Shown here one piece after another: positions 1 through 64,000 of a stretch of 64,000 nt of DNA. Position 1 is the stretch's first letter. Each line of letters starts with the position of its first letter. The DNA comes from Tupaia tana (Eukaryota; Chordata; Mammalia; Scandentia; Tupaiidae): contig JAKSZU010000025.1 in assembly GCA_026018925.1 (NCBI GenBank), positions 24,066,891 to 24,130,890 of the forward strand, read 5' to 3'. The position numbers and the translations under genes are program-made. The notes beneath the pieces were generated by a model, which was given only the letters and a program-made list of their open reading frames with translations, was not told where the DNA came from and searched no databases.

Positions 1-2334
1 GAAAGTCCAGCCAGGTGTGGAAAACTCCACTCCCCAAGGCTGCTTTTGCAGCCCAAGCAGGTCACCAGCAAGCCTTCATTAGATCAGGAAACTCTTGTGC
101 TGAGCGAATGGTTTGCTCTTAGCTCTCCCAGTCAGCCTGGATTTGTCAGCCTGTCCTTTGGTCCAGTGCATCTTCCAGAACAGAAACTTGTCTTTCCAGA
201 TTCTCCTTGTATTTCCAGAGAGCGAGGATGGGGGTTTGCCAAGGTCTGTCACTAAAACTGATGGATCATCCCCGTGCACATTTCTTACTGAGACTCAGCC
301 ATAGCAGAGGGAATTTCCCTTATATACCCCACCCCGTTTTCTGGCAGTTTCTTTTAACAGGAGAACATTTGAGCAATACAGAGTTCAGTTAAACCAGACA
401 CGAAGAGTCTCTGGTATAAAAGCACCAGAAACAAACAGCCCCCAATTTCAGCCTTTTTCCTTCATCTGCACAACACTGTTTATTAGACCAGATGATGTAC
501 TCGACTCCAAAACATTCATATGGAAAAAAAAATTGAAGAATTGTGATTAAAATTGATTTTTTCCCTTTGGGAAGTTGGAATCAAAAATGGTTACCTGCTC
601 ATTTATGAAACAGATTTATTCTGTTGACATGGAGGCTTGTTTGAAATGTAATTGAATTTCTGTTACCTAATGGAAAGTGACAGTTAACAGTATTTATTTT
701 CCATTTGTGTCTCAGCAGATAACATAACACAATTTTGATTTGTAGTTAGCTTCGGAATCTGAGATTGTTCTATCTCTGTAATTGAAAAGATGGGAGTGTG
801 ATGGCCCCAATACAATCCTTTTTTGTTTTTATACAACCAGTAAAGGTAGCTTTAATACAGTAAACAGCCTCTCTTCCTTGCCGCTAGTGGTTATATTCAG
901 ATGTACTGTGTTCATCATGTCTTTCTTATTAGGCTCTAACACATCTTTCTATGTTGATAATCTCTCCATTTAGACTTACATTTTTTTTTCTTCTGCAACT
1001 AATTTTTGTAAATAACCGCTTCTCTGTCTTCTTGCCCCTCTCTTCTGTTCAAAAATAACTTCTCTTTTGGAAACAAAGTCAGCATTCTTCACGAGGATTT
1101 AAACTGTTCCTGTCTAGCTGACATTTCTCAGTGTCTTCTGAACAGGGAATGGGCGTTGTGGGGAGGCGTGACTTCGAAAGATGACCCTCCTTCTACACTG
1201 GGGCTCAGGCTATTAAGTCATAAGAGGGACACTTTGTTTTACTGGATTTTACCCTAATTCTTTTTCTAAGTTTTGGCCGTGAGTCCTCTTGCTTCCCAGT
1301 ACCAGAATATAATGACTTCTAAAGCAGGCTGACAGTGGGAAAGAATGTTCATTAGGAAGGTTTGCTTTTTCATTTAGGGAAGCTGGAATCAGATCTCGAG
1401 TCTACGTCCCCAGGTAGTAATTCATTTGTCTTCTGTTAACTTTATGCTTTGGACTTCCGCTTTCCCAGAAACCCCTTCGGATGGATAATTCCTAACTGCC
1501 ATTCGAGAAACACTGAGTGTGCGTGACAAATGGCAGAGATGGAGCTTTCACGGCCGTTGGACTTGATTATAGAATGCCCTGCCTGGCCCTTGACTTGCGA
1601 AATGACCATGGGAAGTTCGCTTGATCCACCTGCTGTAAGCGAGGGCTTGGAAGGCCTTCCACGGTGGCCGGATGAAAGGTTTTCAGCGAAGCTACAGCAT
1701 TTTGATTCAATAAAACCAGTCCTCTGCCTCAGGGCCACCTCCATCAAACATGCTGTCAACATGCCCTGGTTTAAGACAAGTAGCCAGCGTGGCCTGGAGG
1801 GCAGGGGCAGAGAAGGGACTGGCCAGTGGCTGACCATTCATAACAACAGGCAGTGTAGGGAGAACAGACATCTCAGTGCCTATACATTTCGAAGGTGCCC
1901 ATCCATCTCTGAGGGCAATGTGGTGGCCCTCTCGAAGTACAGCATTCCAGCACGGACGTTACTCAGGACATTTTGGGGGGTTTGCTTTGGGGTATGTGGT
2001 GTCTTGTAAACAGTTACGCAGCCAGGAAGTCAAACCTTTTATACAATATCCGATATCATAGCCATCAATTATTATTCTATCATCAAACCATTTCCTTGTT
2101 CAGGCTGAAAAATGAATCCAGATGGAAGATGGGTTTTTGGAGGTGACTTGAATGGAGAGTGGCCAGGGCCTTGGGGGAATGCAGCATGTCTGCCTTGAGA
2201 CGAACCACTTGGGTGAGCGGCGAGGGCTGAGAAGAATAGCAAGTGTCTGCTCCTATTGCAGGAAGAGCATTGCTTTGAACTAAATGTTTAATTTCAGGAA
2301 TGGCATGTTTGGTAGGGTGATCTTAGACCATGGC
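1..2334. other. Noncoding stretch without recognised repeat
   Basis: I recognise no gene or repeat family here. Open frames are short, overlap on both strands and lack any known domain. The longest (131 and 159 aa, near 1,442-2,009) overlap each other antisense and are compositionally ordinary, so I do not call them genes. The part from about 480 to 1,100 is AT-rich. Confidence 0.5.
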
Positions 2335-2445
2335 TCCTCCTTCAGTAAGCGTTTGTCGGACATCTTTCACGTACCCAGCACTGCGCTGGGTTAAGGGAGC
2401 AGAGGCTAAGAAGAGTTCGCTCGAGGGAGTCACTGGTTTTAAGAA
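2335..2445 (+). repeat. L2-like ancient LINE fragment
   Basis: The stretch resembles the widely shared mammalian L2 segment that reads roughly 'gtgccaggcactgtgctgggc' (here 'gtacccagcactgcgctggg'), followed by the part usually reading as an account of 'agtccctgccctc'. It is diverged and short, so the family call is tentative. Confidence 0.35.
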
Positions 2446-2634
2446 TCAAGAAACCCAGGCTCCTTGCTTCCAAACTCGTGCACAGATTCTCTTTTTCAAC
2501 AGGAGTTGGGGTGCATTTTAAACTTTTCATTAGTTGCTGACCCTGAAACTTCTCGACGGCCTGGGCAGTTGAATGTAATCTCTCTCAGCCGATCTTGGTA
2601 TTCACTAAATAGACTCTGAGCTATTTAATGACTT

Positions 2635-2745
2635 GATGACTCAGTTTCTCCATCAATGAAATTATGCCAGTAATTTTACCTACCCCATAGGGCTGTTTGC
2701 AATTGACTACACATTTTAGGGATGAAAGGCTCCAAATCACTGTTG
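2635..2745 (+). repeat. MIR fragment
   Basis: The order of matches 'ctcagtttctccatc', 'aatgaaattatg' and 'ctaccccatagggctgtt' follows the MIR core and 3' part ('cctcagtttcctcatctgtaaaat...ctacctcatagggttgtt') in plus orientation. It is an old tRNA-derived SINE fossil with no coding role. Confidence 0.6.
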
Positions 2746-2907
2746 GTGTTATTATTTACTGAACAGCTAGAGTTCAGTTCCTGTCAACATGAACCTCATT
2801 AACCCTGGACTTGGGTGGTTTGCCTGAGAAAATCCTTCCACAACGTGGGGTTGGAAAGATCCTGTTTTTAATTTTTTTTCCCCTTAAATTGCCCGGAAGG
2901 TACATGT

Positions 2908-3118
2908 GTTCGCTAGAGTCAGAGATAGAGAGAGGAGAAAACACCGTCCCATTGGGGAGTGTCAGCTGCAATCCCTCCTCTTCTGTTTCTCCATGTCATT
3001 GGCGTTTTGTGCACACATGCCTGGAGTATTTGTCAAACCATGGGGGCTGGGATTTGAGCTGTGGTCGGCCATGTGGGCTCTGGCTTTTTAACAACTGGGC
3101 CGTGGGACCAGCCCAACC
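2908..3118 (-). mobile_element. Old degenerate family-A tRNA SINE
   Basis: Read on the minus strand this has the order seen in the younger family-A SINEs of the window: tRNA-like head at the high-coordinate end ('gggctggtcccac' complement), a B-box-like region near 3,050, the conserved body, and an agagagag-rich tail near 2,925. It is more diverged than the other copies and its ends are approximate. Confidence 0.5.
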
Positions 3119-3186
3119 TGTGCTGCTTTTTATGATGAAGATGGAAAAACAAACAAGCCAACAAAAAACATATTAAGATGAAATAT

Positions 3187-3691
3187 GGCCACCAGCAGAT
3201 GGCATAATGGTTGTGTTGCTCGACTCTCACGTTGTCAACTGTGGTTAAAGTCCTGGACCCAGCGGCTTAAAAATTCATGCCACGTGTGTGTGCAAGCATG
3301 CCCAAAATCGTGAGAGGAGAATGGAGGAGAAGGGATTGTGGTGTGGCCATCCTTCTTGGAGGAGGTTAGGGGTGATTTCTCACTGTCCCTCTCTCTTTTT
3401 CTTTTTAAGAGAGAAATTTTTGCTATTGGGTACATGCATTTGCGGGAGGGAGGGACAGACAAAAAGTGAGAAATCACCCTCAGGTGGATGGCCACGCAGC
3501 AGTCCCTTCTCCTCCATTTTCCTCTCGGGATTTTGGGCAGGCACACACACGTGCCTGGCATAAGTTTGAAGCTGCCAGGTCTGGGACTCAAACCATGGTC
3601 AGCCACGTGGAAGTCCAGCAACATAACCATTACACCATCTGCTGGTTCCTCTCTGTATCTCTTTGGCAAGTATACTTGACCTATGGCAAAC
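3187..3691 (+). mobile_element. Family-A tRNA SINE, interrupted
   Basis: The head 'ccagcagatggcataatgg' contains a pol III A box (TGGCATAATGG) and about 50 bp on a B-box-like segment (diverged here). Then come the family body (the 'gagaggagaatggagga' block) and a tail ending 'ctatggcaaa'. The element is cut after its 'ccctctctctttt' tail portion by another family-A SINE inserted in the opposite direction, and resumes at about 3,650 with 'cctctctgtatctcttt', a duplicated target. The pair forms an inverted repeat. Confidence 0.8.
3404..3649 (-). mobile_element. Family-A tRNA SINE nested inside another
   Basis: On the plus strand it starts with a T-rich tail and 'tttttgctattgggtac' and ends with 'accattacaccatctgctgg', the complement of the tRNA-like head. 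It interrupts the plus-oriented copy at 3,187-3,691, so it is the younger of the two. The flanking 'ccctctctctttt'/'cctctctgtatctcttt' is an imperfect target-site duplication. Confidence 0.8.
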
Positions 3692-3845
3692 AGATATCTA
3701 TCTATCTATCTATCTATCTATAATTTTATATTAATATACACATATAAAATATATATGTGTATATTAATATACACATATAAAATTATATATACTTATATAA
3801 TATACACATATAAAATTATATATACTTTACATATATATATTTTTC
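3692..3845. repeat. TATC microsatellite and AT-rich tract
   Basis: About seven copies of a TATC tetranucleotide (3,693-3,722) pass into a 120-bp imperfect repeat of 'tatacacatataaaat'-like units. This is simple sequence that grew at the tail of the adjoining SINE. Confidence 0.9.
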
Positions 3846-3859
3846 TTGTGGAGAGTGTA

Positions 3860-4135
3860 TGTGTGTGTGTTATTTTTAGACAGGGTCTTTTGTCAAAGCC
3901 CTCCTGTCAGCCTCCTGAGTAGCTGGGCCACGGTTCTGAGCCACCATGCCCAGCTGTCTCCCACAGGGTCTCACCGTGTTGTCCACACTGGTTATAGACC
4001 TGCTTTAGCTTCCTGGTAGCTGGGGACACCAGTGGGTGCCACTGTGCCCAGCTTTTTGGAGCGGCGTGGGAATTGAACCTGGGCCTCTCCTGTGGCCTCC
4101 ACTGGCCAAACAGCAACATCCAGCACACTCTTCTG
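3860..4135 (-). mobile_element. Chimeric tRNA-7SL-7SL SINE
   Basis: Minus strand, 5' to 3': a tRNA-like head with B-box-like 'ggttcaattccc' (about 4,070-4,082), then a 7SL/Alu-like unit beginning 'gctgggcacagtggc' and reaching 'ggtgagaccctgt', then a second 7SL-like unit beginning 'gctgggcatggtggctc', containing 'gctactcaggaggctga' and ending 'agaccctgtct'. 7SL-derived SINEs are known in primates, rodents and treeshrews. A tRNA head fused to two 7SL units is reminiscent of the treeshrew Tu type, which I infer but cannot verify. It is the only 7SL-type copy I see in the window. Confidence 0.7.
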
Positions 4136-4180
4136 TGGTTGTACTGAAATTAGGAGTGTATTATTAAGAATAAAGGGGTG

Positions 4181-4437
4181 GGGCCAGCAAATGGCATGAT
4201 GGTTACGTCACTGGACTCCGACATAGTCGACCACAGTTCAAGTTCTGGACCCAGCAGCTTAAACTCACGCATATGTGTGTTTGTGTGTGTGTACCCAATG
4301 AGAGGAGAATGGAGGAAAAGGGATTAAAGCACGGACAGCCCCCCCAGGGGGTGATTTCTCACTTTCTGTCTCTGTTTTTCTGGCAAGTGCATGCACCCTA
4401 TAGTGAAAATATCTCTATTAAAAAAAAAAAAAAAAGA
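4181..4437 (+). mobile_element. Family-A tRNA SINE
   Basis: Head 'ggccagcaaatggcatgatgg' pattern with A box, B-box-like 'agttcaagttctgg', the family body with 'gagaggagaatggaggaa', a tail ending 'ctatagtgaaaat' and an A15 run. It is followed at once by a second copy in the same direction. Confidence 0.85.
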
Positions 4438-4453
4438 AGGAATAAAAGGGAAT

Positions 4454-4714
4454 GGGGCCAGCCGGTGACATGGTGGTTAAAGCGCTGGTCTCTCACATGG
4501 CCGATTGTGGTTTGAGTCCTGGACCTGGAGTGACTTGAAAATCACTCTGGGTGTATGTGTATGTATGCCCAAGTCCCAGAAGGAGAATGGAGGAGGAAGG
4601 ATTGTGGCATGGCCATTCCCCCCTGGGGAGGGGGGTGATTTCTCACTTTCCCTCTCACTGTCTGTCCCTGTTGAGCACACCCCCACTATGGAAAAAAACC
4701 TTAAAAAAAAAGAA
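4454..4714 (+). mobile_element. Family-A tRNA SINE
   Basis: Same organisation as the copy 20 bp upstream, with A box 'tgacatggtgg', B box 'ggtttgagtcctgg', body and an A-rich tail at 4,701-4,712. The two sit in tandem, probably by insertion of one at the A-rich tail of the other. Confidence 0.85.
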
Positions 4715-4974
4715 TATGGGGGGGATGAAAATTAGGTAGGCAGCTTACTTAATAGGTATCAGGAAGATATTCTGTTACCAATAAGCTGATAGGTCAGTTT
4801 AATGAAAAGTTTATTGCAGATGTCAATTTACCACCCAACATAAAGGTAAGTAAGTTTATCTAACTGGAAATTGATATTATCCATTTATAGCTATGCATGT
4901 AGGTGTCTATACATACTTATTTTTATACAGCCTTATATTTTGATATATGCTTATGCAATGCTTTATCACATATA

Positions 4975-5005
<31 letters not shown>

Positions 5006-6020
5006 GCCAATATGCCTACATCATGTAAGTTTTAATTTGTGCAAAAAATACTATAGTTTCAAAAATCATCATTGCTCAAAAGAATGGTAAAAGAAGTATG
5101 GAGATTTTGCCTTATTTATAGATATTGACACCCTATATATCAAAATGTGGCAAATCGAACAATAGCATAAAGATACGAGGAAGACCCAAATGAGGAACGC
5201 AGAGTGCTCCCGTGAAAGGAAGCTGAGAGGAGGTAATGAGGGGAGGAAGGCGGCGTCCTCGTGCGTTTCACGCGGCTTCCACTAATCAGTCCTGACCTTT
5301 ACAAGGCCCTGACGTGCAGGACCCTCATCAGGTTGGAAATGACAAATTAAGTAAAAGCTTAAATTGGCAAAAAGGAAATGTTTAATTTGCACATCGCAAA
5401 CCACAGCCCCCCGTGATGTTGGAAGCAGACTGCCATCCGGCATGCGTGGTCTGATAGAGGAGGTTGACCAGTATTCAGTTCCTAGAAAAGCTCTTATATT
5501 TCTGAAAACAGTGCTTCCTAGCCTGGCCTTTGTTCCGGTGACACTGTGTGTGTGTTGGTGTAAGGTAGGCCTTTTCTGAAGGAATCAAATGGTCCAGTTC
5601 AATGTTCCGTGATCATCCTCAAGCGTGGGACCTTTCACTTGTTAGGATTGGGATCCGTTAGTCCTCAGATTGATGTGGTCTGGGCTGTAGAGACTTGATT
5701 GGACGCAGATCCGTGTCCACGTGATCAGCTCAATGAGCGTCATATTTTGGCTTATTTGGAGAAGAAGGCCTAAGCTGCAGCTCACAGATCTCAGACTCTC
5801 AACAGTGGGCTGGCTCTTTAACCCCAGAAGGGCTGAGCAAGATGGTGGACCATTGCAGCCCCAGAAGAGGTTTTATTTAGTAATGACCTCTCCCTGGAAG
5901 CACTCTGCAACCTTCCAAAGCCATATATGTTCTTCTCTAGGCGTGTTCTGTGTCATAATGGTCAGGGCCATGGTGCTCATGCATGAGACAGAGACTTCTA
6001 CTTATTTTTGCTTTGCTCAG
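4715..6020. other. Noncoding stretch with TA microsatellite
   Basis: AT-rich up to about 5,160, with a (TA)n/(TG) run at 4,969-5,005. The remainder to 6,020 is mixed sequence with no gene or repeat family that I can name. The open frames here are short and lack recognisable domains. Confidence 0.6.
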
Positions 6021-6264
6021 TTTTTGCTATGGGGAGCATGTGCTCACCAGAGAGACAGAGAGAATGAGAGACTGAGAGATCACCTCCTGTCCCCAGGTGG
6101 ATGGCCATGCCACAGTCCCTTCTCCTTCATTCTCCTTTCAGGATTTTGGGCATGTACACATACACATGCTCGGCATGACTTTTGAGTTGCCCAGTCCAGG
6201 ACTTGAACCGTGCAGTCAACCATGTGGGGTCCAGCACCTTAACCTCCATGCCAACTGTTGGCCC
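6021..6264 (-). mobile_element. Family-A tRNA SINE
   Basis: Plus-strand order is tail 'tttttgctatggggag', agagacag-rich stretch, 'tctcctttcaggattttggg' body and the complement of the tRNA head ending 'ctgttggccc'. It is moderately diverged. It lies head to tail with the next copy, which inserted right beside it. Confidence 0.85.
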
Positions 6265-6274
6265 TGAAGACATA

Positions 6275-6561
6275 GACTTTTTTTTTTCTTTTCTATTTTT
6301 TCTATAGTATGTGTGCACTCACCAGAGAGAGACAGAGAGAGGGAAAGTGAGAAATCACTTCCCGAGAGGGAGGGCCATGCCATAGTCCTTTCTCCTCCAT
6401 TCTTCTCTTGGGATTTTGGGCGCGCACACACACACACGCACACACACACACACACACACACACCTGTCATGATTTTTAAGCTGCCAGGTCTGGGACGCGA
6501 ACCCTGGCTGGCCTTCTGGGAATCCAGTTCCCACCTTAATTACCATGCAGCCTGCTGGCCC
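6275..6561 (-). mobile_element. Family-A tRNA SINE with internal CA microsatellite
   Basis: Complete copy from a T-rich tail to 'gcctgctggcccc'. It is flanked by an imperfect duplication, 'catagactttttt' on the left and 'atgtagacttttta' on the right. The body segment normally reading as a short CA-rich stretch has expanded to a (CA)n tract at about 6,422-6,462. Confidence 0.85.
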
Positions 6562-6642
6562 CTATGTAGACTTTTTACATTGTGATGCTAATATATTTTT
6601 ATCATACTGAAAACATACATTAGTAATTTTTTTTTTTTTTTT

Positions 6643-6894
6643 GGAGAGGTTTTTTCGCTATAGGGCGCGTGCGCTCGCCAAACAGACAGAGAGACATAGA
6701 GACAGAAAGCGAGAAATCACCCCCCAGGGGGGATGGTCACGCCGCAATCCCTTCTCCTCCATTCTCCTCTTGGGATCTTGGGCACACACGCACACGCGCC
6801 CGGCGTGAGTTGTAAGCCACCGGGTCCGAGACGCGAACCGCGGTCGACTACGTGGGAGTCCAGCGACATAGCCATTACGCTAACTGCTGGTTCC
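6643..6894 (-). mobile_element. Young CpG-rich family-A tRNA SINE
   Basis: A well-preserved copy: tail 'gctatagggcgcgtgcgctc', body 'tctcctcttgggatcttggg', B-box complement 'cgcgaaccgcggtcgac' and A-box complement in 'gccattacgctaactgctgg'. Many CpGs survive, so it is recent. The target-site duplication is 'agtaattttttt', seen at 6,622 and again from about 6,900. Confidence 0.9.
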
Positions 6895-6944
6895 CAGTCA
6901 GTAATTTTTTTAAAGTTTACTTCATCCTTGAATGACTAAGACAG

Positions 6945-7138
6945 AATTAGACAGACAGACAGTCTGACCATACCACTAATGATTGTCCTTGTGGCAACCT
7001 GCCCCAGGTGCAGGCAGTCCCAGATCATGGATGTACGTGTGCATGGCCTAGAGAGGTTGCTGGTCTCGAACTTGGAACCTTCTCATGTGAGTTAGCCTTG
7101 CAGAGCTTTGTGTTATCACTGTGCCACCATCCAGCCCC
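6945..7138 (-). mobile_element. Family-B tRNA-like SINE
   Basis: On the minus strand the head reads 'gggctggatggtggcacag', giving an A-box-like TGGCACAGTG, and a B-box-like 'gttcgagacc' follows about 55 bp later. The far end is rich in 'agacagaca'. Similar elements occur at 8,040, 50,390, 57,905, 60,220 and 60,460. This family is older and more variable than family A. Confidence 0.6.
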
Positions 7139-7740
7139 CAGCGAGTATGTTTTAATGGCAGAAGTCCCACTCATTAACTGGGTTCTGTGGTCAGCTATGG
7201 CGACCCATGCTGACAAGTGAGGAAATCAGCGACTGAATTTCAGATCCGGTCCTTAGAGAAGTCATGTCATAAAGAACATAAAATTTTCACTGCAGCTGTT
7301 CTTTGTGTTCAGTCTGTGTATTTGGCTGTGACTTTTGGCAGCGTTTGTGCATCAGTTTTGGTATAGAATATTTTATCCCCTTCTTGGTAATGAGACCTAT
7401 GGATTTAGTTGACTCAACTCTGTGCTTCTTTTTACCGCTCAGTCCGCTAGTGGCCTATTAGCTGTGATATTACTGGAGCGAGAGGGGTTGTTTAGGTTCT
7501 TATCGTTAAACATTTAGTAAGCACATTTATTAAACACATATGTAGTATAAATGCTGTTTCACAGAAGGGAGGCATAGGTGCTTCTGGGTATTTACATTCT
7601 GAGGAGTAAATAGACACGACAGATACCAGTAAAACTCAAGATCCTTCCAGGAGCGATGCCTCTTGGACATCTGTTTCTAGGTTTTGCTTTTGTTGTGGAA
7701 CTGAGTATACTAAAAGCCATGTTTTACTGAGACACTGTAC
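7139..7740. other. Noncoding stretch, nothing recognised
   Basis: No gene, RNA or repeat family recognised. A 63-aa frame at 7,025-7,216 lies mostly inside the SINE and is not a gene. Confidence 0.5.
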
Positions 7741-7774
7741 ATTTTCTATTGCATTTAAAGCTCAAACAATGCCT

Positions 7775-7842
7775 GCGTGTGTTCAGTTCCTAGCCCAGAA
7801 TCTGGTACCCGTAGGTGCTTAGTATGTATTGGTTGAAATGAA
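7775..7842 (+). repeat. MIR 3' fragment
   Basis: 'gtaggtgcttagtatgtatt' followed by 'ggttgaaatgaat' matches the MIR 3' end ('gtaggtgctcaataaatgttggttgaatgaat'). Confidence 0.6.
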
Positions 7843-7947
7843 TTAAACTGGTATAGAGGTAAAACATTGTAGTCGGTGTAGGGCAGGTTACGCTGCAGCG
7901 ACAAATGAATCCCAAGGCATGGTGGTCAACAGTAGTCATGTATGTAT

Positions 7948-8036
7948 CAATGATAAGAATAATGACCAACATTTACTGAGTAGTTCACAACATAGTAGAC
8001 ACTACTCTAAACTGTTTGCACTAATTAAAATAATTA
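7948..8036 (-). repeat. MIR, left half of a split copy
   Basis: Plus-strand order 'aataatgaccaacatttactgag', then 'actactctaaactgtttgca' and 'ctaattaaaataattaag' follows the complement of the MIR 3' part through its 'attaactcatttaat' segment. It stops there, and the rest of the MIR resumes at about 36,489 with the same segment. The two halves therefore bracket a 28.5-kb insertion block. Confidence 0.75.
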
Positions 8037-8279
8037 AGAAAGTTTAATTTCCTCATGAGAGAGATAGCTAGAGATAGATAGATAGGAAGAGACCAATACC
8101 CTCAACAGGGTCTTTGTACCATTATCATCTCCTATCTTGTAGCCAGCCAGATTCACGAACATACCCCTAGATGTGCCTGGCATGTTCAGGTTGACCTGGG
8201 TATGAATATGCAGCCTTCTCAAAAGTCTTCCAGCATTACACAGCAGTGCCCCTTCTGGCTGAACCACCATGGGCTGGTT
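8037..8279 (-). mobile_element. Family-B SINE, first insertion into the MIR
   Basis: Minus-strand head 'ccagcccatggtggttcag', then the family body with 'gcatattcatacccagg' and 'aggttgacctgg'-like complement, ending in an agatagat-rich tail (8,060-8,085). The sequence after its head ('tttaacatttattttta') resembles the MIR target segment again. I infer it was the first of three insertions at this site. Confidence 0.65.
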
Positions 8280-8457
8280 TAACATTTATTTTTAAGAAAT
8301 TAAAAAAAAAATTGGCACAGGGCATGTGTGCTCCCTGAGAAGGTGGGGGGGGGGAGGGAGACAGAAGGCATCCCTCATGTGGGATGGTCACACTACAATC
8401 CCATCTCTTCTATTTCTCTCCTCATTTAGGATTCTAGCCACACACAGTGAGTTTTTC

Positions 8458-8726
8458 TTTTTTTTCTCTCTCTTTTTTTTTTTTTTTAGAGAGAGATTTT
8501 TACTATAGGGCACATGTGCCCGCTGGAGAGACAGAGACACAAAAAGTGAGAAATCACCCACTAGGGAGGATGGCCACGCTGCGACCTCTTCTCCATTCTC
8601 CTCTCAGGATTTGGAGCACACATGCACATGTGCCTGGTGTGAGTTTTCATCTGCCTGTCTGAGACTTGAACCACAGCTGACTATGTAGGAATCCAGCAAC
8701 ATAACTATTATGCCATCTGCTGGTCC
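8458..8726 (-). mobile_element. Family-A SINE nested in the outer SINE
   Basis: T-rich tail, 'tttttactatagggcac', agagacag stretch, 'ctcctctcaggattt' body and head complement ending 'gccatctgctggtcc'. The flanking 'cacagtgagttttt' (about 8,444) and 'cacagtgtgttttt' (about 8,728) are the target-site duplication. Confidence 0.85.
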
Positions 8727-8778
8727 CCACAGTGTGTTTTTTTTTTTTTTTTTTTTTTTTTCCCACAGTGTGTTTTTT
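8726..8778. repeat. Poly-T run between 17-bp direct repeats
   Basis: 'cccacagtgtgtttttt' begins at 8,726 and recurs exactly at 8,762, separated only by a T tract that fills 8,737-8,761. The layout is that of a retroinsertion reduced to its poly(A) tail, though replication slippage could give the same result. Confidence 0.75.
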
Positions 8779-8870
8779 AAACTGTTGGGTCCAGGACTCA
8801 ACTGTGCTGGTCATGTGAGATCCAGCTGCCTTAACTGTCTTGCCACCAGCTGCCATTAACGTTAATTTTT

Positions 8871-9086
8871 TTTCTTTCATTTATTTATTTTTACATTTTT
8901 CTACAAACATTTACTTTACATAGCAAAAAATTTTAGCTCATACTCCATAATTCTTGACAGTTTACAAACAACTTTCTTCTTGACGGTTTACAAACAACTT
9001 TCAAAATTTCAAAAGATAATGTTCAAAATAAGTCTTATAATTTTGTATAATTTTATAACTCTCTAACAACAGAAGCAGTATGGTTT

Positions 9087-9141
<55 letters not shown>

Positions 9142-9148
9142 TTTTTTT
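8871..9148 (-). other. L1 3' UTR with TA microsatellite
   Basis: In sense it begins after the ORF2 stop, passes an A-run and a (TA)n tract (plus-strand 9,089-9,138), contains a near-duplicate of about 25 bp around 'gtttgtaaactgtcaagaa' (8,950-9,000), and ends 'taaataaatgaaag' plus an A-run. The AATAAA-type signal 10-20 bp before the poly(A) is a normal 3' end for an L1. Confidence 0.75.
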
Positions 9149-9268
9149 TTAGAGTGCAGGCACTCGGTATATATTAAGTGGGGACATACAATGCCTCTCC
9201 TTCACAGCATGGCTTGCTTCACTCAGCAGTAAGTCTTCCATATTCATCCATTTCCTTTCAAAAGCCAG

Positions 9269-9325
<57 letters not shown>

Positions 9326-12300
9326 GATGAATAGTATTCCATTGAGTATATGTGCCACAGTTTTTCTAACCATTCATCAGTTCGTGGGCATTTAGGTTGT
9401 TTCCATGACTTAGCAATCATGAAAAGTGCCACAATAAACATCGATGTGCAAGCACTTTTTCGAATAAGTATTCTTCTGTCCTTCGGGTAGATACCAAGGA
9501 GTGGGATTGCTGGATCATATGGTAGTTCTATTTGTAGATTTTGGAGGAATCTCCAAATTGTTCTCCACAGTGGTTGGACCAATTTACAATCCCACCAGCA
9601 GTGTAAGAGAGTTCCCTTTTCACCACACCCCCTCCAGCACTTATCATTTTTTGTTTTTTTAATCTTAGACATTCTGACTGGGGTTAGGTGATATCTCATT
9701 GTTGTTTTGATCTGCATTTCTCTTACAATGAGGGATGTTGAGCATTTTTTCATATGCCTTTTAGCTATTCGTATGTCATCTTTAGAGAGTGGTTTTTTCA
9801 GCTCATTCTCCCATCTTTTAATAGGATTGATTGTCTTTTTCCGGAACAGCTGCTTGAGTTCCTTGTGAATTCTGGTTATCAGTCCCTTGTCTGATGCATA
9901 GTTTACAAAAATATTTTCCCATTCTGAGGGCTGTCTGTTCACACTAATCACTGTGTCTTTTGACATGCAGAAACTTCTTAGTCTGATGTAATCCCACTTG
10001 TCTATTTTATGGATCATAGACTGTGCGTTGGGAGTCTTATTTAAGAAGTTTTTCCCTACCCCAATGTCTCCCAGATTTTCCCCGGTGTTTTCCAGGAGCA
10101 GTTTTATAGTTTGAGGTCTTAGATTTAGATCTTTGATCCACCTTGACTTTATTTTTGTCAGAGGTGAGAGGTAGGGGTTCAGATTCATCTTTCTGCAAGT
10201 AGAGATCCAGTTTTGCCAGCACCATTTTGCTGAAGAGGTTCTCCTTTTCCCACTGAATTGACTGGTACCCCTTGTCAAAAATCAGTTGGCTGTATGTTTG
10301 AGCATTCATTTCTGGGGACTCTATTCTGTTCCATTGGTCCACCTGTCTGTTCCTGTGCCAGTACCATGCTGTTTTGATTACCACAGCTTTGTAGTATATT
10401 TTTGGGTCAGGGAGTGAGATGCCGCCCACTCCACTCTTCTTGTGCAGAACTGCTTTGGCAATACCAGGTCTTTTATGATTCTAGACAAACTTTATGATTG
10501 TCTTTCCTAGATCTGTGAAGAATGTGTCTGGTACTTTGATTGGCATTGCATTAAATAGGTAGATTAATTTGGGTAAAATTGCCATTTTGATTATATTAAT
10601 TCTTCCAATCCAGGAACATGGGATGTCCTTCCACTTTTTTTGTGTCATTTTCAATTTCTTTTTTATCTTCTCATAGTTTTCCTTATGGAGGTCTTCAACT
10701 TCTTTAGTTAGATTTATCCCTAAGTATCTTATACTTTTTGTGGCTATGGAGAATGGAACAACTTCTTTCAGTTCTATCTCAGTCTGCCTGTTGTTCGTAT
10801 ACAGAAATGCTATAGATTTCTGGATATTAACTTTGTATCCTGCAAATTTACTGTACTCATGTATTACTTCCAGAAATTTTTTTATGGAAACCATTGGGTC
10901 TTCTATGTATACAATCATGTCATCTGCAAATAGAGTTTCACCTCTTCTTTTCCTATTTGAATGCCTTTTATTTTTTCCTCTTTTCTGATTGCAATGGCCA
11001 AGATTTCTAGTACTATATTGAAGAGGAGTGGAGAAAGCAGACATCCTTGTCTTGTACCCGTTTTTAGTGGTAAAGCTTTCAGCGTTTCTCCATTGAGGAT
11101 GATGTTCGCTATGGGTTTTTCATAGATAGCTTCTATTGTGTTGAGAAATGACCCTTCTATGCCAATTTTGCTGAAAGTCTTGATCATGAAGGGATGTTGT
11201 ATCTTATCAAATGCTTTTCTGCATCAATTGACATGACCATATGGTTTTTATCTTTCTTCCTATTAATATGGTGTATTACATTTATGGTTTTGTGTATGTT
11301 GAACCAACCTTGCATTCCTGGGATAAAGCCTACCTGATCATGATGTATAATCTTTTTTATAAGTTGTTGTATACGATTTGCTAGTACCTTGTTGAGAATC
11401 TTCGCGTCTATATTCATCAGGGATATTGGTCTATAGTTTTCCTTCCTTGTCCTGTCCTTATCTGTTTTAAGGATAAGGGTGATAGAGGCTTCATAGAATG
11501 AATTAGGGAGAGATTCCCCCTTTTGGATATTTAGAAATAACTTGAGCAGAATGGGGGTTAACTCTTCTTTGAAAGTTTTGTAGAATTCAGAGGTGAATCC
11601 ATCAGGGCCAGGGCTTTTCTTTGTTGGGAGGTTATTTATAACCGATATGATCTCCTGACTTGTTATGGACCTATTCAGACTTTCTATATCCTCCTGGCTC
11701 AATCTAGGTAGATTATACATGTCCAGGAATTTGTCCATCTCATCCAAATTATCTTGTTTCTTGGCATACAGATGTTCATAGTATCCTCTAATAATTTTTA
11801 TTTCTACTATGTCTGTTATTTTGCCTGCTTCATTGCAGATCTGATTCACCTGGTTCTTTTCTCTCTTCTTATTAAGTCTTGCTAGTGGTGTATCAATTTT
11901 GTTTATCTTTTCAAAGAACCAGCTTTTACTTTCATTTATTTTCTGTATAGTTCGTTTATTTTCTATTTCATTTATTTCTGCTCATATCTTTATTATTTCC
12001 TTTCTCCTGGAGTTTTTTGGATCTTTATGCTGTCGCTTTTCCAATTCTGTGAGGCATGATGTTAGGTAATCCATTTGCATTCTTTCTATGCTCCTCTTAT
12101 GTGCACTAATTACTATGAACTTCCCTCTTCGGACTGCTTTAGCAGTGTCCCAAAGATTATGGAAACTCGTGTCCTCATTGTCATTGGCTTCCATGAACCT
12201 TTTGATTTCAGTCTTTATTTCTTCAGTAGTTGTGGAATCATTCAGGAGTAGGTTATTAAGTTTCCATGTATTTGAGTATTTTTGAGGATTTCTCTTGAAA

Positions 12301-12988
12301 TTAAACTCAAGTTTAATTCCATCATGGTCGGTGAAGATGCTGGGTATAGTTTCTATGCTTTTGAATCTGTAGAGGCTTGCTTTATGCCCAATAATGTGGT
12401 CAATCTTCGAGAATGTTCCATGTGGCGGCGAGAAAAAAGTGTATCCCGAGGTTTTGGGATGGAAAGTTCTATAGATGTCTGTTAAGTCCATTTGATTTAT
12501 TATATCATTTAGATCCTTTATCTCTTTACCTATTTTTTGTCTAGATGATCTATCCAGGGGGGATAGTGCAGTGTTGAGGTCTCCAACAATTAGCGTGTTG
12601 CAGTCTTTCCTTCACATACTTGGGTGCTCCTGTGTTAGGCGCATAGATATTAATAAGCGTTATATCTTCTTGATCGATTGATCCTTTTACTACAATATAG
12701 TGCCCTTCTTTGTCTCTTCGGACAGTTTTTATTTTAAAGCCTATTTTGTCAGAGATTAGTATTGCGACTCCAGCTCTTTTTTGGTTCCCATTTGCATGGA
12801 AAATCTTTTTCCAACCCTTCACTTTCAGTCTATGTATATCTTTATCCATGAAGTAGGCAACAGATAGAGGGTTTTTGTTTTTTAACCCATTCAGCCAGTC
12901 TGTGTCTCTCGATTGGAGAATTTAATCCATTAACATTCAATGTTATTATAGATGTTAATGGATCTGTCCCGACGTTTAAGTTGTCCAT
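9149..12988 (-). pseudogene. L1 ORF2 (endonuclease-reverse transcriptase), frameshifted
   Basis: ORF2p nicks target DNA and reverse-transcribes L1 RNA. The proposed start at 12,988 reads MDNLNVG, then TLNVNGLNSPIERHRLAEW, a standard L1 endonuclease opening. Endonuclease landmarks are NIYAPNTGAP (about 12,610-12,640), VGDLNTALSPLDRS (about 12,560), SKIDHIIG and FTDHDGIKLEF (about 12,300-12,420). The reverse transcriptase shows [14 protein letters not shown] (about 11,600), [17 protein letters not shown] (about 11,040) and the catalytic FADD box (about 10,920). The C-terminal Cys-rich motif is [18 protein letters not shown] (about 9,590-9,650). The span is about 1,280 codons, close to other mammalian ORF2. 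Frameshifts lie near 12,850, 12,600, 11,200, 10,940, 10,480 and 10,270, plus stops and a 52-nt A-run near the C-terminus. It is a pseudogene of a fairly recent copy. Confidence 0.93.
9271..9322. repeat. 52-nt poly-T (poly-A in L1 sense) inside ORF2
   Basis: An uninterrupted T52 lies between the codons for MEYYSSI and the conserved [15 protein letters not shown] region of ORF2. Other L1s have only a short lysine-rich A-run there. The length puts the last ~40 codons out of frame. Confidence 0.95.
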
Positions 12989-13032
12989 CGTCTTAGTTGC
13001 CTTTTACTCTTTTGTTTCTGGCTGTTACTTCT

Positions 13033-13991
13033 TTAGTTTTCCTGGAATAGTACTTTCTTCAGGGTTTCATGGAGAGCTGGCCTGGTGCTGGCAAATTCTT
13101 TCAGGTTTTGTTTGTCTGAGAAGATTTTAATCTTTTTTTCCCATATGAAGGATAATCTTGCAGGATACAATAATCTTGGTTGAAATTGTTTCTCTCTTAA
13201 CACTTTCAGTACATCTTCCCATTCTTTCCTTGCTTGCATTGTTTTCGTTGAGAAGTCCGGTGTTAGCCTGATGGGGTGACCTTTGTAAGTCACTTGTCGT
13301 TTCTCTCTTGCCAGTTTTAGTATCTTATCTCTCTCTGTGGTCTTAGCCAGTCTGGCTATGATATGCCTTGGGGAAGATCTTCTTGGGTTGATTCTATTTG
13401 GTGTCCTTTGTATTTCTTGGGTCTGGATGTTTGAGTGCCTCTCTATGCTTGGGAATTTTTCTTGCAAGATTTCATGGAATAGGTTTTCCATGCTCTTATT
13501 AGTTTCTTCATCTTCTGGGATACCAATTATTCGGACGTTAGGACGTCTAATGGAATCTAGTAATTCTTGTACGTTATCTTCATGTTTTTTTTTGTTATTT
13601 TCTGTATCTTTTTGGTGGTTTTCTCTAGGTCAGAAGTTTTATCTTCTACATCAGAGATTCGACCTTCAGCATGGTCTAATTGACTTTTAATACTTTCGAG
13701 AGAGTTCTTGATTTCCTGTATTTCAGACTTCACCTCTAATAGTTCTGTCTTATTCTTCCTCAGAATTTCTTCCTTCATATCATTGAAGGACTTTCTCATC
13801 TTCTGTAATTCATTGTCTCTTCTCTGTTCCAGCTCATAGTGCTTGTTCAACATGAATGTTCTAAACTCTATCTTGGACATTTTGGTAACGTCCTCTATTT
13901 TTTCAAGAAAAGGAAGGGAGTTACTGGGTTCCTTTGATGGAGACATATTTCCTGCTTTATTCAGGCCTGAGGTTCTTCTACTTCTAAGCAT
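13033..13991 (-). pseudogene. L1 ORF1 (RNA-binding chaperone), one frameshift
   Basis: ORF1p is the trimeric coiled-coil RNA-binding protein that packages L1 RNA. The start MLRSRRTSGLNKAG at 13,991 is followed by a long charged coiled-coil region (about residues 35-140; LEQRRDNELQKMRKSF, SEIQEIKNSLESIKSQ). After a frameshift come the RRM and C-terminal domains: IIGIPEDEETNKSMENLF, EIQRTPNRINPRRSSPRHII, QARKEWEDVLKVLREK, FQPRLLYPARLSF and STRPALHETLKK. The span is about 320 codons, normal for the family. The single frameshift falls at an A-run at about 13,585-13,594 and could be slippage or a sequencing error. It lies 44 bp upstream of the ORF2 start, as in other bicistronic L1s. Confidence 0.93.
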
Positions 13992-14340
13992 TGGGAAATG
14001 TGTTCCCTTTGAAAAACCTTTTATGAGAACGTTTATTCAAATAGGAGCAAGTGTGTTTCTTTCCGGATGTGGAATGGAGACAGCCAAAGTCTCTCTTCAA
14101 TTGTGTTTAGTAATATAGTCCAAGAAAAAGTATTCTCTTCAGGTGTACAAAGAAATGTATCTCCTTCTTCACAGGTGTTTCAGTAAAATGGAGGATTCTA
14201 GAGAGTCTTAAAATGCTATAATGTTACAGAATTGTAATGCTAGACCTATCTAGATATCCAGGGATGGCGTAGATAAAGTAAGTGAGGACTGAATAAGCGG
14301 GAAGAAAATAAAACGTAGAATAAAGAAAAAATCGCCAGGG
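13992..14340 (-). promoter_or_regulatory. L1 5' UTR tether (unique part)
   Basis: About 350 bp between ORF1 and the tandem array that is not itself repeated. In mouse L1s a comparable non-monomeric tether joins the monomers to ORF1. It changes abruptly to monomer sequence at about 14,338, where 'gggacgaaagatgggagtg' begins. Function is inferred from position only. Confidence 0.75.
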
Positions 14341-17210
14341 ACGAAAGATGGGAGTGTGGTGTGGTAGGATGGAGGGCGATCCTATGAGTTAATCAGAAGA
14401 GAAAAATTAACAAATGAAAGATGTGGGAAAGGGAACAAAAAAAGAAAAAAAAAAGTGTACCTGGCGGAAAGAGGGGTGTCTGGCTTGGGGGTCCCGAGGC
14501 GGAAGCTGCTGGGGACAGTCCTCCCTCGCAGATCCTAGCCCAGGGGTCGAAAGGTAGCAGTGTGGTGTGGTAGGATGGAGGGCGTTCCTGGCTGAAAGAG
14601 GGGTGTCTGGCTTGGGGGTCCCGGGGCGGAAGCTACTGGGGACAGTCCTCCCTCGCAGATCTTGGCACAGGGGTCGAAAGATGGGAGTGTGGTGTGGTAG
14701 GATGGAGGGCATTCCTGGCTGAAACGGGGGTGTCTGGCTTGGGGGTCCCGGTTAATCAGAAGAGAAAAATTTACAAATGAAAGACGTGGGGAAGGGAACA
14801 AAAAAAAGACAAAAAAAAAAAAGTGTATCTGGCAGAAAGAGGGATGTCTGGCTTGGGGGTCCCGGGGCAGAAGCTGCTGGGGACAGTCCTTTCTCCCAGA
14901 TCCGGGCCCAGGTGTCGAAAGATGGGAGTGTGGTGTGGTAGGATGGAGGGCGTTCCTGGCTGAAACAGGGGTGTCTGGCTTGGGGTTCCCGGGGTGGAAG
15001 CTACTGGGGACAGTCCTCCCTCACAGATCCTGGCCCATGGGTGGAAAGATAGGAGTGTGGTGTGGTAGGATGGAGGGCGATCCTATGTGTTAATCAGAAG
15101 AGAAAAATTTACAAATGAAAGAGGTGGGTAAGGTGACAAAAAAGGGAAAAAAAAAAAAAAAAAGAAGAAAATAAAAGCATACCTGGCAGAAAGAGGGGAG
15201 TCTGGCTTGGGGGTCCTGGGGCAGAAGCTACTGGGGACAGTTCTCCCTCACAGATGCTGGCCCAGGGGATGAAAGATGGGAGTGTGGTGTGGTAGGATGG
15301 AGGGCGTTCCCATGTGTTAAACAGAAGAGAAAAATTAACAAATGAAAGACATGGGAAAGGGAACAAAAAAAGAAAAAAAAAAGAAAAAAAAGTGTATCTG
15401 GCAGAAAGAGGGGTGTCTGGTTTGGGGGTCCCGGGGCGGAAGCTACTGGGGACAGTGCTCCCTCGCAGATCCTGGCCCAGGGGTTGAAACGTGGGAGTGT
15501 GGTGTGGTAGGATGGAGGGCATTCCTGGCTGAAACAGGGGTGTCTGGCTTGGGGGTCCCGGTTAATCAGAAGAGAAAAATTTACAAATGAAAGACGTGGG
15601 GAAGGGAACAAAAAAAATGACAAAAAAATAAAAAGAAAGAAAGTGTATCTGGCAGAAAGAGTGGTGTCTGGCTTGGGGGTCCCGGGGCGGAAGCTACTGG
15701 GGACAGTCCTTTCTCCCAGATCCTGGCCCAGGGGTCGAAAGATGGGAGTGTGGTGTGATAGGATGGAGGGCATTCCTGGCTGAAAGAGGAGTGTCTGGCT
15801 TGGGGGTCCCGGGGCGGAAGCTACTGGGGACAGTCCTCCCTCGCAGATCCTGGCCCAGGGGTGGAAAGATGGGAGTGTGGTGTGGTAGGATGGAGGGCGA
15901 TCCTATGTGTTCATCAGAAGAGAAAAATTTACAAATGAAAGACGTGGGTGAGGGGACGAAAAAAAGAAAAAAAGAAGAAAATAAAAGCGTACCTGGCTGA
16001 AAGAAGGGAGTCTGGCTTGGGGGTCCTGGGGCGGAAGCTACTGGGGACAGTCCTCCCTCGCAGATGCTGGCCCAGAGGATGAAAGATGGGAGTGTGGTGT
16101 GGTAGGATGGAGGGCGTTCCTATGTGTTAATCAGAAGAGAAAAATTTACCAATGAAAGACGTGGGAAAGGGAACAAAAAAAGAAAAAAAAAAAAGATAAA
16201 TATATTGTATCTGGCAGAAAGAGGGGTGTCTGGCTTGGGGGTCCCGGGGCGGAAGCTACTGGGGACAGTGCTCCCTCGCAGATCCTGGCCCAGGGGTTGA
16301 AATGTGGGAGTGTGGTGTGGTAGGATGGAGGGCGTTCCTGGCTGAAAGAGGGGTGTCTGGCTTGGGGGTCCAGGAAAGTCAGAAGAGAAAAATTTACAAA
16401 TGAAAAACGTGGGTGAGGGGACAAAAAAAGAAAAAAAGAAAAAAAGAAGAAAATAAAAGCGTACCTGGCTGAAAGAGGGGTGTCTGGCTTGGGGGTCCAG
16501 GAAAGTCAGAAGAGAAAAATTTACAAATGAAAGACGTGGGGAAGGGAACAATAAAAGACAAAAAAAAAAAAAAAAAAAAAAAGGAAAAAAAGTGTATTTG
16601 GCAGAAAGAGGGGTGTCTGGCTTGGGGGTCCCGGAGCGGAAGCTACTGGGGACAGTCCTTTCTCTCAGATCGTGGTCCAGGGGTCGAAAGATACGAGTGT
16701 GGTGTGGTAGGATGGAGGGCGTTCCTGACTGAAAGAGGGGTGTCTGGCTTGGGGTTCCTGGGGCGGAAGCTACTGGGGACAGTCCTCCCTCGCAGATCCT
16801 GGCCCAGGGGTGGAAAGATGGGAGTGTGGTGTGGTAGAATGGAGGGCATTCCTGGCTGAAAGAGGAGTGTCTGGCTTGGGGGTCCTGGGGCGGAAGCTAC
16901 TGGGGACAGTCCTCCCTCGCAGATCCTAGCCCAGGGGTGGAAAGATGGGAGTGTGGTGTGGTAGGATGGAGGGCGATCCTATGTGTTAATCAGAAGAGAA
17001 AAAATTTATAAATGAAAGACGTGGGTGAGGGGACAAAAAAAGAAAAAAAGAAAAAAAGAAGAAAATAAAAGCGTACCTGGCTGAAAGAAGGGAGTCTGGC
17101 TTGGGGGTCCCAGGGCGGAAGCTACTGGGGACAGTCCTCCCTCGCAGATCCTGGCCCAGGGGTGGAAAGATGGGAGTGTGGTGTGGTAGGATGGAGGGCG
17201 ATCCTATGTG
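14341..17210 (-). repeat. ORF1-proximal, less homogenised monomers
   Basis: Monomers nearest the tether differ from each other and from the core more than core copies do, with variants such as 'ggggtggaag', 'tgtggtgtgata' and a spacer ending 'gtgtacctggcgg'. I see no long-range period here. This is the expected pattern for an array whose edges escape homogenisation. Confidence 0.7.
16721..16847 (-). repeat. Example 127-bp G-module
   Basis: One complete module from 'gttcctgactg' to the next 'attcctgg'. It is G-rich on the plus strand, with runs of five, four and four G within the first 60 bp. 127 leaves remainder 1 when divided by 3, so successive modules are read in different frames. Confidence 0.9.
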
Positions 17211-19560
17211 TTAATCAGAAGAGAAAAATTTACAAATGAAAGACGTGGGTGAGGGGACAAAAAAAGAAAAAAAAAAAAAGATAAAAAAATTGTATCTGGC
17301 AGAAAGAGGGGAGTCTGGCTTGGGGGTCCCGGGGCGGAAGCTACTGGGGACAGTGCTCCCTCGCAGATCCTGGCCCAGGGGTTGAAATGTGGGAGTGTGG
17401 TGTGGTAGGATGGAGGGCATTCCTGGCTGAAAGAGGGGTGTCTGGCTTGGGGGTCCTGGGGCGGAAGCTACTGGGGACAGTCCTCCCTCGCAGATCGTGG
17501 CCCAGGGGTCGAAAGATGGGAGTGTGGTGTGGTAGGATGGAGGGCGTTCCTGGCTGAAAGAGGGGTGTCTGGCTTGGGGGTCCAGGAAAGTCAGAAGAGA
17601 AATATTTACAAATGAAAGACGTGGGGAAGGGAACAATAAAAGACAAAAAAAAAAAAAAAAAAAAAAGGAAAAAAAGTGTATCTGGCAGAAAGAGGGGTAT
17701 CTGGCTTGGGGGTCCTGGGGCGGAAGATACTGGGGACAGTGCTCCCTCGCAGATCGTGGCCCAGGGTTTGAAATGTGGGAGTGTGGTGTGGTAGGATGGA
17801 GGTTATTCTTGGCTGAAACAGGGGTGTCTGGCTTGGGGGTCCTGGGGTGGAAGCTACTGGGGACAGTCCTCCCTCGCAGATCCTGGCCCAGGGGTGGAAA
17901 GATGGGAGTGTGGTGTGGTAGGATGGAGGGCGATCCTATGTGTTAATGAGAAGAGAAAAATTTATAAATGAAAGACGTGGGTGAGGGGACAAAAAAAGAA
18001 AAAAAGAAAAAAAGAAGAAAATAAAAGCGTACCGGGCTGAAAGAAGGGAGTCTGGCTTGGGGGTCCCGGGGCGGAAGCAACTGGGGACAGTCCTCCATCG
18101 CAGATCCTGGCCCAGGGGTGGAAAGATGGGAGTGTGGTGTGGTAGGATGGAGGGCGATCCTATGTGTTAATCAGAAGAGAAAAATTTACAAATGAAAGAC
18201 GTGGGTGAGGGGACAAAAAAAGGAAAAAAAAAAGATAAAAAAATTGTATCTGGCAGAAAGAGGGGTGTCTGGCTTGGGGGTCCCGGGGCGGAAGCTACTG
18301 GGGACAGTGCTCCCTCGCAGATCCTGGCCCAGGGGTTGAAATGTAGGAGTGTGGTGTGGTAGGATGGAGGGCATTCCTGGCTGAAACAGGGGTGTCTGGC
18401 TTGGGGGTCCTGGGGCGGAAGCTACTGGGGACAGTCCTCCCTCGCAGATCGTGGCCCAGGGGTCGAAAGATGGGAGTGTGGTGTGGTAGGATGGAGGACG
18501 TTCCTGGCTGAAAGAGGGGTGTCTGGCTTGGGGGTCCAGGAAAGTCAGAAGAGAAAAATTTACAAATGAAAGACGTGGGTGAGGGGACAAAAAAAAAAAA
18601 AAAAAAAAAAAAAGAAGAAGAAAATAAAAGCGTACCTGGCTGAAAGAGGGGAGTCTGGCTTGGGGGTCCTGGGGCGGAAGCTACCGGGGACAGTCCTTTC
18701 TCACAGATGCTGGCCCAGGGGATGAATGATGGGAGTGTGGTGTGGTAGGATGGAGGGCGTTCCCACGTGTTAATCAGAAGAGAAAAATTTACAAATGAAA
18801 GACGTGGGAAAGGGAACAAAAAAAGAAAAAAAAAGTGTATCTGGCAGAAAGTGGGGTGTCTGGTTTGGGGGTCCTGGGGCGGAAGCTACTGGGGACAGTG
18901 CTCCCTCGCAGATCCTGGCCCAGGGGTTGAAACGTGGGAGTGTGGTGTGGTAGGATGGAGGGCGTTCCTGGCTGAAACAGGGGTGTCTGGCTTGGGGGTC
19001 CAGGTTAATCAGAAGAGAAAAATTTACAAATGAAAGACATGGGTGAGGGGACAAAAAAAGAAAAAAAGAAAAAAAGAAGAAAATAAAAGCGTACCTGGCT
19101 GAAAGAAGGGAGTCTGGCTTGGGGGTCCTGGGGCGGAAGCTACTGGGGACAGTCCTCCCTCACAGATGCTGGCCCAGAGGATGAAAGATGGGAGTGTGGT
19201 GTGGTAGGATGGAGGACGTTCCTATGTGTTAATCAGAAGAGAAGAATTTACCAATGAAAGACGTGGGAAAGGGAACAAAAAAAGAAAAAAAAAAGATAAA
19301 AAAATTGTATTTGGCAGCAAGAGGGGTGTCTGGCTTGGGGGTCCCGGGGCGGAAGCTACTGGGGACAGTGCTCCCTCGCAGATCCTGGCCCAGGGGTTGA
19401 AATGTGGGAGTGTGGTGTGGTAGGATGGAGGGCGTTCCTGGCTGAAAGAGGGGTGTCTGGCTTGGGGGTCCTGGGGCGGAGGCTACTGGGGACAGTCCTC
19501 CCTCGCAGATCGTGGCCCAGGGGTTGAAAGATGGGAGTGTGGTGAGGTAGGATGGAGGGC
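17211..19560 (-). repeat. Block repeated about 3.9 kb further on
   Basis: The variant order at 17,211-18,590 recurs at 21,130-22,270 (offset about 3.9 kb), and 18,770-19,480 recurs at 22,535-23,250 (offset 3,765). The difference in offset means one or more units were lost or gained between them. This is an older tandem duplication, one copy of which became part of the 6.86-kb unit. Confidence 0.7.
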
Positions 19561-19564
19561 GTTC

Positions 19565-22500
19565 CTGGCTGAAACAGGGGTGTCTGGCTTGGGGGTCCTG
19601 GGGCGGAAGCTACTGGGGACAGTCCTCCCTCGCAGATCGTGGCCCAGGGGTCGAAAGATGGGAGTGTGGTGTGGTAGGATGGAGGACGTTCCTGGCTGAA
19701 AGAGGGGTGTCTGGCTTGGGGGTCCAGGAAAGTCAGAAGAGAAAAATTTACAAATGAAAGACGTGGGTGAGGGGACCAAAAAAAAAAAAAAAAAAAAAAA
19801 AAAAGAAGAAGAAAATAAAAGCGTACCTGGCTGAAAGAGGGGAGTCTGGCTTGGGGGTCCTGGGGCAGAAGCTACTGGGGACAGTCCTTTCTCACAGATG
19901 CTGGCCCAGGGGATGAATGATGGGAGTGTGGTGTGGTAGGATGGAGGGCGTTCCCACGTGTTAATCAGAAGAGAAAAATTTACAAATGAAAGACGTGGGA
20001 AAGGGAACAAAAAAAGAAAAAAAAAGTGTATCTGGCAGAAAGTGGGGTGTCTGGTTTGGGGGTCGTGGGGCGGAAGCTACTGGGGACAGTGCTCCCTCGC
20101 AGATCCTGGCCCAGGGGTTGAAACGTGGGAGTGTGGTGTGGTAGGATGGAGGGCGTTCCTGGCTGAAACAGGGGTGTCTGGCTTGGGGGTCCCGGTTAAT
20201 CAGAAGAGAAAAATTTACAAATGAAAGACATGGGTGAGGGGACAAAAAAAGAAAAAAAGAAAAAAAGAAGAAAATAAAAGCGTACCTGGCTGAAAGAAGG
20301 GAGTCTGGCTTGGGGGTCCTGGGGCGGAAGCTACTGGGGACAGTCCTCCCTCACAGATGCTGGCCCAGAGGATGAAAGATGGGAGTGTGGTGTGGTAGGA
20401 TGGAGGACGTTCCTATGTGTTAATCAGAAGAGAAAAATTTACCAATGAAAGACGTGGGAAAGGGAACAAAAAAAGAAAAAAAAAAAGATAAAAAAATTGT
20501 ATCTGGCAGCAAGAGGGGTGTCTGGCTTGGGGGTCCCGGGGCGGAAGCTACTGGGGACAGTGCTCCCTCGCAGATCCTGGCCCAGGGGTTGAAATGTGGG
20601 AGTGTGGTGTGGTAGTATGGAGGGCATTCTTGGCTGAAACAGGGGTGTCTGGCTTGGGGGTCCTGGGGCGGAAGCTACTGGGGACAGTCCTCCCTCACAG
20701 ATGCTGGCCCAGAGGATGAAAGATGGGAGTGTGGTGTGGTAGGATGGAGGACGTTCCTATGTGTTAATCAGAAGAGAAAAATTTACCAATGAAAGACGTG
20801 GGAAAGGGAACAAAAAAAGAAAAAAAAAAAAAAGATAAAAAAATTGTATCTGGCAGAAAGAGGGGTGTCTGGCTTGGGGGTCCCGGGGCGGAAGCTACTG
20901 GGGACAGTGCTCCCTCGCAGATCCTGGCCCAGGGGTTGAAATGTGGGAGTGTGGTGTGGTAGGATGGAGGGCGTTCCTGGCTGAAAGAGGGGTGTCTGGC
21001 TTGGGGGTCCTGGGGCGGAAGCTACTGGGGACAGTCCTCCCTCGCAGATCCTGGCCCAGGGGTGGAAAGATGGGAGTGTGGTGTGGTAGGATGGAGGGCG
21101 ATCCTATGTGTTAATCAGAAGAGAAAAATTTACAAATGAGAGACGTGGGTGAGGGGACAAAAAAAGAGAAAAAAAAAGATAAAAAAATTGTATCTGGCAG
21201 AAAGAGGGGTGTCTGGCTTGGGGGTCCCGGGGCCGAAGCTACTGGGGACAGTGCTCCCTCGCAGATCCTGGCCCAGGGGTTGAAATGTGGGAGTGTGGTG
21301 TGGTAGGATGGAGGGCATTCCTGGCTGAAAGAGGGGTGTCTGGCTTGGGGGTCCTGGGGCGGAAGCTACTGGGGACAGTCCTCCCTCGCAGATCGTGGCC
21401 CAGGGGTCGAAAGATGGGAGTGTGGTGTGGTAGGATGGAGGGCGTTCCTGGCTGAAAGAGGGGTGTCTGGCTTGGGGGTCCAGGAAAGTCAGAAGAGAAA
21501 TATTTACAAATGAAAGACGTGGGGAAGGGAACAATAAAAGACAAAAAAAAAAAAAAAAAAAAAGGAAAAAAAGTGTATCTGGCAGAAAGAGGGGTATCTG
21601 GCTTGGGGGTCCTGGGGCGGAAGATACTGGGGACAGTGCTCCCTCGCAGATCCTGGCCCAGGGGTTGAAATGTGGGAGTGTGGTGTGGTAGGATGGAGGG
21701 CATTCTTGGCTGAAACAGGGGTGTCTGGCTTGGGGGTCCTGGGGCGGCAGCTACTGGGGACAGTCCTCCCTCGCAGATCCTGGCCCAGGGGTGGAAAGAT
21801 GGGAGTGTGGTGTGGTAGGATGGAGGGCGATCCTATGTGTTAATGAGAAGAGAAAAATTTATAAATGAAAGACGTGGGTGAGGGGACAAAAAAAGAAAAA
21901 AAGAAAAAAAGAAGAAAATAAAAGCGTACCTGGCTGAAAGAAGGGAGTCTGGCTTGGGGGTCCCGGGGCGGAAGCAACTGGGGACAGTCCTCCATCGCAG
22001 ATCCTGGCCCAGGGGTGGAAAGATGGGAGTGTGGTGTGGTAGGATGGAGGGCGATCCTATGTGTTAATCAGAAGAGAAAAATTTACAAATGAAAGACGTG
22101 GGTGAGGGGACAAAAAAAGGAAAAAAAAAAGATAAAAAAATTGTATCTGGCAGAAAGAGGGGTGTCTGGCTTGGGGGTCCCGGGGCGGAAGCTACTGGGG
22201 ACAGTGCTCCCTCGCAGATCCTGGCCCAGGGGTTGAAATGTGGGAGTGTGGTGTGGTAGGATGGAGGGCATTCCTGGCTGAAACAGGGGTGTCTGGCTTG
22301 GGGGTCCTGGGGCGGAAGCTACTGGGGACAGTCCTCCCTCGCAGATCGTGGCCCAGGGGTCGAAAGATGGGAGTGTGGTGTGGTAGGATGGAGGACGTTC
22401 CTGGCTGAAAGAGGGGAGTCTGGCTTGGGGGTCCTGGGGCAGAAGCTACTGGGGACAGTCCTTTCTCACAGATGCTGGCCCAGGGGATGAATGATGGGAG

Positions 22501-25500
22501 TGTGGTGTGGTAGGATGGAGGGCGTTCCCACGTGTTAATCAGAAGAGAAAAATTTACAAATGAAAGACGTGGGAAAGGGAACAAAAAAAGAAAAAAAAAG
22601 TGTATCTGGCAGAAAGTGGGGTGTCTGGTTTGGGGGTCCTGGGGCGGAAGCTACTGGGGACAGTGCTCCCTCGCAGATCCTGGCCCAGGGGTTGAAACGT
22701 GGGAGTGTGGTGTGGTAGGATGGAGGGCGTTCCTGGCTGAAACAGGGGTGTCTGGCTTGGGGGTCCAGGTTAATCAGAAGAGAAAAATTTACAAATGAAA
22801 GACATGGGTGAGGGGACAAAAAAAGAAAAAAAGAAAAAAAGAAGAAAATAAAAGCGTACCTGGCTGAAAGAAGGGAGTCTGGCTTGGGGGTCCTGGGGCG
22901 GAAGCTACTGGGGACAGTCCTCCCTCACAGATGCTGGCCCAGAGGATGAAAGATGGGAGTGTGGTGTGGTAGGATGGAGGACGTTCCTATGTGTTAATCA
23001 GAAGAGAAGAATTTACCAATGAAAGACGTGGGAAAGGGAACAAAAAAAGAAAAAAAAAAGATAAAAAAATTGTATCTGGCAGCAAGAGGGGTGTCTGGCT
23101 TGGGGGTCCTGGGGCGGAAGCTACTGGGGACAGTGCTCCCTCGCAGATCCTGGCCCAGGGGTTGAAATGTGGGAGTGTGGTTTGGTAGGATGGAGGGCGT
23201 TCCTGGCTGAAAGAGGGGTGTCTGGCTTGGGGGTCCTGGGGCGGAGGCTACTGGGGACAGTCCTCCCTCGCAGATCGTGGCCCAGGGGTTGAAAGATGGG
23301 AGTGTGGTGTGGTAGGATGGAGGGCGTTCCTGGCTGAAAGAGGGGTGTCTGGCTTGGGGGTCCAGGAAAGTCAGAAGAGAAAAATTTACAAATGAAAGAC
23401 GTGGGTGAGGGGACAAAAAAAGAAAAAGAAAAAAAAAAAGGAAAAAAAGTGTATCTGGCAGAAAGAGGGGTGTCTGGCTTGGAGGTCCCGGAGCGGAAGC
23501 TACTGGGGACAGTCCTTTCTCTCAGATCGTGGTCAAGGGGTCAGAAGATAGGAGTGTGGTGTGGTAGGATGGAGGGCGTTCCTGACTGAAAGAGGGGTGT
23601 CTGGCTTGGGGGTCCTGGGGCGGAAGCTACTGGGGACAGTCCTCCCTCGTAGATCCTGGCCCAGGGGTGGAAAGATGGGAGTGTGGTGTGGTAGGATGGA
23701 GGGCGATCCTATGTGTTAATCAGAAGAGAAAAATTTACAAATGAGAGACGTGGGTGAGGGGACAAAAAAAGAGAAAAAAAAAGAGAAAAAAATTGTATCT
23801 GGCAGAAAGAGGGGTGTCTGGCTTGGGGGTCCCGGGGCGGAAGCTACTGGGGACAGTGCTCCCTCGCAGATCCTGGCCCAGGGGTTGAAATGTGGGAGTG
23901 TGGTGTGGTAGGATGGAGGGCATTCCTGGCAGAAAGAGGGGTGTCTGGCTTGGGGGTCCTGGGGCGGAAGCTACTGGGGACAGTGCTCCCTCACAGATCC
24001 TGGCCCAGGGGTCCAAAGATGGGAGTGTGGTGTGGTAGGATGGAGGGCGTTCCTGGCTGAAAGAAGGGTGTCTGGCTTGGGGGTCCAGGAAAGTCAGAAG
24101 AGAAAAATTTACAAATGAAAGACGTGGGGAAGGGAACAATAAAAGACAAAAAAAAAAAAAAAAAAAAAAGGAAAAAAAGTGTATCTGGCAGAAAGAGGGG
24201 TATCTGGCTTGGGGGTCCTGGGGCGGAAGATACTGGGGACAGTTCTCCCTCGCAGATCCTGGCCCAGGGGTTGAAATGTGGGAGTGTGGTGTGGTAGGAT
24301 GGAGGGCATTCTTGGCTGAAACAGGGGTGTCTGGCTTGGGGGTCCTGGGGCGGAAGCTACTGGGGACAGTCCTCCCTCGCAGATCCTGGCCCAGGGGTGG
24401 AAAGATGGGAGTGTGGTGTGGTAGGATGGAGGGCGATCCTATGTGTTAATGAGAAGAGAAAAATTTATAAATGAAAGACGTGGGTGAGGAGACAAAAAAA
24501 GAAAAAAAGAAAAAAAGAAGAAAATAAAAGCGTACCTGGCTGAAAGAAGGGAGTCTGGCTTGGGGGTCCTGGGGCGGAAGCTACTGGGGACAGTCCTCCC
24601 TCACAGATGCTGGCCCAGAGGATGAAAGATGGGAGTGTGGTGTGGTAGGATGGAGGGCGTTCCTATGTGTTAATCAGAAGAGAAAAATTTACCAATGAAA
24701 GACGTGGGAAAGGGAACAAAAAAAGAAAAAAAAAAAGATAAAAAAATTGTATCTGGCAGAAAGAGGGGTGTCTGGCTTGGGGGTCCAGGAAAGTCAGAAG
24801 AGAAAAATTTATAAATGAAAGACGTGGGTGAGGGGACAAAAAAAGAAAAAGAAAAAAAAAAAGGAAAAAAAGTGTATCTGGCAGAAAGAGGGGTGTCTGG
24901 CTTGGGGGTCCCGGAGCGGAAGCTACTGGGGACAGTCCTTTCTCTCAGATCGTGGTCAAGGGGTCAGAAGATAGGAGTGTGGTGTGGTAGGATGGAGGGC
25001 GTTCCTGACTGAAAGAGGGGTGTCTGGCTTGGGGGTCCTGGGGCGGAAGCTACTGGGGACAGTCCTCCCTCGCAGATCCTGGCCCGGGGGTGGAAAGATG
25101 GGAGTGTGTTGTGGTAGGATGGAGGGCGATCCTATGTGTTAATCAGAAGAGAAAAATTTACAAATGAGAGACGTGGGTGAGGGGACAAAAAAAGAGAAAA
25201 AAAAAGAGAAAAAAATTGTATCTGGCAGAAAGAGGGGTGTCTGGCTTGGGGGTCCCGGGGCGGAAGCTACTGGGGACAGTGCTCCCTCGCAGATCCTGGC
25301 CCAGGGGTTGAAATGTGGGAGTGTGGTGTGGTAGGATGGAGGGCATTCCTGGCAGAAAGAGGGGTGTCTGGCTTGGGGGTCCTGGGGCGGAAGCTACTGG
25401 GGACAGTGCTCCCTCACAGATCCTGGCCCAGGGGTCCAAAGATGGGAGTGTGGTGTGGTAGGATGGAGGGCGTTCCTGGCTGAAAGAAGGGTGTCTGGCT

Positions 25501-28500
25501 TGGGGGTCCAGGAAAGTCAGAAGAGAAAAATTTACAAATGAAAGACGTGGGGAAGGGAACAATAAAAGACAAAAAAAAAAAAAAAAAAAAAGGAAAAAAA
25601 GTGTATCTGGCAGAAAGAGGGGTATCTGGCTTGGGGGTCCTGGGGCGGAAGATACTGGGGACAGTGCTCCCTCGCAGATCCTGGCCCAGGGGTTGAAATG
25701 TGGGAGTGTGGTGTGGTAGGATGGAGGGCATTCTTGGCTGAAACAGGGGTGTCTGGCTTGGGGGTCCTGGGGCGGCAGCTACTGGGGACAGTCCTCCCTC
25801 GCAGATCGTGGCCCAGGGGTGGAAAGATGGGAGTGTGGTGTGGTAGGATGGAGGGCATTCCTGGCTGAAAGAGGAGTGTCTGGCTTGGGGGTCCTGGGGC
25901 GGAAGCTACTGAGGACAGTCCTCCCTCGCATATCCTGGCCCAGGGGTGGAAAGATGGGAGTGTGGTGTGGTAGGATGGAGGGCGATCCTATGTGTTAATG
26001 AGAAGAGAAAAATTTGTAAATGAAAGACGTGGGTGAGGGGACAAAAAAAGAAAAAAAGAAAAAAAGAAGAAAATAAAAGCGTACCTGGCTGAAAGAAGGG
26101 AGTCTGGCTTGGGGGTCCCGGGGCGGAAGCTACTGGGGACAGTCCTCCCTCGCAGATCCTGGCCCAGGGGTGGAAAGATGGGAGTGTGGTGTGGTAGGAT
26201 GGAGGGCGATCCTATGTGTTAATCAGAAGAGAAAAATTTACAAATGAAAGACGTTGGTGAGGGGACAAAAAAAGAAAAAAAAAAAAGATAAAAAAATTGT
26301 ATCTGGCAGAAAGAGGGGAGTCTGGCTTGGGGGTCCCGGGGCGGAAGCTACTGGGGACAGTGCTCCCTCGCAGATCCTGGCCCAGGGGTTGAAATGTGGG
26401 AGTGTGGTGTGGTAGGATGGAGGGCATTCCTGGCTGAAACAGGGGTGTCTGGCTTGGGGGTCCAGGGGCGGAAGCTACTGGGGACAGTCCTCCCTCGCAG
26501 ATCGTGGCCCAGGGGTCGAAAGATGGGAGTGTGGTGTGGTAGGATGGAGGACGTTCCTGGCTGAAAGAGGGGTGTCTGGCTTGGGGGTCCAGGAAAGTCA
26601 GAAGAGAAAAATTTACAAATGAAAGACGTGGGTGAGGGGACAAAAAAAAAAAAAAAAAAAAAAAAGAAGAAGAAAATAAAAGCGTACCTGGCTGAAAGAG
26701 GGGAGTCTGGCTTGGGGGTCCTGGGGCGGAAGCTACCGGGGACAGTCCTTTCTCACAGATGCTGGCCCAGGGGATGAATGATGGGAGTGTGGTGTGGTAG
26801 GATGGAGGGCGTTCCCACGTGTTAATCAGAAGAGAAAAATTTACAAATGAAAGACGTGGGAAAGGGAACAAAAAAAGAAAAAAAAAGTGTATCTGGCAGA
26901 AAGTGGGGTGTCTGGTTTGGGGGTCCTGGGGCGGAAGCTACTGGGGACAGTGCTCCCTCGCAGATCCTGGCCCAGGGGTTGAAACGTGGGAGTGTGGTGT
27001 GGTAGGATGGAGGGCGTTCCTGGCTGAAACAGGGGTGTCTGGCTTGGGGGTCCCGGTTAATCAGAAGAGAAAAATTTACAAATGAAAGACATGGGTGAGG
27101 GGACAAAAAAAGAAAAAAAGAAAAAAAGAAGAAAATAAAAGCGTACCTGGCTGAAAGAAGGGAGTCTGGCTTGGGGGTCCTGGGGCGGAAGCTACTGGGG
27201 ACAGTCCTCCCTCACAGATGCTGGCCCAGAGGATGAAAGATGGGAGTGTGGTGTGGTAGGATGGAGGACGTTCCTATGTGTTAATCAGAAGAGAAAAATT
27301 TACCAATGAAAGACGTGGGAAAGGGAACAAAAAAAGAAAAAAAAAAAGATAAAAAAATTGTATCTGGCAGCAAGAGGGGTGTCTGGCTTGGGGGTCCCGG
27401 GGCGGAAGCTACTGGGGACAGTGCTCCCTCGCAGATCCTGGCCCAGGGGTTGAAATGTGGGAGTGTGGTGTGGTAGTATGGAGGGCATTCTTGGCTGAAA
27501 CAGGGGTGTCTGGCTTGGGGGTCCTGGGGCGGAAGCTACTGGGGACAGTCCTCCCTCACAGATGCTGGCCCAGAGGATGAAAGATGGGAGTGTGGTGTGG
27601 TAGGATGGAGGACGTTCCTATGTGTTAATCAGAAGAGAAAAATTTACCAATGAAAGACGTGGGAAAGGGAACAAAAAAAGAAAAAAAAAAAAAAGATAAA
27701 AAAATTGTATCTGGCAGAAAGAGGGGTGTCTGGCTTGGGGGTCCCGGGGCGGAAGCTACTGGGGACAGTGCTCCCTCGCAGATCCTGGCCCAGGGGTTGA
27801 AATGTGGGAGTGTGGTGTGGTAGGATGGAGGGCGTTCCTGGCTGAAAGAGGGGTGTCTGGCTTGGGGGTCCTGGGGCGGAAGCTACTGGGGACAGTCCTC
27901 CCTCGCAGATCCTGGCCCAGGGGTGGAAAGATGGGAGTGTGGTGTGGTAGGATGGAGGGCGATCCTATGTGTTAATCAGAAGAGAAAAATTTACAAATGA
28001 GAGACGTGGGTGAGGGGACAAAAAAAGAGAAAAAAAAAGATAAAAAAATTGTATCTGGCAGAAAGAGGGGTGTCTGGCTTGGGGGTCCCGGGGCCGAAGC
28101 TACTGGGGACAGTGCTCCCTCGCAGATCCTGGCCCAGGGGTTGAAATGTGGGAGTGTGGTGTGGTAGGATGGAGGGCATTCCTGGCTGAAAGAGGGGTGT
28201 CTGGCTTGGGGGTCCTGGGGCGGAAGCTACTGGGGACAGTCCTCCCTCGCAGATCGTGGCCCAGGGGTCGAAAGATGGGAGTGTGGTGTGGTAGGATGGA
28301 GGGCGTTCCTGGCTGAAAGAGGGGTGTCTGGCTTGGGGGTCCAGGAAAGTCAGAAGAGAAATATTTACAAATGAAAGACGTGGGGAAGGGAACAATAAAA
28401 GACAAAAAAAAAAAAAAAAAAAAGGAAAAAAAGTGTATCTGGCAGAAAGAGGGGTATCTGGCTTGGGGGTCCTGGGGCGGAAGATACTGGGGACAGTGCT

Positions 28501-31500
28501 CCCTCGCAGATCCTGGCCCAGGGGTTGAAATGTGGGAGTGTGGTGTGGTAGGATGGAGGGCATTCTTGGCTGAAACAGGGGTGTCTGGCTTGGGGGTCCT
28601 GGGGCGGCAGCTACTGGGGACAGTCCTCCCTCGCAGATCCTGGCCCAGGGGTGGAAAGATGGGAGTGTGGTGTGGTAGGATGGAGGGCGATCCTATGTGT
28701 TAATGAGAAGAGAAAAATTTATAAATGAAAGACGTGGGTGAGGGGACAAAAAAAGAAAAAAAGAAAAAAAGAAGAAAATAAAAGCGTACCTGGCTGAAAG
28801 AAGGGAGTCTGGCTTGGGGGTCCCGGGGCGGAAGCAACTGGGGACAGTCCTCCATCGCAGATCCTGGCCCAGGGGTGGAAAGATGGGAGTGTGGTGTGGT
28901 AGGATGGAGGGCGATCCTATGTGTTAATCAGAAGAGAAAAATTTACAAATGAAAGACGTGGGTGAGGGGACAAAAAAAGGAAAAAAAAAAGATAAAAAAA
29001 TTGTATCTGGCAGAAAGAGGGGTGTCTGGCTTGGGGGTCCCGGGGCGGAAGCTACTGGGGACAGTGCTCCCTCGCAGATCCTGGCCCAGGGGTTGAAATG
29101 TGGGAGTGTGGTGTGGTAGGATGGAGGGCATTCCTGGCTGAAACAGGGGTGTCTGGCTTGGGGGTCCTGGGGCGGAAGCTACTGGGGACAGTCCTCCCTC
29201 GCAGATCGTGGCCCAGGGGTCGAAAGATGGGAGTGTGGTGTGGTAGGATGGAGGACGTTCCTGGCTGAAAGAGGGGAGTCTGGCTTGGGGGTCCTGGGGC
29301 AGAAGCTACTGGGGACAGTCCTTTCTCACAGATGCTGGCCCAGGGGATGAATGATGGGAGTGTGGTGTGGTAGGATGGAGGGCGTTCCCACGTGTTAATC
29401 AGAAGAGAAAAATTTACAAATGAAAGACGTGGGAAAGGGAACAAAAAAAGAAAAAAAAAGTGTATCTGGCAGAAAGTGGGGTGTCTGGTTTGGGGGTCCT
29501 GGGGCGGAAGCTACTGGGGACAGTGCTCCCTCGCAGATCCTGGCCCAGGGGTTGAAACGTGGGAGTGTGGTGTGGTAGGATGGAGGGCGTTCCTGGCTGA
29601 AACAGGGGTGTCTGGCTTGGGGGTCCAGGTTAATCAGAAGAGAAAAATTTACAAATGAAAGACATGGGTGAGGGGACAAAAAAAGAAAAAAAGAAAAAAA
29701 GAAGAAAATAAAAGCGTACCTGGCTGAAAGAAGGGAGTCTGGCTTGGGGGTCCTGGGGCGGAAGCTACTGGGGACAGTCCTCCCTCACAGATGCTGGCCC
29801 AGAGGATGAAAGATGGGAGTGTGGTGTGGTAGGATGGAGGACGTTCCTATGTGTTAATCAGAAGAGAAGAATTTACCAATGAAAGACGTGGGAAAGGGAA
29901 CAAAAAAAGAAAAAAAAAAGATAAAAAAATTGTATCTGGCAGCAAGAGGGGTGTCTGGCTTGGGGGTCCTGGGGCGGAAGCTACTGGGGACAGTGCTCCC
30001 TCGCAGATCCTGGCCCAGGGGTTGAAATGTGGGAGTGTGGTTTGGTAGGATGGAGGGCGTTCCTGGCTGAAAGAGGGGTGTCTGGCTTGGGGGTCCTGGG
30101 GCGGAGGCTACTGGGGACAGTCCTCCCTCGCAGATCGTGGCCCAGGGGTTGAAAGATGGGAGTGTGGTGTGGTAGGATGGAGGGCGTTCCTGGCTGAAAG
30201 AGGGGTGTCTGGCTTGGGGGTCCAGGAAAGTCAGAAGAGAAAAATTTACAAATGAAAGACGTGGGTGAGGGGACAAAAAAAGAAAAAGAAAAAAAAAAAG
30301 GAAAAAAAGTGTATCTGGCAGAAAGAGGGGTGTCTGGCTTGGAGGTCCCGGAGCGGAAGCTACTGGGGACAGTCCTTTCTCTCAGATCGTGGTCAAGGGG
30401 TCAGAAGATAGGAGTGTGGTGTGGTAGGATGGAGGGCGTTCCTGACTGAAAGAGGGGTGTCTGGCTTGGGGGTCCTGGGGCGGAAGCTACTGGGGACAGT
30501 CCTCCCTCGTAGATCCTGGCCCAGGGGTGGAAAGATGGGAGTGTGGTGTGGTAGGATGGAGGGCGATCCTATGTGTTAATCAGAAGAGAAAAATTTACAA
30601 ATGAGAGACGTGGGTGAGGGGACAAAAAAAAGAGAAAAAAAAAGAGAAAAAAATTGTATCTGGCAGAAAGAGGGGTGTCTGGCTTGGGGGTCCCGGGGCG
30701 GAAGCTACTGGGGACAGTGCTCCCTCGCAGATCCTGGCCCAGGGGTTGAAATGTGGGAGTGTGGTGTGGTAGGATGGAGGGCATTCCTGGCAGAAAGAGG
30801 GGTGTCTGGCTTGGGGGTCCTGGGGCGGAAGCTACTGGGGACAGTGCTCCCTCACAGATCCTGGCCCAGGGGTCCAAAGATGGGAGTGTGGTGTGGTAGG
30901 ATGGAGGGCGTTCCTGGCTGAAAGAAGGGTGTCTGGCTTGGGGGTCCAGGAAAGTCAGAAGAGAAAAATTTACAAATGAAAGACGTGGGGAAGGGAACAA
31001 TAAAAGACAAAAAAAAAAAAAAAAAAAAAAGGAAAAAAAGTGTATCTGGCAGAAAGAGGGGTATCTGGCTTGGGGGTCCTGGGGCGGAAGATACTGGGGA
31101 CAGTTCTCCCTCGCAGATCCTGGCCCAGGGGTTGAAATGTGGGAGTGTGGTGTGGTAGGATGGAGGGCATTCTTGGCTGAAACAGGGGTGTCTGGCTTGG
31201 GGGTCCTGGGGCGGAAGCTACTGGGGACAGTCCTCCCTCGCAGATCCTGGCCCAGGGGTGGAAAGATGGGAGTGTGGTGTGGTAGGATGGAGGGCGATCC
31301 TATGTGTTAATGAGAAGAGAAAAATTTATAAATGAAAGACGTGGGTGAGGAGACAAAAAAAGAAAAAAAGAAAAAAAGAAGAAAATAAAAGCGTACCTGG
31401 CTGAAAGAAGGGAGTCTGGCTTGGGGGTCCTGGGGCGGAAGCTACTGGGGACAGTCCTCCCTCACAGATGCTGGCCCAGAGGATGAAAGATGGGAGTGTG

Positions 31501-34230
31501 GTGTGGTAGGATGGAGGGCGTTCCTATGTGTTAATCAGAAGAGAAAAATTTACCAATGAAAGACGTGGGAAAGGGAACAAAAAAAGAAAAAAAAAAAGAT
31601 AAAAAAATTGTATCTGGCAGAAAGAGGGGTGTCTGGCTTGGGGGTCCAGGAAAGTCAGAAGAGAAAAATTTATAAATGAAAGACGTGGGTGAGGGGACAA
31701 AAAAAGAAAAAGAAAAAAAAAAAGGAAAAAAAGTGTATCTGGCAGAAAGAGGGGTGTCTGGCTTGGGGGTCCCGGAGCGGAAGCTACTGGGGACAGTCCT
31801 TTCTCTCAGATCGTGGTCAAGGGGTCAGAAGATAGGAGTGTGGTGTGGTAGGATGGAGGGCGTTCCTGACTGAAAGAGGGGTGTCTGGCTTGGGGGGTCC
31901 TGGGGCGGAAGCTACTGGGGACAGTCCTCCCTCGCAGATCCTGGCCCGGGGGGTGGAAAGATGGGAGTGTGTTGTGGTAGGATGGAGGGCGATCCTATGT
32001 GTTAATCAGAAGAGAAAAATTTACAAATGAGAGACGTGGGTGAGGGGACAAAAAAAGAGAAAAAAAAAGAGAAAAAAATTGTATCTGGCAGAAAGAGGGG
32101 TGTCTGGCTTGGGGGTCCCGGGGCGGAAGCTACTGGGGACAGTGCTCCCTCGCAGATCCTGGCCCAGGGGTTGAAATGTGGGAGTGTGGTGTGGTAGGAT
32201 GGAGGGCATTCCTGGCAGAAAGAGGGGTGTCTGGCTTGGGGGTCCTGGGGCGGAAGCTACTGGGGACAGTGCTCCCTCACAGATCCTGGCCCAGGGGTCC
32301 AAAGATGGGAGTGTGGTGTGGTAGGATGGAGGGCGTTCCTGGCTGAAAGAAGGGTGTCTGGCTTGGGGGTCCAGGAAAGTCAGAAGAGAAAAATTTACAA
32401 ATGAAAGACGTGGGGAAGGGAACAATAAAAGACAAAAAAAAAAAAAAAAAAAAGGAAAAAAAGTGTATCTGGCAGAAAGAGGGGTATCTGGCTTGGGGGT
32501 CCTGGGGCGGAAGATACTGGGGACAGTGCTCCCTCGCAGATCCTGGCCCAGGGGTTGAAATGTGGGAGTGTGGTGTGGTAGGATGGAGGGCATTCTTGGC
32601 TGAAACAGGGGTGTCTGGCTTGGGGGTCCTGGGGCGGCAGCTACTGGGGACAGTCCTCCCTCGCAGATCGTGGCCCAGGGGTGGAAAGATGGGAGTGTGG
32701 TGTGGTAGGATGGAGGGCATTCCTGGCTGAAAGAGGAGTGTCTGGCTTGGGGGTCCTGGGGCGGAAGCTACTGAGGACAGTCCTCCCTCGCATATCCTGG
32801 CCCAGGGGTGGAAAGATGGGAGTGTGGTGTGGTAGGATGGAGGGCGATCCTATGTGTTAATGAGAAGAGAAAAATTTGTAAATGAAAGACGTGGGTGAGG
32901 GGACAAAAAAAGAAAAAAAGAAAAAAAGAAGAAAATAAAAGCGTACCTGGCTGAAAGAAGGGAGTCTGGCTTGGGGGTCCCGGGGCGGAAGCTACTGGGG
33001 ACAGTCCTCCCTCGCAGATCCTGGCCCAGGGGTGGAAAGATGGGAGTGTGGTGTGGTAGGATGGAGGGCGATCCTATGTGTTAATCAGAAGAGAAAAATT
33101 TACAAATGAAAGACGTTGGTGAGGGGACAAAAAAAGAAAAAAAAAAAAGATAAAAAAATTGTATCTGGCAGAAAGAGGGGAGTCTGGCTTGGGGGTCCCG
33201 GGGCGGAAGCTACTGGGGACAGTGCTCCCTCGCAGATCCTGGCCCAGGGGTTGAAATGTGGGAGTGTGGTGTGGTAGGATGGAGGGCATTCCTGGCTGAA
33301 ACAGGGGTGTCTGGCTTGGGGGTCCAGGGGCGGAAGCTACTGGGGACAGTCCTCCCTCGCAGATCGTGGCCCAGGGGTCGAAAGATGGGAGTGTGGTGTG
33401 GTAGGATGGAGGACGTTCCTGGCTGAAAGAGGGGTGTCTGGCTTGGGGGTCCAGGAAAGTCAGAAGAGAAAAATTTACAAATGAAAGACGTGGGTGAGGG
33501 GACAAAAAAAAAAAAAAAAAAAAAAAAGAAGAAGAAAATAAAAGCGTACCTGGCTGAAAGAGGGGAGTCTGGCTTGGGGGTCCTGGGGCGGAAGCTACCG
33601 GGGACAGTCCTTTCTCACAGATGCTGGCCCAGGGGATGAATGATGGGAGTGTGGTGTGGTAGGATGGAGGGCGTTCCCACGTGTTAATCAGAAGAGAAAA
33701 ATTTACAAATGAAAGACGTGGGAAAGGGAACAAAAAAAGAAAAAAAAAGTGTATCTGGCAGAAAGTGGGGTGTCTGGTTTGGGGGTCCTGGGGCGGAAGC
33801 TACTGGGGACAGTGCTCCCTCGCAGATCCTGGCCCAGGGGTTGAAACGTGGGAGTGTGGTGTGGTAGGATGGAGGGCGTTCCTGGCTGAAACAGGGGTGT
33901 CTGGCTTGGGGGTCCCGGTTAATCAGAAGAGAAAAATTTACAAATGAAAGACATGGGTGAGGGGACAAAAAAAGAAAAAAAGAAAAAAAGAAGAAAATAA
34001 AAGCGTACCTGGCTGAAAGAAGGGAGTCTGGCTTGGGGGTCCTGGGGCGGAAGCTACTGGGGACAGTCCTCCCTCACAGATGCTGGCCCAGAGGATGAAA
34101 GATGGGAGTGTGGTGTGGTAGGATGGAGGACGTTCCTATGTGTTAATCAGAAGAGAAAAATTTACCAATGAAAGACGTGGGAAAGGGAACAAAAAAAGAA
34201 AAAAAAAAAGATAAAAAAATTGTATCTGGC
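19565..34230 (-). repeat. 6.86-kb higher-order repeat, about 2.1 copies
   Basis: The same ordered set of variant monomers recurs with offset 6,861 (19,961 to 26,822; 23,392 to 30,252; 24,815 to 31,676) and again 6,862 (26,822 to 33,684). Copy 1 is about 19,565-26,425, copy 2 about 26,426-33,287, and a partial copy 3 runs to about 34,230. The match fades left of 19,565 ('gtggtgaggtagg' differs) and right of 34,230 ('ggcagaaag' against 'ggcagcaag'). Copies are nearly identical, including odd variants such as 'ggtttggtagg' at 23,180 and 30,040. Smaller duplications sit inside, for example 23,392-24,139 against 24,815-25,562 (offset 1,423). Confidence 0.85.
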
Positions 34231-36472
34231 AGAAAGAGGGGTGTCTGGCTTGGGGGTCCCGGGGCGGAAGCTACTGGGGACAGTGCTCCCTCGCAGATCC
34301 TGGCCCAGGGGTTGAAATGTGGGAGTGTGGTGTGGTAGGATGGAGGGCATTCTTGGCTGAAACAGGGGTGTCTGGCTTGGGGGTCCTGGGGCGGAAGCTA
34401 CTGGGGACATTCCTCCCTCGCAGATCGTGGCCCAGGGGTTGAAAGATGGGAGTGTGGTGTGGTAGGATGGAGGGCGTTCCTGGCTGAAAGAGGGGTGTCT
34501 GGCTTGGGGGTCCAGGAAAGTCAGAAGAGAAAAATTTACAAATGAAAGACGTGGGTGAGGGGACAAAAAAAGAAAAAGAAAAAAAAAAAGGAAAAAAAGT
34601 GTATCTGGCAGAAAGAGGGGTGTCTGGCTTGGGGGTCCCGGAGCGGAAGCTACTGGGGACAGTCCTTTCTCTCAGATCGTGGTCAAGGGGTCAGAAGATA
34701 GGAGTGTGGTGTGGTAGGATGGAGGGCGTTCCTGACTGAAAGAGGGGTGTCTGGCTTGGGGGTCCTGGGGCGGAAGCTACTGGGGACAGTCCTCCCTCGC
34801 AGATCCTGGCCCAGGGGTGGAAAGATGGGAGTGTGTTGTGGTAGGATGGAGGGCGATCCTATGTGTTAATCAGAAGAGAAAAATTTACAAATGAGAGACG
34901 TGGGTTAGGGGACAAAAAAAGAGAAAAAAAAAGAGAAAAAAATTGTATCTGGCAGAAAGAGGGGTGTCTGGCTTGGGGGTCCCGGGGCGGAAGCTACTGG
35001 GGACAGTGCTCCCTCGCAGATCCTGGCCCAGGGGTTGAAATGTGGGAGTGTGGTGTGGTAGGATGGAGGGCATTCCTGGCTGAAATAGGGGTGTCTGGCT
35101 TGGGGGTCCTGGGGCGGAAGCTACTGGGGACATTCCTCCCTCGCAGATCGTGGCCCAGGGGTCGAAAGATGGGAGTGTGGTGTGGTAGGATGGAGGGCGT
35201 TCCTGGCTGAAAGAAGGGTGTCTGGCTTGGGGGTCCAGGAAAGTCAGAAGAGAAAAATTTACAAATGAAAGACGTGGGGAAGGGAACAATAAAAGACAAA
35301 AAAAAAAAAAAAAAGGAAAAAAAGTGTATCTGGCAGAAAGAGGGGTGTCTGGCTTGGGGGTCCCGGGGCGGAAGCTACTGGGGACAGTCCTTTCTCTCAG
35401 ATCGTGGTCAAGGGGTCAGAATATAGGAGTGCGGTGTGGTAGGATGGAGGGCGTTCCTGACTGAAAGAGGGGTGTCTTGCTTGGGGTTCCTGGGGCGGAA
35501 GCTACTGGGGACAGTCCTCCCTTGCAGATCCTGGCCCAGGGGTGGAAAGATGGAAGTGTGGTGTGGTAGGATGGAGGGCGATCCTATGTGTTAATCAGAA
35601 GAGAAAAATTTACAAATGAAAGAGGTGGGTGAGGGGACAAAAAAAGAAAAGAAGAAAATAAAAGCGTTCCTGGCTGAAAGAGGGGTGTCTGGCTTGGGGA
35701 TCCAGGAAAGTCAGAAGAGAAAAATTTACAAATGAAAGACGTGGGGAAGGGAACAATAAAAGACAAAAAAAATAAAAAAAAAAGGAAAAAAAGTGTATCT
35801 GGCAGAAAGAGTGGTGTCTGGCTTGGGTGTCCCGGGGCGGAAGCTACTGGGGACAGTCCTTTCTCTCAGATCGTGGTCCAGGGGTCGAAAGATAGGAGTG
35901 TGGTGTGGTAGGATGGAGGGCGTTCCTGACTGAAAGAGGGGTGTCTGGCTTGGGGGTCCTGGGGCGGAAGCTACTGGCAACAGTCCTCCCTCGCAGATCC
36001 TGGCCCAGGGGTGGAAAGATGGGAGTGTGGTGTGGTAGGATGGAGGGTGATCCTATGTGTTAATCAGAAGAGAAAAATTTACAAATGAAAGACATGGGTA
36101 AGGTGACAAAAAAGGAAAAAAAAGAAAAAAAAGAAGAAAATACAAGTGTACCTGGCAGAAAGAGGGGAGTCTGGTTTGGGGGTCCCGGGGCGGAAGCTAC
36201 TGGGGACAGTCCTCCCTCACAGATGCTGGCCCAGGGGATGAAAGATGGGAGTGTGGTGTGGTAGGATGGAGGACTTTTCTATGCGTTAATCAGAAGAGAA
36301 AAATTTACAAATGAAAGACGTGGGTGAGGGGACAAAAAAAGAAAAAGAAAAAGAAAAAGAAAGCGTACCTGGCTGAAAGAGGGGTGTCTGGCTTGGGGGT
36401 CCTTGGGTGGAAGGTACTGGGGACAGTCCTCCCTCGCAGATCCTGGCCCAGGGGTCGAAAGTTGGTAGTATC
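34231..36472 (-). repeat. Distal (5'-most) monomers
   Basis: After the partial third higher-order copy, 34,430-35,300 follows the order of 23,280-24,140, then monomers become more diverged ('gcggtgtggtagg', 'ctactggcaacag', 'gggagggtgatcc'). The array ends within a G-module near 36,472, after 'ggtcgaaagttggtagtat'. In L1 sense this is the outer 5' end. Confidence 0.75.
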
Positions 36473-36488
36473 AACATTAATATTTTTG

Positions 36489-36645
36489 ATTAACGTTTTT
36501 CGTCCTCAGTACAACGAAGGAAGATGAGGCACAGAGTGGTTGAATAACTTACCCAACGTTGCACAGTTAAAAAGTCTTAGTACCAGGCTTAGGACTGTGG
36601 AAGTTTAGCTTCAAAGTCCAAACCCAAATTCACTGCACAATATTT
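36489..36645 (-). repeat. MIR, right half of the split copy
   Basis: Plus-strand order 'attaacgttttt', 'tcctcagtacaacg', 'gatgaggcacagagtgg', 'aataacttacccaacg', 'cacagtta' and 'ttcactgcacaatatt' continues the complement of MIR ('attaactcatttaatcctca...gatgaggcacagagag...') from exactly where the copy at 7,948-8,036 stopped. Confidence 0.85.
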
Positions 36646-37504
36646 TCATAACCTTCCAATGTTTCTGTCTGCCTATGCCTCTACCTTCCTTCCTCTTTTC
36701 CCTTTTGACATTAGCACCCGAATTTTGTTTCTCCCCCTTGTGATTAGGACTAGGTCCGTCAGAGTTTCTCTCCCGGGAATTGAACATTGTCTGTAATTGG
36801 AGCTCACCTCTCTGCCTTTGTGGAGTGGGTTAGTAAGAAGGTCTCAGTCCCTATCAGCTTGATCTCCGGAGTTCAGCTGGTCATTGTTTTCTCTGGAGTC
36901 TGACTCTCCAGTCTTTTCCATCCTTTGGTTTATTGCATGTCCTGTTATTTTCTTGTTGTGAAAACTATTTGGGATTACATAAACCAAAGATGGTTTCTTT
37001 GGCTTGAAACCAAAGAGTTCTGATTGACCCAAAACAGAGCCGACAGGAGGGTGGTTGTGTATTTGTAACCATCTTTGTCTCCATCTTTCTGTGCATGGAT
37101 TTACAAAGGCTTTGGATACTGGTAAACTAGGCTGTTGTGGTCATTTTTTCTCCCCCAGTGGGATTCTTATTAAATGATTGAACTGAATCAAAATGTGAGG
37201 GCTATCTTGTACTTCCTTCAGAGCTGGTGACGAGCTCTAGGTGTTAGTTATCCTCTGATTCCTGAGAGGGAAGCAGACAATTGAGGTTGTGTTCTCTTGA
37301 CATTAGAGTCACGATCTTTTTATTCATAGACCCCTTTCTAAGTAGATATAGGAACCTATGGGGGATTGTAATCTGTCCATTGGTCTTTGTGGTCATACAT
37401 CCCCATGATGGCTCATGACGGTAAAATTGTCTTTATTTTGAGGTACGCTGAATGCTGGGAGAAGCTCATGGACATGAAGGAAATGCTTTTTGAAGGCCCT
37501 TTCT
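36646..37504. other. Noncoding stretch, nothing recognised
   Basis: Moderately AT-rich single-copy-looking sequence with no gene or repeat family that I recognise. Confidence 0.5.
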
Positions 37505-37715
37505 GAGAAATAATATAGATCAAAGCACCTCAGCCTAGTGGCTTGGAGTACAGGCTTGGGAGAGGGACCCTAAGGACGTGGGTTTGATTCTCCTAGCTCT
37601 AGGACTGAGCATGTCTGAGAAAGGTATCCAGCCTCTGCTTACTTCTTTGTTTGTTTGCCTGGCTTGGGCCTGGCACATCGTAGGCGTTTAGTAAATGATA
37701 TTCATTATCAGTAAT
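37505..37715 (+). repeat. MIR
   Basis: Nearly full MIR order: 'agtggcttggagtacaggc', 'gggtttgattctcctagctc', then 'gcctggcacatcgtaggcg' and 'ttagtaaatgatattcatta'. Confidence 0.8.
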
Positions 37716-38009
37716 ATTGATTCGTTGCCCAGAACACGTTCTTCTAATGTGCTAGTTTCAAGTGAGAGTGATTTTGACATTTCTTTGACTATCTTTCATT
37801 TATTGGGCTCCAATGCCTTCTTAACAAGACTCCAGTGCCTCATCCCTCGCCATCTTGGCCCACCAGTGTACTAGATACGCAGCGTCTAACCCAGCCCTCT
37901 GTACACTATGTGTGTCACCGAGAAACATCTGTTTATGGGTTGATTTGAAACATCTGATAATGGGTTGATTTGAACGTTGAGATGGGAGAATATATACTCG
38001 GTGGGAAAC

Positions 38010-38160
38010 AGACTCACGTCTGTCTTGGCATCTCTGTTTACTAGCTGTGTGGCCCTGAGCAGTTTTCTACCACTTGCTAAGTGATAATACCAACTTCCCA
38101 AAGGTATGCGGATCAAATAAACCGAATCGTCAAGGCTTTGTGCAGACTCTGGGCACAGAA
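38010..38160 (+). repeat. MIR fragment
   Basis: 'ctagctgtgtggccctgagc' followed by 'taagtgataataccaacttc' and 'ggatcaaataaaccgaat' is the MIR core and 3' order. Confidence 0.65.
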
Positions 38161-38479
38161 ATCTCGACCTTCTTGCTGACCACGTCGTTCTCTACTTGAT
38201 AGGTGAATCGGCTGTCACCTAAAAGCATGCACGCCAGGTACACACAGCTCAGAAAGGTAGACGTGGGGAAATTCACACTTGCGATGGCCACTGACCAGGG
38301 TAGAATGACGGCTGTGTCCTGAATTCGTGAGTAATTCAAGCAAATCCTCAGCTAACCTAATAGATGTAGGTAAGTGGCTAGCCTTGAAGCAGATTTGCCC
38401 ACAGAATGTTACTCCTTTTCTCCTCAGGATCAACCTACATTTTTCAGGGATAGAATTGCAGGATGAAATGTAGGACACC

Positions 38480-38730
38480 TGGGGGTCAGGAGGTGGCATG
38501 GTGATTAAGGTGCTGGACTCCCACATGGCCAGCTCTGCAGTTTGAGCCCTGATCCTGGAGGCTTGAAACTCACGCTGGGGGTGTGTGCATGCATGCCCAA
38601 GATCCCGAGAGGGGAATGGAGGAGGAGGGATTGTGCTCTGGCCATCCCCCTGGGCGGTGATTTTTCATTTTCCCTCTCTCTGTCTCTCTCCAGTGAGTAC
38701 AAGTGCCCTATGGCAAAATCCTAAAAAAAA
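38480..38730 (+). mobile_element. Family-A tRNA SINE
   Basis: Head with A box 'tggcatggtga' and B box 'gtttgagccctg', body 'gaggggaatggaggagg', tail 'gtgccctatggcaaaat' and an A-run. Confidence 0.85.
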
Positions 38731-39586
38731 GACAGTTAATTGAATTTCAGAAAGCCAAATAATATTTAACATAAATATGCACTGTTTGGAACATACTTGT
38801 ACTAAAATTTTTGTTATTTAGCACCCAAGTTCAACTGAACATTTTATGTGTGTGTGTGTGTGTGTGTAATACATATTTTTTATATATATATAAATTTATA
38901 TATATATATATATATATGAATAAATAGTTTTTCTGGTATCTATATCTATATCTCTTCTAAGCCTGGCAACCTTAATTGGGGCCATATAGCAATTTTCCTA
39001 TGAATCTTGCTGATAAAGTCCGGAACTTTGTCCTTTTTCAGGATAGTTGGGTTCTGCCAACATCTGGTGTCCAGGATTCAAGTTGAACACTCCCTCTGAT
39101 GCTTTTCCCACAACTCTGACAGCACCCCGTTTTTCCTTAGCTTTGTGTTCATCTATTTTAATCCTTTTCAGCAGATGAACAGCATTAACCCACCCTATTT
39201 GTGTGTCATCTATTTATAAGCACTGAAAGAGAGAGGGTGCATTTGGCAGCAAAAACAACTCCTGTTTAGCAACTCAACAAACGTCAAGAGAGGTTTTGGC
39301 TCCAATAAACTTCTCAACGTTGTGATGGATAAAAGGGGATTATTACCGGTCTCTTTCTTTTTGGGAAAATGTAAAAAATGAAAGCAAACACACAAAACAT
39401 CTTGTGAAAAGAAATGGAGAAGGTTTGCTTTTATCCTTGTAGAATATTCTTTGAGGCTGCCTCTCAGCCCCAGCTCTGAAGGCACTAGCTGAACAGCTTT
39501 GCATTAATTGGAGGGGTGGCTGGGCTGACAGCAGTGAGGCCTCCAGCTGACCATGGCGTGGGTGGTCACTCATGAAACTGCCTCAT
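38731..39586. other. Noncoding stretch with TG and TA microsatellites
   Basis: (TG)n at about 38,849-38,867 and (TA)n at about 38,879-38,920. The remainder shows no gene or named repeat. Confidence 0.6.
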
Positions 39587-39598
39587 CAAAAGCCTTCC

Positions 39599-39866
39599 CG
39601 GGAACCAGCAGTTAGCGTAATGTCTATGTCTCTGGACTCCCACGTAGTCGACCGCGGTTCGTGTCCCGGACCCGGTGGCTTAAAACTCACGCCGGGCACG
39701 TGTGCGTGCGTGCCCAAGATCCCAAGAGGAGAATGGAGGAGAAGGGATTGCGGCGTGACCATCCCCCCTGGGGGGTGATTTCTCGCTTTCTGTCTCTCTG
39801 TCTCTCTCTGTCTGTCTGGCGAGCGCACGCGCCCTATAGCGAAAAACCTCTCCAAAAAAAAAAAAA
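39599..39866 (+). mobile_element. Young CpG-rich family-A tRNA SINE
   Basis: Near-intact copy with A box 'tagcgtaatgt', B box 'ggttcgtgtccc', body 'gagaggagaatggaggag', tail 'gcgccctatagcgaaaaacc' and A-run. It is flanked by a perfect 12-bp duplication, 'aaaagccttccc', at 39,587 and about 39,866. Retained CpGs and the perfect duplication mark it as recent. Confidence 0.93.
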
Positions 39867-40157
39867 AAAGCCTTCCCATGGGCTTGCTGGTGCCAGGGAG
39901 ACACCAGAAGGGCCTTGGAGGACCGGGGAAGCTGGAGGGGAGTTGGGAGGGCAGGTGGCCTGGCTTGCACGGTGTTTCTGCACTGGGATCATAGCTAGAA
40001 CTGCCTCTCAAAGAGCCTGATTGGTGTCATCCCAGAGAGGAGCTAGGAGTTCTTTCTTGCTTTGTGTTGCTTTCTTTGTGGGATGATGGGGTTAAAAATG
40101 AAAGCAAACCTCTGCTTAGTTTATCGTTTAAAAGGACAGATTTAAAATGTGTCTACG

Positions 40158-40405
40158 CACGGGCAAGCCTATAGCATGGCGATTAAGACAGCTGAATCCC
40201 ACTTGGCTAACTGTGCAGTTTGAGTCCCAGACCTGGCGGCCTGAAAAACATGCCAAGTGCGTGTGCGTGTGCGCCCAAGATCCTGAGAGGAGAATGGAGG
40301 GGAAGGGGGGAATGCAGCAAATCTCCAACCCCCCTTTTGCTTTCTTGCTTTCACTCTCTCTGTCTCTCCCCCACAAGCATGTGTACCCTCTTGCTATGTG
40401 TATGT
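40158..40405 (+). mobile_element. Older family-A tRNA SINE
   Basis: A box 'tagcatggcga', B box 'gtttgagtccca', body 'gagaggagaatggagg', and a tail changed by growth of a 'gtgtatgt' run at 40,398-40,430. Confidence 0.8.
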
Positions 40406-40639
40406 GTATATGTCTGTGTATGTATGCATGTTTTTTGTTTCTTTTTACTACCAAATGTTTGGGTGGAGAGACCCCTGTGAATGTCAACTTTCGTTCAGAA
40501 TCTCCAAAGGCCAGTGATTTATTTTTCTTTTACCATAGAAGCTTGTGTTTTGTGGGGAGTTGGCACTAATACATTTGATGAGGCTTTCTTGGTAATGCAG
40601 GTGGTTTATACTCATTCTCAATTTTTCTTCTTTCTTTTC

Positions 40640-40657
40640 CTTTTTTCTTTTTCTTTT

Positions 40658-40688
<31 letters not shown>

Positions 40689-40925
40689 GAGTTTTTTGGC
40701 TATAGGGCCATGTGTGCTCACTGGAAAGACAGAGACAGAAAGTGAGAAATCACCCCCTGGGGGGATGGCCATGCCCCAGTCCTTTCTATTCCATTCTCCT
40801 CTTGGGATCTTGGGCATGCACACACATGTGCTGGTGTGAGTTTTAAGCTGCCAGGTCTGGGACTCGAACCATGATCAACTATGTGGGAGTCTAGTGAAGT
40901 AACCATTATGCCATCTGCTGGTCCC
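40640..40925 (-). mobile_element. Family-A tRNA SINE with long poly-T
   Basis: CT-rich then pure T tract (to about 40,688), 'gagttttttggctatagggc', body 'ctcctcttgggatcttggg' and head complement ending 'gccatctgctggtccc'. Confidence 0.88.
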
Positions 40926-41092
40926 ATCAATAATCTTCAAATTGTAACCAAACTGTACGTAAGAATTGATTGTCATATATTTTATAAAAGGAAGGGTTTA
41001 TAGTGATATGCAATGTTTATTCCTAGAGAGACTTTAGAAATGAAACCTCATAAAAATTAAGCTTTCTGTGGAGGAACTATAACACACATTTT

Positions 41093-41353
41093 TTTTTCTT
41101 TTTTTTGTAGAGGTTTTTGCTATAGGGCGCGTGTGCTTGCCAGAAAGACAGAGACAGAGAGACAGAAAGCGAGAAATCACCCCCTAGGGGGGATGGCCAC
41201 GCCACAATCCCTTCTCCTCCATTCTCCTCTCAGGATCTTGGGCATGCATGCACACGCGCCCGGCGTGAGTTCAAGCTGCCGGGTTCGAGACTTGAACAGC
41301 AGTCAACTCCATGGGAATCCAGCGACATAGCCATTACGCTAACTGCTGGTCCT
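41093..41353 (-). mobile_element. Young family-A tRNA SINE
   Basis: Intact copy from 'gtagaggtttttgctatagg' to 'ccattacgctaactgctgg'. Flanked by a perfect 16-bp duplication, 'ctataacacacatttt', at 41,077-41,092 and 41,354-41,369. Confidence 0.95.
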
Positions 41354-41369
41354 CTATAACACACATTTT

Positions 41370-42931
41370 AGGGATATTACCTGTGTGTGAGTGGGGATTG
41401 AAACACCATTTTAGTCATATTTTCTGAGTATCAACTATATACCAGGAAAGACTATAGCTATTAATAATTAGCACTTTTTTTTGCCAAATTTAATTTTAAA
41501 ATTATATGTAAATTGCCTCAATACATTTATATATTTATCCACCATGCATACCATAACGGTAGCTTCTGCTTCAGCCCAGGTTTAAGAATATGCAGTGAGG
41601 AAGAGACCAAGAAAATATTATTCCTCTACTCAAAGACCTGGGTTTAAGTTGAAAAGAAGAGACATTTTTACCTGTTGCAATCAGAAAACAATTTAGGGTG
41701 AACAGCAATACTAGAATTTAAAGCAGGAGAAGGTACTTGGGGAATAAGATAATTCTAGAAAGCCTTGAGGAAAGCTGTGATCTCTTTAAGAAGAGCGGCC
41801 AGGCTTTGAAGTGACAGCAAGGATGGGAGAAGTTCAGGTGTCCAGGGTCCAAGAGCAGCCCACCTGGGGGAGGAAGCAAGGAGGTGTGGCAGGCCCGACA
41901 GGAGCTGTTTCTGAGGCTTCTCTGGGCAAGGCCACGTCTAGGCAAGGGAGCAGAGGGCTTGGCTACCTGCTTACTTGTAAGGGACGTTATCTGCGGAGCA
42001 GCAGACAGCAGTCCCAACCTCTGCCCTCTTCACGGCCCTCTTCAGAGCAACCACGGTAGACATAATCAGGCCATTCTGAGCAACTCACAGCACCTCCCTC
42101 TTTCTGTGCAAGAGGATTTGTTGAGCGGCTATTTCATTCCTGGAAATTCCTCCATGTTCTCCTGGAGTTCAGCCATATGTCAGGGCGAGACTAGAGGCCA
42201 AGTCCTTAGGATCACCCGCACGTAGGACAGTCTTTCAGAAACCCACGGGGATGCACTCGTCAGTAATCCCAGCCCTGTGTTCTCCTTCTGGCTTGTCTCT
42301 CTGCCTTCTTTGTCTCCTGGTCCTTTCTGTCTCTGAGGAAGCAGGGATTCCCTGGTTGGCCGTCTGTGCTCCCTGCTGCCTGAGATCCGAACTGATGATG
42401 CCTTTCTCTTCAGTGTTCACAGGAGCCCAGGTATCCCCTCCCAGCTGCTCTAGCCACTCTCCTCAAATTCACTCGTGTCTTCATTCGCCACATTCTCCAA
42501 CGAATTCGCCCTCTAGCTCTTCCACTCTTCACTGACTTTGTACCAGATTTTCTCCCCGACGTACTGCTGCTTCCTGCTCCTTTTTTCCTTTAATTAATTA
42601 ATTTATTCTCAGGTCCACTGGTCTGCACTGGGGGCATCCCAGCCCCTAAGCTCTGCTTTAGTGTTCAGGCTGGTTAAGCTGGGGCTTTGGGATCAGCCCA
42701 ACCGGGGATGGAAACCAGTTCTACTGCTTCAGCAGCTGTGTGCTTGGAAGGGTTCTTGGCTCTCCGAGCTGCAGCATTCTTGTGCTTGGGAATAACAGTA
42801 CCTGCGTGGAGGGTTTTTGTGAAGATGAAACGTGATACTGCAGGGGGCGTGTGATACTCAGAGAGGAAAAGCCCAGTGAACGGCAGTCAGGGCTATTATT
42901 TTTCTTCTAATGCCAACCTAAATGCAAGTTT
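41370..42931. other. Noncoding stretch, nothing recognised
   Basis: No repeat family recognised. Overlapping frames of 82-113 aa on both strands between 41,718 and 42,535 show no domain; I regard them as chance frames in GC-richer DNA. Confidence 0.5.
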
Positions 42932-42945
42932 GAGGAGTTCTTTCT

Positions 42946-43208
42946 TTTTTTTTTGTTTAAGAGTTTTTGCCTTAGGGCATGTGTACTTGACAGGGAGAGA
43001 GAGAGGGAGGGAGGGAGGGAAAGTGAGACATTACCTTCCCAGGAGGGTGGTCACACCACCATCCCTTGTCCTCTGTTTTCCTCCTGGGATCTTGGGCACC
43101 CACGCACACACACCAGGCAGGATTTTGAAGCCTCCGCATTGGAGACTTGAACTGCGGTCGGTCGTGTGAAAGCCCAGAGATGTACCTGCTATGCCATCTG
43201 CTGGCCCT
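42946..43208 (-). mobile_element. Family-A tRNA SINE
   Basis: T-rich tail, 'gagtttttgccttagggc', agggagggaggg stretch, 'ctcctgggatcttggg' and head complement ending 'gccatctgctggcc'. Duplication 'gaggagttctttct' (42,932) against 'gaggagtactttct' (43,209), one mismatch. Confidence 0.88.
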
Positions 43209-43291
43209 GAGGAGTACTTTCTGATGTTTCCATCTTACATGCAGTGACACAGAATGGCTGAGCATGACCTCCTGGCTACCACCAAACCAAT

Positions 43292-43545
43292 ATGGCAGGG
43301 CTTCCTGGCCTCGTGGTTCGGGCAGCAGGGCCCCACATGGTTGACCACACGATTGGATTCCTGGTCTTGGTGGCTTGAGAAACACACTGGATGTATGTGC
43401 CTGTGTGCCCAGAGTCCTGACAGGATGGAGAAATGGAGGAGAAGGCACAGCGGCATGACCACGCTCATGGAGGGGTGCTTTCTCACCCTCACCCTCCTCC
43501 TCTCTCTGGGAAGCACACACTTCTAATGATAAATTAAAAAAAATT
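43292..43545 (+). mobile_element. Degenerate family-A tRNA SINE
   Basis: Diverged copy: head region 'ccccacatggttgaccac', body 'gatggagaaatggaggaga', tail with 'ctctctgggaagcacac'. Ends are approximate. Confidence 0.6.
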
Positions 43546-44099
43546 AAAGTGGAGGAGATGGTGGGCAGAAGTTAGTTTATTATGTCATTTAGAGATACTG
43601 GGACGGGGGGTAGAGGGAATTTTCAATAGGCAGCAGGGATTTGGGTTTGTTATAAAAATCTAAAAACACAGGAATGGCACTAGCTGCCCATTTCCAGGGG
43701 ATCTGTGTGGCAGTTTAGGGAGATTGGAGACAGGGCAGCCACGTGGGGGTCAGGGTAATGATTTGAGATGCAGGAAGTAGATGAAGAACCAGCCGAAGTA
43801 GCAGCCATGTTAACAAGGAGGTAAGCATGGGGTACAGGAGAGATGGGGTGCAGCGGAGGAAAGGACAGAGCAGAATGTGAACTGAGATTGTGTCTAAGGA
43901 TGTCATGGGAATAATTGTTTAAACTAATAGAAATGAAGATTTTGCAAAAGGAATCAGTAGGAAAAGAGACGTTGAGTTCAAATTTAGGCAGACGGTGACT
44001 CACATCACAGCCAGTAGATTTCACAATCAAAGCCAAACAATTAGCATCAGGGGTGCATGTGGGAATCACTAGCATGTCGTCATCAATTGACATGTCTTT

Positions 44100-44215
44100 T
44101 CATTTTGTGGATTTGACACATAGGTGCCTACTACGTGCCAGGCATGACACCAGGAACTGGAGATGTGGGAGGGAGTAAGACAGAGTCCCTGTCCTGGAGT
44201 TTACATTTTAATGAG
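44100..44215 (+). repeat. L2-like fragment
   Basis: 'gtgcctactacgtgccaggc', 'caggaactggagatgtggg' and 'agtccctgtcctggag' match the L2 3' segment order. Confidence 0.6.
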
Positions 44216-45776
44216 AGCCCAGATGAGCCCTCGAGTAAAACACAATCACGAGTCATGTGGACGTTGGGCTGCCATCTCCTTGGCTCTTTGTGTGGATTAC
44301 TTCTGTTACTCACTATGACAACTCCTTGCTATAGATACTATTACAACCTCCATCTTATCGATGAGGAAGTGGAGTCTTGGAGATGCTAATGCAAGAGGGA
44401 AAGAGGCTCAAGGCCGAGCTTTGCAGGATACTCACCAGTGAAGCTGGGAGGGACAAGCTGACATGAGAAAGTAAAGGAATAGTGGGAAGCACCTGCTAGC
44501 AGTGATCAGTGTCAGCTGTGGGAACAAGAGGAAGACATCATAGGGTTTGGCTGCAAAGACCGACTGATGATGTCCCAGTGGTCAGTATCCTCAAGGAATA
44601 AAAATAAACGCCAGATTTCAGAGTCCCCCCTCAGGTGGAGGGATGTCTGGGGAGAAAATGAAGAGGCCACCCATCCCAGGAGTTAAGAAAGAGAGAAGTG
44701 AAATAAAATAGCAGGTCACAAGCATGACCTCATAATTTTGTTTTTTCTGTATGGAGAAAACTTCCTGGGAGGGGGTGTGCAGAAGGGAAAATGAGATGTT
44801 GGTGACTTAGAGAAAAAGAAAAGTCCCAGAGGGTTAGAGGAGATGGGATTTGGAGCCTTGGGTGGGAGGACCCTGCTCCTCTGAGACTGCAAAGAAAGAT
44901 ATGAATGGAGATATAATGCATGAATTTGTTGAAATGAAGCAGTGTAACGGTGGGTGTGCTTGCTTCAGACTACTAACTTTTCCCCTGAGAAGTAGAATTT
45001 TATGTTATCAGGTGTAAGTCTTGGTCAGCAGAAAGGATTGGTGACTTTAAAAGAGGGAGGAGTATTTCCCTCATGGATTCTCTGGGGAACCCATCAAATG
45101 AAGCTTACTATTCACTTGGCTCTGCTGTCGATGTCCTCTGCTGTTTATATTTATTTATTTTGGATATTTTAAAAATAACCATTCTTCTTATCCTGTTGGT
45201 GCATGTCTTGTTTTTGTAGAAAAATACTGGTGATATTAAAAGGAAATTTGTATTTGCACTTTTCGTTAGTCTTTCACATCCTCTTCCTGTCAACTTTATT
45301 AGTGTGAAATGCCATTAATCATTACAGTGTCATAAAACACATTTTACAATAATGTTATTTCCCCCCAAGGTTTATTTCTACCATTCTAAGAGATATTTGT
45401 GTTGGAAATAGCTTTCATTTTGAGCCTTTCATCTTGAACTCCATAGTTATTCCTGGGACTACTGTCCCTTAGTTGATAATTGGTTTTGGATGCCTGTTAC
45501 AGACTATGTAATCTCCTGAGGGAGTTCTGCAAAAGGGACGGGTTAGGGCAATAAAAAGACCCTTAGTTTTTGAACAAAAATCACCATATGGCCTTTCCCT
45601 AGGACCAGGTGTTCAAAGCCTGGGGGGTTGAGAAACCCAGTTAGGGTCATGATAAGGTCGAAAGAAGCTCTTCGGCTTTGGGAAACTGTAAGGAGAGGTT
45701 GGTTACTGAAGACCAAGAATCTGAAGAGTGAAAACCAGAGTTGTTGGTAAATTGAATAGACTTACACGAGGGGACT
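44216..45776. other. Noncoding stretch, mostly nothing recognised
   Basis: A weak MIR-like segment lies at about 44,330-44,385 ('atactattacaacctcc' then 'cgatgaggaagtgga'). Otherwise no gene or repeat is recognised. Confidence 0.45.
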
Positions 45777-45893
45777 CATGGAAAATGCCTATTATGAAAA
45801 AGCTATGCATGAATTTCAATATTCTTTTGCATTAAGTACTTTAATTCCATTTTCCCACAAGTTTTTGGAAGTTCCTTTGTGTGGTTTAGGTTT
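45777..45893. mobile_element. Palindromic MITE (mariner-like)
   Basis: A roughly 115-bp element whose ends are imperfect inverted repeats: 'actcatggaaaatg' at one end and 'ccattttcccacaagt' at the other, with AT-rich middle 'tatgcatgaatttcaat'. The same family, in the other orientation, is at 56,236. I do not assign a database name. Confidence 0.55.
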
Positions 45894-46716
45894 GGTTTTA
45901 AGAGCAAGACTAACCAAATAACTGGGGTGGGTCAAACGCTAAAGCTTTAGGAGTGGATGTAGACATTCTGGAAGAACCCAAGAGTAGCGAGGTCCCTGAG
46001 GAGTGTTTAACATGGAGGGCACCCAGAAGCAGCAGGGAGGAGCAGGAGCGGGGGCAGCCACGCAGTCGGTGTGGTGGTTCTCTCTGCTGCAGAGTCAGGG
46101 CACAAATCTCCTGAATGTTGCTCTTCTCCATTTCTGCTCTGTACTCCAACAGATCAGGAGTCTGTTTCTGAGCATGTGACCTTTACTGAAAACTTAAAAA
46201 ATTCAAATTGGTATAATCTGGTCATTCTTTTTTTTGAAGTAGTAGAATTGTTATTGCTATCCTTTATGCTGATTTTGTGCCTTCTCCATCCAGTAAAAAT
46301 GTACAAAATAGGCTTAGCTTATGTTCTTCCGTTTAGTAAGGTGTGTGTTTCTCTGTGTGTCTGTGTTTAGTACTTCATTGCTCTAAACAGGAGATACTGG
46401 TTCTGTACCAGGGCAGTAATGGATAAGTAAGCATGCTGCTTTGCTTAATTTTTTTAAAACTTGTTTTTATTTTTAAATTTTTAGTTAGTACTCTTGAAAG
46501 ATGGGAAAAGGACTAGCTTTGTTAGTAAGTGACTAGTCCCTTGTATCAGATAGACTGCTCTTAGGTTCAAATAATCAAAGCTTAAACACTCATGAAGCTG
46601 GTTATTTTATAAAGTGAGATGAACATTCAGTCTCTAGGATGGCTCCCAGTGTTTTCTACTTCTTGGCATTCATGCCCTTGAGGGTGGGCTGGATTTTGTG
46701 ACTCATGATAGACCAG

Positions 46717-46953
46717 TGATTCTCAGCTAGGGATGATTTGTCTCTCCGGGACATTTAACAATATCCGGATCTCTCTGTTTATCTATTAATTCACTTTTGT
46801 CACAACTGGGTATAGTGGGGGTAATACTGGCATCTAGTGGGTAGAGGTGAGGGATGCTGCTAAATATCCCCCATAATGCTCAGGGCATCTCCTCACAACC
46901 AAGGATTGTCCGAACCATAGTGTCAGTACTACTGAGGTTGAGGGCCCTGCATT
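46717..46953 (+). mobile_element. MER20 DNA transposon (hAT-Charlie)
   Basis: 'gtgattctcagctagggatg', 'gtcacaactgggtatagtgg', 'ctggcatctagtgggtagag', 'agggatgctgctaaatatcc' and 'actgaggttgagggccctg' follow the MER20 consensus end to end. It is a nonautonomous element about 220-240 bp long, inserted in the MLT1 LTR. Confidence 0.85.
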
Positions 46954-46962
46954 AAAAGAATA

Positions 46963-47032
46963 CTGGGTCATCAGAAAAGTCATGATGTGTCTTTCTATGC
47001 AAAAATGTGTCATGACTTTTTTGACAACCCAA
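46963..47032. mobile_element. 70-bp mariner MITE
   Basis: Almost a pure palindrome: left 'ctgggtcatcagaaaagtca' pairs with the complement of right 'tgacttttttgacaaccca'. It is flanked by TA dinucleotides (46,961 and 47,033), the mariner target. It sits in the MLT1 LTR a few bases after MER20. The size and form resemble MADE1, but the ends differ. Confidence 0.8.
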
Positions 47033-47533
47033 TAGAATATGGTGAGAAATAGTAGGAAGTACTTCTGAGATTAGGTTGTAAAGACTGGCTTCTAGCTGGG
47101 GAACCTCTTTCCCAATTTCTCCTGATTGCTTACCCTGGGAAAAGCCAGCTGCCATGCTGTGAAGCAGCCTGTGTGCTCTCTGTGTCTCCATCTCTGTCTC
47201 TCTTGGAAGAGATAGACAAAGTTTAAAGAAGTCTTAGCATCAAGGCAACCTGTGGAGTGGCCTATGTGAGTGAGCTTGAAGTGGATCTTCTGAGGCCTGC
47301 CAACAGCCCCATGAAGGAGCTCGGGAGTGGTGTCTTTCCCAGGTGAACCTTGAGGTGATTACAGCTCTAGCTACCTTCTTCCATATTTTCCTTGTGGGAG
47401 ACCCTGAGTCAGAATCCCTAACCCATGCAACTCTCAGATCCCAGATCCACCCAACCAGTGAGATAATGTTTGTTATTTTATGCTCCTAATGTTTGGAGGT
47501 GGTTTATTACACAGCAGTAGATAATATGCATTA

Positions 47534-48544
47534 GAAGTCTGGAAGCAAGGTGGTTTGGGAACTGATCAGGGACTAGCAGCTTTCATCCAGGCCCAGGTCC
47601 TCTCTGTGTCATCCATGCATTGGCTAGTCTTTGGGCATCCCCTGTGATTACAAGATGGCGGCTGAAGGCATCCTGCACTCAAAGCCAATGGCAGGAAAAA
47701 GTTTCTTCTTGGGCATCTGTTTTTATTAGAGATGGAAGCCTTCCTCAGGAGCCAATTCGAGGACTTGCCTCTCAGAGCCTTATGGTCATAATTAAGAAAT
47801 ACACTGATGCTCCTGTTGTGAGGAAGGATGGGAAAGTAAATCTTAGGTATTTTCAGTCTCTATCATAGGAATCAAGGAAGGAGAACAAGGCTGGAGGAGG
47901 GCCAAATCATAGCTCTGTCTCTGAGCAGAAGCTCACAGCTTTGAACTACTTTTTCTTGGCGGCCATAGCTGCATCTGGACTCTTTAGACTTGATTTAGGT
48001 CTCTGGGCACTGAGGGCTCGAGCAATTGTATGTATCATTCCCCTCTTCCCTTTTTATAGCCAGTATTTTCCCATTGAGACATGCCTGCTTGCAAGGAAAT
48101 GGTAAACTGGGGAGAGGAAGCAGGAATTGGTTCAGGTATTTCGCTCTTGGCTGCTGGTTGACTCTCAGGGGGCTGCTGCTGTAAGAAGCCTCATTGTTTC
48201 CCCTGAAAGTTTGGGCAGAGTAGTAGAAGAGGGGTGGCCTCTGTTGAATAGTTTTGCTTTTCCTTAAGCTTCCATGCCACTCCTGCTGTTTCTGACTACG
48301 ACCATTGCCTTCTAGAAGAGAAATTATGGGGAGAAACAAAATCGCATCCTTTATCCTCATGGCTGCGTTGGAAGTCATGGGAAGATGAAGAATATAGACG
48401 AGGGAGAAAAGTTTATAAACCCAATGAGCTGCCAAGGAACCATTAGTCTTAAATCCTGGTTCAGAAATGGAGGAACCCGAAGTGATTCCTGAGTTGCAAG
48501 GGCAGGTGGTTTAATAGAGGGAGGCAGAGGGATACAGGGGAAAG
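47534..48544. other. Noncoding stretch, nothing recognised
   Basis: No repeat or gene recognised. A 146-aa minus-strand frame at 47,995-48,435 lacks domains and I do not call it. Confidence 0.45.
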
Positions 48545-48660
48545 ATTGTGGGATTTGGAGAGAGACGCTCAGATCTCCACTCTGTGCCTTAGTAGCCGTG
48601 TGCTCTTGCCAAGGCATTCAACCTGTCTGAGGCTCAGTGTCATAATCTGTAGTCATGAAA
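48545..48660 (+). repeat. MIR fragment
   Basis: 'tggatttggagagagacgct'-like opening (written here from 48,553), 'cttagtagccgtgtgctctt' and 'ctgaggctcagtgtcataat' match MIR order. Confidence 0.6.
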
Positions 48661-49484
48661 ACGCTGTAGGAAGAACTGCATTTCCTTTGCTACCATGGAA
48701 AGTGAAACCACTTCTGTTTGGCAGCATCTTGAAGTTTGCTTTTAGTTTTCCTTTCCTCAGTCTCTTGTTTTCGGAGCCCCCAGCCTCTCTGCTTCTGCAG
48801 AGCCCTCCCTGAGGACTTCGGTGTTCTTGTGTGTCTCACCGCGCAGTGAAGGGATCCAACCCTACGGTCACAAGCACATTCCTACTTGGGGCAGGGATTT
48901 AATGTCTTACCTGTCTTGGGCATATTTGCATTTTGCAAGAGGAGAACTGGGTGGATACAGGCTAAATGCAAACACATAAGACATGAACAGGAAGACATTA
49001 GTTGGAAAATGTTCTCGGGGAATGCTGTGTCCTTGTGTGGATCTTAATCCACCCAGTTCAGGCAACAGCTTCTTGCTCTGTCCAAGACTTATTATAAATG
49101 CAAAGTTCCCATCAGAACAAAACAGCTACATGCAACGTTGGGTTATAGCCTCTGCCTTAATGGCTAATTGACTTTCTTCTTTCCCTTCTTTGGGGTGAAA
49201 ACTGTTCTATCATGTCCCGCTTTAAGACAGGCACAGATTGGAAGGGCTTGCTCATTTTTTGGAAAGGGTCAGAAGAGATGGCGCAGGGCTGTTTCTAAGT
49301 CAACGGGGCTTTGAAGACCCTCTTCCCCCAGCCATTCGGCAAACACGGGGAGCACACCCCTTCTTTTCTGTGACAGCTTTGTATTGTCCTTGCGAGGCCT
49401 TTCCTCTTCAAAATGTCTATTTTAAATTTGACTTCACAAGACTAAGGAACTCACTGAGCCCAGGAAGAAATGAAGGGAGTTCTT
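48661..49484. other. Noncoding stretch, nothing recognised
   Basis: No gene, RNA or repeat family recognised. Confidence 0.5.
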
Positions 49485-49640
49485 AAGAACTTAGGCTCTG
49501 GGGTTAGACTGCTCAGTTCAAATCCCCACGCTTCCTTTCACTCAGTAGTCACAATGTTGGGATGTTATTTAATTAACCTTTCAAAGCCTTGGTTTCCTTG
49601 TCTGTAAACCCAGATTCATGATAGTAATAATAATAGACAA
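49485..49640 (+). repeat. MIR
   Basis: 'ttaggctctggggttagact', 'gttcaaatccccacgc', 'cagtagtcacaatgttggg' and 'cttggtttccttgtctgtaa' follow MIR from head to core. It lies back to back with a minus-oriented MIR. Confidence 0.8.
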
Positions 49641-49649
49641 TGCTCATCT

Positions 49650-49878
49650 GAGTCATCCTTGTGTGCCCCAACCTACTCTAACACTTTCACGTTGACTTGT
49701 TTAATCCTTATAGATGTCTTAATAGCTGTGTGTCATTATCCTATTCTGTCTGTACAGAGGTGAAACAGGGTGAAGTAAGTGACTTGCCTAAGGTCACACA
49801 GCCAGTCAGGGGCCATACCAGAATTTCAATCTTGGAAGTATGCTTTGTGCTTCTAACCACTCCACTGCCCTGGTTTCG
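49650..49878 (-). repeat. MIR
   Basis: Plus-strand order 'ttgtttaatccttatagatg', 'acagaggtgaaacagggtg', 'gacttgcctaaggtcacaca' and 'cttctaaccactccactgcc' is the complement of MIR, nearly full length. Confidence 0.85.
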
Positions 49879-50194
49879 TAGGAGTTTTTAGAGGACTCAC
49901 CAAGATGATGCAGGCAAAATGATACAATGGGTGTTATTATTGTTTCTTATTTATTGGTTTGCTTTCTGCAGAAGATCTGAAGTGTGTTCACAAATTGTTG
50001 ACCAGGTTAAAGAGTTGTCCTGATTTGATGCTTAGAAATTGTCAGAAAAACTATATAATAAGTGAAGCCTCTTCTTTCTCTTGCTTCCTGCTCCATGTTT
50101 AAATGTTCCCAGTTAGAAGGAGAGCTTTAATGTATTAAATATAGGAAGGTGGGTAAGAAAAGTTGTATGACTTCCATTTTTTTTTCTATTTTAC

Positions 50195-50345
50195 AATTTA
50201 TTATTTAAATTTAATTGTTTTACATCTTTGTGGGACACAACATAGATTTTCAAAGCATGCATACAATGTGTGACATTCAAATCAAGTATAATACATACCA
50301 TATTAATCATTCGCAACAAAGAACATCACATTTATATTCATATAT
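50195..50345 (+). repeat. Old L1 3'-end fragment
   Basis: 'acatctttgtgggacacaac', 'gcatgcatacaatgtgtga' and 'caaatcaagtataatacat' resemble the 3' UTR shared by ancient mammalian L1s ('tatttatggggtac...acaatgtgtaatgatcaaatca'). Confidence 0.6.
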
Positions 50346-50389
50346 ATATATGAATATAAATACTCATATGTATATGGCAATGTCTGTTT

Positions 50390-50608
50390 TTGTAAAAGCT
50401 TATTTATCTCTTCCAAGAGAGATAGAGACAGTCAGAATGTAGGAGAGACCCCCACATGGGTTTCGTACTGTGATCCACTCCCAGTCTCCCCTAGACCAAT
50501 CACAGGCACGTGTACATGTGCTCAGTGTGCCCAGGGAAGTCCCAGGATACAGACCCAGGCTCTTCCCGCGTGGGTCCAGTTGTGTCACTGCTCTGCCACC
50601 ACCTAGCC
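50390..50608 (-). mobile_element. Family-B tRNA-like SINE
   Basis: Minus-strand head from 'gggctaggtggtggcagag' (A-box-like TGGCAGAGCA), agagatagagac-rich far end, and 'acacgtgtacatgtgctcagt' region. The architecture matches 6,945-7,138. Confidence 0.65.
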
Positions 50609-51689
50609 CTGACCCCCATTTTAAATTTAGGGCAGAGGAAGCAGTGACGGATGACATGGCTCGTTAGTGGTGCTGAGTGGACTGCCATCCAGGTAACCTC
50701 CTGCAGAACCAGGAGGAGGCTGACGTGGGTATGGAGGAAAGTAACCTACTGCATCTCCACGGCTGAGAACGATCATGTCTGATGTTAGATCATGATCTTT
50801 TTGGATCAAATACCACCACCACATCTTTGCCACCGTGTAATGAACATGGCACGGAGGTGGCTTGTGGGGGAGCCAGTCTTACGTCTTAGTGTTGAAGTTG
50901 TAAAGGAGAAGTGAAGGCCAACGGCCGAGCTGGTCTGTAAGGGCCCTGGGAAGTAATAGCCGTATTATTGAAGCTGACCTTCTGCTTAAACCTGTAGCCG
51001 TTCCATCAATCACCTACCGTTAGGTCTCCTGAAGGTCAGTCAAATGATTCCGTTAATCGCTTGCTCATTCTCAGGTTCTTGCTTCAGGAGTAATAAATTT
51101 TTAAAACTTTTTAAAAAATGAAAAGTTGCTTGACAGGTGTGTATGGAAGAAAAATAATCAGATGGAAGAGCAGTCATTTAGGAGCAAGCGGTCGGAGCAA
51201 GTACTGGAAAAATTTAAAAGTTTTCCATGGCTGAGGAAGACCTCACTGACTCACAGGACTGTGTCCGGGTCAACGAGGGGTGAGGGCTTTTATTTAGCTG
51301 AGGCGTGTCATCAGTACTCCGGGGTCCTGCATTATCTGGGACCATGTGGTTCCAGTACTGAGTGAGAATGTCCAGAGCTGCATGCTACAGAATCAACCTC
51401 ACAGACGAGGTCCATCAGTGACCAGTGCTGATAGACCAGCTCCCGTGGAGTCAGAGCTGCCCGACCCACTGCTCGCTCGTCACCTAGAGGATCAGCCTCT
51501 TGCTGTACAGTTTATCGGAGAAAACAAAACACATGCAGACCCGTAATGAGCCGTATCTGCTTCATTGTAGACGAGTATACAGAATGAAATGCTGTCAATG
51601 ATGAAGAAGGGAACTTGCACCACTGGATGGAAGAGTAGGACAGGAGATGGCTTAGTCTCGTGGCTCATAGTACTATAGGTGTTCCAGCA
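50609..51689. other. Noncoding stretch, nothing recognised
   Basis: No gene or named repeat. A run of plus-strand frames of 66-79 aa at 51,126-51,546 shows no domain. Confidence 0.45.
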
Positions 51690-51830
51690 TCGTGGGCCTT
51701 TGCATTAGAAAGACCCAAGTGGAGTCTTTATTTTTGTATCACTAGCTGTGTAGCCTTAGGCAAGTCACATAACCACTCTGAGTCTCAGTTTCCCAATTTT
51801 TAAATAGGAACACTCATATTTGGTCCATAG
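51690..51830 (+). repeat. MIR fragment
   Basis: 'cactagctgtgtagccttag', 'gcaagtcacataaccactct' and 'gagtctcagtttcccaattt' are the MIR core in order. Confidence 0.8.
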
Positions 51831-51904
51831 CATTTTTATAATACTTATATGAGATCCTTCATTGATTCAAAAATATGTATTGATAAAATAAACATCCTGT
51901 AATA

Positions 51905-52105
51905 GCATAGATATTAAAAGTATAGATTCTGAAACTACAATATCTGTATTTGAATTCTGGTTTCACCACGTGGGCGTTTACTGAAGCTCTGTGAGCATCT
52001 ACTTTCAGGATTTTTGTGAGGATTTGAAATGTTTCTGTATGGAAATCCCTTACATTGGTGCCTGGTACCTAGTTAGTGCTTTGTAAGTATTAGTCATTTT
52101 TAGGA
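51905..52105 (+). repeat. MIR
   Basis: 'tgtatttgaattctggtttc', 'gatttttgtgaggatttgaa', 'ggtgcctggtacctagttag' and 'tgctttgtaagtattagtca' follow MIR order to the 3' end. Confidence 0.7.
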
Positions 52106-54126
52106 ACAATGGCAAACTAAAAGAAATCTAAAGGAAAAGACAACAGAGGCAAGATCTCCATCTTTCCTGGAACTCCTGGTTCATCAGGAGAAGGCAAGAC
52201 ACAAAATGTTACCACACACAACCGGGTATACCTAAGTATTCAGTAAATGGTAGCTGTACGTATCATTATGGTCGCCAGATTGATTCGCCCCGAGCCACCA
52301 GAAGGCAGAATCTGAAAGGCAGAGCTGAGCAGTAAGTCATACACAGTCCACGTGTCACGCCTGTACCTCCTCCTAATTCCTCATCTTACATGTGGGATGA
52401 ATGTATCCTTGGAGGCAGGTAGGGAAATAGAGGGGGCTGCCTGACAGCCTGCTTGTAAAGTATGTTTGTGGCCCCTGATGAGAAATGGTGGACTTTTCCA
52501 GCTGTGGTTGGCTGATTCAGTTGCACATTACCTGTACCCAGGAGAACACGCAATATAACATGTCAGAATATCTTGAGGGATTAACTCCAGAAGGCTGTAG
52601 CAAGAAGTTGGTGTTGAGAAACCTGTCCCGGAGGGCCAAAGATCCAGGAGTAACAAAGAGGCCCAGCCAGCAATGCCTTCCCATGCGCAGTGGAGAGAGC
52701 CTGAAAAGTTGAGGACCAAGCCAAATGTAACCTATTTCTCAGTGACGTTCCTTGCCTGCCTCTAGATGAACGCCACTGAAAAAAATGGACTCCCAAATCT
52801 CTCATTTCCATAGAAGTGTGTGCTGTAAGAAATAATAAGGCCACTGTTGTCTTCTCAGCCGACGTTTTCTACTCATTAACTGGGAGATAGAAAGTCGTAG
52901 GACGGGTTTTCTCTTCTTTTCCTCCTTCCCTCTCTCCTTTGTAGCACCCTTTTCTCTCCCTGTCTCCCTCCTTCTCTTCTTTCTCATCTCTTTCTATTTC
53001 TGGGGTAAAAGACTCTCTCTGACAGGAGAACCGAGACACACCTAAGCTGCCAGGATGCAGCTCTGAAGCAGGTCACAACGTATTTCTGAGAACAAAAACT
53101 GTGATCTCCTGCCCTTTCTGCTTCCTGGGAAGTTGGGTTCTTTATTTGGCATTTGTTTAGCATTTATTTACAAAGTTTAGGCCACAGCTGAGACTTCAGC
53201 AGGTACACAGAGAAAAGAGGTAGCAGGCTGCCAGCTTCCACGAGTACAAATCAAATGTGAGGCCATGTTCTGTGAGTTCTCAGTATGATGTGAAATGAGT
53301 CTTTGGACTGTCGAGTTGCTATGTGACAAGGGATGCTTCCACTGATCTCTGCAAGCCAGTGGTCAACATTAAAGATGGGATGCGTGTCTGGCTGGGGTGC
53401 ATCAGGGCAGGCCTATTTGAAAGGGGGCGGGGTGCATGGGGCATTGTTGCAGGGAAGAGTGGATGGGCTAGATATTGGCTTTCTGGTTGACTTGGGCTGG
53501 GCCTCTCTAATAATAGCTCTCAGAGGGAAAGGCCAATTTGCTCTCCTGCTGTTTTCTAGAATGCTTAAATTCCTTTTTCTCAGTGGCCCAGTTATGTACC
53601 TTAAGCATATGGGAACTCCAGCAACTATCTGCCCCAAATCGCACATCCCGAGCACATTTCTAACAATGTGCCATTTTGATGGGGACCAGCGAGGAGGAGA
53701 GGGGGGAGGCAGAGATTGCCCAGTGCCAGCCGGGAGTGTGACAGTCAGTCAACCTCACAGGGGATTTCAGAGGCAGTTTCAGCGCCTGAGGGTGCTGTGT
53801 GTGTCGGTGGGGCTTTGTCACCGTCTGGGGCAGGAGTGGCAAGTGAAGAGACCATGTGTGAATCAATGCGGGAGAGTCTGCCTGGTTCTGGCTGGTGAAT
53901 TCTTTGTTTGATTTTGCTTTTTTGGTTTAGAGAGCTAGACACAACGCTAACAAATGCTTGGCCTAACTCTATAGGATTCAAGATAGATTTTTTTTTCTTC
54001 CCTCCCTTCCTGCTTCTCCCCTGTTGCTTCTTTCTTGATCATCTTGAACACCCCCATGTTCTTTTCTCTAATGCCAAACTTCCTTCCACGTGACCCAAAA
54101 ATGGGTTTAGAAGGGCCACTCAAGTG
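52106..54126. other. Noncoding stretch, nothing recognised
   Basis: A CT-rich tract lies at 52,910-52,990. A 192-aa plus-strand frame at 53,333-53,911 is the longest outside the array and L1, but it has no signal peptide, domain or recognisable similarity, and overlaps antisense frames. I do not call it a gene, though I cannot exclude an exon. Confidence 0.45.
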
Positions 54127-54136
54127 ATTCCTTTTC

Positions 54137-54386
54137 GGGACAAGCAGTTAGCGTAATGGCTATGTCGCTGGACTCCCACGTAGTCGACCGCGGTTCGCGT
54201 CCCAGACCTGGTGGTTTAAAACTCAGGCTGGGCACATGTGCATGTGTGCCCAAGATTCTGAGAGGAGAATGGAGGAGAATGGATTGCGGCGTGACCATCC
54301 CCCCTGGGGATGATTTCTCGCTTTCTGTCTCTCTGTCTGTCTGGTGAGCACACGCACACTATAGCAAAAACCTCTTTAAAAAAATA
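54137..54386 (+). mobile_element. Young family-A tRNA SINE
   Basis: A box 'tagcgtaatgg', B box 'ggttcgcgtccc', body 'gagaggagaatggaggag', tail 'cactatagcaaaaacctc' and A-run. Perfect duplication 'attccttttc' at 54,127-54,136 and 54,387-54,396. Confidence 0.93.
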
Positions 54387-54396
54387 ATTCCTTTTC

Positions 54397-55150
54397 TTTC
54401 TTTCCCAAGATGCCTGGAAAATCACAAAACCGTACTTTTCTCTTTGGCTAGCATTTGGCTTTAGCTAGTAGTTCAAGGCTTCTCATTCACCTGCACCAAG
54501 TACGGTTAGGGGAAAAAGTAAAACCGAGAGTCCATGGGCTCACTCACGTCCAAGATCATTTTATTGTCCAAGCACTTTGGAAGAGAGTGAAATGTGGTTT
54601 TGGCCATATGGCCAGACCCACGGCAGCTGGAATGCCGAAAAGATTAGCTGGGCAAAAGTGGTGGCAAATTTTGCTAGCCAGTTGAAGTGAGAATGCTAAC
54701 ACCAACATTTTTCTCAGCCTTGTAAGCTTTTCTTCTTGTTCTAAGAACAAAGAGTTTTCATTTGTCATTGTGGCTGTGGGAAGATGTATCTGGAACCCAG
54801 CCATGTCAGCTCGGGAACTGACCTTCTGGTGACTGGGAGTGACCTGGGGGAGGGTGCTGAGGTCGAGACTGTCCTGGAAGCAGAGGTTCAGAGGGGTGGG
54901 TCTGACTCCTGTGTACCAGGCTCATTTCCGGTGATGGAGGGGAGGCGAGACCATAACAAGGCCCTGTCCCTTCTTTTACAAAGCTCACAGACTAAGGATT
55001 TGTTGATCTGTGAAGTGGAAATAGCAGCATAGCGTGGAAATTCAGCGGCTGACCTTTGCTCAGGAGTTGTGAGCATAGAGGGGATTAGATGTGGGGGGCA
55101 TCTCTGAAGGCTTCAGAAGGACAGGCACACTTATTCAAGAATCACGAAGG
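54397..55150. other. Noncoding stretch, nothing recognised
   Basis: No repeat family recognised. Frames of 76-94 aa overlap antisense and lack domains. Confidence 0.45.
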
Positions 55151-55292
55151 AGGGCTAGCGGGTGGTGTGGTGGTTGAGGCGTTAGGATTCCCACATGGCC
55201 GACCACAGTTTGAGTCCTGGACCTGACGGCTGCTTTCTCTCTCTCTCTCTGTCTGTCTGTCTTTCTCTGGCAAAACTCATGTGAAAAAATAA
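55151..55292 (+). mobile_element. Internally deleted family-A SINE
   Basis: The head (A box 'tggtgtggtgg', B box 'gtttgagtcctgg') runs straight from 'cctgacggctg' into the tail 'ctttctctctctctctctgt', missing about 110 bp of body. It ends at an A-rich stretch near 55,290. Confidence 0.8.
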
Positions 55293-55354
55293 TACTACTA
55301 AATAAATTAAGTAAATAATTCTTAAGGAAAAAAAAAAAAAAACAAAAGGAATCA

Positions 55355-55642
55355 TAAAGGACAGGTCCAGAATCGCTGGCGTAGTTGGTAGTGCACTGAA
55401 CTGCAGTGCTGGAAACCACGTGGATGGCCGAAGGTTCAGATCCTGGTCGTGGTCGACCAGAAACATATCAGAGCCGTGCCAGTGTGTTCCAGATCCTGGA
55501 AGCTGGAGGACTGTGGGAAGGGGATTGTGGTGTGGCGTGACGAGAGCTTGGTGAGGGTGCTTTTCTCTTTCTTGTTCTTTCTCTCTCTGCACTTGCACAT
55601 GCATGCATTCCCTATTATTGAATAAAATAAATAATTATTTAA
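55355..55642 (+). mobile_element. Family-C tRNA-like SINE
   Basis: A box 'tggcgtagttgg', B-box-like 'ggttcagatcctgg' about 50 bp later, then a body with 'gattgtggtgtggcgtgacg' shared with family A, a CT-rich tail and 'aataaaataaat'. Related copies lie at about 58,144 and 62,775. It appears related to family A, with a different head ('gaactgcagtgctgg'). Confidence 0.7.
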
Positions 55643-55787
55643 AAAAAGAAAACTGAAGAACATAGAAGACTGAACCTATGTGCAGTATGTGCATTTTTGT
55701 TAGGAAAAAAAAAGAGATTATTTGTCCACCACCTGTTTTTTCTTGTGGGTAGCTGAAGTGTTGGTACTGTACAATTTTTTCCCCTTA

Positions 55788-56006
55788 GATTTTTGCCTGG
55801 AGTGCATGTGCTCACCAGAGAGACAGAGACAGACAGGGAGGGAAAGTGAGTAATCACTCTCCATGGGGATGGCCATGCCACAGTCCCTTCTCCATTCTCC
55901 TCTCAGGATTTTGGGCACACATGTACGCATGCCTAGTGTGATTCTTAAACTGCCAGGTCTGGGACTCGACGTGCAGTCAGTCACGGGGGAGTCCAGTGTG
56001 GTACAA
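55788..56006 (-). mobile_element. Family-A tRNA SINE
   Basis: 'gatttttgcctggagtgca', agagacagagac stretch, 'tctcctctcaggattttggg' and head complement 'gggactcgacgtgcag', ending near 56,005. Confidence 0.82.
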
Positions 56007-56235
56007 CCTTAAAGAAACTAGAGGTCAAGCCCAGATGAAGTCCCAGTACTTAAGACAAAGCCCAATGCATAGTTGGTGCCCAATGAATGTTGGCTGGATC
56101 AAAGAACACATCACATCTGGTATCACATGGCCTTGTGTGAAGCAAGTTTGGATATGTTTGGTAACTCATCATTTTCTTTGAAAGAAAGCGATGTCCTACA
56201 TGTGGCAGTTCATCCTGAGCTCCTAACTTACAAGG

Positions 56236-56352
56236 GGATGTCAAAGAGTTCATGGAAAATAGAACTAAAGCATACATTTTCTTTGGTGCAAAAATTTAAA
56301 AAATTGTGCATGATTTTTTTCTTAGGTTTTCATGAACTTTTGGAAGATCTGT
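56236..56352. mobile_element. Palindromic MITE, second copy
   Basis: 'gtcaaagagttcatggaaaa' at one end and 'ttttcatgaacttttggaag' at the other are inverted repeats around an AT-rich core with 'ttggtgcaaaaattta'. Same family as 45,777-45,893, inverted. Confidence 0.65.
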
Positions 56353-57214
56353 CCTATGTTTGGTACATTAGTATATCTAATTTAATCTCACAGCAGCTGT
56401 GCAAAGGAGTTTATTATCCTTCTTTTGGAAATGGCAGTACTGGAGCTCAGAGAGGGTAAGGTACTCACTGATGACACATAGCTAATGAGCAGCAGGGGAG
56501 TGTTGGGTCTCCTGCATTGGCTGACCCTCAGATGGGTGCTCTGTCCCCTAGTCCCTCCTTTCTCATGTTAATATTCACAGTTGATTGGAAAGTCAGTCTT
56601 TTAAACAAGGGAATAAATGAAATGAGAGCATTTTATTTCCCATCAGATTTCATCTCTCTGTGAGAGATTTATGTCCTTGGGTTATATTTCATGGGGCCTT
56701 TTTATGAGTTGCTAGATTTATAGGCAATAATCAATAACGTGCTGAATCGGGTTCTGTTGCACACGCATGCCTTCCACAAGAGCAGGTGAAATGGTTCAGG
56801 AACGAGACAGTCTCCTCAGTGGCTGAACATCCTGACTACACTGACATTTTTGGAGAGGTTGGGGGTAGGGGGAGACAGGATCTACACTAGGCAGATGCTC
56901 AGGAAATAGTGGGGGTTCACCTCTCTATTTGGAGAAGGTAACCCATGAGAGGAGACCCATCTGTCAGGAGAGCATGACTCACACAAAGTCTCTATGTGTA
57001 TGTTTTTGAAAACAGATACACATGAGTGAACCCCTGCGTTGACCTGAGTTCATCCTGAAACACATTAGGAACCAAATGTGAATTCCTTTTGATGTCAAAC
57101 TGCATTCAGGAGAATTAGAATTTGGCAATGCTCGATGTTTGGCTTCTGTGCATTTTGCTCAGAGGCTATTTGTGATCCCAGAACCCATGTGTATTTATAT
57201 GTCTACTCCTATGT
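56353..57214. other. Noncoding stretch with weak MIR
   Basis: A MIR-like piece lies at about 56,370-56,500 ('atttaatctcacagcagctg', 'actggagctcagagagggta'). The rest is not recognised. Confidence 0.45.
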
Positions 57215-57236
57215 GATTTATGTATGTATGTATGTA

Positions 57237-57270
57237 TTTTTTAGTTTTGGTTACAGGGAGCATGCTCTTG

Positions 57271-57334
<64 letters not shown>

Positions 57335-57617
57335 AAGAGAAAGAGAAAGAGAAAGAGAAAGAGAAAGAGAAAGAGAAAGAGAAAGAGAAAGAGAAAGAGA
57401 AAGAGAAAGAGAAAGAGAAAGAGAAAGAGAAAGAGAAAGAGAAATCACTCCTCTGGGGGGATGGCCACATGGCAATCCCTTCTCCAACTTCCTCTCTGGA
57501 TATTTTAAGCACACACTCTTGCCTCGCTATTTTTCAAGCCACCAGGTCTGGGACTCAAACCTTGCAATGGCCAGGTAGGAGCCAGCCTCCTTAACCACCA
57601 TGCTACCTGGCTGGACC
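57237..57617 (-). mobile_element. Family-A SINE with expanded GA/GAGAAA tract
   Basis: 'gttacagggagcatgctc' tail end, then the normally short 'agagacagagagacagaaa' stretch replaced by (GA)n at about 57,275-57,327 and a hexamer GAGAAA repeat up to about 57,444, then 'gagaaatcactcc', body and head complement ending 'ctacctggctgg'. The tract is about 170 bp of pure purine. Confidence 0.9.
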
Positions 57618-57647
57618 TAAAAACATCTTTTAAAATTTATTTAATCT

Positions 57648-57898
57648 GGGACCAGCAAATGGCATAATGGTTATGTTGCTGGACTTTCACGTAGTCCATA
57701 ACAGTTTGAATCCCAGACTTGGTGGCTTAAACTCATGCCGAGCTCATGTGCTTGCATGCCTAAGATCCCAAGAGGAGAACGGAGGAGAGGGATAACAGTG
57801 TGGCATACACCCTAGAGGGGTGATTTCTTGCCTTCTCTCTCTGTCTTTCTGGTAAGTGCATGTGCCCTATAGCAAAAAAAATCTTTCTTAAAAAATAA
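57648..57898 (+). mobile_element. Family-A tRNA SINE
   Basis: 'gggaccagcaaatggcataa' with A box TGGCATAATGG, B box 'gtttgaatccca', body 'gaggagaacggaggaga', tail 'gccctatagcaaaaaa'. Confidence 0.88.
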
Positions 57899-57904
57899 AG
57901 TTTT

Positions 57905-58136
57905 ATATTTCTCCCATGAGTGAGACAGAGAGAGAGGAAGAGGGAGGAGAGAAGAGAGCATGCCTTGACAAGGTCTTGATGCCACAATCCACCCAGCCCC
58001 AGCCAGTTCCAGATCGTGGGCATGTGTGTGCCTGGTGTGCTCATGGGGGAGTCTCCGAATGAGAACTCAGAACCTCGCCGTGTGGGTCAGCCTTCTGGGG
58101 GACTGCATTTCACTGCTGAACCACTGCTTAGCCACA
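57905..58136 (-). mobile_element. Family-B tRNA-like SINE
   Basis: Begins 'cccatgagtgagacagaga', has 'ccagccccagccagttccag' and 'gtgcctggtgtgctcatg', and ends in head complement 'gctgaaccactgcttagcc'. Confidence 0.65.
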
Positions 58137-58143
58137 GCTCCTG

Positions 58144-58196
58144 CTTTGAACTGCAGTGCTGGAAGCCACATGGTTGACCGGGGGTCGGTCTCTACT
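58144..58196 (+). repeat. Family-C SINE fragment
   Basis: 'gaactgcagtgctggaagcc' and 'acatggttgaccg' match the heads at 55,355 and 62,775; the body is absent. Confidence 0.55.
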
Positions 58197-58489
58197 CCTA
58201 TGTGTTTGATGTTTTCCTTTTATGAGTCTTTTTCTTGCCCTTTTGCAGTTGCCTCATTTGATTTCTGCAGGGCTTCAGTATCTAAGAAGACATTATTTGG
58301 CATAAGGACTTAAGCTATGTCTTCTCCCAGGTATATTTGAGTTTAATTTCAGTACCCTTGGAGACCAGAAAACCTTTAAAGAGGCAAAGGAATGAATTGC
58401 TAATTATGGGATTCCAGGGTGTTGAGAACATAGTATGATAATAATTCCAGGGGCAAAGGGCTCTTCCCTGATGCTTTTCACATATGATC

Positions 58490-58572
58490 ACAGAGACCAC
58501 GGGCTCCTAAACTCTGAAGAACATCAGAATAACCTGGGGGACTTATTAAAAATACAGGAGGTCAGGAGTAGG
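58490..58572 (+). repeat. MER5A-like DNA transposon fragment
   Basis: 'gaagaacatcagaataacct', 'gggggacttattaaaaatac' and 'agg' follow the MER5A segment 'gcatcagaatcacctggggaacttgttaaaaatgcag'. Confidence 0.55.
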
Positions 58573-60219
58573 GCCGGCAGTCCAGACAGGCAGGCTTGTA
58601 TAGGATTCAAGGACTTCAACTTCTGAGATCCTGTGTTGTAGACAGCTGCTTATTCTGCACTTCGTGAGGATGGGAGTCGCCTGCGTGAGTGTGGGCGTGC
58701 ACCTGGCTGCACGCACTTCAGGACCTGCAGCTTTGCATCTGCAGTTCCTTTTTTTGGCAATGCGATTTGAGCTGCAACCTAAGCTCTAAGCACGACCTCT
58801 AGCTCAAGCTGTAGGCATTCTCCTTGTTTATTGGAGGGACACTGATGACCGAGGTGGCTGCTGCTCTTGCTTTGTGTCTTAGGAACTCTGGTGTAACTGT
58901 CCCATTGAGCCCCATAAACTTTCCCCACACCAGCCCCTACTTCTGGACTGCTGAAAGCGTCTAGCAATAGGTGTTGTGATCACTTCACAGAGGAAAAACA
59001 CTTTCTGTGGCGTTGCTGCTTCGGATGCTATGCCTCCCTTCCCTCCCTGCCTCCCTTCTCTGCTTTTACCTTAAGGTAGAGGATCAGCATGGAACAAGCC
59101 TCACCCTCTCTTTCTCTCCTGTCCGTATCACCCACGCGTGCCTCGCTCATTTATTTGCATTGGCAGCGCGTGTTGTAAATGCTGCAGTAAAGCTCAGTCC
59201 TCCATCCAGGATGGGAGTGGAGTTGTTAAAGACAGTTGATGAGGTGGCATCTGTTGGCCAACAGTTTTATGCTGCAGTAGCTCTGAGCAGATAACGTTAA
59301 TAGGAATCACATTTTAAAGTTGTAAATTTGATGTAAAAGACTAAATTTGACAATAATGGTGTTATAAAGCAAAAATCCTATTTATGAAAGGGCCCCTGCC
59401 TCTTCTTCGTGTGAGGGGCTCCGAAATTCGTGCTCGTACCTGCCCCTAGCAATTATCATGCCTTCTCTAAGATTCTGTTTTATTTTTCCATTTTCATAAC
59501 AACTACATTATGATGTGACATATTTTTTTCCAGATATTTTGCTTGAATAAATAAATAGGATATTAAATTCAACTGGGGTATTAGATTATAAATTAGTTCT
59601 GTAATAGGCGTCATAATGTTATTTAGATTTTCAGTTTACACAGACCTAGTAGCAACTCCCCAGAGCTATGCTACAGAATTAGAAGCAGATAGAAGTTGAT
59701 GTAAGAAAATTGGTTTTTGTAATATGCTGATGCCAGTCGAGTTGCGCTGTGTGTAAAGGTATTTAAACAGAGCATTCTCACTTACTTCATTGTACAGACA
59801 AAAGATTGATAATGATTTCAAGTGATTGATTTGCTGGTGCTGATATCGGCCATGAGGGCAACTCAACTATTTCTTGCCAAAATTAAAGCAGTACTTATGT
59901 ACGGAGACTAAAAATCCGGTTTGTAGAAAGCAGATCCACTGTCTCATGGGTCTCATGGGTGGACGCTCCTTTCCTCTGAGTGATACGACAGTGACATATC
60001 TCATAATTATTTCTTGGTGATGAAGTTAGTCCTTTCAGTTCTATTTTACGTGCAGAGAGGCATCTCTCCGGGAATCTGTGTGGTGGCCATAGGTGCCGCC
60101 AAGTGGGGTGTAGCTTGATCCAACCATTACCTGGTGGACTCACGTGTCATAAGCACTGGGGACCGGCCAGGTGAGTGCCGAGAGCAACCAGGTCACAAAC
60201 AGATTTCTTTTGTTGTTTG
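58573..60219. other. Noncoding stretch, nothing recognised
   Basis: No gene or named repeat. From about 59,300 to 59,900 it is AT-rich, non-repetitive and free of SINEs. Confidence 0.45.
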
Positions 60220-60450
60220 TTTCCTTTATGAGAAAGAAGGAGAAAGAAAAAGAAAGAGAAGGAAAGGGACAGAGAGAGGGAGAGGTGTTTTTGACAGGGT
60301 GTCCTTGTGTCTCAATCCTCATGTCTCGGCCTCTTATTAACAAGGTTGCAGAATACACAGCCACGCGCGGTGTGTTCATGTTGGCCTGGGAATCGAACCT
60401 GAGCTTTTCAGTCTCTCCCACAGTGGGGCTACCGGTACAGCACCATGGCT
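60220..60450 (-). mobile_element. Family-B tRNA-like SINE
   Basis: Purine-rich end (gaaagagaaggaaaggg), 'gttggcctgggaatcgaacc' as complement of a B box, and head complement 'ctaccggtacagcaccatgg'. Confidence 0.65.
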
Positions 60451-60459
60451 GCCACTTCT

Positions 60460-60678
60460 TTCCTTTTATAGAGTGTATTTTGTTCGTTTTGTGAGAGAGA
60501 AAGAGAGAGAAGGGACCCTCGATGGGAAGTTGTGGCCCTTCCCACAGTCCCCCCGTCAGGAAGGCAGCATGGGGACACACTTTGCATGCTTAGGTTGACC
60601 TGGGCTCAGAACCTGGGCCTCCCACATGGTCTTGGTATCATGAGTGCTCTGCTGCCTTCGCCACTGTGGCTTGGCCCG
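60460..60678 (-). mobile_element. Family-B tRNA-like SINE
   Basis: 'gagagagaaagagagagaag', 'gcatgcttaggttgacctgg', 'ctcagaacctgggcctccc' and head complement 'gccttcgccactgtggcttgg'. It directly follows the copy at 60,220-60,450 in the same direction. Confidence 0.65.
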
Positions 60679-60894
60679 GGACAACTTCTTCTTTATAGTG
60701 AGGTCTTGCATCTCTTTAAACCAAGGCTGGGAATCGACAGTGGGCAATGCAAGCCCCACCCACTGCCTGGTTTTGTGTGGGGCACCAGCTAAGAACAGTT
60801 TTTGCATTTTTAAGTGGTTGAATAAAAATCAAAAGAAGACTAAGGCTTCATGACATGGCACATAAGAATGACATGAAATTCAGTTTCAATGAAT

Positions 60895-61080
60895 TTCAAA
60901 TTTCAGTTTCAACATAAATAAAGTTTTATTGGAACACAGCCATGTTCGTGCATTGACGTACCATCTGGGGTGCTCCTTCCCTACAACAGCAGGGTATAGG
61001 AGTCCCAAAGGAGACCAGATGACTGCAAAGCCTAAAATAGTCACTCGCTGGGGTGTCACAGAAAGCATTTTCTGACCTCT
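60895..61080 (+). repeat. Old hAT-type DNA transposon fragment
   Basis: 'aataaagttttattggaaca' followed by 'cagccatgttcgtgc', 'gcaaagcctaaaatagtcac' and 'tttctgacctctg' follows a well-known mammalian nonautonomous repeat that ends in 'ttgccgacccctg'. I believe it is hAT-related but do not name the family. Confidence 0.6.
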
Positions 61081-62749
61081 GTTTTAAATCGAATCCAGGG
61101 TAGATTTAGCATCACGGCCTTATCAGGAAGCCTTGTACAGGAGTGGTATTGAGTAGGCAGTGGATATCCTCTGCTTGGACTTTTGGTCCTTAGTGAATAG
61201 TAGCACTTCACCTAAAAGGGAGAATATGAGTTAACAAGTGAAAAGGATTGTACCCCTGAGCCTTGGTTTAAAAAGGTGCCCCCTGTAAAATCAATCCAAC
61301 TACCTTCTGTAGCATGACTAAAAATATCCCACTGGAACAAGCTCACTTCCGAGAATTATGGAACTTTTATCTGAATATCAGAAGGTCGGTGCCCCATGGG
61401 ACCTGAAAAAGTGTCCTAACAGGGCAAAGTCTATTTTAGGGTCTCACCAACCATGCGGCACTAGGGGGGACAGCCCTGGGTGGGCAGGTGAGAGCTGGGT
61501 CTGGTTGTCTTTGCCGCCATGGCATTTTGGGAGAAGCTCATTCCCTTTCAGTCTTCCATCCCTTGATGGGTAAGCCGAAGTGGCTGGTCTCCATGACCTC
61601 TAACGCTCCATTGGGTTCCGAGATGATACAGCGACTCTGATCACAGGAACTGCGGCATACGGAGGTCCCAGGCCCAGGAAAGAGTCTCTTCTTTCTGGCA
61701 GTTCTGTAGCTCCCCTTGCTTCTAAAGTGCTGCATTTCATTAAGGGTTCACAAGTCTTGACATGTTTGTAAAGAAAGACACGGCAGGAATTCATATGCCT
61801 CGCCTTATAACAAACATGTTGTGAATAACCTATATTTGGAATACAATTTGTCATGGGGACGCGGGCAGAGTTTTAAATGTGAGCAGCTTCGGAAATGCGG
61901 TGTTTTATTCTTCTCCCCGAGCTCCTCCGCTTTACACCTCGAAGGGAGCCTTTATTGGAGAAGCTGCTCTCTCCATTTCCGAAGAATGGGAACATTTGCA
62001 TTAAACGATGCCAGAGATGCCATTGTCATTTCGTGAGAATTACCCTTTCCAATGAATGTTAGATTAAGGACCAAGTAAAATCCCTTGAAAGTGGCTGGAA
62101 GATAAATTAGAGTTGAGCTGCAGTTAGGTAGAACTAAATTTTATTCCTTCCCTTTAAAACGGTTTTTAATTGATTTGGCATACTTTTTACGTTAATAATG
62201 AATACTGTACCAGGGTCTGCATGATCACTCCTGTGAATTAGATCTATTGCACTTGAAACAGCTTTCCCTTACAGAGGACAGTGATTCTAATGAAGAGTCG
62301 TTGCTTATTGCTCCGATGGAAGTGTGGCTCACGGTGCTTTCAGACAGTTCTCTAATTAGCAGTCCAGTCTGTTCCCCTGAATATTTTACCTGAAACCGTA
62401 AGGAAATGTAGAAAGGAGAGGTGCTTTATCACAATGTTGGGACTTCTTCCCCACTTGGCATGAGATCTTGGAAGCTGGAAGAGTCGTGCCAAGACATCTT
62501 TAAAAAGGGTGCAAATGAGTAACTCTGAGAAAACAAATGGTTCTTCTGTGACAATAATGAGGTGTGGTTTTTTTTTTTTTTTTTTTTAGGGACTAAGTTC
62601 TTAAATTAGGGCCTAGTATGAGGTATGGGAAAGTACAATGTGGTGGAGATGAGAATTGCGTAGATCTGGTACCTACCTGCTGGGGAATCATGTCTCCTCA
62701 GTGTTTCTCTTGGAGCCATGCAAAGGGGCATGGTTAAGCCAATATGGAG
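61081..62749. other. Noncoding stretch, repeat-free
   Basis: Apart from a T20 run at about 62,568-62,588 I recognise no repeat. The part 61,840-62,400 is notable for lacking decayed repeats and holding TAATTA-type motifs ('ctctaattagcagtcc'), but nothing shows function. Confidence 0.4.
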
Positions 62750-62764
62750 GGACCAAGGGAGGAT

Positions 62765-62960
62765 GGGGCCTAGCACGCACTGTGTGAGCAGCAGCATACT
62801 GAACTGCAAGGTTGGCTGGAAGCCACGTGACCAACCATGGGTTTGGTTCCTAAGTTGACCTGAAAACATGGTAGGTCCATGCATGCCCAAGATACTAACA
62901 AGAGGGAAATATAGCATGACCCGAACCTTTTAAGCGTTTTTGTCTCTCACTCTTGTAAGC
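62765..62960 (+). mobile_element. Family-C tRNA-like SINE, degenerate
   Basis: 'gcagcatactgaactgcaag', 'gctggaagccacgtgacca', 'gggtttggttcctaag' and 'catgcatgcccaagatact' follow the family-C order of 55,355. The 3' part is decayed. Confidence 0.6.
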
Positions 62961-63159
62961 AAGATCAGAGGAAACATGGAAAGAAAGAGAGAAGACTAAA
63001 TTTTGAAGAACACAGCGTCCCGAGAGAAGTTAATGTTCAGCACATTTTTACCTTAAATAGGAGATTTGGTCACTGTCAGTAAGACCAAGAGCTTGAAAGT
63101 TTAGGAAAATGATAGATCTGAATTTTAACATAAACCAATAATAACAACTAGTATGGAAT

Positions 63160-63345
63160 GAAAGACTTACCTTGTTCCAGGTGCAAGGTTCAAGAATGAT
63201 CCACTTGAGTTGTTCCTGCAGCCCTCCGAGGCAGGAACTACTGTGTTTGCCACTTTGAAGAACATGAAACCGAGGTAGAAATTTTCTTTAGTCAAGTTCA
63301 TATGGCTGGAGAGTGACGAAACAAGGATTGAAATGAAAGACTGGA
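63160..63345 (-). repeat. MIR
   Basis: Plus-strand order 'acttaccttgttccaggtgc', 'cagccctccgaggcaggaac', 'gaacatgaaaccgaggtag' and 'catatggctggagagtgacg' is the complement of MIR. Confidence 0.6.
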
Positions 63346-64000
63346 AGAATGATTCCATGTCTCAGGATACACTGATTCTACAGCAGTAGAATTATAGAAA
63401 GAATGGTGCATTTCTTGAACTTGAACAATGGGAGTGAGAGCTGGGGCTGAACTGAATAGCTGCCAGTTCCCATAATGCACTTGGAGCACTAGGCCGCTGC
63501 ATGCTCTCTTGCTACCAAACTGTAATTAAAATTATCATACAGTATAATGATTTCTAATACATTTCAGAACAAATCACCATCTTATATCTGACATGTTGTT
63601 AATGTTTACTACCATAATTACCAATTTGAAATATAAGGCAGCAATTTTTATTAGTGTTTGGTTATGTATAATTATGTCAAACATGAGACTGCAATTTAGA
63701 TTGAACTGTATTAGCAGAGATCATGCAAAATGATTAGACTGTATATCTGACACCCTGGATATTTATGTTTCTATGGATTATTTTTTTCTCTAGAAACCAT
63801 AAAGAATTATTTAAAGATAATCCAAAGCTGATTTATAATACTTTTCATTTTAAGAGTTTCAGAATGTGGGACTATCCAAACTAAAAATGGAAAACACTGA
63901 ATCATGGTTTAACTGAAAGGGCTGGAAACTATGAGAAGCAACTGCTAGACCTTCTCCTGAACATTTTTCACATAAAATTTCTAATCCTCACTACAACTGT
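63346..64000. other. AT-rich noncoding end of window
   Basis: No gene or named repeat recognised; AT-rich throughout. Confidence 0.5.

Follow-up and report, generated by a model that had tools for sequence, protein, structure and literature searches.

A dead L1 of Tupaia tana with a 22-kb array of probable promoter monomers amplified in satellite fashion

The window analysed here, a stretch of 64,000 nucleotides from the Tupaia tana genome, contains a broken L1 retrotransposon and, upstream of its ORF1 and in the same orientation, a tandem array that extends over 22,129 bp by homology to its principal module. We read this array as probably representing the 5' UTR monomers of the now-dead L1, amplified into a satellite of locus size. 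The features that this reading draws upon are the following, with positions counted from the first letter of the window:

8855..8863, no strand: candidate target-site duplication on the 3' side of the L1, ATTAACGTT, 2 bp before the poly-T
8866..9246, minus strand: L1 3' end, comprising the 3' UTR and a short A-rich tail (T on the plus strand), with limits set by eye from reading the sequence
9247..13003, minus strand: L1 ORF2 (endonuclease, reverse transcriptase and C-terminal part), with five frame shifts and two in-frame stops
13036..13991, minus strand: L1 ORF1 (L1 RRM-like and dsRBD-like domains), with one frame shift near 13600 and its start at 13991 or 13946
13992..14342, minus strand: tether, 351 bp (396 bp if ORF1 starts at 13946), non-monomeric, 36% GC, between ORF1 and the array
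14343..36471, minus strand: monomer array, with 113 full G modules (127 bp), 28 truncated G heads, 73 A-rich linkers and partial modules at both ends
20066..26926, minus strand: copy 1 of a 6.86-kb tandem duplication, coordinates derived from the listed gaps
26927..33788, minus strand: copy 2 of the same duplication
36457..36471, minus strand: 5' end of the array, G-module consensus positions 83-97, in the phase of the YY1-like CCATCTT, a diverged copy
36489..36497, no strand: candidate target-site duplication on the 5' side of the array, ATTAACGTT, 17 bp past the last monomer homology

The coding part is that of an L1, with ORF1 matching the Pfam families PF02994 (E 2.9e-25) and PF17490 (E 2.7e-24) and ORF2, though broken, yielding pieces of the endonuclease, reverse transcriptase and C-terminal part that align with residues 3-41, 45-131, 137-343, 393-605, 698-848 and 933-1237 of human ORF2p, or of an L1 endonuclease chain, in solved structures. 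Two stops, six frame breaks and the loss of a block of the endonuclease leave this copy dead, and the array is thus no longer the promoter of an active L1. As about three of the six frame breaks fall at homopolymers, judged by eye, they were not used as a clock, and the age of the copy was estimated from the two in-frame stops alone, which imply an ORF substitution level of about 1.1% (95% range 0.14-4.0%). The proteins closest to the ORF1 and ORF2 pieces among the matches listed (120 of 1367 and 120 of 8000 scored) are P0001, at 77% over 82% of the query, and P0121, at 73% over 79%, which lie on contigs of 576 and 1158 bp without any 5' UTR.

Two components make up the array, a GC-rich 127-bp G module and an A-rich linker. 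An earlier, sequence-only reading had placed its limits at 14341-36472, right to a few bases, and its start about 350 bp upstream of ORF1, in agreement with the length of the tether. The same reading estimated 110-120 modules of 127 bp; this number stands (114 G middles, 142 G heads and 114 G tails as landmarks), whereas the 127-bp module makes up only part of the repeat unit, given the linkers and truncated heads. The basic repeat is instead a linker followed by one to three Gs, with 72-99 bp from the linker start to the next G head and about 217-227 bp for a linker plus one G. Full G modules account for about 14.4 kb, or roughly 65% of the array, and the remainder consists of linkers, truncated G heads and the two partial end modules. 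As had been claimed, no foreign insertion was found within the array, where successive landmarks are separated by gaps of at most 65 bp, the largest being the A-rich tract of the linker; the promoter had also been put at about four times the coding part, and the array is about four times as long as the rest of the element. G modules differ from one another by 7.3% on average, a value which, like the consensus, is based on 112 aligned modules, one of the full modules being left out at 119 bp instead of 117. A coding function of the array was rejected, as the long minus-strand ORFs within it are of low complexity and the 127-bp period breaks the frame. Exact monomer and linker patterns gave no matches in IMG/VR viral and GTDB prokaryote contigs, a search with no bearing on mammals.

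Most likely, this array is part of the L1 itself. In mouse L1s (L1Md A, Gf, Tf), tandem monomers are followed by a non-monomeric tether and ORF1, and the 5' ends of T- and G-type elements cluster near a YY1 site, GCCATCTT, according to the cited passages (PMC6454616, PMC9022269). Here, tandem monomers lie upstream of ORF1 on the same strand and are joined to it by a non-monomeric tether, so that the mouse-like order proposed from the sequence is supported. The two array ends lie nearly in phase: the end next to the tether is at consensus position 83 and the 5' end at 87-97, with CCATCTT at 85-91. At this one locus, the element thus has its 5' end near a predicted YY1-like monomer site, as mouse G and T types do. 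The phases agree to within 4-14 bp of 127, which by our own estimate would happen by chance about once in five to fifteen. A single candidate direct repeat, of 9 bp, flanks the L1 and array together, a weak signal in that it lies 17 bp from the last monomer and 31 of 5000 random 60-bp windows match over an equal or greater length.

A very different origin, in which an unrelated local satellite acquired a 5'-truncated L1 beside it or at its edge, is most improbable, even though the pairing of monomer and tether is known from a single locus. An adjacent satellite is disfavoured by the phase shared by both ends, adjoining the YY1-like site, by the absence of the monomer anywhere in the window outside the L1-array unit (230-bp module query), and by the absence of a direct repeat of at least 6 bp around the L1 alone, between its 3' end and the tether-array joint; the monomer-tether-ORF1 order, as in mouse, likewise speaks against it. 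Insertion of the L1 into a pre-existing satellite was rejected because the far side of the element carries no satellite and no such direct repeat is present.

Beyond its probable membership in the L1, the array has the structure of a satellite, with a long head-to-tail arrangement, a homogenised core and higher-order repeats. Nearest-neighbour divergence among G modules, taken in groups of six, falls from 4.0 to 2.1 and 1.1% inward from the tether end, amounts to 1.1 and 3.2% at the 5' end, and is 0.0-0.4% in between. A higher-order period of about 6.86 kb spans the region between about 19.4 and 34.5 kb, and head-to-tail duplications are found as alignments of 8.2 kb at 0.3% (99.6% identity), 1.42 kb at 0.8% and 1.19 kb at 2.1%, the 8.2-kb alignment taking in older flanking similarity beside a substitution-free core. 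In that core (20066-27370 against 26927-34232), no substitutions and five homopolymer-length differences occur over 7.3 kb, so that the 6.86-kb duplication is either very recent or a product of assembly. If real, it corresponds to at most about 0.02% per lineage, against the 1.1% obtained from the ORF stops. Duplications that have diverged by 0.8-2.6% may date back as far as the L1 insertion, a point against later growth in place. The suggestion that the array might act as a satellite in its own right is supported as regards its structure, with diverged edges, a near-identical core and nested tandem duplications, of which the largest may have arisen in assembly.

These observations suggest a sequence of events in which the monomers would originally have served as a tandem internal promoter, and in which the inserted L1 derived from an RNA whose transcription started at a YY1-like site within a monomer. 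The inserted element would already have carried a multi-unit array, of about 8.7-9.6 kb if pairs at least 97.5% identical are taken as later copies. The array would then have grown at the locus in steps of about 1.2, 1.4 and, last, 6.9 kb, as near-identical units underwent unequal exchange or replication slippage. The adjacency of these duplications, together with the near-identical core and diverged edges, points to exchange between genomic units as a main step. Because the coding part is broken, such growth would have proceeded in place without selection through L1 activity.

That the array was instead copied at nearly its present length, in one retrotransposition from a giant-promoter parent through complete reverse transcription of a 27-kb L1 RNA, appears quite improbable. 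The near-common phase of the two ends is what a single transcript start would give, the candidate 9-bp repeat lies outside the array, and the mean module divergence exceeds the estimated age of the copy, implying that diversity within the array predates the insertion. Against these stand the duplication core, far younger than the ORF stops if real, the contraction to 8.7-9.6 kb once pairs of at least 97.5% identity are merged, and the 5.7 and 7.5 monomers reported for two recent full-length mouse insertions in a cited passage (PMC9022269). Also somewhat unlikely is a real but shorter array in which the assembly duplicated 6.86 kb or more, making the 22-kb size partly an artefact. The 6.86-kb copies differ in homopolymer lengths alone, as assembly or consensus errors do, and homopolymers are likewise the site of about three of the six ORF frame breaks; this is a point against growth in place. 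On the other side, removal of one copy still leaves an array of 15,267 bp that retains 77 full G modules together with 51 linkers, and the other duplications do contain substitutions. Our estimate here concerns the artefact alone and overlaps with the preferred reading of amplified L1 monomers, and the artefact would alter the size of the array and not its kind.

Promoter-like features of the G module fit amplification of an L1 promoter less well. CCATCTT is intact in 60 of the 112 aligned modules, and, of the 15 columns whose conservation across modules is below 90%, 4 fall within or next to it. A CpG-island promoter was rejected, with an observed/expected CpG ratio of 0.39 in the array and 0.30 in the flank. 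Judged from sequence, the indifferent upkeep of the predicted YY1-like site and the low CpG count against the amplified-promoter reading, and the monomers at this locus most probably have either no present role or one in putative satellite-type heterochromatin.

The Tupaia tana array is far longer than the mouse promoter arrays described in the cited passages (PMC6454616, PMC9022269). Mouse monomers measure 197-214 bp, a length close to that of our linker plus one G. The youngest mouse subfamilies average 3-4 monomers, and no more than seven loci exceed 10 in the survey of PMC9022269. Alongside the shared order and the 5' end near a YY1-like site, the present element differs from the mouse elements so described in its bipartite unit of A-rich linker and often reiterated G, its 113 full modules, its higher-order duplications and its low CpG. 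Monomeric 5' UTRs are also named for L1s of rat, hyrax, horse, elephant and opossum (PMC9022269), and perissodactyl L1s are described as having two 5' UTR types with tandem repeats and 5' UTRs of 305 to 2855 bp (PMC5872511), against 22 kb here. One passage holds that only in mouse L1s do the repeats lie near the 5' end of the element (PMC6454616); in Tupaia tana they do so as well.

Satellite DNAs with higher-order repeats, such as alpha satellite, consist of head-to-tail units with a near-identical core, diverged edges and long-period duplications. The array resembles them in all of these respects and differs in being one interspersed locus joined to a mobile element, of 22 kb and not megabases. 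Satellites derived from transposable elements, in which part of an element has turned into a tandem array, offer a further parallel (PMC6947457, PMC9659126, PMC10702118), with the difference that the part amplified here would be an L1 internal promoter region, presumably, by analogy with mouse, tandem before its amplification.

As the only locus of its L1 family examined, this array may be peculiar to one place in the genome. An unlikely but broader view is that, in some lineage of mammals, the tandem promoter of L1 has turned into a satellite generator, with L1 insertions seeding, genome-wide, arrays of tens to more than 100 units whose later expansion through unequal exchange would not depend on L1 activity. 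The transition from a mobile promoter to a satellite would then be continuous, and individual loci would hold over 100 putative transcription start sites arranged head to tail. Should sister loci agree, satellite DNA would be seen to arise from a mobile promoter, and it would become testable whether extra promoters benefit the element or just build up after its death. Zhou and Smith describe the mechanism of monomer duplication as unclear in the passage cited (PMC6454616), and in the present locus, with its 77-113 full modules, that mechanism can be read at the DNA level.

The tandem array in the place of the L1 5' UTR directly adjoins the tether, a short stretch upstream of ORF1, and continues without a break up to 36471:

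13992-14342, minus strand: tether of 351 bp, lying upstream of ORF1, 36% GC, without monomers (396 bp if the second ATG, at 13946, starts ORF1)
14343-36471: tandem array of GC-rich G modules, truncated G modules (G heads) and A-rich linkers

Four landmarks were counted in the array: the middle of the G module (114), its head (142), its tail (114) and the A-rich linker (73). These parse into 113 full 127-bp G modules along with 28 truncated heads, 73 linkers and 2 partial end modules, the largest gap between landmarks being at most 65 bp.

Composition of the inter-linker segments of the array (74 in total)
One G: 21
Two G: 18
Two G plus head: 15
One G plus head: 8
Three G: 5
Head alone: 4
Three G plus head: 1
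End fragment: 2

As judged from landmark spacings, the simplest array unit is a linker plus one G module, of about 217-227 bp, so that the 127-bp module described in the sequence-only reading is real, yet merely part of the repeating unit. Strand asymmetry is strong in the array (GC skew of 0.39-0.45 per 2 kb), with the G-rich strand antisense to the L1.

The minus-strand L1 features L1-type RRM-like and dsRBD-like domains in ORF1, while pieces of ORF2 match human ORF2p from residue 3 to residue 1237. The frame is broken once in ORF1 and five times in ORF2; by eye, about three of these six breaks coincide with homopolymers, where an error in the consensus may be responsible, and the others do not. 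Within the endonuclease, one matching piece stops at human residue 41 and the following one starts at residue 45 with zero DNA between them, so that a block that includes the catalytic Glu-43 is missing; the same kind of loss is seen between residues 131 and 137. Two in-frame stops are also present, equivalent to about 1.1% substitutions (95% range 0.14-4.0%). Within the C-terminal codons of ORF2, a 52-nt run of T on the plus strand (A on the L1 sense strand; 9271-9322), read as lysines after YYSSI, represents either homopolymer expansion or an error in the consensus.

A 230-bp module query of the window outside the array returned only A-rich matches and chance matches of 18-19 bp. The 9-bp sequence ATTAACGTT forms a direct repeat: one copy, at 8855, precedes the poly-T by 2 bp, and the other, at 36489, lies 17 bp past the array. 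An equal or better repeat occurred in 31 of 5000 random 60-bp windows (16 of 2000 under a looser score), and no repeat of at least 6 bp was found between the L1 3' end (8835-8905) and the tether-array joint (14325-14385). Since a direct repeat surrounds L1 and array together and none of at least 6 bp surrounds the L1 alone, we favour a single insertion comprising both, the repeat itself being weak and the 3' side complicated by neighbouring SINEs. These are nested at 8260-8866, with one copy at 8480-8727, and the 5' end of one of them seems, by eye, to adjoin the candidate target-site duplication.

Both array ends lie at nearly one module phase, at the motif CCATCTT (G-module consensus positions 85-91, minus strand). 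On the tether side, the first base with G homology is 14343, which corresponds to consensus position 83; on the 5' side, 24 of the last 25 bases match up to 36461 (position 87), as do 7 of the next 10, up to 36471 (position 97). We estimate the chance of such agreement in phase at roughly 1 in 5 to 15. Mouse elements of types T and G have 5' ends that cluster near a YY1 site, GCCATCTT, and in mouse a complete insert begins at the position corresponding to the transcription start of its parent, according to the available portions of PMC6454616 and PMC9022269. The natural reading, for this one locus, is that the array's 5' end would likewise mark its parent's transcription start near a YY1-like site.

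G modules differ on average by 7.3% (112 of 113 aligned), with 56 distinct sequences among the 112. Taken in groups of six from the tether, the mean distance to the nearest other module is 4.0, 2.1 and 1.1%, then 0.0-0.4%, and it rises to 1.1 and 3.2% over the final ten. Head-to-tail duplications include one at a lag of 1188 bp, with 2.1% substitutions, one at 1423 bp, with 0.8%, and one at about 6862 bp. The last is 99.6% identical over an 8.18-kb alignment, and its 23 substitutions are confined to positions before 20066 and from 27371 onward. Its 7.3-kb core features no substitutions and only five changes of length, each within a run of A or G, and reflects either a duplication too young for divergence, with a 95% bound of about 0.02% per lineage, or an assembly duplication. 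If real, this large duplication is younger than the substitutions estimated from the two stops; the duplications at 0.8-2.6% could predate or postdate the insertion. Counting the segment of the large duplication only once shortens the array to 15,267 bp, with 77 full G modules plus 51 linkers. The length of the founding array depends on the identity above which pairs count as later copies: about 8.7-9.6 kb at a cut-off of at least 97.5%, 14.0 kb at 99.5% and 5.4-7.0 kb at 95.5%.

Among the aligned G modules, 60 of 112 keep CCATCTT intact (42 of 77 if the segment of the large duplication is counted once). The motif and its immediate surroundings hold 4 of the 15 columns whose conservation falls below 90% of modules, and CpG observed/expected is 0.39 in the array, compared with 0.30 for the flank and 0.29 for the L1 body. 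The imperfect retention of the motif, the variable columns and this CpG level speak against strong promoter constraint on the putative promoter modules. The plus strand of the array, antisense to the L1, contains 34 AATAAA hexamers versus 12.6 expected (first-order model; the copies are not independent), and the sense strand contains none (0.2 expected); putative antisense transcripts through the array would run into many potential poly(A) signals.

Comparison with published 5' UTRs indicates that the architecture is already known, and that its size, bipartite unit and higher-order, satellite-like amplification set this locus apart from the cases covered. Mouse type A monomers measure 197-208 bp, with mouse lengths reaching 214 bp (PMC6454616, in part), close to the linker-plus-G unit. 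The survey in PMC9022269, in the portion available, gives more than three monomers on average for the youngest mouse subfamilies and seven loci with more than ten, and, citing a review, the highest monomer number among vertebrates for mouse. Perissodactyl 5' UTRs span 305-2855 bp in the accessible text of PMC5872511, that of PMC10620060 and PMC13174262 reports nothing longer, and no recognisable case of this kind appears among the listed matches on L1 monomer arrays or L1-derived satellites (titles and abstract starts, in a collection with few subscription journals).

Elsewhere in the window, a SINE family of tRNA-like appearance by eye is present in many copies (e.g., 39601-39860 and 6636-6894) and is probably young, as one pair is 95.4% identical. 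An AGAGAA hexamer microsatellite at 57275-57444 comprises 28 copies at 98%.
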